64,000 nt of DNA. It comes from Ascidia mentula (lineage: Eukaryota > Chordata > Ascidiacea > Phlebobranchia > Ascidiidae). How positions within the stretch are numbered: the stretch's first letter is position 1; every line of letters starts with the position of its first letter. The position numbers and the translations under genes are program-made. Positions 1 through 64,000 of this stretch are shown piece after piece. Under the pieces are notes generated by a model. It had not been told where the DNA came from. It did no database searches and was given only the letters and a program-made list of their open reading frames with translations. The stretch spans positions 10,554,001 to 10,618,000 of the forward strand of contig OX387201.1 in NCBI GenBank assembly GCA_947561715.1. Direction: 5' to 3'.

Positions 1-673
1 TGAAAAAACATTAAAGATTTTGGGTAAGCTTTAGCAACTCTACATAATAGATTAATAAAAGACTTTTGTTTAACTTATGGTTTCGAGCTAACGGATTTTT
101 AGCGGATCAATTACAATGTTGAAGAAATACTTTCCGAAAATCACAAAAAGATGAGGATTTTTACCACTCTTCTAGGCGACGTACTCGATTTTCAGTTATA
201 TGAAAATTGTTGCTTTTGATACATACGAGACTCTACAGTAAATTTTTATTTCGATTGTCTCATAGAAATGTAGTTACAATCCAGACCACGGAGCACAACA
301 CCGGCACATGTGCTCAATTTGGCAAGAAATTGGTTGAAAAATAATGTTTACCTGAAATGTAGGCCTAAATATGTCGCAAAATATTAGCTGGTCCGTAAGT
401 TACGGATCCAACAAAGTTCAATCAAGCTTCTGTGCAAACAGGTTTCAAGACCTCGCCCCTGTAACATACGTCACATGTCCTGGCTGACAATATTCTGTAT
501 TTTATGTTCTCGTATTATATTACTTCAAGCGGCTCGTGATATTGCGTGACATTATTGACCAATCAGCTCTCATAATGGAGAGCGTTAAACAGACCAGTTT
601 TTACCCGTAAATTCGGTCTAGCCTTCGCCATTCGATTCGCTGAAATTCTAGCAACTTTGTATTGAAAGTTGTA

Positions 674-841
674 ATGTACCGTCGTAATGAAGCAGATAAC
701 AGAAATGAATACAATTATTCGGGAAGATATCCTAGTTCGGGATGCTTTATAGAACGTGGCAGAAGCAGATTTAACAATCGAAGAGGCTCAATTCGCGCTC
801 AAGCTATCGAGGCACTGTTAAATATCTCTCAGACACTATAG
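674..841 (+). CDS. Possible small ORF, 55 aa, Arg/Gly/Ser-rich
   Basis: An ATG-to-TAG frame of 55 codons on the plus strand with an Arg-, Gly- and Asn-rich composition (for example RGRSRFNNRRG). About 110 bases upstream is a CCAAT-box-like site (GACCAATCAGC, 557-567), so a transcription start here is conceivable. I recognise no family. It could equally be the start of a gene that continues by splicing, a remnant, or chance. The coding call is weak. Confidence 0.2.
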   Translation: MYRRNEADNRNEYNYSGRYPSSGCFIERGRSRFNNRRGSIRAQAIEALLNISQTL

Positions 842-2813
842 GGTTATTTACACCCCTAAAAAAGTTTTTTGAAAAAACACAAATGTTTGGCACGCGACAG
901 ATCATAGGTTTCTAACCTTTTTTTTTCAATTTACCCCCTGGTAGCCTTTGAAGACTAATTTACCCACATGTTTCATCATACTAATTTTGCAAATAGTTGT
1001 AGAAGCAAAAAGAAGTTTAAAATACATACCCGAAAAAAATTTGTATCAAACTTAAAACCACTGCAGCGAAGCGAACAAGTAATGTAAAAATAACTAAATG
1101 TTTTGCCAAACCATAACCGTTCAAAAACTACACGGTGTAAAGTTGCAAAATTCTTGTTTACAAGGAGGTTTGTAGGTAAATTTACCTCCGGTTGGCAACC
1201 GTTTCGATAGATGATAGTGTACATTAAAAATGCCTCTCGTCACTGTTCGAGTTGTGCACCCCTGATCTAGGTTAAAAGAGGGGATATTTTAGTATTTTTT
1301 TTAGTGTACTTGGGGGGGATATTATTTTTTTTTAAAAGAAAAAACAGGCCCTCCTAAAGGAAGAGATGTATGATGGAAATGCGGGAGTGGAATGTTTGTT
1401 GAGACACCAAACAAACCATAAAAATGGTGTGCTTTCAGAATTTGACATGTTTCCCCCATAATCAAATTTTGAAATGTTTTCCAAGATATTTTTGAATGAT
1501 GCGTCAATCATGCTTTTACTGATAACTCAAATAAGTTTTAATAAATTCAGAAATGGTTAAAACTCAAATGGATGTATCTATTATTCAGACCAGCAGTTGG
1601 TGCAAACATTTACATCAAAACATAACTTAACTTTTTTGGGGTCTAACATTTAGATTGAAACAAATTTAATCGCAAGCCGCAAAGATATCTGTCTTAATTT
1701 GAAGCATTTTCTCAAAAAGCTAGGATGGAAAACCACTCACTATCACAAAATCAAAGTGCGTTTGCCAGCAATATATTTATATGTTTCAATTATTACGTTA
1801 TCAGTAGAGGGTAATATGTCGAAAAACGCATGTAAGCTACGAAGCAGGTGGGGGCGAACAGCGTGACGGAAAGAAAGTAACGAGGAAACGTTCGTTTGAA
1901 ACCAAAACACGCCGTTAAACAAATGTACAGGATGAGATGCAATCCGAAAATTTGGTGGCACGTTGGAAAAATGGACAAGGTGTCAACTGTGTAAGCTTTT
2001 GACAGTTTCACCAGTTTATCACACGGCTAACAACACAAGCATCCTTGCGCAATCCATTTATGCTACAACTCGACAAAAGCGTGTTTTCAAAATTGCGGTG
2101 AATCCCATTTCTATAATGCTATCTATTGCACTCGAAATATAATACAAATATCCATGACCAACTTGTCGCATAAAATGTTCTGGTGAAACCAGCACTTTTC
2201 AAAGGCAAACACAAAACACACCGACTTAACACTATAAAAGCTGTTCTACTACATAGTAAGAAACGTGAATGTCCGAAGGCCATATTATAGGTAGGTAGGG
2301 GTCGCCGGGGGCGTCCCATTGCACAACAGTTAGAATGACCAGGAGTTCGTATAAAACAGAAAGTGGCATTTTCTTTAGATGCTACATCGACCACTTACAT
2401 GCGAAAAGCTAAGGCTAGCAGACCAATGCAGCGGTAAGCAACGGACAATATTGTACAGAAACGCGCCAATGCGGAAAGATGACACCTAGTGGAAGGTGGG
2501 GGCAGATAAAGTAGTGGCAAATGGCAGAGTGTGTGAGAAACAAGGGTGCTTTAACGTAGACACCGCGCACGATAAGATAAAACAACGAACGTAGTATATA
2601 GTTTAGCACCACATGGAGTCTAACTATCGCTACATTAGCTTGAATACATACAGTGACGCGCTTACCTCGTAAAAGCAAAGTTGTTACAGGCGATTTTTAT
2701 GCTGAAATACAAGTTATCGATGGGCTTGTGACCCACAGACGGAAAAAGGCATACTTAGGGGTACATTTACAAGTAAAAGATGCAATATACACGAACATTT
2801 CGGTACGATAGTC

Positions 2814-2819
2814 TTTATT
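2814..2819 (-). terminator. Candidate poly(A) signal for the FNDC3-like gene
   Basis: AATAAA on the minus strand, about 400 bases downstream of the FNDC3-like stop codon. Position and sequence suit a 3' UTR end. No transcript data support it. Confidence 0.4.
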
Positions 2820-3214
2820 TTGCCAGGATATGACAAACATCATTTGGTCGTCGGCACGATCAGTCGAACTAAGCAACGAGTTGGTACAATGGCGAGACAG
2901 TAGAATTTAAAGCGCATAAAAGGAACAAATGACTTTTTCGGCATTTCCAGGTGCTTAAGTTCTGTGGAAATTGAACATTAGCCTGTTCGACTGTGGCAAG
3001 CAAGAAATACATGAAAACAAAAACAACAACAATGGCAATAGATATCTCTGGGAAACTGTTTAAAATATACTCTGAACACACACGTTGGTAAAATATCATG
3101 GTTTCTATGTCAAAATCCATCTTTTGCGTTTAATGAAACTGTAAAGGGACTGTGCTGGGCAGTAAATGGGTGTACAGTTTGGCACTAAAGCCGATCGTGG
3201 GTTCCAAGTTGCAG

Positions 3215-6200
3215 CTACTTGACGAGAACAACTTGCGCGGCAAAGGACATCAATATTGCAGCTAAAAGGTAAAATGCCAGCCAGATTGCCGAGAGCTTGT
3301 TTTCCGATATTGACTCCGACGTGGCAACCACTGAAAACTCCGGCGGCCGCTGAGCGAGCTGCTCGCCCGCGACGGTCACGCGTCGCTGATCAACCGTAGC
3401 CGCTACATCAGTATCGGGGATTTCTTCTGCGCGCGGCGTGAGACGCGGGGTTCCGTCTACAATCTCGCCTTCCGGTGTGCGGAAAATCGTTCCCGGGCTG
3501 AATGTTGCCTGCAGAACGCTCACATTGGGTGAGTCGTCGCCATCTTCGCTTGAATTGGACGATGTATCGTTGCAGGGGTTCTGGGATGTGGTGTGCGTGC
3601 CGCGGTAAAGCCTGACCGACGCCACTCGCAATCGATATTCGGTGTCTGGTGTGAGACGATCCAGCAAGTACCGGCAGCTCTCGCACGTTTGCTCCTGAAT
3701 GATTGAACGAGGTTAAAAACGTAGGCTTGAATATGCGCAGCGGTATCGGGCTGCTGCAGTTATCAGCGCAGGTCGATGCTTGGAAAGTGCATAATTTCAC
3801 AAGCATTGGTGTGAAATAAAGTGTTGGGAACAACGATGTCGTCATTTGCTGAATTGATAAATAGGGAAACATTTTGGGAATACATCATGTTGTTGAAATG
3901 GAAGGTTTCGGTGTAAATACATAAACTTACCATCTTGGTTGTCGGATCGTTGACGTCCTCTAGAGAAAGCCTGTATTGTATCAAGTGACCTTTCACGGCA
4001 TCCACTTTCTGCCAACTAATTTCACACGAAGTTGACTGAACAGCAGTGACAGAAGGAGCTGAAATGCAATATTAAAGATCAAGACGGGTTCAGTATAGGT
4101 CATACGTGTGTATAAAATTCAAATCATATGAATCAATGGAGAACATTTAACAACGTTGTTTGTTATTTAACGGTCAAATCTGTCAAAGATGTCAAAATCA
4201 AATCTGGCCTATTGGTCAAAACGTTGTTGTACAACAAGTGTCGTTTTTAGAAACACAATGTATGTTTAGCCCGACAATGACAAGAGGCGTTGTTCCAACG
4301 ATCGAGTACAATGTATAGATCAATATTATCGACTGCCATATAAGCGTTATAAAACCAGTACGCGTCATCGACAAATCCTGTAAAAGGTCAAACATTGTTT
4401 TTTTGCTCAAAATGCGTTGGTTTGTAAGGACAATATGTTTACAACAAAACAGCCGCATGAGGCAGAAGCCTTGTACAAGAGATCTGACCTATGAACCCTC
4501 GACCTTTAACCACATGAACAAAGGTCACAAACCGGACTTTACAGAGCAAAGGTACAACTAAGCATTTCGCAGCAACGTTAATGTTACAACACATCCTTTG
4601 TAACAAACACCAAACAACGTGTTGATGAAGCAATATGCAGAACCGGACGTTTGTGTTGCAACAACTCCGGGGACATTACGTTTGCACCTAATTAAAGTAC
4701 CTTCAATATTTGGTGGCATCTGAATGGAGGTGGTGGCGGCGAATTCTGACGAGAACTGTCCTTCACCCTCGCTGTTACTGGCGTTGATCCGGAAGCGGCA
4801 TGTTGTGTCTTCGTTTAGTCGATGGATTCTGTGAGTGCAACTTGAACCGCGGTAAACTGTCACGAACCTGTGACAAACAAGCGATTTGAAACTTTGGCTG
4901 TTTTTGTTCAGGAGTGCCTGAGGTTTTATTTTATTACCAAGGCATGTCTAATAACCATGGATCGAAAGAACAGCGAAAACTTAAACTGATTTTTCCAGTT
5001 TTAATGAAAATATACCATGGCAGCAACTTTGATGTAATCGATAAGATAATGCTGAGGACCTCCATAGCTCAATAGTGTACTGAATAAGAATAAAGCAAAT
5101 TCCACACAAGGTGTGCAAACTATAAACGTAACACCTGCTACCTTCCATTCTTGTCACGCATCTGCAGAAGATATTGCACGCTGTTGCCCAGGTTGTTCTT
5201 GCCCTCTCCCCACTTCAGTTTGAGCGAATTGGAGGTGGTTTGGACGCACGAAAGGGTCGGCGCGTCGGGTGGAAGGGGTCTGGTTTGCAGCTGGATCGCT
5301 TCACTAAAACTTCCGCACCCGATTGAGTTCACCGCACACACTTTGATGCTGGAACGACAAAAACATGTAAGTGTTGGGGTGGGTGTGGTGGCCAATATTT
5401 CGGACTGTATTGCTTGCACTTTTTTAAGTTGGGCGTGTTGGCGAAAATGCTATGACAGAAACATGACTAGACATGTCCCTAAATAAGTTTGTTGTCCTTT
5501 AACAGTACTTAACAGGAATAATGTGTAATAAAATACTTACTGATTGGAGCTTAAATTTTTCATTGTTTACCTTGTTATATATAGTACCGTGTTAATATAG
5601 TTACATATTATGCAATGATTCCTGACAAAACCTGCTCTTTCGTACCTGTACCGTGTGTCGGCCTTCAAGTCGTCCAAACAATAAACAGTGGAGTCGGGGT
5701 CAACCTCGCAAACCACATCCTCACCAACGTCATCCTCATCAGCTTCCTTCTGAGCCCGATGCCGTTGTTCGGCAACGTGGACCGTGTATCCCGTTATTGC
5801 GCATCCGTTGTCGTTAGGAACATCCCACTGGACAGCAGGTCCCGACTGGACATCGCGCGTTTCTTCGTCCTGTCCAGATTCCGTGACAATATGACGAAGA
5901 TTGGTCACGCGTTGGGGGCATGACGGAGGCGTGGACACAGTTCCAACATCCGATACGACACCCTGACCAACGATGTTCACCGCCTATGTCGCGTATTGAT
6001 TTTTTGAAATATGAGTGGCAGAGTAAAACTACATACTGTAGTACATTTCGCGTTACACAAGTATCAGTAGCAACAACATATGAAAAAAATGTGGAAAATG
6101 GGCTCACACTCAAATTACACAGTTTTCAAAATTATAGAGGCTACTATACTATTATTTCCGTTTATTGGTTCCATTTTTTTGGTAATTTAAACGGCCAAGA

Positions 6201-9200
6201 CGTATGTTGAATATTCGCATATTTAAGCACGAAATGTCAAATAACTACAGCGTCCCAAGTGAACTGGCCGAGACGGGAGAAAATCGTCATGTGAAAACTC
6301 ATCATAACAATCCAGAAAATGGATCTGTACTGATATTGTTTTATGACGCATTGATTTACGTAATAATCTAAAACAATTTAAGTCACGCAGTCTTTCTAAA
6401 AATACATTTTCGTTGTTCTTACGCTCTAAAAATACTCATTGACCCGACCTAATAAAATTGCGACCCGAGCCATGTAGCCAAATTAAACATTGAAGAGAGA
6501 ACATCCTTCCGCAGAATCCGAAAGGGAAACCAGATTTACATACACGTTATTAAATGAGAAATGACATCTGACACCAAAAGCATGATAATTTCAGCCCTGT
6601 TGAAGGAGCTAACCCGTCAAACACCATTCAACGCCATATTGCAAAGTGACGTTTCCCACAATCATAACAGTTGTGATTGGTTTTGGGTAACGAGCTTTTC
6701 ATTTTAAGCTGCGGCGTATCTGGTTATACCAAAGGTACAGACGAACTTTACACAGAAACCAAACCACGGGAAACCATAGATTACTTTCACCGAGAGAAAA
6801 CAGAATACCGAGACAAAGGAACAGTGAGAAGCCACCGCAACAACAGGCCGGGCTGAATCATTCACCGCTCCAATCTCTTGTATTGCAAGCGTGGTTTAAA
6901 AACAATAGCAACCAATCCTCGCATAATCTAGTCACGAACCACTCAAGCATAAACAAGTTTTTGTAAACAATACAATCAGCGGATTGGTTACAAATTTACC
7001 AATTAATTTCAGGACACATACAGAACCCCTGCTTTACCTGGACTGTGAATAAGTAGGTTGTGTTTGGTGTAAGGCAATGGAGGTGGTGGGAGAGTAGTGG
7101 GCCAATAGTTACAACCGACATCGGATTTTCCGCCGAGCCCCACTGAATTCTATATCCGATGATCTCTGCGCCGTTGTCACTCGGTTTCTGCAAAGCGAAC
7201 GTCAACATTCAGATCGAGCTCCCGCTGCGTCGTGACTCACAGCTTCGCCATTTATAACGGAACAGTCGGTTCGAACCGACAAAATAAACCGCTAAATGGA
7301 AGATGAAACAGGGAGGGCGGAATGTTTTTGCTTATTGTCGAAATTGCTCGGAATTACACTGAGCAATGACGCTGGATTGCGAAAGACGCCAAAAATAAAA
7401 TCATTGGTTTGACGTCACTGGCGTGATTATCGGGGCACGCTCACGTCTGCGCATAATTGTGTAAAAGCCGATGGAAATTTACCCCGCAACAGAGAAATAA
7501 AAAATGTATCCCAAGTGGTTTAATATCCTACCAAACAAACGCATTATATACAGGTGTTCGGTTCGGTGGCTTTTTCAAAACACCTGCGTCACAGTGTTTT
7601 AGCCTAAGCGAGGCTTGTCACGCGTTTAAAGGAAGTCTTGAAGCTTCCATGTGGCTATTACTCTCCGCGACACACACAAATATGGAGACAGCATTGTGCC
7701 AACCGGCGGTTTAAAGGTGCGCATTATGTCAGAATCGCCTAAAAGAAGATTCCGTTGTTCAAGTTTATTGCGGCATGTTTTCCTGTTTCTTGTTGAAAAA
7801 AATTGTCTGTTAACCCTTGGATATACAGCCACAATTGAAATCTGCTGTACAATGCTCTGTCTGTTAACCCTTGGATGAGCATTGTACAGCAGATTTCAAT
7901 TGTGGCTGCATAACAAACAAAACACTGTACCTGCCATTGCAGATGTACTGAAGTTGCAGAAAGAACAGTAACCACTGGGGTTTCAACTTTCTCTGGTGTT
8001 CCAGCACTTGTCAAAGCCGTTAGTGGTTCCGACCATGGAGCGATCTGTAGACACGCGGACAAAAAGAATGTTATCCTTAGTCTGGAGAGAAGTCGCTTTT
8101 CTCCGTCGCGGCGTCCGGGCTTGACGACATACAGACATGCCACCGCAGACAAGTCACATATATCGGTCGTCGCGCCGCGCCTCGCCCGACAGCATGTTAA
8201 TCACATAAACGTCGGCTCGCTCGGGGACTCTGGTACGGCGCAATAACAAACATCGGCGCTTTGAACTTTTTCGCCCAATGTTGATACACCTACCCCCACT
8301 TTGTTGGTAGGCCGCACTCGGAAGTCGTACTGGGTGCCTGGTTTGAGCGATCCGATGCTACATTCCTGTTCGGTGCCTTTGCATGCAATGTTCGGTGCTG
8401 CCCCTTCCATGCCGGCATCGCCGTGGGCTACACAGCTGACTTCGTAATAGGAGACGGTCGTGCCACCAGCATAATGTGGCGGATCTGCAACACCGAAAGA
8501 ATGCGTGATCACAATCATGCGCACGACCGAAAATAAATTTCCCAGAAATGCGTATATCACCGAAACTCAATAACCTCCGCGCAGAGGATAAGTGCCTTTT
8601 ATTCATGATGAACTGGAACGCAGCTCAAAACTCTGTTATACGGATATTAGCAATCTAAATTTAAAATAGTCTTGATCCTGTATGTATGACCCTTGTACAT
8701 ACCGGTTATTGTAATTGGGAATGCTAAAGCGTTGTACATTTGGGGTATCTGCACCTCAAGTGGCAATTTCCAAGATTGCCCAAGCCAAGTGGAGGCGCAA
8801 ATCATTCAATGACAAACATAACGAAAAACTATGCGCTTATCAATGAGCACATTTTTGAGGTTGACTGTGGTAACTGGAGCGTAGAACGCGATTCAGGATT
8901 GAAGTGCAAACAGCGGAATGGCTTCAAGAAGCCAAAGTTTTGTGGTTAAACCCGGAGATGAACACGGGACGAACGAGAAGTTTAAACAGCGCGATTTTGT
9001 ACCACTCACCCCACTTGATAGTGAGACATGTTGGCTTTGGTCGGAGGGCTATCATCGGGGCGTCACAGGCACCGGGTATTACTGGAGGAGTAGTCACCAT
9101 GACAACTTCGGAGGGGTGGCTTGCCCCGCCGTTGGTTGAACAAAACACTCGAAGTCTGTATGTGTGGCCTGGTACAAGCATAAAACGTTCCATAACATGG

Positions 9201-12200
9201 GGAGGGTGAAACTTAAGCCACAAAGACGTGCTGATGTCGTACATTTATAACAATACACACTAAAGAGCATGGGTACATTTTAGATAAAATTTACCACAAG
9301 ATTTGCATTGACTTTTAGCAAACTGTGTTTCTACCTTAAACACTACTAACCAAATGTAGAATACATCAAAATTTTGAAAGAAATTACTTTAACACAATAC
9401 AGTATATATTACATCTGTTTGACAGAAACAATCACTGATAGTCCAAAAACAAAATATAAGTAACCAAAATTGTCAGAAGACATCACACAGCATTTGTGGA
9501 CAAACTTCCATGGTTGACAAACCTGGCTCAACGTCTTCAACTAAACATTCCTGATCAGATCCAGTATAAACCACTTTCATTGGACGATTTCGTTCATGGG
9601 ACATTTCCATTGTGTAGAAGAGAACTTCAGCACCCCCGTTGTCTCTCGGGGCATCTGATATGATTTAAAAGTTAAACAACAGCTTGTTGGGTGGTAAAGT
9701 TATTGACACAAAGTGCAAATAAATATCAACACATTTAAGTAAACTGGATAGCATTTTTAACAAACACCCGGGTTATATGAGCCCAATAACAAATTATTGG
9801 AATAGACTTACCCCATGTAAGCCTGAAAAACTTGGCATGGGTGCTACCCTTGACCTTCGGTTTTCCTGGTGGCTGGGGCTTGTCAGGATAAGTTAAATAT
9901 GAGATGACTTGACTCCACTTACTTTTGCCCTCATTGTTGTTGCAACACAACTAAATATATAGAAAGCTATAAAAAATGTCTGGGGATTTTAAATGGGACC
10001 ATTATGCTTTCAAATGAAGTTTGTGAGACATTAAAAATAAATAAGGTTTAAGATGTGCTACTGTTTCATCTACGGTTCTGTTAACAAATATCGCACCCGA
10101 AACTTGTAGTGGGAGCTTCGAGAAAGGCCCTTAACCGTAAACTTGGTGTCCAGACCGTTGTAGATTGGACGAAATCCGTAACCGGTTGCTTCGTCCATCT
10201 CCAACGTGTAAGATGTTACGTCACCGCAGGCCTTTAGCCACTCTAAAGAAAGGCTTTTCACTGAGGCTTTAGCGAGTCGTGGGGCATCGGGACATCCAGG
10301 AACTGTTCCCGCGGTCTGATAAGAAACTTCCGCACTCCAGCGGCTGCGATGGAAATAGAACGATCCAACGTCGTTAAAAGCACTTCTGGCAAATGTCAGT
10401 GGCGCCGGGTGCACAACTAGCAGACGTGGCACGCGCTAAGCACGCCACGACAGACGACGGCAATCTTTTTTCTCCACAATTTCGATGAATTAAATGCACA
10501 TGTTGGAACAACGCGTTAAAATATCCCCAGCATATGTTTACACTGGGAATTGTGAGTATTAGTCCACGGTGTTATAAAGTTGCTCATTCACTTAAGTTAT
10601 TCTTCTGTCAGTTATGTTTTTTCCTAGATTAGAAAGAAACAAAACTAAAAACACACTACCTTGTCCCAATCTTATTCTCAGCTGCAAGTCTGAATTTATA
10701 TGAATGAGCAGGAATTAGTTTGGTGACTTTGTATTGTTTTTGTGAACTGCTGAAGATCATTTGAAACCCTCCCCCATGGTTGCCTTCATCCCATTCTAGG
10801 TGGTACTTTACAATTTTTTCACCATTATCCATCGGTGCCTACATAAGAAAACAATGTCATGCTGGTAGAACAAGGTGTGACAGATATACAATTTGCACAA
10901 AAAACAAAAAGTGTGTGGATTCCTTTTTAATGTTGGACAAACTATTACGATTTTTGTACATAGTTTTAACTGTAAATGCTGTGCAGTTCATAACATACAT
11001 TTCCAATCAAGGCAAAACAAGTGTTGTGTTGGAATCAAATAAATATGCAGCTTTTATGTCTGAAATGACGCACAGACATTCAATTTAGGAAACACTTGAG
11101 TAGCAATGTTCATTTCCTGCCACACAGGCTGTCGCGTGACACAAACACATCTTTTGCAAGTGATGACTTTGTTGATTACAAACAACTAGCCACACACCCT
11201 AGTTTGGAAATCAATGGGTGATTCTTCTTATAGTGAAAAGCAGAGGAGCAAGGACTGCCTTATGCATGATAGCTGACTCACAGTTCATAGCGACTAATAA
11301 GGTACACATAACTTTTTTATACAATGCGACATCAAATGCACCCACGTCATTCACTCACCGCCCATTTTAATAGCATTGCATTTTTAGTACGACTGGCAAG
11401 CTTGGGTGAAGCAGGTGGTTCGGGTTCACAACTTGGAGTGTGGAATGTTAACAACTCTGAGGGTTGTCCCCTATGAGATTCACAAATTGCCAGCACTCTG
11501 GCAACAACAAAACAAGGATAACATTCATATGGTGCAATCTTGGAAATAGGCATATGTGTACATATCTTTTAATGTATGCTGTTCATAGTTAAAAGGAAAT
11601 AGGCTGTCACATGAAATAAGAGCAATGTACAGAATAATGTGACAGAGTGCAATAAGATAAGTTTGTCCTTCCAGTAATTGTCATCAGATGACAATGTGGA
11701 ACATAACAATTCACACAACTTACTTTGCACAATATTCTGTTGCAGGCCTCAGGTCAGTTAATTCATGATACCGTTCTTTTCCACTGAAGATGAAAACAAC
11801 ATTAATATACTAAATTGGTCAGTTATCACTGCAGCTTTTACAACTTACCTGTAAACAACCTCAAATTTTCCTGGGTTTTTCTTCTGGCAAGAAAGCTTTA
11901 GTTCAAAAGTGAGAACATCACAATCAAAGGAGCTTTTCAGCTCATCTGTAACCTTTTGGTTTTGTGTGGTAATAGATGGCCACACCAAGTGAACTCTTTT
12001 TGGCTTAAGATCCAAAACCTGCGACACAACAAAACTTGGAGTTTACAACTCCATACAACATAACAATCATCATATTTATACCAACCTCCGGTTTTGATAT
12101 ACTGCTTAGAAGTTCAGACAGTGTTGCACATCCATCTTAACAAAATAAAACAAATAAAAAAAGATAAACTTAAACATGGTATTCTTGCTATTGAAAACTT

Positions 12201-14479
12201 TTATAATGTGAAGTGTACTATTTTTATGTGCAACAAAACAACAGATGTGCTAATTTGTAGTTATACCCACACAAAAAACTGCAAAAAATATTATTTGTAT
12301 ATCAATGCCTACCTTCCAAGTTTGTAGATCGTTTGTTATCATTGGGAGTTGATTTGTCATTAGATGCCTTTCTCCTTTCCCCAAGTTGGATGGGTGGCGC
12401 CGGGTTAAAAAATGGCACAATATGGTGTTGAGCCAGTTGTTCAGACATAATATTCACCATGGAGTTACTCGGAGGTCCATGTGGAAATTGCAATTGATGC
12501 GACTCTGGGCTTGCGCTTTGGGATGCAAATGATGAAGAAGAGGAGGGTGAAGATGTGAGAGACGACGAATCAGGAGGAGGTGGTTGAGTCTTATGTTTGC
12601 TTTCCTGCAATATTTTGGCCACTCTTTCATTTGCAGCAATGTTGCAAGCTTGTGGTGAACCTGAAGGGTGCATAGCCATATAGTTGTTGGAATGTGTGCT
12701 GTGGTTGGGTGTGCTGAGGGAGGAATCAGACATACCTGTACAACAAAAACAGTATAATGTTCATAGCATATGTTGCAACCAGATAAACACAATATATATT
12801 AGAAAATCACCACAAGCAGTAAAAAAAAACTAAATTCACATACAAATGTCCAACAATCTTTCTGAAAATCTACAATAGAGCATTTTCTATCACTTACACT
12901 GCTTTTTTTAAGCTACACCACACACCTGAAGGTCTGTAACATAAGTTTTGTCTAACTGGCACACAAATACTACACACTGCATTCATTTCAAATGTTAAGT
13001 CTGAAACTGCCTCGCTTGTGTGGTACAATGGTTTATGATGCTTCACCGAACATTAAAAAAGCCACTTCAGATGCCCTTAATTTCACCACGCACAATGTTC
13101 ATTACCAGTTGACGTAACAAATATATGCATACTTCATACATAAAATGTTATGAAAGCCCAGCTGTCAAAACACACAGTGCATCTATAGAGTACCCACTGT
13201 TAAACCTTGTTGCTTATAAAAGTGGTATCTCGTTACTAAATGTTCTACACTGTGCTAAACTCTCCCACTATAGCTGTAATCACATATCAAATTACAAGCC
13301 AAAAAATGTTTCATCCTTCCGTTACCTTCCAGTGGTGACAAACTCTGTGTCAGTTGAAAACCAGCCTCACAATTACAAAGGCTGCACTGGTGGCAGAACT
13401 GAAGCACTGAACTAAAGTTCTCATCTGCAATCATTAACAATTTTGAGTTGGCAGGTTAATCATTAACATTCAAATGGTCTGCTCCTACATAAAGCCTTCA
13501 CACAACCTCAAGAAACTGTGCAGTCTTGGGTAACAGATATGGCATTAACTTAAAACAGCATTTTTCTTTACCTGGATGATTTTTCTCATGATAATATGTT
13601 GTTGGGGCAACAAACTGCATGCCTCCATCTGGTGGAGGTGACACCATCTAAACATATTAAGTTTTGTTTGGAAAACAGTCGGGAAGACATACATTTAGCA
13701 CTAATGAAGAACTCAGAAAAAAGAACAAAGCTCAAAAGTTGAAAAAAAAAATTAATTTACCGGTACTGGAGAAGGCATAAAACCATGTACTGGAGGTAAA
13801 AAACCATGGTAGGGTAAGTTTGGATAATGCTGGTGGGCCAAAATAGTGCCTGGACTTTCAAATGATGGTGCTCCAGTATTAGGTAATACAACCACTTTTC
13901 GAACACCATTTTCTTCTATCACTTGTGAAAAATGACCAGCTGGAATATCAATCGTTGGAATGGCACCATTATTGTAATACATTGGCACATGTGCTGGGCC
14001 TGCATTAAATTTATTAATGTTACAGTTGTGTTTTTATACATTTGATGATATAAAGATTATAAACCACATGTACCATGATAAGTTTGGAAGGTGTCCTCTT
14101 CTTTTATAGTAAATATCTCTCCAGGATTGACTTGCACCACAATCATATTCTACAATTCACATAAAAAAGAGCTTTCAGTTTTTTGCATCATTACAACAAG
14201 ACTTTACATACAAAATCAATAAAATTAAAAAATGATTAAACAGATATTTCATACCGATTGTGGAGGAAACTGCATCTGCATATGATCCAAACCATGCATC
14301 TGGGGTTCCTGTATTCCTTGCTGATCATGCAGTTCTTCAACTTGGGAACCGCTAACCATTCCAGCATCTTGTGGGAGAAAAACCATCATGACAACGCCTT
14401 AGTTCAATTACATGGAAACAAGTTTCAACTTCCTACCAAGTACATTATCCTGTGTTTGAACACCATTAGAAGTTGGCAT
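3215..14479 (-). CDS. FNDC3: FNDC3A/B-like fibronectin type III membrane protein
   Basis: Product of about 1339 aa, close to vertebrate FNDC3A (about 1.2 kb of residues), a tail-anchored ER/Golgi/vesicle membrane protein. Exons: 14437-14479, 14255-14367, 14074-14149, 13761-13999, 13572-13647, 12313-12735, 12086-12135, 11849-12018, 11724-11783, 11359-11497, 10660-10838, 10097-10343, 9812-9950, 9523-9654, 9010-9168, 8294-8484, 7931-8044, 7038-7187, 5646-5983, 5142-5348, 4701-4867, 3931-4058, 3215-3694. All junction phases agree. The N-terminus holds the family motif around VQVNPGE and IEENGVRKVVVLP, then a Ser/Pro-rich linker (residues roughly 150-310). About nine FN3 domains follow, with recognisable strands such as LKWGEG, TSCEISW and YRGSSCTHRIHRLNE that align in order with human FNDC3A. 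The last 25 residues form one hydrophobic helix ending VVLVK, the tail anchor. The start is the first ATG downstream of an in-frame stop; a further 5' exon cannot be excluded. Function in adhesion and spermatid development is known only from vertebrates. Confidence 0.93.
7265..7280. repeat. 16-bp perfect palindrome in FNDC3 intron
   Basis: GTCGGTTCGAACCGAC reads the same on both strands. It lies in the intron just upstream of the exon at 7038-7187. It may be a protein-binding site or chance; the centre resembles a tRNA box B, but no tRNA fold surrounds it. Confidence 0.5.
7826..7908. repeat. 31-bp perfect inverted repeat (hairpin) in FNDC3 intron
   Basis: Arms at 7826-7856 and 7878-7908 are exact reverse complements over 31 bases, with a 21-base loop. 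The loop repeats an 18-base segment (TGTCTGTTAACCCTTGGA) that also stands just before the left arm at 7804-7821. The hairpin sits about 22 bases inside the intron from the donor of the exon at 7931-8044. It could arise from a foldback duplication or be a small hairpin RNA; the sequence does not decide. Confidence 0.8.
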
Positions 14480-17400
14480 AATCAACACAAACGTTGTGCT
14501 CGCATCTTTACCTCATATGCCCCAAAGGCAAAACTTCCTGCCCACACAAATGGCACCAACCTAACTGGACTAAAATTACCTCACTTAATATAAATTGGCA
14601 AGCATGCACCTCAATTGTTAGGCATGCTTAAGTGCTTTATTTCGCACAAATATTAAACTATATGTTAATGGTAAATCTAATAAACATACGCTATCGGCAA
14701 ACCACGGAAATAACCGCAAAATATTTTCTCACCATTTTGTGATCTTTACCTCAAAAAGAAGAATGCCAATGCGCCGCGTGGGACCGCGAGACCTGATTCA
14801 AAGGCAGTAGGCCTACATGTGTGTGTACATTTGCCTGTTATTCACTTACAGCGTTTATCAACAGGTCTCTCTCAATGCTTTCACATTCACGGCCAGAAAG
14901 TGAAGCCACATAACGCGCTGCGCTTTTGGGGTGGCCACCCGCTGAGAAGGTTCTCAAACTTGGCTATTGACCAACAGAATACATTATGTGGAACTTTCGT
15001 TTTAGTCTAAAAAGCATACCAATTAAACAGGCCACATGTAACTAACACAAGCTAATTTTTTCCAGGCTGCAAACAGTCTGTGTTTCGCCGAACAAATGCA
15101 CAAAGAATCGGTGCGTAAATGCATTAGAAAAAACACCGGAAATGATTCGCACAGCATTACAATGCGCACAGGATGGAATAATCTTTCGTATACACCCAGT
15201 GCCAATCACAAAGACTACGGCAATCTGGCCAATACACTAGGTTAAGTCAAAAAAGCCAAGTGGGCACTCAGTAAAATCGTGACTGCTTGCTTGTGGTTCA
15301 GGTGTGAACGGATGACCGGAGTGACGTATGACCTACATTTAACGTGCCATGCACGGATGCACTGAAGTTCTCGAAGCGTCGATTACTCAATAATTCCGCA
15401 CATAACAGATATTTTGTACAATGAATTACACAGGTTGTCATCTGCTGTTGTTTAACTATACGAAACATTGCAGAAATTTCTCATAAACTTCCTACTTTCA
15501 TTTACATAAGCTAGCTACTTGGCCCTATTCCACTACACGAAATCTAGCATGCAAATCAAAGTGCCCTTTGCAGGGTTGTGATGAACGAACCGGTTCATGG
15601 AAGACGGTCTACTATTAACGAGACAAACCCATTCGACGCCAAAGATCAAATAAAGCTGGCGTTGAAATGGAACTAATATTGAGAGTTTTTTGAAACGGTA
15701 CGTTGTACCACATGTCGCCAAGCCGTTCTCATGAAAAATTAAACCGACCTGTGTCAATGGCACGTTGACGTCATATGCTGGTAGACTAAAGGCGACGAAC
15801 TCACGCGACCTGTCAATCGATATTTCCAAGGCCAAACTGCCTTTTACGTATCTGTTTGTTTGTAATCAAACGAAAGCGACCTATATCAGTCCCCCAACCT
15901 GGGAATCTTTAAACCTGTTTAAAAACAAAATGACAAATGTCAACAATTCGCACGACGAACTGGCTTGTGAAAAGAAAATTTTGTGACGCAACCGCGAACT
16001 ATTTCTGGTCTTAGCCAGCAGTTCGGCAAACCACCCGCGGCGGAAAATTTATTTTCTGAACATGCAAACAAACTAGTAATTTGCCAAAACACACAACACA
16101 GCCGTAGTCTAGCCTTCGTCGCTTGTTTTTGATAACATAATTGAATCAAGCCAAATGGGAGACTCATAAAAAAACTTATTACTTGTTTTATGACAGTACT
16201 GTTGACACTGCTTGACCAGAATCTAAATTTTCCAGGTAGTTACCCCGTCCCCGCGTTAATATCATCTAAAACTATTTGGATGATTTTCATCCTCAGCCAT
16301 TAACAATACGCTTTTAACCAACATTCAACACAGACGGGCGGGGGAGGAACAGCAAACCGGTGGTGTCTAAGATTGCCAGTCAAACTACTTCGCTAAGTTA
16401 ACCGCTAGAGATGAGCGTGTCAACTTTGCAAGCAACGCCGACCACGCCGGAAACCGAACGATCATTGGGTGCGAACTGCTTAGCTAAGACTGGCATTCTG
16501 CAGACTGGTTTCGGTTAGTTTTTGTCTTTTAAAAAAAAATAATGACTTGTGGCCAAGTGGTTAGCAAGTTTAAGTTAATCTGCCTTTACTACACAAGTCC
16601 TGTACAAATTTAAAACTATTCAAGAGACTGTAAACCAGGCACTCAATTGAATGCTTTCTGCTTAAATGCTGTTTATGCTATTACTTTTATGTTAGACCAA
16701 CCGAAGATCATTATTTTCTTAATATTTAAATCTAAAGGTTCGTCTGTGTTGATTGTTACCTAGTTTGGTACCCAACATATCGACGATTGACCGAAAGGTA
16801 CCACAAAGTGGAAATCTGTGTGCCTTCTAGTCTACCAGCTAGCACAGTGCCACATCAACAGCTGCACTGATGAGACCTTACAGGTCAAAACAGTACATGT
16901 ATACACCTTGTCTGCAGCTCTCATTGATTATTATGGCTCTTTTGCGCATATAATAAATCTAAAGAGTTGTTGAAACATTTCAACATTTGATCACACTCAC
17001 TTCCACCCATTACTACAAGTATATGTAGTAAATGTAAAAAAAATTCATAACAATATCCTATTTTTTGTAAGAATATCAACAAGAAATTGTTTTTTTTACA
17101 ACGAAAGTGTAATGCTGCATAGCAGCTCCACTCACTTTTTACATTTTCAACCACAAAATGCTTATGGAAGCCATGTTCTGCAAGAAATAAAAGTTAGTAT
17201 TTGCAGGAAATATGTCTTTTGCGACCACATTTAACTTTCCACGTAATTTTTCAACCATTGAAATTAAAAAAATTTAACACAAAATATCATTAGCCTAAAC
17301 TTTTTTCACATGTAACTGAATTTGATGAATCATTTTTGAATACTGTTATTCCATAATAAAAGTTATTGCAGAATACCAAACTATTGTTTGACATGTTGTC

Positions 17401-18968
17401 AAACATTAAACCGAACCCACACATATTTGAACTTGCCGCTTTGCTTGTCAACCAACTAATTTTAATTTTGCACATCGTGTTTGTAGGTTATATGTTTTAT
17501 CATCTATTTAAAGCCATTCTACATGCAATGCACACTTTTTTTCTGCACAAAGGTGAACTCAACTTGCTACATATCTATGATTATTTTTAGTCTTGAGTAC
17601 TTTCTCAACCAATACGCTTATTCTGCACGTAGCTGCACGCTGCAGAACCAACCTCTTCAAAAACAAACGCAAGTCGTCACCATCCTGGTAAAAACATCTC
17701 CATCACGCTTGAAGTGGCAGAAGCAGTGATTCGTTTCAAAATTTACTGAAAACTGAGATATTTCGATAAATTAGATAACCACACACCAAACAAATGTGAA
17801 ATGATTTTTGAAAATTATTGAACATTATCGACTGACAAGTCATGTAACATTCGCGCGCATGTCTGCAGACGGGAACCTGCTCTGTAATATATGACTGTTT
17901 CGATACGTGTCACGCAAGACACACTGGGCACATTTGATTATTGATTTCCAAACAACCTACCAGGGTAAATTGTTACCAGACTATAATAATTGCTTGAAGT
18001 CAAACTTCAGAAAAACAAGCCAATCAGAGCAAATTTTCTAAAAAAGGCCAAAAAAATTCATAACATTATTAATGATGCAGGTTACGCAGGAGAAGCGTTC
18101 AAAAAAGAACGTATGTAGGCCAACCATTTATCACAGTATCGCCACTATTCACAGCGTATATTGACTACTAGGTATATGTATGCCAAAATACTACCATCCA
18201 ATGATGACAGTACTGAAAAAAAACAAGGTTATGCTAAATTTTTATCGACATTTATGTAAATTATTTCAAAAAAAGGCCAAATAAAATACCTTTTTTAACG
18301 CTAATAAACTCTTTCACAAAGGCCGGATTAGTGAAATTTGGCTTTAATAGGTCAATCTGGCAACCACAAGTTTCACAATTTGCATTTGCTTTTACCTCAT
18401 AAAATAAGGCGTTTATTTGCGGACCGTAAAGTTGCATTTAATCATTCAAGGTGCTTTTATTACTATTAGAGTTGTAGGTATATTCGACAGTGTTGCGTAT
18501 ATTGTTTATAATTTACGTGTGGCCTATATAGATAAACTTATTCAGCTCACTAAACATCTTTCCTTTTTGTAGTGATAAAAAAACCAAAGTGTTTGATAAT
18601 TGAGACCGTGTAGACATCTCTCTACAAAAAGGTATAGGGCATCGCACACAATAGGAGCAATGTCGCCAGGACCTGGCAAATCGTTTTGTTTGCAATCACC
18701 GAAATACTTTACTTGATTGCAGCACTTGATAAATCCTTACACGGTTGCACCAAACGGTCGCCAATTTATCTGAGCTTACACAACTAACAATAGAAGCTTT
18801 GATAATCTGCAGTTTCAATGCGTCCGCAAACCAGAACAGTATTTTTGTTTGCCGGTTGGGGTCTTTATTTAATAAAATTTCCTAGCAGCTAAAGTTTATA
18901 TTTTACCTGTGTAGCTCTGAAGGTTCAATTGGAATTGAAGCTGTAGGTTTGAAAAAAATATTTAGAAA
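14480..18968. other. Intergenic region between FNDC3-like and chordin-like genes
   Basis: The two genes are divergently transcribed, so this 4.5 kb should hold both promoters and any 5' UTR exons. I see no conserved coding exon; open frames are short, AT-rich and lack family similarity. The one structured element I can support is the hammerhead-like motif at 16860-16919. Confidence 0.6.
16860..16919 (+). ncRNA. Hammerhead-ribozyme-like motif, copy 1
   Basis: The type I hammerhead plan is complete. Helix I arms are AGCTGCA (16860-16866) and TGCAGCT (16913-16919). The core CTGATGA (16867-16873) is intact. Helix II is GACC/GGTC (16874-16877, 16883-16886) with loop TTACA. Helix III is short, ACA/TGT, and the cleavage-site C is at 16912. 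The one flaw is an A where the core GAAA needs G (G12), at 16887. This copy is therefore probably inactive, but the fold is too complete to be chance. Its flanks differ from those of the three copies in the plexin cluster, so it is an independent insertion. Confidence 0.7.
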
Positions 18969-21488
18969 ATGAGGACAGTAGGTCTAATTATAGTTTTTTC
19001 AACGGCGTACTATGGTTTATCCAGTACTTTACCAGGTGAAATAAATGAATAGCCTATATATAGGCCTAACTTACGAGTAGAGCAATTTGCATCGGTATCA
19101 GACCTATAACACAGTACAATTAAGTCTTAACCTTTTATTGATCCGATTTTCGTAGAAATACAAATCCTGTTTACAAACCTGTGATATTCAGGTTAGTGTA
19201 TATATTTGCAGTTGACCTATCATGCGAGATGAGTGGTTTTGTTCGAAGAAATGGAGAAATGTGGACTCAAAGACCAACAGGTGTATCAACACCAGCGTGC
19301 TTGTCGTGTAAATGTCGAAATGTAAGTGTAAAAATCTGAAAATCAATGCTTTAAACTTACAATAAAAAACGTTCCAATTTATGCTTTCTGTTTTGTGTTT
19401 ATTAGGGTAAGGTGGAATGCAGAAGATGCGAAATAGACCAATTAAACGCTGCAGCTACTTTTGAATTTTCGGGAGTAAACGCAGCCAACTCACAGTCTAA
19501 ATCATTGACATTTAACAATGATATGCTGCCAATCCAACGTGATTGGTCGCGGTATACGACAGGCAGGGGTAACAGCAAACATAAACCCACTGTCTGTTTT
19601 GGCAATGGAGTTTATCATCAACATGGCGATACATTTTCTGGGGGCAATATCAAGCAGATTTCGCCCGACAGAAGTGTATGCACTCAATGTGCATGCGTGG
19701 TAAGACCAAATTTTTCGTTAAGTTTGAACGGTTGATATAATCAGGGTTATCTTCATATCACTTAGGCATGAACCAAAAATACATGAACATTTTTAAATTG
19801 CATGACATTTTGGATTTTTCCATAAAACGGATTCAATGCAATGATTAACATTTAAGAATCGAAAAACCCACGATTTAGTAAGTTATTAGCAAAACTATCT
19901 GACTCTTTTCTACACTGCGTATACTCGACCATCCAGCTTTTCAGGTTGCACAACACTATATCACTACAAACTTATAGTAACCATGCAGTTAATGTTTACC
20001 GATCGTAGAGAGTCAAGTCTCACATATTCGTAAATTTTAGGAAATTTTTCCACAGATCAGTCTTTCGAACCATTGACTTTTTTTTGAAGATTTTACATCT
20101 CAGTAACATATTGTGTATGTTATTTTTATAACTTATATACAAAATTGAGACAAATGTCAACCGTTCTTCTTTGTATTCACAGAAAGGTGAAACGTATTGT
20201 CGAACAAAAATTTGTCCTACACCAAATTCTTGCGTTCAACAACCATTCACCGATGACGATTGTTGTCCTCCATGTGGTTCAATTTTGTCTAACTTTCCAG
20301 TTCTTGCAAGGAAAGGTAGCTCGGAAAAAACATCAGCTATCTCGCAAATTCCAAACCAAGCAGCTCAAATGCCCTTTGTGCGTCGTTTGCCGACCAACGA
20401 CGTAAATCATGACGATTCTTGTACATTTGACGGAAAACAATACAAAAACGATGGAATGTGGAAAGCAGATCTACCACGCACAGACGTAAATTTGTGCGTG
20501 GAATGCAAGTGTGTGGTAAGACAACATACATGTGGAGTGATGCCCATGTAATCAGCAGAAAAGAACTATTGAAAGTGGCCGAATTTATAGATGTGAAATT
20601 AAACAATAATATATCTCATGGGTACATAGCGTTTAGAAATCTTACATACTAAATATTATTTGTTACAGAATGGCGAAGCAAAATGCAGAATTCCAAAATG
20701 TCCCGAACTCAAACCAGCCGAAAATTGCCAAGAAACACGTTTGTTGGCAAATCGTTGTTGTGCCGAATGCATTGCAACCAAAACCATCACATCATTGCAG
20801 AAGGAGAAAACTCGCAACAAAACTCTGTGCGTGTCTGTTTACCACTTTGTTACCAAACATGACGTCACCAGTTCGCAAACTGCACCCAACGCAACAACGC
20901 AATTTAATTACGTACTTGCAGTCAACCTGACTTCTTCCATTCGGGTCTACAACTGGTCGTTACACGAAGGTATAATTAACTAGTTTTTAATTTGTGGCCC
21001 GGTTGTCCAGCCTACATTTACTTTTCGTGTGGAGCAAACGTTCTCATTCGTTTTCAATTAACTTTTGCTTATTGTGTAGACCAAAAACTAAGGGAGGTAC
21101 TTACGCTGAGGAGAAACATTTACGAAAAATTTGCAGCCGAAAAACAAGCTATTGGTTCGTTCCAGTTCGCAGGGTATAGCAATGAACGTGAGCATTACAG
21201 CCTTATTTTATTTTCGGGTTTTCGACAATATATTTAGTTTATTGCACTGTAGTTAAATTAGAATACTATGAAAATGTATCACATTTTACACTTCCTATCG
21301 TGCGTTGTTTGGTTATTACAGAACACCTACGCGCTTTTCAAAGGAAAGAAGGCTTGTGGAACAAGCGTTGTCGACGAATTTGCGCCTTGAGATTGCGAAA
21401 AATCCTGCAGGCTTTGCGACTTAAGCCAAACCCTGAAGAATGTGATAACAAGCAGATAACTGAAACCACGCAAGCGCAACAAACGTAA
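18969..21488 (+). CDS. Chordin-like secreted VWC-domain protein (BMP-binding)
   Basis: Seven exons: 18969-19035, 19212-19321, 19406-19699, 20183-20515, 20669-20969, 21080-21187, 21322-21488, giving 459 aa. This is the size of vertebrate CHRDL1/CHRDL2, secreted antagonists that bind BMPs through VWC (CR) modules. The first exon encodes a signal peptide (MRTVGLIIVFSTAYYG). Three cysteine-rich VWC modules follow, roughly residues 25-65, 118-185 and 225-300. The second and third end in the typical CCPPC and CCAEC; the first lacks that C-terminal half. The remaining 150 residues match the general pattern of the CHRDL C-terminal region (SVYHF, then a basic helix-rich end with CRRICALRLRKILQAL). No GPI or transmembrane tail is present, so the product should be secreted. 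The start is the only ATG that gives a signal peptide. Orthology to CHRDL1 versus CHRDL2 is not resolved. Confidence 0.88.
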
Positions 21489-21576
21489 CAAGAGAAGCGA
21501 GATGGATCAGCTCCAAATCAACGTAAGGTCGACGTGAGCTGGGTTGTGCCGCTCATCAAAAAGATTTGAAAGAACT

Positions 21577-21687
21577 AATAAGCACGGGCCGGGCGTGGTA
21601 TATGTCGTTACCCACTCATGGTATGACGCAAGCGACGTGAGTGACACGTAATAAAACCGGCTCGCTATAGGTGCCCGAGTGCTTATT
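21577..21687. repeat. 111-bp segment with 9-bp terminal inverted repeats
   Basis: AATAAGCAC at 21577-21585 faces GTGCTTATT at 21679-21687, with further partial pairing (GGGC/CCCG) inside. It lies in the presumed 3' UTR of the chordin-like gene and is more GC-rich than its surroundings. It may be a tiny foldback element or an RNA structure of the UTR. I see no convincing target-site duplication. Confidence 0.35.
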
Positions 21688-21986
21688 GTGTATTCATGTG
21701 CGGCGAGACGACTGGAGGCATATATGCAGCTCTGGCTAAGTGTTTTCTTTTTTTCGTTGAAATTTTGCGGTTATTTTGCAAAGCGGATAAACGTCATGGT
21801 TCTGTGGTGAATTCACAGTGGCACGATTAAGCTGCAAGACGGCACACGTACTAATGACGTTGTGGAAGTAGCCCCCCTGTCAGAAAAGGTTAAGTGTCAT
21901 TTGCATTGCAGTAACATTACTTCGCTGACGTGGCCAAAGCAGCACTAAACTGTAACAGTTGTTGATAAAGATTTTTTGTAAATATG

Positions 21987-21992
21987 AATAAA
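21987..21992 (+). terminator. Poly(A) signal of the chordin-like gene
   Basis: AATAAA about 500 bases after the stop codon, followed by a GT-rich stretch. It precedes the BOK-like gene on the same strand and so separates the two transcripts. Confidence 0.55.
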
Positions 21993-22202
21993 GGTACTTT
22001 GTAATTTCATGGTTGAGTTGTTTTGTGTTTCATTTTCTTCACGTAATCTAATTCGTTCCGAAGTAAGGGTACTCGCAGGGTCAAAATATTCTAATGTTCG
22101 AAACACACGTACATAGTTGGTATACAGGCAGGCTTGTTGTTGCAAAGGGAGGAAAGTTAAGACACAGGAACTACGCTCATGAAGTGCTTCTGAAGGCAAA
22201 TC

Positions 22203-24047
22203 ATGTCACGCTCCTGTTCCTTTTCATGTCTCGTTGGGTATAATAGTCGTCGTACCTCTGGTATGTCGGACAAGGAGAAGCTCGGTGCTGAACTATGCGA
22301 TTCCACAATGCAGTTGGGAGATGATTCTGTTTTTGTTCCGGCGGACAACGAAGAGGCTTGTTTGCTGGCTGAGGGCCTTTGCAGGGATTACGTGTGTTAT
22401 CGTCTGAAACGTAGCGGATACGAGCGCCAGGTGCACATGACGCATCTCAAGCCGGCCAACGATCACGCTCTGTCAAATCGGATTCTCAACTTGGGTGAGC
22501 TGACACATTGTCTTGTTAATGAAAGTGCTGAATCAGACTCGATACAAACTTTTTCCCGTTTAGCTGTAAATCGCTTTATCATACCCGCATTTCTAAACTT
22601 TTTCATGGTAAATTTTCGTCTTCCAAACAATTTGAAATATACTTTTTTGCGCCTGCGGCAAATTACAGAAATAAGGAAAATGTTGGTAAAATCTGTTTTT
22701 CACTTAACTTTACTTTCTGCAACAAGTTTCCAAGCTGGTTCAAAGGAAGTCTTCCGATCTTGCTTTAAATCTTCGAACTTTTCCCCCGATCCACCTGTAG
22801 TGAACCTTACTTGATTTCCCTGTATTGCAGGATGCGATTTCGAGAAATTCTTTCCGAAAGTCTATGCAAGTGTTTACAAAAACGTTGGAACGCGATGTTT
22901 GTCCGAGGAATCGCTCAGACGTTTGTTTTATCGGCTTGGCACCCACATCATGGGTGGGCACCAGCATTGTTACACATGGGGAAGATTACTAGCGTTGTTC
23001 TGCGTTGCAGGTGCAATGGCTGTTGACTGCGTTACACAGGTATGAGGATGTGTAACAGTAATTCTTTTTCTGAGCTGTTGCTATTTTTTTATGTACAGGG
23101 CCACCCAGAACTTGTGGAGAGCGTGATTAAGGTCTCAAGCGAGTATATGAAACACACGCTTGTTGACTGGGTGGTTTTAAATGGTGGTTGGGTAAGTTTA
23201 ATGCACAGCAGTAACGCCACCGCGGTTATAATAATATGACTGTGATTTCGTTGAACATGATGCGCTGGTAATTAATAGGAAACGGCGGTTATTTTGTAAA
23301 TGTCGGCCTATAAGACTCTCATGCATTTTGTAAATGTCGGCCTAAGACGTCATGCATTCAAATGGCAAAAATATATGATCTAATTATATGTGGGAAAAGA
23401 AAAAAATGGTGATTTAAGATCTGGTATCTCTGTTAATGTCTATCCGCTGTCTATTACTTTCACAGCAAATTCTAAAACGTAACAATTAATCCCAGGCTAA
23501 TAAAAAAGACAAAACGTTGCACAATGCCACAATTTACCCTGTTAGTGTGATGGTGAGATGTCTTTTAACAAAAGTAGTTTTGCGCCTCAAATAAGTTACA
23601 ACCATAAGACCCGCAAACCCAACAGTTCACGATCTTATGTTTATTGTTCTCACACCTAAAGGAGCTGCATAGGTGACATCTGACAGAACTTCACAATTCA
23701 CATTTTCTGTTTAATCATTCAAATAATTGCCCCAAACTACTCATAAATTTCACTAACTGCAAACAATGTTTAAGTTGTATAAAATTACAGCCGAAAGGGG
23801 CGAAAAGTGTGCGAACGACTTTGCCTTGAGGAAAAACAAGTGCTACATGTCAAATAAAGAGCATTATTTTTATTTTTTTCAGGCAAATCTCGCAAAACAT
23901 TTTACACCAGACAGAACTTGTCGTGACAAGATTCGTTATGAATTCACCATAGTTCCATCGAAATATATCTTGCCGATTTTGAGTACAACCGCTGTAACCA
24001 TTCTTGGATTTATTTTTATGCGCGATTGCGAAAACTTTTTTTTCTAA
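22203..24047 (+). CDS. BOK/BAX-type Bcl-2 family apoptosis regulator
   Basis: Four exons: 22203-22494, 22831-23039, 23099-23191, 23883-24047, giving 252 aa, or 232 aa from the ATG at 22263, which fits the family better. Order and spacing match BOK, a multi-domain pro-death Bcl-2 protein of ER and mitochondrial membranes. Numbering from 22263: the early helix contains LCRDYVCYRL (compare BOK LGREYVHARL). BH3 lies near residues 72-84 (ILNLGCDFE). BH1 is near 118-137 (YTWGRLLALF, then MAVDCV). BH2 is near 171-178 (WVVLNGGW). A C-terminal membrane helix lies near 206-224 (YILPILSTTAVTILGFIFM). In BH3 the usual Gly-Asp core reads Gly-Cys, with Asp one place later. Assignment to BOK rather than BAX rests on similarity of BH3, the following PxVY segment, and BH1. 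Confidence 0.88.
23291..23355. repeat. Two-copy tandem repeat, 34 and 31 bases
   Basis: ATTTTGTAAATGTCGGCCTA begins both copies (23291 and 23325) and both end in CATGC. The second copy has small deletions. It lies in the last intron of the BOK-like gene and is best read as a local slippage duplication. Confidence 0.7.
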
Positions 24048-24228
24048 CTACTTTTTCCTTCTTTCCAACACTGCAAGTTATAAGTTTGCAACAAGTGGAA
24101 AAATGAAAACTGTTTTAAATGTCAACTATTTGTACGACAAAAGCAGCATTTCGTGTTAAATGTCACAAGATATGTTTTGTTTTTGTGATACCAGTTTTTT
24201 GCCATGTTGCCTTTACCTTCCAAAATGA

Positions 24229-24234
24229 AATAAA
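24229..24234 (+). terminator. Candidate poly(A) signal of the BOK-like gene
   Basis: AATAAA about 180 bases after the BOK-like stop. A second candidate is about 90 bases further on. The rest of 24048-24801 is the space between two converging genes, with no coding sequence seen. Confidence 0.4.
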
Positions 24235-24488
24235 ATAGACTGCTAGAGGAATATTTCGCGTTGGTGTTTGCTTATCACAAGAATCACACCAGAAAAAAAA
24301 TATGAAACTGATGATTGTTATTAATAAAGGACAATATAAATCTGCTTTTATTACAAAACACATTAACTTTATGGTGCTTGTGGTCACCGACATAGGTCAT
24401 TTTTCTTGTGTCTTCAACAAATATTTCTCAACAGATGCCTTCTAAGTTGTTTTCGGATTGGAAAACTCTTTAATGCGATATCTCTCTG

Positions 24489-24559
24489 TTTATTCCAACT
24501 GAAGTTCGTTTTGTGTGTATTTGGTATCTCTACAACTAGTGGGTTTTCGATTGTTTATT
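24489..24559 (-). terminator. Candidate poly(A) signals of the ferroxidase-LRR gene
   Basis: Two minus-strand AATAAA hexamers (complement TTTATT at 24554-24559 and 24489-24494) lie 240-310 bases beyond the stop at 24802. Either could end the transcript. Confidence 0.35.
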
Positions 24560-24801
24560 ATTCAACATTTGGCGCAGAATTTCCACCAAAGCGTATAGTT
24601 TGTCTATACGAATCACCACAACTATACACATTAACACAAAAAATGTCCAGGTGGTTCCTTTGTATGCATTCATCATCTTTAGTGTGGCGCCTTAGTTAGT
24701 ATACATTATTTCTACACAATACGTTTACTAAGATTCAAAATCACTGTAACTTTTGCATCCTATCGAACGCAATAAAGCATTAGTTTTTTCACGGCACCGG
24801 A

Positions 24802-27800
24802 TTATGAGTCACGACAGGCGACAAACCTGTCCATACTCATAAACATGTGACCAAGACAAGCTGGCGACAATTGGGGATTATTTGAAAAATCTAGTAAGTC
24901 AAAGTCGCGACTGTCGCCAGATAGCTGGTCTTCCAAGAAGTTCTTCTTTATGCCATTAAATGTTGGTGTGTTTCGTAAAACAAGTGTCTTGAGTTGCCTA
25001 TTGTGACTAATCAGATACTTAGCAAGTTTACGTATTGGGTTGCCGTTAAGCTTTAACACTTTTAGGTTGGGAAATCTGACTAATATTTTCCTGGCTTGTC
25101 GAGGTGTCAATCTGTTGTAACTGAGGTCCAGACTGCTAACGCGCCTGCTTCGAACTACAAGATCTTCACCACTTTCGTCAGTTGCCGTCAATCTCCACTT
25201 CTTGGATGGGAAAAGATCGCTTAAACCGGCAATGTTCATTCGATTGCATTTCAACATGTATTCGTTTCCGTTTCTTCTCGATTCGCACTGAGTGTTTAAT
25301 GCCGGTTCATCAGCAGCTACTGGGTCTGACCCCGCTCCTCCTCCTGTGAGACATATTGTTGTTTGTGGACTTTAAAGTTAAACCGCGCTTATGCGGTACA
25401 GGGACACGTATTTATAACACAGGCGTAATATGGCAGCGTTTTATTCCATATAGTTTAACCACCTTTACACTTTTTGCTAATATCATAAACATGTATTATA
25501 CTAGTATCACGTACCATATTTATTTGTTAGTTTTTACCTCTGGTGCCTTCGAACACTGTGTATGTTGTCTCCATTCCACCGTGCATGTGATCAAACACGT
25601 GACAATGCAACAACCAACTTCCTGCAGCAATCGTTTGCATTTCCACCGTACCGAAAAATCCTGGAAAAACGTCAAAAACGTCTCCGCGATAAGTTCCGTC
25701 GGATCTACAAAACAAATAACCGATGTAAAATCAATTTTTACCTCAACGAACCACGAATTCTGTTGTAGCATCACAAATTACTTACATGTGGACATAAGTA
25801 TGGGCGTGGAAATGAATGGAGTGGTAATCTTTCTCATTTCCCCAACCAATCAAATGCCATCGAACTCTGTCGTCTCTGTACATCTCCAATCCGTACACAT
25901 GGGACAAATAACCGTTGATCGCTGCATTGTTAAAGCAATAACCTCATTGTAAATAGGAGCTTAGCGTTGTACAAAGTTGAGGTATTTGCCTTTCATTTTG
26001 TTGCTTTCAACAAAAGAATCGCTTTCTTTATCAAAACCCTCCACTCCAATGAACTCGTCAATGTTTTCATCGATGTAGTGACTGAGATTTTCATCGACAA
26101 CCTGAAACTGTAGGAAAAACTCGGCATCGACGTCACTGCTCTCCAACCCACCTATAACAAGATACGATTGGTAAACATTGCAGAAATACTAGCAAGTAGA
26201 ATCAACTGAAAGTAGTGCCATGAAGGCCAGGTACTGGTGGTGTTTTGATATGCCAACAAAAATAGGTGACAACTCATGGGCGTCGTTCTGTATCTAATTA
26301 GACACGGATGATTACCTTTTCTGCAGACTAGTAGAGGACCCATGAGACCATCGGTTGCATCAAATGGTTTGTCAACCACAGAAAGGTAAATAAAGGACAA
26401 ACAACTTGATTGTTCACCCGTTGGTCCTGCAGAAGCTGGTACCTTTATGAAACAAAAAATCTCATAAGTTAATCCTTAAAACAACAAGTACAATTAGTAT
26501 CTCATACTGTCCAGATATATTCCTTTCTTTGACCAGGCTCCACGGGATGGGATTCTAAGTCGTACGTCTCTAAATCCATTGCTCCCCATGGGTACATGTT
26601 GTAAGACCTGTTGGCTCTATTTAGGAAGGTTACCTGTCAAACATATTGGCCCATGAACAGTTGTGGCATGGTTTTAGGTTTTTCTCAGTGTTAATGTACC
26701 ATTATTTTGTCCCCAACTTCTCCTTTTATGACCGGACCCAAGAATCCTAAATTGTCCGCTTTAGGTTTTTTAACGGTGAAACTTGCATCGGTATATTCAT
26801 AGTACAGAACTTTCTTATAAACAGCTCCTGCAATGTTACGAAAATTAAAGTAATTCAAAAAATATCGCCTTAACAATTGTTTTTTTTCTGTTTACCAATC
26901 GTTTTTCCAGCTTCCCTGTGCGCGTGGTCGTATCCGTGGTTTCCTTCGATATCAACAGATTCATGATCGATGTTAAGCCCGGATGGACAATAATTCCACA
27001 TCGTTTCCTCTGCAGCAATGTAATACTGACGAACTACGTCAGGTGTGTCATCACTCTTATCTTCTGTTCCACCATCGCACATCCTTGCCTATAAAGTAAT
27101 ATAAAATTACATACCACGCAGCAAAAAATAGACTGTATTTTCACAGATACAGAGTTAGATTTTTGCTTCAATAAAGTCCATTTATTTTGTGCTATTTTTT
27201 CAAATGTGCTGTTTTGCTGTTTAAGCTTGTTCATTGGTCATTTTCATGATTTTTGTTGTTGCAGCAACTGGTTATAACATTATGGAAATAGCATTCAGTT
27301 TCATGATCTTGAAACTTCACACGATGGAGATTCGCCCACTTACATTGTATATTGCGGACATCCCGGAGGCAATGTGGTCAATAACAGTACAATACAACAT
27401 TCCTCTACCAGCGTGCTCGGGTCGTACAGTGATCGTGTGTGCCATGTGAGGGAACAAACTCACTGCCCCACTGCTGACACCACTAGAACACAAAAAAACG
27501 AAGCATGAATATGGTGCATTATTAAGTTCGCCACTTTTATAGCATGTGCAGGGTTTAAAAAAGAAATTCTTACCAGGACGATTAAATTTGTGTTTTCGTA
27601 TGCTAAGATGAGATTTCTTATTAGTGAATAAATTTCCTAAATTTAAGTTTCCAACTATTTTGGACACACCAGCCGTTGAGTGCTAACCGGCAAGAATTCT
27701 TTTACCGGAACGGCGTTCGGGACCGTTCCGACTCACTTGTATCTACAGTAAAATCTTTCAACAAGCAATCTAATAAAACTTGTACTTTCCTGTCCGTTTT

Positions 27801-30800
27801 CTGTGCATTATTTATTATTAATACATACTTGATTTTGACATTGATGCCGTCAAACTTAACACCGTGAATATCGACTCTAGTACCAACAGAGAGCAAATGG
27901 AAAGCTGTATCTTCACCAACACAAAGATCAACCTCCAGATTTCCGAACATTCGTCCGTTCATCGCTGAAAAAATTTTGTGTTTCTTGTGTCGTACACGTT
28001 ATAAAATTCGGCCGCGTAGAATTTTGACGCGGACATTGTTGTTTAGTAATCAACTACATGTTAACGGTTACACCTTATGGTCATTTGCTTACAGTGCATC
28101 AGATTGGACTCCTTAAAATCGCCGTTCTTCTTATTTACTTGGGATGGGTCGGCATAGGTTTTTATATTTTCTCCGAAAAACCAACTTTTATTCTCGTTAA
28201 ACACCGTAAACATGACGTATTTGCGTCGTTTTGCCAATTCGCTTTCCAATGTACCTTTGATGAAAGTAAATATTTAGACCCATCTGGGTTTTTATATTTT
28301 ATAAATCCAGAAAAGTAGAATTAATTGCAACGAACATTAAGGTTGAGCCAATTGCATATTCGGCTAAATAAGCACTTGAAAAATACAACAGAAAACTGAA
28401 GTTGTATCAACATCACTGTCAAACGTTTAAACATTGTTAAAAATCCTGTTGCTTTTGGCGTAATACAGCATTTCAACACAAGCCTTATTACCTCTTTTGC
28501 AGACGAGTAAAGGACCAACCAAACCTGCGTTGGAATCGGAAATATATTCAAGAGAAGATGTGTAAGCGAAGGAAACACAATTGGGGTCGTTATCACCAGG
28601 AGCAACCGCGTCAGGTAAAGTCCTGAACAAAAAATGGTTATAATACCAAAACAGAATCCCACTTCATTTAAAGAATACTCACCATATGTACGTGTGTTTC
28701 GTTTGTGGAAAGACTGCGTTCGCTTCGGAAAAATAAATTCCATGCGGCTCAAGGTTAAAAGCCTGAAACAAACAATTGAGCAGAAATGAATTGTGGACAT
28801 TCACAAATGTATGGTCGCACGTTTTTTGTTGCTTTGTTTTTGAAGACAACCCTAACAGTGTCGCCCACTTCAGCTGCTATAACGGGTCCCAGCATTCCCA
28901 TGTCATCTGTGCGTGCTATGGGTTCGGTAAAAGTGGCAGATGTGTAACCACGAAAAACCGCCTTTTTGTAAACTCCACCGATGCGAGTTGGGCCTTGTTC
29001 AAAAAATACCGCGGAGTCTCTAAGCATAACAACAAGTTTAATAAATTGATGATTAAAGGTGCAGAAAAAGCTTACGAGTCGGCAGCAGTGAGACTTTCTC
29101 CTGTGAATCCATTTACTCCGGTCGGTCCGTAATCCCACTGAACTTCCTCTGCTGCGACAAAATACTCCCGGGTGTTTCCTGTCAAGCTCGCAGAGGGCAG
29201 GGGTGTGGATGGATTTCTGCATGCCGGATCGACATCCAGCGAGGCCGTCATTCCCTCTGTCATGAGGCCATGTATCACATTTTGAAATATAAAACTTTAA
29301 TTCAACTACCATACAGCATTTCTGCTATATTAAAGCGTTTCTTTTACGGCCCTGTAATACCAGATATAAGTAAGATGAAATGTCATACATGAGCACAGGA
29401 ATCAGCCTGTGCAGGTCGGTGTTGATCGAGTGTAGCCTATATGATCTTTTCGTAAAAACTAAGATCATATAGGCTACTGACGTTTATCGTCTGTTATTTT
29501 TTTTTAGTTTGCTGAAGTTGTACCTTAAATGTTTTGAAACAGGTGGTAATATCACCTGTGTAATGGCTGTACAATCTGCAGGCAATCGTCCATTGCCCTG
29601 GGTTATCCGCCCTCATCACTGCAGTGGCAAGAGATGCCGGTATGAAGATCATTGCGTCTTTACGGTGATGTTGATGCAACAACTACAATTTATTTACTTG
29701 ATCTTAAGTTTTACTTTGCCATTATTTTGGTTACATACCGTTTGACCCTGGAAGGCTATTGGGTGAAGATCCCTGTTGGATCCCATTCCAATTAAGTGCC
29801 AACTGATTGTATCACCTTGACACACTTGGTAGCCAGGAGTGTTGCTGTACATGTACCCATTAATAGAATGCATCTTATTGCCTTTAGTGAAGTATTTTTC
29901 GTTAATGTCCACAGTCTGTCCTGGCATAAATATCTATAAAGAAGTTAATTAAAAAACATTGCTGATTTAAGTTTGATACAAAATTTTTCTCTCCTTTACC
30001 TCTAGGTTTTCCCAAAAGTACCAGGTCTCCCGTTCGTGTGTCACGAAAAACATCGCCACAAATTCATGATTAACATCTGTCCTGGTTTCGTCCTCGCGGT
30101 AAATTCCTGCGACACAAAATTGCAGTTTGTCTAGCTGTACGACAGTTTGATAAAATATGAACCTGGTCGACAAACTATGAGTGCGCCAATCAGACCAGAA
30201 TTGATATCAACTGGTGAATGGGTGTGAGAATGGTAAGCCCACGTCATGCAATTTGGATCATCCTTTGCCGGCCCATATCTACACATTAAAGTTATCTTTT
30301 CAATAATCTATTCATCCGTTCAACGTCTGTTATATTGAGGGATTAGGTGTACACGATGTAAGGTTTGTTTTAACTACTTACTGCGGACGGACTTCCCACT
30401 CATAAGTGTAACGTCCACCCGGTGGAACCGAATCGTCCGCAGTTTCAGTGCTGTTGTCGAAATACTTGGCTCCTTCGTTTGCTTTCGTGTAAAAAACTCC
30501 GTGAGGATGAACAGAATAGTTTTTGCTTGCATTATTGAACAGATGAACAATAATCCTATCCCCAACCTACATACGCAACCTGCTGTTGTTTTTTTTTCTA
30601 AATGTTTGTTGTACGTAAATTATAATAATACCTCGGACCGCAAAGTTGGACCCATGAATCCCAAATTTGGATCATGGGGAATTTCAGTTTGAAATGTTTT
30701 GTCGGTGTAACGCCGGTAAACCGCCTTCTTGTATTTCTTTCCTATGTACATGTTGCTGTAGATTCTGGGAATCCTAACATGACAAAGTCACGATTATAAT

Positions 30801-31076
30801 TTATATCCTAATGCATGCTTTACATTATTTGCACTAAATGTAAAACCAATGCCAAAGGTATAAGTGGGGTAAGTTTACCGTACAAAAAACGCCCGGCAGA
30901 AGTACTTACTTTTCATGTTCCAACAAGTTACCAGTTTTAACATTCAATCCAGAAGGTGCATAATCCCAAATAATTTCCTTAATTGCAAGAAAATACACCC
31001 GATCCTTTGCTTCACAAACTGTCGACGCACAACCCAAGGCAAGAATTACAACAGCTAACTTAGTTACTGGTTTCAT
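24802..31076 (-). CDS. Hephaestin/ceruloplasmin-type ferroxidase with C-terminal LRR domain
   Basis: Twenty-two exons, about 1215 aa: 30910-31076, 30633-30773, 30382-30566, 30163-30278, 30000-30106, 29739-29933, 29556-29682, 29076-29256, 28821-29019, 28683-28762, 28492-28622, 28093-28254, 27829-27964, 27344-27482, 26896-27088, 26700-26827, 26508-26633, 26316-26442, 25990-26151, 25786-25921, 25538-25704, 24802-25343. It begins with a signal peptide ([15 protein letters not shown]). Six cupredoxin domains form three pairs, each opening with a YFxAxxExxWDY-type motif ([36 protein letters not shown]). The last pair has the full copper set: [10 protein letters not shown] and [14 protein letters not shown]. 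The first and second keep Cys-His-Met type 1 sites. Known members oxidise Fe(II) to Fe(III) for iron export. The last exon continues in phase into an LRR region (about 180 residues; [24 protein letters not shown]) bracketed by cysteines. No transmembrane helix is seen, so secretion is likely. The exon at 25990 uses a GC donor. Confidence 0.88.
29432..29477. repeat. 17-bp perfect hairpin in ferroxidase intron
   Basis: GTAGCCTATATGATCTT (29432-29448) and its exact reverse complement (29461-29477) flank a 12-base loop. It lies in the intron between the exons at 29556-29682 and 29076-29256. Function unknown; it may be the end of a miniature foldback element. Confidence 0.75.
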
Positions 31077-31819
31077 ACTAGTGGACCAATTCAAAGTTCT
31101 CAGCACTGTTTCTTGACCTAACAAATATTAGGAAATAGTATCAGTACTTGTGCTTTCACACTAACTAACTAAACCACGCACCAGCAGAACTGTCAATGCT
31201 GCAAATTTGCGTGCGTGCGTTGTCGCTTCGCTTGACATGCTTCGAAGCACTTTCAAAACGGCGTGACGCCAGCAGCCTTAAGCCAGCGTGCACAGGCGCT
31301 TATTCAGCATTTTTTTTCTTGATGGAGGAAATAGTCTCACTGGAACGTTAGTTTTACAAGGAAGTTTAATGACCGTTTACAAAACCAAAGAATGAATGAA
31401 AGCGATGGCAAAAACACGTAGAAAATACCATGATCTTTGGATACACGGAACGAAAAATGCAACACAAGAAATAGTTGAGTCTTGGGACATGTTGCACACA
31501 ACTTGAAGAAGACCAGATCAACAAACAAAACACCTAACAGAGTATTTTTATCATGCGTCATTTTACACAAATTATGTTACAGCTATAAAAATCGTTGCTT
31601 GCAATAAACCAAAAACATGGCACATAATACACCAAAAATAAAAAAAGGAAGGCTTAACCTTTAAAAATGCAAGCGGAAGAAACGTTTTTGGGAAAAATCG
31701 AAAAAAGGCTGGTCACAGTGCTTACATGTGCACTGTCGTGTGCAATAGTGTTAAGCTTTGTTTCTTTAGTGGAACCAAACTTTTCCCTGAGCTGAGGGAG
31801 ACACTGGGTCGCATTGCCG
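31077..31819. other. Gap between ferroxidase promoter and plexin 3' end
   Basis: Holds the ferroxidase promoter or 5' UTR (left) and the plexin 3' UTR (right); both genes are on the minus strand. The block at about 31190-31310 is locally GC-rich and may be the ferroxidase promoter. No coding sequence or RNA gene is visible. Confidence 0.5.
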
Positions 31820-34800
31820 TCAAACCACAGTTGTTTCCCAACTGTTTTCACCAAGTTTCTCACAAATGCTGTCCACAGTCTTCGCAAAATGTGCTCGATC
31901 GCTGTCGCGGAAAGTTTCGGTCACCTGTGCCAGTAACATAAATGCATTCCGTTAAAAGCATAATTTCAAAACCATAGTGCCTCCCAGGAAAATAAAATAT
32001 CCTTTGTGGGTTAAAAATGGTGACTGAAACAGTTTTACATATGATTAATGGTAGTGTATGGTTCTCGTTAATTTCGAAGTGAAAGAAGTAACATTGTTTC
32101 CAATGTGTACGTTATCAGCAGTAAATTGATCAAGGTGATTAGTTAATTTGAAAAATCTTTCCTTAAGGAATATTTAATTTCCCGATTTGTTCGTTGACAA
32201 AAATCACCAGGTTACTTCTCATGAGTTGTTGTAAGATTCTATGTATTTACCTGTTCGCGGTATTTTATCAGATAAGACGCGAGCATTTGTGCCGCCACCA
32301 GCTCATTTAACTGGTTGCCATATTCCTGCAAAAATTAATTGCTCATTAACAGAAATCAGCAAAGAGGTCCACAATACCAACACAACCGTTAGTTACTTCA
32401 AAGTAGTGTTTTATCGCAAAACACCCTCAAAATACTGCATTGAAAATAGTTTTAAAGCCAAATAAAGCTATGAAAGAAGTTTGTGTCAAACAAAGGAAAA
32501 CGATGCCTGAAGAAGGTTGTGAACTAAACGTACTTTCGATTTGCTGCGTAGAAGGTCGTCCATTTCTTCCTTGCTTAAATGATCGGTGTTGGAAACGTTA
32601 ACAAAAAACCTAAAAAATTTCGTTTAAAAACAGCAGCAAAAATATGAAACAAGTATTAATAACTTACTCCTTCACCATCGTTTTGTAATTTTCAGCGTCC
32701 TTCGCGTAAAGAAGCTTGTTTGATGGAGAATCCTGTGTTCGTAACATAAAGGGGAAGATTAATCAATTTTGAGGTGTTACATTTTGCGTTTAAATCAATT
32801 TCGCATTGTTTCGTATTTGTACGCCCTATTTATCACATATTCACTTATAAACAAGTTGGATGAGGAAGCAACACACAAGAGCATGACCAAACTCTTTCGC
32901 TAGGATCAAACTTATGTATATTATGACGCAGCATTAAACCAGGAAGCACCACAGAATCGGTTCTTACTGCGTCATTTCCCTGTAGAAACGAAACACGAGT
33001 GTATGATTAAAGAAGATTAGTAACATGGGTTGATGCAAGTAGCAAGAACTATACGCGCTTGAGACGGGTTATAAAGTTCAGACATATCGCTTACGTGTCC
33101 CAACTTCCTGTTAGTAGTGGTGCAGGCGTCCATGAACGCTTGGGTAATTACGTTCAGGCAGCTGTCTACGATCGCCGTCTTGTTGGTGTCGAAGAGAAAT
33201 TCGGGGTTCTTTAGTACATTTACCCAGTAGCGCAATAACAAACTGTTATGAAGAAAAAATTTAATCGAGTTATTTTTTGAAAACTTTATTCGCCTAATTT
33301 CGTAAAGTTTTTTTTACTTAAAACAGTTTCTATTAATTTTACCTGTTAGTTTTCCAAATATGAATGACCTCTGGTTCGCTGACCTTGTGTTTGGCCGCTT
33401 CATTATCTAAATACTGGAAAAAATATCTAACTGACTTCGGTATAGGTTTTGGGCACAAGATGGCGCCAAAGACACTTTCAACGTACTCCTGAAGAGTGGT
33501 CTGAAAATCAAAATACAATTTAAGGTAAAATGGCATTTAAAGTCTTGGCAAAGTGTGATTAGTTAATTTATTAAGCGCAACAAAGCAAATTACAACGTAA
33601 AACATACCTTTGCTTTAACCATTCTCGTGAGAAACATCTCTTGAAAAGGCCGATTCATCAGGTTATCGATCCGGGCGTTTGCTTTCTTTCCACTCTTATC
33701 ATCATCCATATCCAGGCCTCCATTGGCTGAATCGTCATCACGTGGGTGAATCTGCCAAGATTGATTCGCTGTCACATTTGTTTCAACCCGAGCAATTATC
33801 GTGGGTAAGGCAGCAACAAGCATTTAGCTGTCTGCTGCGGAAACCGCCCATCGATTTTTTAATTGCAAGGTCCGACTGATCCTCCCTGCCCTCTAATGCC
33901 CCATGTATAGCTATAACCAAACAGCCCAAAACGTTAGCTTCATTTTCTCAGTTACATTGTAGCAGCGTTTTGCAGGCGGGATGTGCTGATACCCACTGGT
34001 AGACCCATGTTGAATTGGCGTCATTGAATGATTTCCTTGATTAGGAATCGCAAAGCGGTTTGGCGAAGGCCATGAAAAGCTTGTTATTGCTCTCAAATTG
34101 AAATACAGTGTCCCATGTTACTTGCTAAGGCAGTAAAACATATGTCTGAATAAACTTACCAAGTGATACAACGTTCTTCTCTCAGTTGCAAGTAGTGGAG
34201 ACTTCGAATCTTGTGACGCTGCGAAAGTTTTGGTGTTAAGCATCATAGTGTATGGAAATAACATGCCACTATTTGTCATAAATTGTCTTGGGGTAATTAA
34301 ACTTGATTGCTCAATCCATGTATTGTATTACTGCTATCATACTTTTAATAACTTCATTACAGCATGCGTCAGCCAACTGTATCAATTGATTTCCATGCAA
34401 ATTAACTAGCGATTCGCTAGCGTTTAATCAAACCAGGGTGTGGAACTAATGTGTGGTTTGCGCACAATGACAGATTTCTTCGAAAATTAAACAGCTACGG
34501 CAGTTTGTGTGATGCACGCGCAGCAAGTTCACAACCGCCAGCAAGTTTCCACTGCTCGGCGGTGTTAGCGCAAGCTGTAACAAACAGGAATTGCCTCATG
34601 CATCACCGACCACTGCTGGTCGGGGCTTTCTGCAGACGCTAGGGCTGTCAACTTTCGCAGTAAAATATAAATACAACGCATCAAAAAGATTATTTGCGAT
34701 TGATAATTGTGCAAAAACCGCGGATGAATATGTGTGTCAGCAAATTGTTGCTGGTTGACAGCCCTAGATAATACTGACTGCGTGAGCTATCGGGAAGATG

Positions 34801-37800
34801 TATATCAAAACTGTAGTTGCGGTCAAGAAACTGCTCGAATCCTCCGCGTTCGCTTTGTTCAAATTCATCACCATCTTAAAGGCGTCAGCAAAATAACATG
34901 TCGAATTGTCACTTGTTGCAGCACTTCAGTTCATTCGGAAAACCGACCCTCGCTTTGTTTATGGGACGCGTTTGGACGATTGATAGCAGTGAATTAGTCA
35001 TCGGTTTACAGTATGACGCACATAAACCAAACTTAAAGCAGGGGGAAACGGCCACAACTGACATATTGAAACACAGGACTAGAAGGAGTTATTGTGGTGA
35101 ATTACAAAAACACCGTAAAAAAACACATTTGATACCTGACATGTCATCTCCAGGCGGTCTGAGCACCACTATTGCTTTTGCTGGGACCTGCAAAAATAAG
35201 GGAAAAGCGCGTCACGGAAATTTCAACACGACACCACGGAAATGTATAAACGCGCTGTGATGAGCGACAACACGCACGTCTCAAACCACGCTATTTTACG
35301 CCATAACCGACCAATATTAATTACAATTTATCATTATGGTCAGCTCCTGAGTGACACATGTCACTCAATGCGGAGAAATCACAAGACAACGCAGCGCATT
35401 GCAAGGAACCGCTCTCAACAAAATAACCTACGTTGTAATGTTTAAGGGTGTTGAGCTTTGTGAAATGTCCATCCTGTTCGGAAGTTTTGTCGATGTCGGA
35501 CAAAATAATGCCTTCTTTGCGGTCGTTGGAACTCAGCATCTCTGTCAGAACACAACTCATGTTATGACACTTTAATATTTCGCTTCTGTGAATCATAGAG
35601 GTCAATCGAGGTAGCGCGTAGGTTACTGCTTTCAAGCTTGCAACACTATAGGCTGGCTTACGCTGTTTGACATTTTGGTTTTCCGGACATGCCACGCACG
35701 TTAACGATAATGCCCAAATTTGGCTAAAATTGCTTATAATGCACAGAGGTTAACCAACCAAATTCCAAGTCGTCAGGTTTTGGGCATTCGCTGTAAGGGC
35801 GGTCCTTGTACACAGCTTCGATGATTTTTGTTTTTGCTTGAGTGACTGTGTCCACATTCACAACTTTGACGTCCACAGTAGAATTTAATCGCTCTGATAA
35901 TTCATCAACCACAGTAGCGTGTAACACCTACAACACCAGGAATGATTTTAAACAAGTTATGAGAAGTATATTCACTTGGTAAATCCAACATTACTGTGCA
36001 ATTTTTTTTTGTGTTGCGACAATATTAGTCTTAGTGAAAACGATCTAAATTAGACCGTTGTGCAAGCGCGGTAAGTAGAAACAATAGAGACTGTACCAAG
36101 AAACCATGCGCACAGAACCATCACACGCACCACAGTTTCGTAAGAGACCTCCGACCCAAGCAGCGTCATTTCGTTCAAACTATTCATAGCTTTGTTAGCT
36201 ATGACGTCACATGGGGTGCTGGACACAAGATAGTGAATAGCTTTGGTGAGTAGGAATATAGGTTTCCCGGCGTTCTTCTACCAACACAACATGAAAAAAC
36301 TCAACACGTGAACGCAAATGACTGGACGGCAATCATATGAACTGGCTTAAAGTTAAAGCAGATCACATACCATAATACATTCGTCATAGAGAGTGATAGA
36401 CAGCCAGTGGGAAACCATTTTTTCGACAACCGACTCAGATCTGCGACAGTTAGAGAATCAGGTTACTCAACAGAGAAATCAGCGGTCTTTATCTAACATT
36501 TATCATTAAGTTTAAGGCGGAAACTTTAACCGCAGCCGCTATGCATTGTACCTTCGCAAAAGTAACTTTGGGTTCTTTGCCACATGTTTGTCAATGAGAT
36601 GAGACAACAATTCGAACATAATCCTAGAAGAAACAAAAACAACAATATTCACGACAGGGGGTATGTAAAAACAGAAGGGAAACAGCTTGACATGAGTGTG
36701 TGGTTAGCTACGCACCTTGTGTAGTAGGGAAGATCTGACAGCAGACATGCAGTCAAGTATGATGCCACGCTTCCTCTATTAAAATACATTTTAATACTAC
36801 AACATGTACATGCAAATCACCACCTGTATTGGCCACCATATTCATATATATGCTAGTAATGTTTTACATCTGTTATTTATGAACCGCGCGATGTTGTATT
36901 GCTGTAACAAACGAGACTGCGTACTTGTCTTGCACAGTAAACCGCCGCTGCTCCTCCAAAGTTCGTATGAAGGTTATAAGAAAATCCCTTTTCTTTATAA
37001 GACGAAGCCATTCATCAAGTGCTTCCATCTTGTGAACTGACAAGCGTTGCAATGCCTGCAAAAGCGAGTCATACCACATCATTAAAACAACAACCGTGAG
37101 TGTTTGGTGGATTTATATTCCTTTTGTACTAACTGTGAATATTCAATTAATTTTTGACATTTTCCCTAAAGTACGCTTCGGCATACGGCCATCAAACCGT
37201 CACGCTTATTTAAATTGAAGATTGCATTCTTACCGCCTTATCTTGTACAGGATGACCGGTGGTTTTGTTAAACAGGGTTTGTGTAAAGTAAGCTGATGTA
37301 GGTAAATAGGTGATGCGGTCCGACAAATTATCCGTGAGATTGGTCATGTAACCAACTTGCAATTCATAGTAGGCTGCAAAAAATATTTTAAATACGCTGT
37401 CACTTTTCGAAGTTATTTAAAACCCAAGAACAAAACATGAAAATAAACAACATGGTGGATTATTTACGAACATCGTTAAATTCACACTTGGCAAGCTTGT
37501 TTGATTAGTGAACCAGATAAATGCAGCAATCATGTTGTTTTTTCAGCTAATAACATATTAAAGTGGCCAGAAAAATCGCCTGCTTATCTTTTATTATTTG
37601 TACCGTTTCTCGCAGTCTCTCGGGTCTTATTTTCAAGATCATCCAACTTGCTCAGAATTAATTTTTGCTCCTGCCTTTGCTTTTTAACTCTTCGCCAACA
37701 TGCCAGTGCAACCACTATAGACACAAGAACGAAGAACACGGCCACCACCACAAATCCAATGATCAGATTGTTATTTGTACCTTGGCAGTACATTACGTCT

Positions 37801-40800
37801 GGTACCTCACTAGACCAATTGTTCGACGAAACCTAACCAAGTTCCAAATAAAATTAGATACCGCTTGTTTGCAACTTATGACAATATACCAACCTTTACT
37901 GTTATTCTACTGTTTTCGTATTTCTTGAGACTTTGGGCTCTTGCCCGACAAAACAATGATGTGCTTTCAACGAAGGAAACATAACATGCAATTGAAACAG
38001 AATTCGATGGGTACAATGTGACGACATAATCACTTTTCTTGGAATAAATATCATCGAAACCTTTGCCCTGCAAAAAAGCGACATAACCATGAAGTATAAA
38101 GCATTGCAACTAAGTGTTTGTAGTGTGGGTCACATGCAGGGAAACAACACAGCCCAACTAATTGACACAAAGAATTATCTTTTTGAAAGCATCTTCTCTT
38201 CTGGCTAAAAGGTATGTTGCTTTTATTATCATTTAATATTGCTTAGAATTTTAGCTGACCTGAATTTGAACCGTGACTGTGTCGCCCGCTGATGTAACAG
38301 TTGCGTTTCTGTTTCCATTCGACGATGTTGTTGTGCTTGCACAAGGCAATTGTGAGACTGAGGTGAGCTGCGGGTCATTCTGATACTTGGCTACACCAGC
38401 CGGAATTACTTGTTCGTTGTTGATTACCAACGATACGTTGTATGCTGCACAGAAATGTTTGGTTTAGTGTAGTCAGTTCGACACCATAGAAACATAAAGT
38501 ATATTCATATGTTTTCTTTCTTCTTTTTACGGATGCTTATGCAGTTGACACTTATATGTATACATCACAAAAGCGACATCCTGTGTACAAAAAGGAAAAA
38601 CTGTGTGGGAAACATCGTAATGAGGAAAGAGGTTTTACATTCGACACTACTGTCGACGTCACAACTTACTCCGTTGTTGTGTTGAAGAGGAAGGCAAGTT
38701 CGAACGGCGTTTCCGTTTTGCGTTGGTCCCTGGTTCGCTTGGTGTTGGACAACTAACGAGCGATGAAGTTCGATTAACTTCGCACGCCTGCGGTTCGAAA
38801 AACATTTGCTTACAAGCGTCAAACAAGAATGTATGTTAATAAACTATTAACATGTGAAGCATTTACTCCGGTTTACATTTAGTTTATTAGTCCAAAATGA
38901 TGAAGAAAAAGTTAAGATTTATCTTGTTGTTAGTTTTCCATTACGGTCGCGAAAAGGAGAACCTGTAATTTTTGCGACCAGACCCGATTACGATCTTAAC
39001 CCGTGCGCTTAATAATGGCTGTAGCACCACACAACGTAGGAAGCACACGAGGCACTCCGCCCTATATGTGTGTCAAAATGAGAGACATAATTACATGTTT
39101 TAACGACGTAATTTCGGGTTAGTAATCCACGCAATACTTGAAACAGAAAATTTGTTTGAACTTGATCGAGCTGTGGTTACCTGGTCTTTGACCTTGTCTA
39201 TTCGCAGTGAAGCAGTCTGTATGCCTCTGACGTCACTCAGTTGTATGTCGGCAATTCGGCCACCGCTAAACCCATAAACCTTTGTTAACAACTTGCACAA
39301 GGTACTCTACAATTTATAAATATGTCACATAGTAGGAAACCAACAAGTACCTCGTGAAGCCGAACAGAGTTTCCGGTTGTACGACACGAGGCAATGGGAA
39401 GTACTGCAGCAGCTGTGCTAGATTTTTCATGTATCCATCCACTGCAACAGCTAATGTGTAATTTCCGGAAGAGGTTACAGATGGACACTTGCAGGTAAGC
39501 GTGGTTTCGTTTCTGTATATGAATAGTCCATAAAACGCGAGCACTACAACAGTTTTTTCGCATCAATACCATCGCGCTACGTGTACAGGAAGTACTGTAC
39601 ACTATATAGGTGACTAACTCATAGTATTGAAACCAAGTAGCTTTAATTGGTAAATATATTATCAAATACAACAGTAGATAACAATCCGGCTTAGATAAAG
39701 CAACCGCACTTAAACTTGCCTTCTGTCACAGGTACTGGAGATATTGTCCACTATGATTCTAGCACTGTTACCCACACTCAGCGCATTGCCGTATATCGTT
39801 ATCTTGGCTCTGTTCATCACCTCAGTCGGAACAGCTCTTGAAACGTCAACTATCTTGTAAGGGGGAAAAAAGGGTAACAATGTTGTGTTTGAGTTATTGC
39901 AAGGGGAATTTGAAATGAACAAAAACAATATTTATATCAAAGAATCCTGTGTATCGCCCGTGTAAGTTAAGTTTTGCGTTGCATGTGCAGGTGTATATTG
40001 CTAGTAGTTGACTTGAAAGAAACAAACTTACTCTGTACTGAAAACGCTCAGTTGAATAAACGGCTCGGCTGTAGTTTGTTTGCAGCTTGATTCGTGAGCT
40101 GACTGGTACGGACGATGCAGACGTTTTACAAACCACACTGAGTTTATAAGAAAGAAATACGTGTTTGGAGGCTTGATTACAAAAGTTAAGATTCTAATTA
40201 CGTGGTTGATGGTTTGTAAAGACGCTCATCCAAAACACAGGAAATTTGTCCCACAGTAATGCTGGCAATGTCTGACGCCACGACACCAAGGTTCACGCCC
40301 TGAATGATGACTTCAGTTCCTCCTTCGACTGGTCCATTAAGTGGCGAAATCTGTAAAGCGGGTTGTGCAAGTCAAAAGCACGAAATTCATGCCATTGCTG
40401 TGCGACACCAAGTCAGTACGCGCTTTGCTGGACTGACGGGTGCTGCCGAAAAACATGATTTTTTAGTCCGGTTAAAAGTACAGTGTTGAAAACACTGTTG
40501 TGTTTTTGCCGTTTCGTTACTTACCGAAACAATAGTAGGGGCTGGACATTGTGCTATTTTAGTGACGGATACCAGCTGGGAACACTGATCAGCTGTTGAA
40601 CATTTGGAGGACGAATTGCACCATCGACAATCAGTAAACTGTTGGTGGAATTGCAAACACGTCCCACAATCTCGGGATCGTTTTTCACAGTTGTACACAA
40701 TGGCTAAAACACAACAAAACTTTTTATGATCAGGTTAAGCTCTTAAACTAAATTCTAACCAACCACAACGTATTTATCTGTACGACATGAAAATACATTT

Positions 40801-43800
40801 AGCAGGAAAGCCAACCGTTTACGCACAAATAAGAATACCCGTTAAATGTGAGATTTTTATCTGAGCGGAAATGGGCGGCATTTCAACAATGCACGGTTTG
40901 CGTGTCCATTCATTAAAACCCAGATTTCAATCAATCAAACCTTGTCACTTACCAGTTGGCGGGTTTGGCGAGTCGATGATGTAATTATCGCGTTGGAGAA
41001 AAACTTTCACTTCGTACCAATCATCTTGACATGAAATCTACAATGGAATTCGGAACAATCCACATCACTAAATAAGCATTGGTTGTAATGTATTTTTACC
41101 AATTCAGGCAAAGCTGTGCACTCAACCGTCATTGAATTGATATTAACGTTGGATTGGGACTTGACAATTTTACCGCACTTCTCATAAACGCACTCAAACT
41201 TTTTGGCACCCTGCGAATGGCAAAAGAAAATCAACCGATGGCAAAACAGGAAATATCAATACGAGAGAATATCCTGTCATGTGAAGCACCAGTCTGTTAA
41301 GTCCACTGACATTAAACGCGTTCGGGTTAGAGACTTAAAGTGAAAGGCGGGCCTATCCCCGTGCCACCAAACTCACGTTAAGTGTTGGATCAAGGTTCGT
41401 CGTATTCAGAATAAAAAGTCTCTCCATTCCATACGGTACAAAATACGTTGGAGCATCTGCAAAACCAACTACTGTTGGGCAATCGGAAGTGCTGGTAACT
41501 AGAGGCGAACCATCGGTACACCCCGCGCTTTTGCAAGTCTCGCCATGAATGCACCACGTACAATTCCACTGGCTTGTTTGGCATGACGAACACCTAAAAT
41601 AAATATCCATAGGGATAAAACAGCCAGCATAGGCAAAACAATCACCTCACTTACTTACAAAATGTCACTGGGTCTCACAAATTAAGTTAAACGACTATAT
41701 TAGTTTCTATAAACAAACTCATCCTTACATGGACTGGTTGTTTATTCTTGGAATTAATTGACAGTCGTACACAATTAACTGACGTTTGGATTCAGCCATT
41801 ATTCTGCCCTGGTATTCAATTGTTAATGTGACGTTGACGTGATCTGAACGAGAAATGTACAAAATGATTAAATGAACACGATATATTTTGGTTACAATCT
41901 ACCTTCATTGTGATTTGCGACCAGTGCGGAAAAAGATGATGGATTGAAAGTGCAGCTTGGTTTGGTCGGAAAGTTGGTGACCGTGGATGAATAGTTAAAG
42001 ACATCGTGGCCTGGGTCATTTCGTGTAAAGCGACACGAATACGGATGAGGTTGTGAAACCAATCGAGTTCCTTCGAAAACCAAGTTTATCTAAAAGTGAA
42101 AACCATTTAACGGTCATAATCCTTTTGGCCTTTTCCCAAATTTACGGCCAAACAGACATGTACTGTACACAGGAGACACTAATTGTGGGAACGCGACTGC
42201 AAATGCCCGAGAGACCATTCTTGTCGAGACGACCAGTACCAGTATGAGGACAAAGCAAAGCTGTTGTTACAAATATTTACATTGTAGAAGTAAAACCAAC
42301 CTCTGATGGAGTGTGTATTTGTATTTGCTTGGGTTGGATAGTTGATACCGAAGGACAAAAAGACTGATTTAAATCCGTGCTCAGCCATTGACCAATATTG
42401 CACATTTGTTTCGATGTACACCTTTAACAATAATTTACGCACGCTTAACGCACTAAAGAACATAAAATACGTATATAACCTAAACCGTGTACTCACAAGC
42501 TCTGATGTATGCACCAACCGCAAAAGGGATCTTGTGAAGACAAGCATTCTCCACATGACATCAACGATTCACAGTTTTCGAATTTTATTCGAAAAACCTG
42601 CAAACAGGTAAAATTTCTTTACACGGAAACTACAGAGAAATTATAACTTCTACCTCCATCGGTGTTATGCCCAAAACAAACTGACCATTTTCATCAGTCC
42701 GCAAATCTTTTAAAATGGGCTGAGCAGAAACGGGGATTGTTTCGGAAACTACTGTCTTCCCTCCGCGGTTGTTGGCCTTAATATTACAAATTTGATAGTA
42801 AAGATTCACATGATTCTTTATAATAACGAAATACAAAATTACCTTGAAAATCAAGCCCTGATTTGATCCAACAAATGCAACAGTTTTGTTTGAACTTTTC
42901 GTGACCACGAACGCAGACAAATCACCATACTTCGGGTCATCAAATAAAATAAAGTCACTCATTCTCGTCGGAATAAGTGAACGAACTCCAGCAATCGCCA
43001 AATGGGCTAGGTACTCCTCTGGAAAAGTACATTCGATCTAAAGAACATAGAACTAAATTACTATGATTAAAGAAAACATACTATTATACGAAACATGCAA
43101 CTAACCGATGCCGTTTCGGTGTTCGACAAAAGGGTGCAAGACATGTTCTTTCCGTCTTTATTAATAAGTTCTGCAGTCATATTGTTGTCATTGCGAAAGC
43201 AGAAACTGCGGGCACCATTAAGATGAACATTTATATCAGAGAGCTTTATCGCACAGACAGCATGTTGGTTGATTGTTGCGTTTGAAAACAGAACGAAAAG
43301 CTTTCCTTGGCTGTATTGTGCCGCAGTAACGTTTGTAAATGTAACTCCATTAACACGACAGGTAATTTCCGACTCAACATACGAATTAGGACCGTAGCTG
43401 GGAGTGCCCGAAACATTTCGGAAAATTTCGTGACATGTTCGAGAGATTCTTGCAAGTGGGGCACCTGACACCGATTTTCGAATTGTAAACAAGTGGTCAG
43501 CGGTAGACCACATGTATACGAATGATACTTTGTTCGCCTGGCCGTACTTTATGTACTTTTTAGAATCGTCGACCAAACTGAAATGATTCTTTGGAGATTT
43601 CCCTCCAGTAGGAAAATGGTAAGTTTTGATCGATGTTAATAAGCATTCGGCATCCACGTAGTTATCACCAATTGTTTTTGCGCAGCCTGGTCGTATTTCG
43701 GCTGTTCCCAAGTACAGCAAGTTGTTGTTGCCTTCGCTTTCACTTACCGCAGCGACCATGGGAACATTTGGATTGCGAACAGAAAGAATGGAATTTGCAG

Positions 43801-44425
43801 GAGCTCCACATTTCAGATCGTTGGGGTTTAAAAAAGTTTGCGACACGTCTTGCGATTTCAGCAAGTCACAGGTGCGATAGGCTGTTCCACATGCTACCAC
43901 TTTGGTTCTGTCGGTAACCAGAACTTTGTTGTAGTTATCCACACAAAAGGGAGTCTGACTGCATGGTTGTTGTGGGCAAAAGAATGGGCCATTGCAATGA
44001 ACACTGTCGTTTCCGGGTCCTGTATGAAACACAGACTTCAAGCCAAACTCACGGGAAGAAATCTGTAGAATAGCATTTGTAGTTCCAACGTAGATTGTCC
44101 CATTATTAACAACTATGGTTTGTGAAGATGGTATTGATGTTTCTGCAAACCGAAAAAACGCGACCTTTGTTTCAAAAAGTAAAAGTGAAAAATATCATAT
44201 GTCAACAAGTTTTGTTTGCGGTTACCAAACTGTACATTATCAATACATTGCCCAAAACAGGCTGTTCAACATACCATTGCAGAACGTGATGTTTCCATTA
44301 GTATACACATGTCGCAAGTTGATGATATCTGCTGCCAAGTCGCTCCGTAAGCGCTGGGCGCGTGCAACGAGGCATAAACACAAGAGACCACACCAACACA
44401 GCACCCCTGTTAATTTAGAAGCCAT
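31820..44425 (-). CDS. PLXNA: Plexin A-type semaphorin receptor, full length
   Basis: Thirty-eight exons summing to 1914 aa, the normal plexin A length. Plexins bind semaphorins outside the cell and act inside as Rap GTPase-activating proteins steering axons and cells. Exons, 5' to 3': 44275-44425, 43106-44142, 42843-43037, 42654-42776, 42497-42597, 42301-42421, 41903-42089, 41729-41843, 41377-41593, 41100-41210, 40953-41037, 40525-40703, 40202-40350, 40032-40137, 39720-39853, 39351-39512, 39181-39265, 38670-38787, 38260-38444, 37894-38067, 37604-37832, 37234-37373, 36925-37055, 36716-36775, 36552-36623, 36371-36440, 36131-36277, 35759-35927, 35432-35541, 35136-35187, 34160-34218, 33608-33751, 33343-33500, 33095-33242, 32668-32732, 32534-32609, 32251-32325, 31820-31924. 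Signal peptide ends ARA at about 23; sema about 40-500; PSI1 near 505-555 (CGECLSSQDPFCGWC), PSI2 677-705, PSI3 818-865 (CGTCLQFHQQFTDCRWC). IPT repeats lie between and after. One membrane helix near 1270-1292; GAP domain follows, keeping the catalytic Arg pair (LLLRRSE), LRYWV and DSPSNKLLYAKD. The intron after exon 39720-39853 starts with GC. Confidence 0.95.
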
Positions 44426-45562
44426 ACTAACATGCTGAACTTGATTATGAGTACACAGGATTTCAAGTACATGTGCTCCCTTATCACTAATCCTTCCTGA
44501 ACAAATAGAACAAAATAGAACTGTTAAATAACGCCAGCTCGCCAGAGAAACAAGTAACCTACTGAGACTTGCTTGTTATGATCGGTTGGCTGAGAAAAAG
44601 GCAGCATCTCTGTCGAAAAGAAATGTTTATGAAACTCTGTTACGACACCAAGCGGTAGTATAAACATGAAACTGTTGTCGCTGTACACATACAAGTTTCG
44701 TGCTTGAAGATAATTTATTTTATTTGTTAACAACAGTTTTAGTCCCGCCTGACCCATACATCTCAAAAAACCTTATCGGAATTCATGCCAGGGTATGGAA
44801 GTAAGAAACTCTAAACTCTTGTCCAACCCTCAGACTCTGTACACCGTTATGGACAATTGGTTTGTTTGGTTTGTTTTACAAACCACTCACTTATAATGTA
44901 ATGTTGAGTTGTGACAGATCTTAATTGGTATGAAATGATGTAACCATCATGTTCAGAAAAGAGATACAAATTGCTGTGCCATTTGCTGCAAAAAATCAAT
45001 GTTTCCGTTAATGGTGTGATGATTTGCAAGCACAATAATTTGTATGTGTTATGTTTAGGTGCATAAACAAATGCAGCAAACAACATGTCAGGACAGGATA
45101 TACACAACCAAGCCCAGTTTTTCCAACAAATGCAGCCGTCTCAAGCCTATCCGCTTCGGTTCCAAAATCAGACTACGTGTAATGGACTCATTACACGAAC
45201 GTTTTAAGTGAGTAAGTCGTGATTGAACAGGGAGAGTAGTAACTTGATTTCGTGCCCGCCGTTGCATTTTGTAACGTTGACAGGAAATATGTTTTTTGTG
45301 CCCATTTCCCCTTTTGCCTGACATACCACATGAACTATTGCGTAATAAGCTTTATATTTCTCTTTATAGATGGATATGAAATGTGAAAATTTGCGACAGG
45401 ACTAGGTCGTGGTACTTCAGTGGAGATTTTCTTTCGAAAAGCAGATACTTATAATCTAAAGTTATGTTAAGTATGGAGTTAGACTTTAACCTGCGGGGCA
45501 AAAATGACAACCACATAGAAACGACTTGTGGATGACTTTCTTTTAAAAAATGCGAAAAACTG
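44426..45562. other. Plexin 5' flank, shared by the tandem units
   Basis: Upstream sequence of full-length plexin, repeated at 48749-49869 and 53042-54170. The repetition implies that each truncated copy kept the ancestral promoter. No open frame stands out on either strand. The far end (45563 onward) is the last exon of truncated copy 1. Confidence 0.6.
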
Positions 45563-48500
45563 CTACATGGAGTTACAACAATAAACATGAGAATAAATAA
45601 ACACAAACACCGACAAAACCACAAAGATTATTGAGTCAGGCACCCATGGAGGAGAACCATTGATGCATTCCGCGCTCATGCAAGTCTTGCTGTGAATGCA
45701 CCACGTACAGTTCCACTGGCTTGTTTGACACGACGAATTCCTACAACATGAATCAAAGGAATTTGTGCAAATTTTTAAGACCAGATTGTTTGGGCATCTG
45801 ATGAGGAATTTTTTGGGGGTCTCTAACGTCGCAAGTACGGAATATTAAGATAATTCTTTAGTTATTTTTGGCAATTACAGATACATGTCTTTAAAAGATT
45901 TGTTATTATGTGACCCACAAAACCTATGGCCACTGTTCCGACCTGGCCGGCAAGATTCTGTTACAATATTCACACCAAACTGCACGGATGAGACCTTACA
46001 GGTCGAAACAATGGCCCTGTCTGCAGCTCACAGAAGTCATACTATCGGCTCCATCATGCTATATATAAGATGTGTCATGCTCAATATTTCTGACATTTCA
46101 ATATTTCTGACATTTCAATAGTTTTTGCCATTTCTTCCCACTTACTTACAAAGTGTCATTAGGTTAATACCGTCTCACAAATTGAGATAAACGACTATGT
46201 ATATGTAAATAATAATAAACAAACTCATCCTTACATGGACTGGTTGTTTATTCTTGTAACTAACTGACAATCGTACACAATTAACTGACGTTTGGATTCA
46301 GCCGTTATTCTGCCCTGGTATTCAATTGTTAATGTGACGTTGACGTGATCTGAACGAGAAATGAACAAAATGATTTAATGAACAAGATATATTTTGGTTA
46401 CACTCTACCTTCATTGTGATTTGCGACCAGTGCGGAAAAAGATGATGGGTTGAAAGTGCAGCTTGGTTTGGTCGGAAAGTTGGTGACTGATGATGAATAG
46501 TTAAAGACATCGTGGCCCGCGTCATTTCCCGTAAAGCGACACGAATACGGATGAGGTTGTGAAACCAATCCAGTCCCTTCGAAAACCAAGTTTATCTGCA
46601 GCATAATATGAAATGAGGACAAAGCAAAGCTTTTGTTACAAATATTACATTGTAGAAGTAAAACCAACCTCTGATGGAGTGTGTATTTGTATTTGCTTGG
46701 GTTGGATAGTTGATACCGAAGGACAAAAAGACTGATTTAAATCCGTGCTCAGCCATTGACCGATATTGCACATTTGTTTCGATGTACACCTTTAACAATA
46801 ATTTACGCACGCTTAACGCACTAATGAACATAAAATACGTATATAACCAAAAGCGTGTACTCACAAGCTCTGATGTATGCACCAACCGCAAAATGGATCC
46901 TGTGAAGACAAACATTCTCCACATGACATCAACGATACACAGTTTTCGAATTTTGTTCGAAAAACCTGCAAAAAGGTAAAGTTTCTTTACACGGAATCTA
47001 CAGAGAAATTATAACTCCTACCTCCATCGGTGTTATGCCCAAAACAAACTGACCATTCTCATCAGTCCGCAAATCTTTTAAAATGGGCTGAGCGGAAACG
47101 GGGATTGTTTCGGAAACTACTGTCTTCCCTCCGCGGTTGTTGGCCTTAATGTTTTAAATCAGATAGTAAAGATTCCCATGATTCTTTATAATAACGAAAT
47201 ACAAAATTACCTTGAAAATCAAGCCCTGATTTGATCCAACAAATGCAACAGTTTTGTTTGAACTTTTCGTAACCACGAACGCAGACAAATCACCATACTT
47301 CGGGCCATCAAATAAAATAAAGTCACTCATTCTCGTCGGAATAAGTGAACGAACTCCAGCAATCGCCAAATGGGCTAGGAACTCCTTTGGAAAAGTACAT
47401 TCGATCTAAAGAACATACAACTAAATTACTATGAATAAAGAAAACATACTATTATACGAAACATGCAACTAACCCATGCCGTTTTGGTTATCGGCAAAAG
47501 GGTGCAAGGCATGCTCTTTCCGTCTTTATTGATAAGTTCTGCAGTCATATTGTTGTCATTACGAAAGCAGAAACTGCGGGCACCATCAAGATGAACATTT
47601 ATATCAGAGAGCTTTATCGCACACACAGCATGTTGGTTGATTGTTGCGTTTGAAAACAGAACGAAAAGCTTTCCTTGGCTGTATTGTGCCGCAGTAACGT
47701 TTGTAAATGTAACTCCATTAACACGACATGTAATTTCCGACTCAACATACGAATTAGGACCGTAGCTTGGAGCGCTCGAAACATTTCGGAAAATTTCGTG
47801 ACATGTTCGAGAGATTCTTGCAAGTGGGGTACCTGACACCGATTTTCGAATTGTAAACAAGTGGTCAGCTGTAGACCACATGTATACAAATGATACTTTG
47901 TTCGCCTGGCCGTACTTTATGTATATTTTAGAATCGTCGACCAAAGTGAAATGATTCTTTGGAGTTTTCCCTACAGTAGGAAAATGGTAAGTTTTGATCG
48001 ATGTTAATAAGCATTCGGCATCCATGTGGTTGTCACCAATTGTTTTTGCGCAGCCTGGTCGTATTTCGGCTGTTCCCAAGTACAACAAGTCTCTGTTGCC
48101 TTCGCTTTCACTTACCGCAGCGATCAAGGGAACATTTGGATTGCGAACAGAAAGAATGGAATTTGCAGGAGTTCCACATTTCAGATCGTTGGGGCTTAAA
48201 AAAGTTTGCGACACGTCTTGCGATTTCAGCAAATCACAGGTGCGATAGGCTGTTCCACATGCTACCACTTTGGTTCTGTCGGTAATCAGCACTTTGTTGT
48301 AGTTATCGACACAAAAGGGAGTCTGACTGCATGGTTGTTGTGGGCAAAAGAATGGGCCATTGCAATGGATACTGTCGTTTCCAGGTCCTGTATGAAACAC
48401 AGACTTTAAGCCAAATTCACGGGAAGAAATCTGTAGAATAGCATTTGTAGTTCCAACGTAGATTGTCCCATTATTGACAACTATGGTTTGTGAAGATGGT

Positions 48501-48748
48501 ATTGATGTTTCTGCAAACCGAAAAAACGCGACCTTTATTTCAGAAAGTAAAAGTAAAAAATGTCATATGTCAACAAGTTTTGCTGCCGGCAACATACCAT
48601 TGCATAACGTGATGTTTCCATTGGTATACACATGTCGCAAGTTGATGATATCTGCTGCCAAGTCGGTTCTTAAGCGCTGGGCGCGTGCAACAAGGCATAA
48701 ACACAAGAGACCACACCAACACAGCACGCCTGTTAATTTAGAAGCCAT
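45563..48748 (-). CDS. Truncated plexin paralog 1: sema-PSI-IPT ectodomain with hydrophobic tail
   Basis: Nine exons: 48598-48748, 47474-48510, 47211-47405, 47022-47144, 46865-46965, 46670-46789, 46409-46595, 46234-46349, 45563-45740, giving 735 aa. The first eight match full-length plexin in length and phase. Protein: signal peptide 1-23, sema about 40-500, PSI 505-555, an IPT-like segment to about 676, then a shortened second PSI (SSCQTSQWNCTWCIH). Where the parent exon continues, this one ends after about 30 new residues with a hydrophobic run near 713-727 (SIIFVVLSVFVFIY) and stop at SHVYCCNSM. That tail could be a membrane helix or a GPI-anchor signal. No cytoplasmic GAP or Rho-binding region exists. 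I infer a cell-surface semaphorin-binding decoy or co-receptor. All splice sites are canonical and no frame is broken, so a pseudogene is unlikely. Confidence 0.85.
45744..46138 (+). mobile_element. Ribozyme-bearing insert in last intron of truncated plexin 1
   Basis: The matching intron of full-length plexin is only 135 bases and lacks this stretch; similarity resumes at CACTTACTTACAAA. The insert carries the hammerhead motif. It has no coding capacity for transposition. Size (about 390 bases) and ribozyme suit a non-autonomous hammerhead retroelement (retrozyme-like or Penelope-related remnant), but I see no terminal repeats. Confidence 0.45.
45977..46029 (+). ncRNA. Hammerhead-ribozyme-like motif, copy 2
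   Basis: Helix I arms CTGCA/TGCAG, helix II GACC/GGTC with loop TTACA, core GAAA intact, helix III ACA/TGT, cleavage-site C at 46021. The core CTGATGA reads CGGATGA (T4 to G), so activity is doubtful. It is antisense to the plexin copy that hosts it. Confidence 0.65.
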
Positions 48749-49869
48749 ACTAACATGCTGAATTTGATTATGAGTACACAGGATTTCAAATACATGTGCT
48801 CCCTTATCACTAATCCTTCCTGAACAAATAGAACAAAATAGAACTGTTAAATAACGCCAGCTCGCCAGAGAAACAAGTAACCTACTGAGACTTGCTTGTT
48901 ATGATCGGTTGGCCGAGAAAAAGGCAGCATCTCTGTCGAAGAGAAATATTTATGAAACTCTGTTACGACACCAAGCGGTAGTATAAACATGAAACTGTTG
49001 TCGCTGTACATTCGTGCTTGAAGATAATTTATTTTATTTGTTAACAACAGTTTCGGTCCCGCCTGATCCATACATCTTAAAAAACCTTATCGGGATTCTT
49101 GCCAGGGTATGAAAGAAAGAAACTCTAAACTCTTGTCCAACCCTCAGACTCTGTACACCGTTATGGACAATTGGTTTGTTTGGTTTGTTTTACAAACCAC
49201 TCTCTTATTATGTAATGTTAAGTTGTGACAGATCTTAATTGGTATAAAATGATGTAACCATCATGTTCAGAACAGAAATACAAAATGCTGTGCCATTTGC
49301 TGCAAAAAATCAATGTTTCCGTTAATGGTGTGATGATTTGCAAGCACAATAATTTGTATGTGTTATGTTTGGTGCATAAACAAATGCAGCAAACAACATG
49401 TCAGGACAGGATATACACAACCAAGCCCAGTTTTTCCAACAAATCCAGCCGTCACAAGCCTATCCGCTTCGGTTCCAAAATCAGACTACGTGTAAAGGAC
49501 TCATTACACGAACGTTTTAAGTGAGTAAGTCGTGATTGAACAGGGAGAGTATAGTAACTTGATTTCGTGCCCGCCGTTGCATTTTGGAACGTTGACAGGA
49601 AATATGTTTTTTGTGCCCATTTCCCCTTTTGTCTGACATACTACATGAACTATTGCGTAATAAGCTTTATATTTCTCTTTATTGATGGATATGAAATGTG
49701 ATAGGTTTAATTGCGACAGGACAAGGTCGTGGTACTTCAGTGGAGATTTTCTTTCGAAAAGCAGATACTTATAATCTAAAGTTATGTTAAGTATGGGGTT
49801 AGACTTTAACCTGCGGGGCAAAAATGACAACCACAGAAACGACTTTCTTTTAAAAAATGCGAAAAACTG
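48749..49869. other. 5' flank of truncated plexin 1 (tandem copy)
   Basis: Near-copy of the full-length plexin 5' flank. Probably carries the promoter of truncated copy 1. Nothing coding seen. Confidence 0.6.
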
Positions 49870-52800
49870 CTACATGGAGTTACAACAATAAACATGTGAA
49901 TAAATAAACACAAACACCGACAAAACCACAAAGATTATTGAGTCAGGCACCCATGGAGGAGAACCATTGATGCACTCCGCGCTCATGCAAGTCTTGCTGT
50001 GAATGCACCACGTACAGTTCCACTGGCTTGTTTGACACGACGAATTCCTACAACATAAATCAAAGTGACTTTGTGCAAATTTTTAAGACCAAATTGTTTG
50101 GGCATCTTGATGAGGAATTTTTTGGGGGTCTCCAACGTCGCAAGTACGGTATATTAAGATAATTCTTTAGTTATTTTTGGCATTTACAGATACATGTCTT
50201 TAAAAGATTTGTTATTATGTGACCCACAAAACCTATGGCCACTGTTCCGACCTGGCCGGCAAGATTCTATTACAATATTCACACCAAGCTGCACGGATGA
50301 GACCTTACAGGTCGAAACAATGGCCCTGTCTGCAGCTTACAGAAGTCATACTATCGGCTCCATCATGCTATATATAAGATGTTTAATGTTCAATATTTCT
50401 GACATTTCAATAGTTTTTGCCATTTCTTCCCACTTACTTACAAAGTGTCATTAGGTTAATACCGTCTCACAAATTGAGATAAACGACTATGTATATGTAA
50501 ATGTTAAGAAATAAACTCATCCTTACATGGACTGGTTGTTTATTCTTGGAACTAACTGACAATCGTACACAATTAACTGACGTTTGGATTCAGCCGTTAT
50601 TCTGCCCTGGTATTCAATTGTTAATGTGACGTTGACGTGATCTGAACGAGAAATGAACAAAATGATTTAATGAACAAGATATATTTTGGTTACAATCTAC
50701 CTTCATTGTGATTTGCGACCAGTGCGGAAAAAGATGATGGGTTGAAAGTGCAGCTTGGTTTGGTCGGAAAGTTGGTGACTGATGATGAATAGTTAAAGAC
50801 ATCGTGGCCCGCGTCATTTCCCGTAAAGCGACACGAATACGGATGAGGTTGTGAAACCAATCCAGTCCCTTCGAAAACCAGGTTTATCTGCAGCATAATA
50901 TGAAATGAGGACAAAGCAAAGCTGTTGTTACAAATTTTTACATTGTAGAAGTAAATCCAACCTCTGATGGAGTGTGTATTTGTATTTGCTTGGGTTGGAT
51001 AGTTGATACCGAAGGACAAAAGGACTGTTTTAAATCCGTGCTCAGCCATTGACCGATATTGCACATTTGTTTCGATGTACACCTTTAACAATAATTTACG
51101 CACGCTTAACGCACTAAAGAACATAAAATACGTATATAACCTAAACCGTGTACTCACAAGCTCTGATGTATGCACCAACCGCAAAAGGGATCTTGTGAAG
51201 ACAAGCATTCTCCACATGACATCAACGATACACAGTTTTCGAATTTTATTCGAAAAACCTGCAAAAAGGTAAAGTTTCTTTACACGGAATCTACAGAGAA
51301 ATTATAACTTCTACCTCCATCGGTGTTATGCCCAAAACAAACTGACCATTTTCATCAGTCCGCAAATCTTTTAAAATGGGCTGAGCAGAAACGGGGATTG
51401 TTTCGGAAACTACTGTCTTCCCTCCGCGGTTGTTGGCCTTAATATTATAAATTTGATAGTAAAGATTCACATGATTCTTTATAATAACGAAATACAAAAT
51501 TACCTTGAAAATCAAGCCCTGGTTTGATCCAACAAATGCAACAGTTTTGTTTGAACTTTTCGTAACCACGAACGCAGACAAATCACCATACTTCGGGTCA
51601 TCAAATAAAATAAAGTCACTCATTCTCGTCGGAATAAGTGAACGAACTCCAGCAATCGCCAAATGGCTTAAGTAATCCTTTGGAAAAGTACATTCGATCT
51701 AAAAAACATAGAACTAAATCACTTTGATTAAAGAAAAGTGACTATTATACGAAACATGCAACCAACCGATGACGTTTCGGTGTTCGACAAAGGGGTGCAA
51801 TGCTTGCTTTTTCCGTCTTTATCAATAAGTTCTGCAGTCATATTGTTGTCATTGCGAAAGCAGAAACTGCGGGCACCATCAAGATGAACATTTATATCAG
51901 AGAGCTTTATCGCACACACAGCATGTTGGTTGATTGTTGCGTTTGAAAACAGAACGAAAAGCTTTCCTTGGCTGTATTGTGCCGCAGTAACGTTTGTAAA
52001 TGTAACTCCATTAACACGACAAGTAATTTCCGACTCAACATACGAATGAGGACCGTAGCTTGGAGCGCTCGAAACATTTCGGAAAATTTCGTGACATGTT
52101 CGAGAGATTCTTGCAAGTGGGGTACCTGACACCGATTTTCGAATTGTAAACAAGTGGTCAGCGGTAGACCACATGTATACGAATGATACTTTGTTCGCCT
52201 GGCCGTACTTTATGTACTTTTTAGAATCGTCGACCAAACTGAAATGATTCTTTGGATATTTCCCTCCAGTAGGAAAATGGTAAGTTTTGATCGATGTTAA
52301 TAAGCATTCGGCATCCACGTAGTTGTCACCAATTGTTTTTGCGCAGCCTGGTCGCATTTCGGCTGTTCCCAAGTACAACAAGTCTCTGTTGCCTTCGCTT
52401 TCACTTATCGCAGCGACCAAGGGAACATTTGGATTGCGAACAGAAAGAATGGAATTTGCAGGAGTTCCACATTTCAGATCGTTGGGGTTTAAAAAAGTTT
52501 GCAACATGTCTTGCGATTTCAGCAAATCACAGGTGCGATAGGCTGTTCCACATGCTACCACTTTGGCTCTGTCGGTAACCAGAACTTTGTTGTAGTTATC
52601 GACACAAAAGGGAGTCTGACTGCATGGTTGTTGTGGGCAAAAGAATGGGCCATTGCAATGGATACTGTCGTTTCCAGGTCCTGTATGAAACACAGACTTT
52701 AAGCCAAACTCACGGGAAGAAATCTGTAGAATAACATTTGTAGTTCCAACGTAGATTGTCCCATTATTTACAACTATGGTTTGTGAAGATGGTATTGATG

Positions 52801-53041
52801 TTTCTGCAAACCGAAAAAACGCGACCTTTATTTCAGAAAGTAAAAGTAAAAAATGTCATATGTCAACAAGTTTTGCTGCCGGCAACATACCACTGCATAA
52901 CGTGATGTTTCCATTGGTATACACATGTCGCAAGTTGATGATATCTGCTGCCAAGTCGGTTCTTAAGCGCTGGGCGCGTACAACAAGGCATAAACACAAG
53001 AGACCACACCAGCACAGCACGCCTGTTAATGTAGAAGCCAT
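49870..53041 (-). CDS. Truncated plexin paralog 2: sema-PSI-IPT ectodomain with hydrophobic tail
   Basis: Nine exons: 52891-53041, 51767-52803, 51504-51698, 51315-51437, 51158-51258, 50962-51082, 50701-50887, 50527-50641, 49870-50047, again 735 aa with the same domain order as copy 1. Signal peptide MASTLTGVLCWCG; sema, PSI and IPT-like parts are intact. The tail exon has the same length (178 bases) as in copy 1 and encodes the identical tail. The two base differences I see there (GAA/GAG for Glu, TCT/TCA for Ser) are silent, as expected of a translated exon under selection or of very recent duplication. One donor reads GTTGGT where its sisters have GTTAGT. A few residues in the sema domain differ. 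No break in frame was found. Confidence 0.85.
50048..50430 (+). mobile_element. Ribozyme-bearing insert in last intron of truncated plexin 2
   Basis: Same insert as in truncated copy 1, at the same place, so it was present before the unit was copied. It carries hammerhead copy 3, and no protein coding capacity is seen. Confidence 0.45.
50286..50348 (+). ncRNA. Hammerhead-ribozyme-like motif, copy 3
   Basis: Best helix I of the set: AAGCTGCA (50286-50293) against TGCAGCTT (50341-50348), eight perfect pairs. Helix II GACC/GGTC, loop TTACA, GAAAC intact, helix III ACA/TGT, cleavage-site C at 50340. Core reads CGGATGA instead of CTGATGA, as in copies 2 and 4. Confidence 0.68.
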
Positions 53042-54170
53042 ACTACCATGCTGAACTTGATTATGAGTACAGGATTTCAAATTCATGTGCTCCCTTATCA
53101 CAAAACCTTCCTGAACAAATATAACAAAATAGAACTGTTAAATAACGCCAGCTCGCCAGAGAAACAAGTAACCTACTGAGACTTGCTTGTTATGATCGGT
53201 TGGCTGAGAAAAAGGCAACATCTCTGTCGAAGAGAAATTTTTCCAAAATTCTGTTACGACACCAAGCGGTAGTATAACATGTAACTACTGTCGCTGTACA
53301 CTTTAAAAGTTACGGATTGAAAAGAGAATTTATTGTAATTGGTGGCAACAGCTTCGGTCCCGCCTGACCCGTACATCTTAAAAACCTTATTGGAATTCTT
53401 GCTAGGTTTTAGAAACAAGAAACTGTAAACTCTAGTCCAACCCTCAGACGTTGGAAGATTGGTTTGTTTGGTGTGGTATCCACTCTTATAATGTAATGTT
53501 AAGTTGTGACAGATCTTTCTTGGTATAAAATGATGTAACCATAATGTTCAGAAAAGAGATTACAAATTGCTGTGCCATTTGCTGCTAAAAATCAATGTTT
53601 CCGTTAATGGTGTGATGATTTGCAAGCACAATAATTTGTATGTATTATGTTCAGGTGCAAAAACAAATGCAGAAAACAACATGTCAGGACAGGATATACA
53701 CAACCAAGCCAGTTTTTCCAATAAATGCAGCCATCACAAGCCTATCCGCTTCGGTTCCAAAATCAGACTACGCGTAAAGGACTCATTACATGAACGTTCA
53801 AGTGAGTAAATCGTGATTGAACAGGGAGAGTAGTAACTTGATTTCGTGCCCGCCGTTGCATTTTGGAACGTTGACAGGAAAGATGTTGTGCCCATTTCCC
53901 CTTTTGCCTGACATACCACATGAACTATTGCGTAATAAGCTTTATATTTCTCTTTATTGATGAGTATGAAATGTGAAAATTTGCGACAGGACTAGGTCGT
54001 GGTACTTCAGTGAAGATTTTGTTTCGAAAAGCATATACTTATAATCTAAAGTTATGTTAAGTATGGGGTTAGAGTATACCCTGGGGCAAAAATGCAACCA
54101 AAGAAACGACTTATGGATGACTTTCTTTCAAAAAATGTGAAAAACTACTGCATGGAATTTCAACAATAAA
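53042..54170. other. 5' flank of truncated plexin 2 (tandem copy)
   Basis: Diverged copy of the plexin 5' flank with several small deletions relative to the other two. Similarity fades at about 54.17 kb, where the remnant fourth unit begins. Confidence 0.55.
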
Positions 54171-55060
54171 CACCGATTTTTTTGGGCATCTTGACGATGA
54201 ATTTTTTGGGAGTCTTTAGTGTCGCAAGTGCGTAATATAAGAGAATTCTTTAGTTATATTGGGAAATTACTGACTCGTGTCTTTATAGATGTTTAATTCG
54301 GTGACCTGCAAGACCTATGACCACTGTTCTGACCTGGCCGGCTAGATTCTATTCCAATATTCACACCAAGCTGCACGGATGAGACCTTATAGGTCGAAAC
54401 AATGGCCCTGTCTGCAGCTCACATAAGTCATACTATCGGCTCCATAATGCTATATATAAGATGTGTAATGTTCAATATTTTGGATATATGAACAGTTTTT
54501 GCCATTTTTTCCCGACGCAGAAATAAACACTAAAATTTCGCACATGTCAGGAAAAATCCTAATGTACGGCAACACTATAATAAATGGCACATGCAAATAA
54601 CTGAGACACCATCCCTTGTCAAGACTCTTGTTGCAAATATTACATTGTAACACCATAAAATCGTTTCTGATTAAGTGTGTGTTGTATTTGCTTGGATTGG
54701 AAAGTTGATACCGAAAAATAATAAGAATAATTTACATCCGTACTCAACCATTGGCTGATGTTGCAAATTTGTTTCGACGTTCGCCTTTAACGATAACAAC
54801 AATTTATGTACAAATTAAAATGAAATACGTTTTAAACCAAAACCGTTTACTCACAAGCTCTGATGTATGCATGAACCGCAAAAGGGATCTTGTGAAGACA
54901 AGCATTCTCCACATGACATCAAAGATACACAGTTTCGAATTTGATTCGAAAAACCTGCAAACAGGTGTTATGCATTTAATCGGAGCGAGCGCTGAGCACA
55001 TGCAACAAGGCATACACAAACGAGTATCAAATTCGAAACTGTATAAACAAACGAATATTT
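54170..55060 (-). pseudogene. Ruined fourth plexin unit
   Basis: Pieces of the truncated-plexin unit in the expected order: the last-intron insert with its ribozyme (about 54.18-54.48 kb), a diverged match to the sixth exon (about 54.67-54.80 kb), a close match to the PSI1 exon (about 54.85-54.96 kb), and a scrap like the first exon near 55.0 kb. The large sema exon and others are missing, so no protein is possible. It shows that the array once had at least four units. Confidence 0.7.
54368..54419 (+). ncRNA. Hammerhead-ribozyme-like motif, copy 4
   Basis: AAGCTGCA and TGCAGCT form helix I, GACC/GGTC helix II with loop TTATA, GAAAC intact, helix III ACA/TGT, cleavage-site C at 54412. Core CGGATGA as in copies 2 and 3. 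It sits in the ruined fourth unit. Confidence 0.62.
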
Positions 55061-55885
55061 AAACACTTACACATGTTGGGTCGTGTGCTCCCCTAAATAT
55101 TTTCCGAACAAATGGGACAAAATGCAATTGTTTTTAGTATCCAACTCGCAGAAAAATCGTGTGATCGCTAAAAATTTGTTGTGTAAGAAATTTTTTTTCG
55201 AAAGTCGTGCTCATGTTTTATTCCTGGGATATATAAACCATAATAACAAAGCAAAAAATATAATGTTAATGTCTCTTTTAGATGGAGTTTGGTGAAAAAT
55301 ATGGATTTGCATTGACAACTTTTGGGGCGATTTCGTAGTCCACGTTTAACGATGTTATCCGGCGAGAGTTTTTGATCTACAGAAGGTTTTTCCCAGGTTT
55401 AGGAATCAGGGTAATTAGCCTTGACGTCTTTGACGTTAAAATTCCACCCTTTCAACCATGAACCTTCACGCATGCAGGAAAGCTAAAGCTAATATTCCAC
55501 AAAAGCGGGCATTTTCGTAACTCAGTTAGTTCACCACAGTGATGTTGGCCACAGCTTTCTGCCTTGATTTTTATATCGCCCTAATTTTGGCACACAACCC
55601 CTGTGTACAATTCGCTGGAAAACCGGCTAGACCTGGCGATTTGTTTTGAAGAATTTCGCTTCTGTTCTGGCTTGTTCGCAGGCAGTTTTGGGCAGAGAAA
55701 GCTTGTCTTATTTGAGATTTTACGGGTTTCTCATAAAGGTGATTATCAAGAGCTAAAAAGTTTATTGAGTATATTATCGAGACTAGTAATTACATTTCCG
55801 TCAACCATTGGTATAAAGATGTTAATTGTCAGCGTGTCGTTTGTATAATGGGCCAAAGAAATAAAAGACATAGATACGTCACCAA
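55061..55885. other. Unassigned sequence between plexin array and LINE
   Basis: No coding sequence with family similarity. It may contain the 5' UTR of the LINE, whose exact start I cannot fix. Confidence 0.4.
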
Positions 55886-56008
55886 TTGGTTGTACCAAGG
55901 AAAGAAAGGCTGCCACTAGTGGGAGTGGTTGTTGGACTTAAAAAGCCATATAGGGCTGTAACGTTACGGCTCATTCTAGGTCTGACGCTCGCGCGAGCAG
56001 GAGCGAAG

Positions 56009-59000
56009 ATGACAGACAAGACAAGTTTTGCGCAGGCAGTAAACAAGAAAGCGGCAAGTTTTAAAAGGCCAAACTGTTTATCTATGCGTTCTGAGAAATT
56101 CCAAAAAAGAGATGAGTTACTTACTTTCCTGAAGAGCGTGAACTACTCGGTTAAAAAATTGGTTGGTATAGCTGACATGCGAGGAAACAACCTAGACATT
56201 ACATGTACAAGCAGAGAAAATGTTATTGAGCTTTATGGCATACTGGTTGATAACGAAGATATTAAATATGTCCGACTGTATGAAAGCGACAAAATTAATG
56301 TTGCGATCGGATGGGTGCCTATTCCATTTCCTAACGAATACCTAGTCGACGAACTAACAAAGAAATATGGAAAGGTCCAAAGAATTACCCATAGAAAAGA
56401 TAAAGAAGGGCTCTTGACCGGAATGAGAGTGGTCCAAATGAATTTAAACGAAGTAGAAGAAAACCCGATACCAAGCTACATTAGAATTGACAATTTCGAA
56501 TTTTATGTTACCTATCATGGGCAAATTTTTACCTGCAAGTATTGTGGAGGAAAAGGACACAAACAAGCAAACTGTCCAACTAGAAAACAGGATTTCCCAG
56601 ATTTAGGTGCACAAATACAAAATAACCAAACACCACACCGAAACGCCGCAAAAACCAAAAAGTCTGATAACAGAGACCCAACTGATAAGAGGGCTGCAAA
56701 ACACGCAGCAACTGACGACGAGGCTCCAGAGAACTCCACAGGAGGTACCTTCAAGCAACATGAAAGAGAAAGGCAAGCAAGTACTCCTCTTAAAGGTAAT
56801 AGCAAAAAGAGAAGTCTGAGAAGCCCGGAGGGGCCGAAAAGCAATAACAGTAGAGGCGTTGGAATTCTACTAGACAAGTCAACTTCGCAACATACAAATA
56901 ACGTTCGAGTAGACCAAGATGGCCGATACATAATGGTTGAAATGTCAATCAATGCTATTGAACTGGTCCTTGTCAATGTCTACGGACCAAACAGGGACGA
57001 ACCGGAATTTATAGATAACTTGTTTTCATCACTAAACAATTTCTCAAATGCCCATGTCATTTTAGGCGGAGATTTTAACTTAGTATTGAACGACAATCTC
57101 GACAAATCGGGTACCGATAAACATGCTAACCGGAATGCGAAGAAAAAGTTAGAGCAATATGCAAATCTAGGAAACTTGCAAGATATATTTCGACAAAAAA
57201 ATCCAAATCTGCAGAAATACTCGAGATTTCAGAAAAATCCATACGCCGCCGCACGTATTGATTTCTTTTTGTTAGATAAACAACTCACTTCTAATGTTAC
57301 AAATGCCGATATCGACCCGGGAATATTGTCAGACCATTGTATGATAACGTTACAACTTGATACCAACCCTCCGTCCCGCGGAAGAGGATACTGGAAGCTC
57401 AATGTATCCCTGCTCGATGATACCAACTATAGAGAGAAAATAGTTAAAGTAGTCACCAACTTCGAAAGCGAAAATCCACCAAATGATACAAATCCACATA
57501 CAAGGTGGGACACACTAAAAGCCGTGATTAGGGGGGAAACAATTCGTTACGCCTCAAACGCTAAAAGAAACAGATTAGCAACCCTACATGAATTCGAAAA
57601 TCGTATGAAAAAAGTGCAAGATACTTTAACTAAAAAGGGGGAAGACGAACGTTTACTAACCGAGTTAGCGCAACTTAAGGACAAATTAAACGAATTTCTT
57701 GTGCGCCAAACTAAAAGCGCCATCGTCAGAAGCAGAGCACGTTGGGCCGAAGACGGGGAAAAAAATACTAAATACTTTTTAAACTTAGAGAAACGGCACA
57801 ACCAAAAGAAAACCATCGATAAATTAAGGTCGGGAAACGGGATTATAACAGACCAGAAGCTTATCTTGTCTGATCTTGTTAATTTTTACGAAGAGCTATA
57901 CAAACAAAACCCAAACAATCTGGATAGTAGTGCCACCGCTGGTAAATTAGCAAACCTTGATCTACCAAAATTAACAAATGAACAAGCCATCGAATTAGAT
58001 GCAGAAATTACGGAAAAAGAGTTTTACATGGCGCTTATGCAAATGGCAAAAAATAAATCTCCCGGATTAGATGGTTTTCCTGCAGAATTTTATTTAACCT
58101 TTTGGAGTAACTTGAAAAACATGTTTATGGCAGCTTGGAAATATACAACGGCAACTGGAGCGCTCTCTAACACGCAAGTGCAGGGGGTGGTAACATTAAT
58201 ACCAAAACCTGGAAAAGACTCTCTCCTACCGGCAAGTTACAGGCCGATAACACTACTGAACGTAGATTATAAAATTGCCTCCAAAGTCATAAATACGCGA
58301 TTAAAATCGGTTTTGAACCAACTAATTTCTCCCAGTCAAAACGGTTTTATACCTGGTAGATATATTGGTACGAACATTCGCCTTTTGTTCGACGTAATCG
58401 ATTTCGCAGATTTTCGTAATATCCCTGGTGCGATACTGTCCTTGGACATATACAAGGCATTTAATACCATAAGCTGGGACTTCATCTACGAGGTGCTCAA
58501 AATATTTGGGTTTGGCAATAAAATTTTATCCTGGATCAAATGCCTTTACAGGAAACCGACCGGTATTATAGTAAACAACAACCACTTGTCGCCGGAATTC
58601 ACAATAAAACGAGGTGTAAGGCAAGGAGATCCACTTTCTCCTACCCTTTTTGTTTTATGCATAGAATGTCTTGCGAGCGCACTTAAAAAGGCCAACTTTC
58701 AAGGCATTCCAATCAATCAACACGAATTTAAAATCTCAATGTTTGCAGATGATACGATCGTTTTTTTAAAGGGAGATGAGGACGACTTTCATAAGGTATT
58801 TAAAGTAATAGAAGAGTTTGGAGAATTGTCAGGGTGCAAATTAAACATGAATAAGTCCGTCGCCTTTTTCATAGGTTCAAAAAGAAATGAACGTGTCAAA
58901 CCTATGGAAAATGAAGGATTGTCATGGCCCGAGAATGTAATAAAATATCTTGGGGTAGAAATACCAATCAAAACAAATGACAACAATGTTATGGTAAACA

Positions 59001-59278
59001 GGAACTTTAATCCCACTCTTAAACAAATCCAAGTGGTATTAAATCTCTGGTCGTCAAGAAGCTTGACACTACTCGGAAAGACAACAATTATTAAATCTCT
59101 GGTAATTCCAATTTTAACGTATAAATTCAGTGTATTACCGATAATCTTAACCAACGATCTTATTTCAAAAATCAAGCGACCAATATTTAAATTTCTTTGG
59201 GGGTCGAAGTGGGAAAGAGTTAAGAGAGACAATATGTTTGGATGTAGACGAAGGCGGCCTCGGCGTAATCGATGTTGA
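56009..59278 (+). CDS. LINE fused ORF1-ORF2 polyprotein
   Basis: Open frame that extends upstream to 55886; the ATG at 56009 (MTDKTSFAQ) is the likeliest start. Residues about 1-200 form the ORF1 RNA-binding part, ending in a CCHC zinc knuckle (CKYCGGKGHKQANC). A charged linker follows. The frame then enters the endonuclease midway (GVGILLDKS, VNVYGPN, GGDFNLVL, SDHCMI), without the N-terminal third that carries the first catalytic Asn and Glu. Reverse transcriptase comes next: LIPKPGKD, SYRPITLLN, QNGFIPGR, a finger-palm stretch, RQGDPLSP and the catalytic FADD. The C-terminus reads into arginine-rich nonsense at the frameshift. Such a fusion is unlikely to mobilise by itself. Confidence 0.85.
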   Translation: MTDKTSFAQAVNKKAASFKRPNCLSMRSEKFQKRDELLTFLKSVNYSVKKLVGIADMRGNNLDITCTSRENVIELYGILVDNEDIKYVRLYESDKINVAIGWVPIPFPNEYLVDELTKKYGKVQRITHRKDKEGLLTGMRVVQMNLNEVEENPIPSYIRIDNFEFYVTYHGQIFTCKYCGGKGHKQANCPTRKQDFPDLGAQIQNNQTPHRNAAKTKKSDNRDPTDKRAAKHAATDDEAPENSTGGTFKQHERERQASTPLKGNSKKRSLRSPEGPKSNNSRGVGILLDKSTSQHTNNVRVDQDGRYIMVEMSINAIELVLVNVYGPNRDEPEFIDNLFSSLNNFSNAHVILGGDFNLVLNDNLDKSGTDKHANRNAKKKLEQYANLGNLQDIFRQKNPNLQKYSRFQKNPYAAARIDFFLLDKQLTSNVTNADIDPGILSDHCMITLQLDTNPPSRGRGYWKLNVSLLDDTNYREKIVKVVTNFESENPPNDTNPHTRWDTLKAVIRGETIRYASNAKRNRLATLHEFENRMKKVQDTLTKKGEDERLLTELAQLKDKLNEFLVRQTKSAIVRSRARWAEDGEKNTKYFLNLEKRHNQKKTIDKLRSGNGIITDQKLILSDLVNFYEELYKQNPNNLDSSATAGKLANLDLPKLTNEQAIELDAEITEKEFYMALMQMAKNKSPGLDGFPAEFYLTFWSNLKNMFMAAWKYTTATGALSNTQVQGVVTLIPKPGKDSLLPASYRPITLLNVDYKIASKVINTRLKSVLNQLISPSQNGFIPGRYIGTNIRLLFDVIDFADFRNIPGAILSLDIYKAFNTISWDFIYEVLKIFGFGNKILSWIKCLYRKPTGIIVNNNHLSPEFTIKRGVRQGDPLSPTLFVLCIECLASALKKANFQGIPINQHEFKISMFADDTIVFLKGDEDDFHKVFKVIEEFGELSGCKLNMNKSVAFFIGSKRNERVKPMENEGLSWPENVIKYLGVEIPIKTNDNNVMVNRNFNPTLKQIQVVLNLWSSRSLTLLGKTTIIKSLVIPILTYKFSVLPIILTNDLISKIKRPIFKFLWGSKWERVKRDNMFGCRRRRPRRNRC

Positions 59279-59825
59279 AAACTACCTCCTTGCACTAAAC
59301 TTAAAATGGTTTAGAAAACTCCATGACGACAAGATTAATGAAACTTGGAAGGTGATAGAAAAGCCGCTTTGCAACGAAAATTGGTTGGAGGCAATTTTAA
59401 ATGGAAATGCAAAAGTTGAGTCTTCACGGTTAAAGCGAATTTTACCCCTACGTTCCCTACGAGCCACCGTAGGAGCTTGCAAAAACCTCTTTACAACGCT
59501 AGGCTTACAACAGAACAATCGTCCATTATGGTTCAATGCCAAAGTTAAATACCACGCAAAACCCGGGTTCATGAATGCATGTATTAAAGCGGGAATTTTA
59601 TTTCAAATAGACATACTTAACACAAACGGAGAGTATCTTGCATATGATACGATTGCAAAAAATTACGGCTTAACGCCCAATAATAAGGATTTCGTGGAAT
59701 TTATCAAGCTTGTCTCAAAATTTCCCCCCGAGTGGGATATGGAGTGTGTCCCACCGCACAATTCCATTGTCAAAACTTTAATTCAGACGTTGCATGCTGT
59801 AGATTCCCAAACCCGATTTCGTTAG
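59238..59825 (+). CDS. LINE ORF2 C-terminal fragment in a second frame
   Basis: About 195 residues continuing ORF2 after the frameshift (GGLGVIDVENYLLALNLKWF, then a region like the ORF2 end of Tx1 and L1). There is no real start codon here; it is the displaced tail of the upstream frame, not a separate gene. Confidence 0.75.
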   Translation: MDVDEGGLGVIDVENYLLALNLKWFRKLHDDKINETWKVIEKPLCNENWLEAILNGNAKVESSRLKRILPLRSLRATVGACKNLFTTLGLQQNNRPLWFNAKVKYHAKPGFMNACIKAGILFQIDILNTNGEYLAYDTIAKNYGLTPNNKDFVEFIKLVSKFPPEWDMECVPPHNSIVKTLIQTLHAVDSQTRFR

Positions 59826-60421
59826 TTCTTTCCATTACGTTTTCTATGTTTGGCACAACTTCCGTTATTGCGTCACAAAGGCTGCGCAGTAGCCGTGCGC
59901 GTGCAGACCGCATGGTTGTGTTTTTTCTTGGCTAGTTGTGTTACCAGTTATTGTGGTATCTTTAATAATAATGATTCTATTTGAATAAGCAAAACTGCGA
60001 AATAGTTTGTTTACTGTGCCTTGCAGCAATTGAAACTTTACTGGATTATAATAATGCTACTGAAAATGTGTTGTCACGACGGACAATTCTCTGAATAAGA
60101 TCGGTCGCAAAACAGTTCGGTGAGTGCAATTGATTTTGCTATAGTGTAAATTTGTTTACGTATTGATTGTACAATTGCGTTTCTTTACTAGAAACCGCTC
60201 CCGTTCCGGCGCCGTGACTTTGCGCCCGTCATTCATTTCACATTGAATACAACTGTGTTTTGTGTCCTGTACTTGGTGACTACCTGGGAAGCTAGGAGCG
60301 CGTTTCGAGACATTTTGTGCTGAACCGCTGTGCAACGTGTAGCGTTACCGATCGGCTAGAAAAAGCACGTTACATACAAGTTTCGAACTGTCATTGTTAC
60401 AACCGTTTGTGACGTCACAAC
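59826..60421. other. Junction between LINE end and BEL/Pao coding region
   Basis: Six hundred bases without an open frame. It must hold the LINE 3' end and the leader, and perhaps the left LTR, of the next element. With only one end of that element in view, an LTR cannot be delimited. Confidence 0.45.
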
Positions 60422-63400
60422 ATGCCTGTCCTGACAAAGAAGAAGAGAAAACGGCTTGGCTGTGCATTAAAACAGTTACAAGATGACTACCTCGATGCTG
60501 AGAGGGTGATGCTCAACCGCGAAAAGGAAAAACTGCAAGAAGCGTTGCTTGCCGTAGAAGCAAGCTACACCGAGGTTATGAACCTGTGTGAAGATATGTC
60601 TGATGAGGCCACAATGCCGGGAAGCGTGTCTCGAAAAAGGGATTGTGTTCGAGGCAAGAACGAATTTGACACTCGCGTCAGGCAGTGGCTGCGAGACATT
60701 TCAACACCGGTGCCTGTCTCCGAAGCTGGTAGCCGTTCACCGCCCGCAAGTAGAACGTCGAAACCATGTGAATCCACTATTCACACTGGGAGCGTAAGAT
60801 CTTCTAGGAGCTCGACATACAGTATTAAGTTAAAGGAAAGTCGTGTGAAGCTAAATCTTGCTCGTTTAGCACGCAAGCAAGATGAAGAACGAAAAGAAGA
60901 GGAATTAAAACAAGCCGAGTTCACTCTTGAACGAGAACTAGATAAAAGAAAATTGGAAGCTGAAATCGCTGATCGCGAATCTCAACGGAAGTTAGAATTA
61001 GCAGAAGCCGAACTGAACGCATGGGAAGAAGTTGGGAGTGTTTGTTCGTTAAAATACGAACCCCGAAAAGACACAGTGTGTCCCAAGGTTCCTGAAGAAT
61101 TAGTGATCGAAGATCCTAAACCAAATGAAATAAAGTTCAAGGAATTCGAACGTCCTAGTCGCCAAAAGGTACCACGTGATAATATTTACTCGCCACATAA
61201 CGGACATACCTCTACGACACAATTTAGACCACATTATACGGAGGTTGGTGAACGTTTTCTGCCAAAACCACAAATAACAAAGTTAGATGGGGACCCTATG
61301 GACTATTGGTCATTTGCAAATCGATACAAAATTCATATTGCTAGCAGATTGGACTGTGATGATTTAAGACTTACGTACTTGCTGCAACATTGCACGCCGA
61401 GTGTCAATGAAAAGCTGAGGCACTATACGTCATCCTCAAACCCTGATGGGAGGAGAGGAGTTCAATTTACCGGAAGTGACGCTACTTGACGAAATACCTG
61501 TTCCGCCTGAGCATGTCCCAAAGTTTGGAACATCTGTTCGTCCCAAGCATCTGCAGGGAGTGCATTTACCGCAAATCAAAGGTGGGTCTGTCACATTACT
61601 TATTGGTACAGACAACTACTTAGTTCATCGATGTTTGGAGAGTCGGTTCTCTCCTGATCCGGAGTACCCGGACGCTGTCAAAACGCCTCTGGGTTGGTTG
61701 CTAAGAGGTTATGCTCCACAGAAAACCCCCAGGGGCTGTAGTTTTCTGTTGCAGGGAATTGAACGTTTCAATCCCTTTGATAACATCGATGACGTCATCG
61801 TGACCGATGATGGTGAAACTTACCCCATGCGAAGTGGTGATTTGGGGGATGCTGAATCCTTCCTACAGTGGCTCCGGAGCAACAGGGAAGCAATGGAGTT
61901 TGGATTGAAGTTTTCAGCGGAGGACGTCATTGCATATGACATCATGACCAAGCAAGTGGAACACAAAGATGGACATTACCAGCTGCCACTGTTGTGGCGA
62001 AATTCGGCAGATATTCTTCCCAACACTTTGAAATTGGCACAGAAACGACTGTCTGGTCTTAAGAAGCGTTTGTCGCATGATGCAAGTTTAAGTCAAAGGT
62101 ATGTACAGCAGATGCAAATCCTTCTGGATAAGGGTTATGCCGAACGGGTACCAGAAGAAGAAATTAGTACTGACGGTCGGAAGTGGTACCTTCCTCACCA
62201 TCCCGTGGTCAACCCAAAGAAGCCGGAAAAGCTTCGGATCGTTTTTGACTGTGCCGCAAAGTGCGACGGTAACTCTATAAACGATCACTTGATGAAAGGA
62301 CCAGACTTGATAAACTCGTTGGTTGGAGTGCTTTTGAGATTCCGCAAAGAAGCCGTGGCTTTGGTTGCGGACATAGAAACCATGTTCCACCAAGTACGCG
62401 TCACACAGCAGGATCGTGACGCCTTCAGATTCCTGTGGTGGCCAGGAGGCGACACACTAAAGGACCCTGTGCCGCACCGAATGACTGTTCATTTATTTGG
62501 CGCAAAGTCGTCCCCAAGCTGCGCCACATTCTGCCTACGTGAAACTGCACGTGAATTTGGGAAGTTTTTTGATCCTCGTGTCACCGAGGTCGTGAGAAAA
62601 AACTTTTATGTGGACGATTGTTTATTATCAATCCCCACAGAAGCAATGGGAATGAAAATGGTGGAAAAATTAAGAAGTTTGCTGTCCATGGGAGGTTTCA
62701 GGCTGACAAAATGGTTGTCATCGAGTGACGCTGTGACGACCTCTGTTCCTAATGAGGAAAGGTCCAAATCAATCCAGAACATTCCGCTTGGCGGAGAGGT
62801 ACAGGAACGTGTTCTGGGAATCAGCTGGCGTCTTCCAGAGGACGAATTTGGATTTAATGTCGTCCTGCCGGACAAACCGATCACGCGACGTGGAATGCTC
62901 TCTGTGACAAACTCCTTGTTTGACCCCCTTGGATTCGTTGCACCCGTGGTCCTAGAAGCTCGATTGATCTACAGGGGGGTGTGTTAACAGAAGATTGGAT
63001 GGGACGATGTCGTGCCGACCACGGATCAAGCCAGGTGGCGAAAATGGCGAGAAAGCCTCTGTGAGCTTTGTGAGGTAAGAATACCTCGTTTTTATCGAAT
63101 GACCACCAATGCGTCCAAAGTACAGTTACATGTTTTTGCTGACGCTTCGTCAGAAGCACGAGGTTGTGCTTGTTACCTGAGGTCAGTAGATGACCGCTCG
63201 AACGTTACGTGCTCGCTGGTGATGGGCAAATCACTGCTTTCCGGTTCAGGAAGGCAAACCATACCACGACTGGAACTGGAGGCTGCTTTGGATGCAGTGA
63301 AAATGTCACGAACAGTGAAGGAGGAACTTGATTTAGAAGACTGTCCTTGTCTGTTTTGGACAGACTCATCCATTGTGCTGCAGAGTTTGCACGCCGACAG

Positions 63401-64000
63401 CAAGAACTTTCCTATATTTTCGCGAAATCGAATTACACAGATTTTGAATCACTCATGTGTCCATGATTGGATGCACGTACCAACCGACGAGAACCCGGCT
63501 GATGCAGCGTCTCGCGGTGTCACTGCCAATGCACTGTGCAGTGGAATGTGGTTAACCGGACCTGAGTTTCTGCGAAAGACACCCGACCAGTGGCCAAATC
63601 GATTTACTAAGAAACCAACTACTGCTGAGGTCTACAAAAGCTTTGACTTGGAAAGAATCAAGGCGGATGTTTTCCTCACAACGCTCGAAGAAAAAGGCAC
63701 TGATCGTTTGATTGGCTATTTTTCGTCACTACATCGTTTGAAGCTGGCAACTGCATGGTTGCTCAGGTTTAAACGCTACTTGTACTGTAAAGCGAAAAAG
63801 AAAGAGGTGACCGTGTCACACTCGCCTATATCCGTTGACGAATTAATAATTGCTGAGTCAGAACTTGTCAAGTTTGTGCAGCGTCAGCACTTTGCTGACT
63901 GGCTTGCATCGCTACCAACGGGTAAACTGCTGCCAAAATCTGCGCTCTATAGGCTCGACCCTATATTGAAGGACGACATACTTCGTGTTGGCGGCAGACT
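60422..64000 (+). mobile_element. BEL/Pao LTR retrotransposon, broken and cut by the window edge
   Basis: A virus-like LTR element on the plus strand. Parts in order: a coiled-coil, charged gag-like region with a capsid-type segment typical of the family, part of a protease-associated region, reverse transcriptase with the BEL/Pao YVDDCL active-site box, and an RNase H-like region continuing towards the window edge. Integrase and the right LTR lie outside. It looks broken, with roughly two or three breaks in the visible part, yet long stretches remain open, so it is probably not very old. Age by LTR comparison is not possible here. Confidence 0.85.

What the first reader, a model, noticed from the sequence alone, without database searches (positions are those of the whole stretch)
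45563..53041. Two intact truncated plexins: semaphorin-receptor ectodomains on a new membrane tail
Seen: two adjacent nine-exon genes copy the first eight plexin exons with the same lengths and phases, then end in a changed ninth exon encoding half a PSI domain plus a hydrophobic tail and stop. Total coding length is 736 codons in each. Known: the plexin GAP and Rho-binding regions are cytoplasmic and essential for signalling. Inference: these encode surface decoys or co-receptors for semaphorins that cannot signal by themselves, beside the full receptor and probably under the same promoter. I know of no such gene-encoded class.
Basis: partly seen in the sequence, partly recalled or inferred. 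Interest (0 to 1): 0.88.

Follow-up and report, generated by a model that had tools for sequence, protein, structure and literature searches.

The report
Twin truncated plexins with transposon-derived tails
In the sea squirt Ascidia mentula, two extra copies of a cell-guidance receptor gene keep the outer ligand-binding part but end in a short greasy tail that came from a mobile DNA element, so they could act as surface decoys that bind signals without passing them on.

Summary
Observation confirmed. Two adjacent nine-exon genes (c2, 48748-45563; c3, 53041-49870; minus strand) copy exons 1-8 of the neighbouring full plexin (c1) with identical lengths and phases, standard splice sites and an open frame of 735 residues. 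Exon 9 keeps half of PSI domain 2, then a hydrophobic tail. New here: the tail matches, in frame, the 3' end of a retroposon with 190 close matches in this genome. The truncation removes PSI cysteine 8, and the only other cysteine lost is cysteine 2, its disulfide partner. The genome is Ascidia mentula, chromosome 5. A fourth copy is a dead relic. Function is not shown. For: no coding indels against 26 in non-coding DNA; cysteines kept. Against: c2-c3 codon positions look nearly neutral (17/19/24) and c3 replacements are near neutral. Best reading: surface-tethered, probably GPI-anchored, non-signalling semaphorin receptors; main rival: young drifting partial duplicates. RNA-seq ERR10378036 could decide. 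Precedents: Amphimedon plexins with short intracellular parts; a retroposon-made decoy receptor in mammals.

The parts
41377..44425 (-). c1: exons 1-9 of the full plexin (Sema, PSI1, IPT1, complete PSI2), continuing to the TM and GAP exons
   Evidence: splice models; PDB hit Plexin-A4 E=1.2e-31
37587..37832 (-). c1 native transmembrane exon with basic stop-transfer segment
   Evidence: translation; best 19-residue hydropathy 3.35
35727..35927 (-). c1 Rho-GTPase-binding domain exon
   Evidence: PF20170 E=2.5e-14
33080..33274 (-). c1 plexin RasGAP exon (others at 36876-37112 and about 33342-33566)
   Evidence: PF08337
45563..48748 (-). c2: truncated plexin gene, nine exons, 735 aa
49870..53041 (-). 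c3: truncated plexin gene, nine exons, 735 aa
   Evidence: Pfam
45563..45740 (-). c2 exon 9: half of PSI2 (C2 and C8 absent), NGS, hydrophobic tail, stop
49870..50047 (-). c3 exon 9: same; differs from c2 at 2 of 178 nt, both synonymous
49884..49955 (-). c3 tail segment matching the 3' end of the dispersed retroposon (41 nt at 90%, then about 31 nt of weaker match)
45577..45648 (-). c2 tail segment matching the same retroposon 3' end
   Evidence: end set by analogy with c3
50231..50389 (-). intron 8 of c3 holds a dispersed MITE-like repeat (same in c2, about 45920-46080); not matched in c1
   Evidence: query positions about 497-655 recur on many contigs
48751..49868 (.). spacer upstream of c2 (3% different from the c1 upstream spacer 44428-45560; 8% from the c3 one)
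54169..54966 (-). c4: decayed relic of a fourth copy (pieces of intron 8, exon 6 and exon 5 only)

Best explanation
c2 and c3 are young tandem copies of the 5' half of a tunicate plexin gene whose last exon was cut in PSI2 and fused, in frame, to the 3' end of a retroposon. The fused exon supplies a hydrophobic C-terminus and the stop. Each gene would make a secretory-pathway protein (signal peptide, Sema, PSI1, IPT1, three-disulfide half PSI2) held at the cell surface. The anchor is most likely GPI (candidate omega site N704-G-S, spacer PPWVPD, about 20 hydrophobic residues, no basic cytoplasmic stretch), or else a transmembrane segment with a 3-residue tail. It keeps the Sema domain, which binds semaphorins in known plexins, but has no Rho-binding or GAP domain, so it would bind semaphorin, or pair with full plexin, without signalling: a decoy or co-receptor. 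Shown: gene structure, retroposon origin of the tail, frame retention, cysteine pattern. Inferred: expression, anchoring, ligand binding, decoy effect.
For: All splice sites and a 736-codon frame are intact in both copies. Between c2 and c3 there are 0 indels in 2208 coding bases against 26 events in 3086 non-coding bases (Fisher 1.7e-6); using only introns and downstream spacer (9 in 2013 bases) about 9.9 are expected, P about 5e-5 by my arithmetic. Tail: 41 nt at 90% plus a weaker extension to a retroposon end with 190 genome matches at up to 3 mismatches, 0 in the reversed control. The aligned frame is open for 33 or more codons in 8 of 9 element copies read, and reads WVPDSITFMVLSV against WVPDSIIFVVLSV; the tail is more hydrophobic (2.33 against 1.53-1.81). 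Of 37 cysteines in the shared 708 residues only one differs, C678N; by homology it is PSI C2, whose partner C8 (RON Cys533-Cys567, PMC3405059) is lost by the truncation. Replacements on the c2 and c3 branches are more conservative than a neutral draw (P=0.03). Possible ligands: Sema-domain matches at five other sites (7 matches, 2 with a stop inside).
Against: Codon positions of c2-c3 differences are 17/19/24, near neutral, and N:S on the c3 branch is 17:6, about the neutral 72% N. Overall coding divergence (2.7%) is close to the downstream spacer (3.0%) and intron 8 (3.1%). Absence of nonsense changes is not significant (P=0.10) nor is the excess of synonymous changes (P=0.06). Gene conversion with c1 may have helped to keep exons 1-8 intact (mosaic). 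About one in ten stop-free shuffles of the tail DNA is as hydrophobic (488 of 5156). N704 also lies in a glycosylation sequon, which competes with use as an omega site. A fourth copy has died. No expression data, GPI predictor or structure was run; the tail is less hydrophobic than the c1 native TM (3.35).
Confidence: 0.5

Rival explanations
1. c2 and c3 are young partial duplicates with no useful protein, intact only because they are recent and partly homogenised by gene conversion; c4 shows where they are heading.
For: Near-neutral codon positions and N:S on c3; coding divergence about equal to spacer divergence; dead relic c4 with lost exons and a lost cysteine.
Against: No coding indel where about 10-19 are expected; c2-c3 dN/dS 0.54, p=0.037; conservative replacements and cysteines kept; exons 7-9 differ at 4 of 480 sites against 16 of 536 in introns 7-8.
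Confidence: 0.33
2. The copies are alternative 5' cassettes of the full receptor: exon 8 of c2 or c3 is spliced to exon 9 of c1, giving full plexins with different Sema domains, as in clustered protocadherins; the truncated exon 9 is a by-product.
For: Exon 8 ends in the same phase in all three and the strand order is right; each copy has its own upstream region.
Against: Splicing would skip a good terminal exon and the whole c1 5' part, across introns of about 4.6 and 8.9 kb, where introns 1-7 of these copies are 56-211 bp; exon 9 and its frame are kept.
Confidence: 0.06
3. c2 and c3 are two alleles of one truncated gene placed in tandem by the assembler.
For: They differ by 2.7% in coding sequence, within the range of allelic difference in ascidians (recalled).
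Against: Upstream spacers differ by 8.2% with 17 indel events; HiFi assembly at 74-fold, QV 64.9, with haplotypic duplications purged (PMC11109543, passages).
Confidence: 0.04
4. The proteins are made but act in solution or inside the cell: the tail is trimmed off or the half PSI2 retains them in the ER.
For: The hydrophobic stretch is only moderately hydrophobic and contains a histidine; PSI2 is incomplete.
Against: The remaining six PSI2 cysteines form three complete pairs by homology.
Confidence: 0.07

Closest known systems
Plexins with short intracellular parts in the sponge Amphimedon queenslandica (Plexin-A1 to -A4; PMC6374515, abstract and passages)
   Same: Gene-encoded plexins without conserved intracellular domains, beside full plexins
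   Different: Longer ectodomain and an ordinary intracellular stub as described; no retroposon tail mentioned in the passages seen. A word search for Ciona, tunicate and Urochordata in that paper's main text found none
IL18R1-Short, a LINE2-derived truncated decoy receptor in mammals (PMC13232192, abstract only)
   Same: A retrotransposon insertion gives a receptor a new 3' end without its signalling domain; dampens signalling
   Different: An isoform of the same gene made by an intronic polyadenylation signal, not separate tandem genes; expression and effect were tested there
Met and Ron receptors (passages) and GPI-anchored Sema7A (recalled)
   Same: Sema-PSI ectodomains on other C-termini
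   Different: Met and Ron signal by a kinase; Sema7A is a ligand, not a plexin
Solved Sema-PSI(-IPT-PSI) fragments of plexins A1, A2, B1 and Drosophila Plexin A
   Same: Fragments of 523-715 residues, about this extent, were produced and solved; some are recalled as semaphorin complexes
   Different: Engineered constructs, not natural genes

Membership tests
Plexin receptor | Sema domain followed by PSI and IPT domains | tested here: met
   c3: Sema 3.5e-8, PSI 3e-8, no IPT/TIG call; c1, of the same extent, aligns through the IPT1 and PSI2 region to Plexin-A4
Plexin receptor | Cytoplasmic Rho-binding and RasGAP domains | tested here: not met
   The frame stops after the tail in c2 and c3; at this locus these domains were found only in c1
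GPI-anchored protein | N-terminal signal sequence | tested here: met
   Hydrophobic N-terminus, Kyte-Doolittle up to 2.18; hydropathy only, no dedicated predictor run
GPI-anchored protein | Small omega site, short spacer, hydrophobic C-terminal tail, no cytoplasmic stretch | tested here: inconclusive
   N704-G-S, PPWVPD, IIFVVLSVFVFIYSHVYCC, NSM-stop; tail rather long, N704 also a sequon; rules recalled, no predictor available
Transposon-derived truncated decoy receptor | 3' end of the coding sequence from a transposable element | tested here: met
Transposon-derived truncated decoy receptor | Signalling domain lost, ligand-binding domain kept | tested here: met
   that this Sema domain binds a ligand is inferred
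Transposon-derived truncated decoy receptor | Expressed and reduces signalling of the full receptor | not testable with these tools
   no reads or assays here
Duplicated pseudogene | Disabled reading frame or splice sites | tested here: not met
   c2 and c3 intact; relic c4 is disabled
Duplicated pseudogene | Neutral substitution pattern | tested here: inconclusive
   Codon positions 17/19/24 but no coding indels and dN/dS 0.54

The most novel reading that the evidence does not exclude
A retroposon 3' end has given a chordate a gene-encoded, GPI-anchored plexin: a duplicated semaphorin-receptor ectodomain that lost its signalling half in one step, then lost the orphaned cysteine of the broken PSI2 disulfide and gained a more hydrophobic tail, and now serves as a decoy or co-receptor array beside the full receptor.
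Probability: 0.33. Interest if true: 0.75.

Novelty: new variant of a known kind. Interest (0 to 1): 0.58.

Why it matters
If expressed, these genes show how one retroposon end can turn a duplicated receptor into an anchored, non-signalling binder, with a visible second step (removal of the orphaned cysteine). The retroposon-made decoy that I saw described (IL18R1-Short) is an isoform of its receptor gene; here the decoy would be freed as its own gene and amplified, in a tunicate, the sister group of vertebrates (recalled), and in a pathway whose receptor architecture is described as largely conserved throughout all clades surveyed (PMC6374515). Existing RNA-seq can test it directly.

Tried and rejected
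Sponge origin: considered because of the Amphimedon precedent. The eleven sponge assemblies whose abstracts gave a chromosome count have 14-25, and Halisarca caerulea (195.70 Mb) has 488 scaffolds, so rejected.

Tail as unique invention: rejected. Tail taken from the LINE inside the window (55.9-59.8 kb): a 20-nt motif with up to 3 mismatches has no other match in the window.

LINE or SINE: the 4.3 kb around one copy (L063) shows no reverse transcriptase frame that I recognised by eye (no family search run), so I call it a retroposon only.

Shared promoter: rejected. Exon 6 acceptor: corrected.

Paper searches gave nothing useful.
Full report
What is there. On the minus strand lie three tandem copies of a plexin 5' part. 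c1 (44425 down to 41377 and onward) is the start of a full plexin; c2 (48748-45563) and c3 (53041-49870) stop in exon 9. Splice models show eight exons of identical lengths and phases in all three, standard splice sites, and in c2 and c3 a ninth exon of 178 nt ending in a stop, 736 codons in all. A whole-genome search with the sema exon finds three matches, these copies. Matches to the plexin GAP (15) and Rho-binding domain (6) fall at three places, all on the same chromosome. c1 has its own transmembrane, Rho-binding and GAP exons. A fourth unit upstream of c3 survives only as pieces of exons 5 and 6 and intron 8 (54169-54966), degraded; tblastn at E up to 1 found no other c4 exon in the window or the next 40 kb, though a piece of the upstream spacer recurs at L021:4296-4424 at about 81%.

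Which animal. The mitochondrial contig (19,461 bases) has cox1, nad1 and cob that read sensibly with AGA and AGG as glycine, the ascidian code. Its length and the eight chromosome lengths seen here (27.92, 19.88, 23.17, 22.72, 22.34, 21.17, 19.87 and 19.66 Mb) match the published Ascidia mentula assembly kaAscMent1.1 (passages of PMC11109543; chromosome 5 is given there as 22.35 Mb, and the span as 197.0 Mb in 95 scaffolds against 195.8 Mb in 79 contigs here). The window is chromosome 5, 10,554,001-10,618,000.

Where the tail came from. The c1 exon 9 encodes a whole PSI domain. In c2 and c3 the match to c1 ends near ...NGSP (84% DNA identity over 105 nt for c3). The following 41 nt match 18 other places listed (16 of them at 90% over 41 nt, one at 88% over 43, one at 78% over 72). 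Reading eight of these shows the 3' end of a retroposon, followed in 7 of 8 by ATAAACATGATTTGATTTG-type repeats. A 44-nt core with up to 3 mismatches occurs 190 times in the genome and 0 times in the reversed control. Local alignment of the c3 tail with 8 element copies scores 66-80 against a largest shuffle score of 48 (300 shuffles each). The homologous reading frame is open for 33 or more codons in 8 of 9 element copies and 18 in the ninth; a typical copy reads WVPDSITFMVLSVPMPFHFLVYC where the genes have WVPDSIIFVVLSVFVFIYSHVYCC. The gene tail is more hydrophobic (2.33 against 1.53-1.81), though 488 of 5156 stop-free shuffles of the tail DNA reach 2.33, so base composition alone does this in about one case in ten. 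Intron 8 of c2 and c3 also holds a dispersed MITE-like repeat that did not match in c1 (58 matches reported, 40 of 1394 candidates scored).

How the array grew. Upstream spacers of c1 and c2 are 97% identical, while that of c3 is 92% identical to both; the spacers downstream of c2 and c3 differ by 3.0%. So the last event probably duplicated a truncated gene together with its downstream spacer. Site patterns along the gene alternate, which points to gene conversion among the copies and weakens any simple reading of substitution counts.

Is the product under selection? Results for: no indel in 2208 coding bases between c2 and c3 against 26 events in 3086 non-coding bases (P(0)=8e-9 with all non-coding; with introns and downstream spacer only, 9 in 2013, about 5e-5 by arithmetic). 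dN/dS is 0.29 (c1-c2), 0.37 (c1-c3) and 0.54 (c2-c3, p=0.037). Replacements on the c2 and c3 branches are more conservative than neutral draws (P=0.03), no cysteine is gained or lost in exons 1-8 (P=0.015 for 53 replacements), and exon 9 differs at 2 of 178 sites, both synonymous. Results against: codon positions 17/19/24 for c2-c3 (chi-square about 1.3, p about 0.5 by arithmetic), N:S of 16:11 (c2) and 17:6 (c3) against a neutral 72% N, no nonsense in 60 changes with P=0.10, and P=0.06 for the excess of synonymous changes. Coding divergence, 2.7%, hardly differs from downstream spacer and intron 8 at 3.0-3.1%. I read this as relaxed constraint with the frame still kept, or a mixture of constraint and divergence. 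About 13 variable residues cluster at 378-407, next to the most divergent intron (intron 2, 9 of 68).

The cysteine argument. PSI domains pair C1-C4, C2-C8, C3-C6 and C5-C7: RON Cys527-545, 533-567, 536-552, 548-558 (PMC3405059, passages). c1 PSI2 has all eight in register with Plexin-A4. c2 and c3 lack C8 because of the truncation and have Asn in place of C2. Of 37 cysteines in the shared 708 residues, C678N is the only one that differs among the copies. Given that one is lost, hitting the orphan by chance is about 1 in 37. The remaining six make three full pairs by homology.

Mechanism, committed. I think it most likely (0.5) that c2 and c3 make surface-tethered Sema-PSI-IPT proteins that bind semaphorin or plexin without signalling. 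GPI anchoring is more likely than a plain transmembrane end, because the hydrophobic stretch runs to 3 residues from the end with no basic residues after it and is preceded by N-G-S and a short spacer; these rules are recalled, no predictor was run, and N704 is also a glycosylation sequon. Fragments of about this extent of other plexins were produced and solved. Sema-domain matches elsewhere in the genome (7 at five sites, 2 with a stop inside) could be ligands, but I did not establish that they are semaphorins.

What is known. Junqueira Alves and colleagues (PMC6374515; abstract and passages) report plexins as largely conserved in domain structure but list four Amphimedon plexins with short intracellular parts; a word search found no Ciona, tunicate or Urochordata in its main text. 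A LINE2-derived truncated IL18R1 is a decoy in mammals (PMC13232192, abstract). My searches of the held library (listings) showed no title of a truncated plexin gene with a transposon tail; most subscription papers are not held.

Verdict. A real, intact pair of truncated plexin genes with a retroposon-derived end: a new variant of known kinds, worth a direct RNA test, function unproven.

Noticed in passing
window 55874-59825 (+): A LINE-like element with CCHC, endonuclease and reverse transcriptase-like stretches in two overlapping open frames, next to the relic c4; identified by eye from the translation only.
   Followed up: no
window 60413-62987 (+): BEL/Pao-like gag and pol frames (60413-61489 and 61419-62987), by eye from the translation.
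   Followed up: no
window 43005-43162 (c1) and homologous stretches of c2 and c3: Cluster of replacements at residues 378-407 in all three copies, next to intron 2, which differs at 9 of 68 sites between c2 and c3: hot spot, old tract left by gene conversion, or diversifying selection.
   Followed up: partly
G000:C69 7.105 Mb, 5.992 Mb and the window: The three places with plexin GAP and Rho-binding matches lie on one chromosome. tblastn with c1 and c3 also hits the pieces fetched beside the other two (L026, L029); I did not work out whether truncated copies exist there.
   Followed up: partly
G000:C69:21587812-21650571: The retroposon end recurs at spacings of about 9.2-9.3 kb for several copies, suggesting a tandem array of a 9.2 kb unit.
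   Followed up: no
c1 introns 6 (42090-42300) and 1 (44143-44274): c1 introns 6 and 1 are about 138 and 45 nt longer than in c2 and c3; insertion in c1 or loss in the truncated lineage.
   Followed up: no
c2/c3 residues 678 and 704: The C678N change and the new N704 each create an N-glycosylation sequon (NSS, NGS) absent from c1.
   Followed up: no
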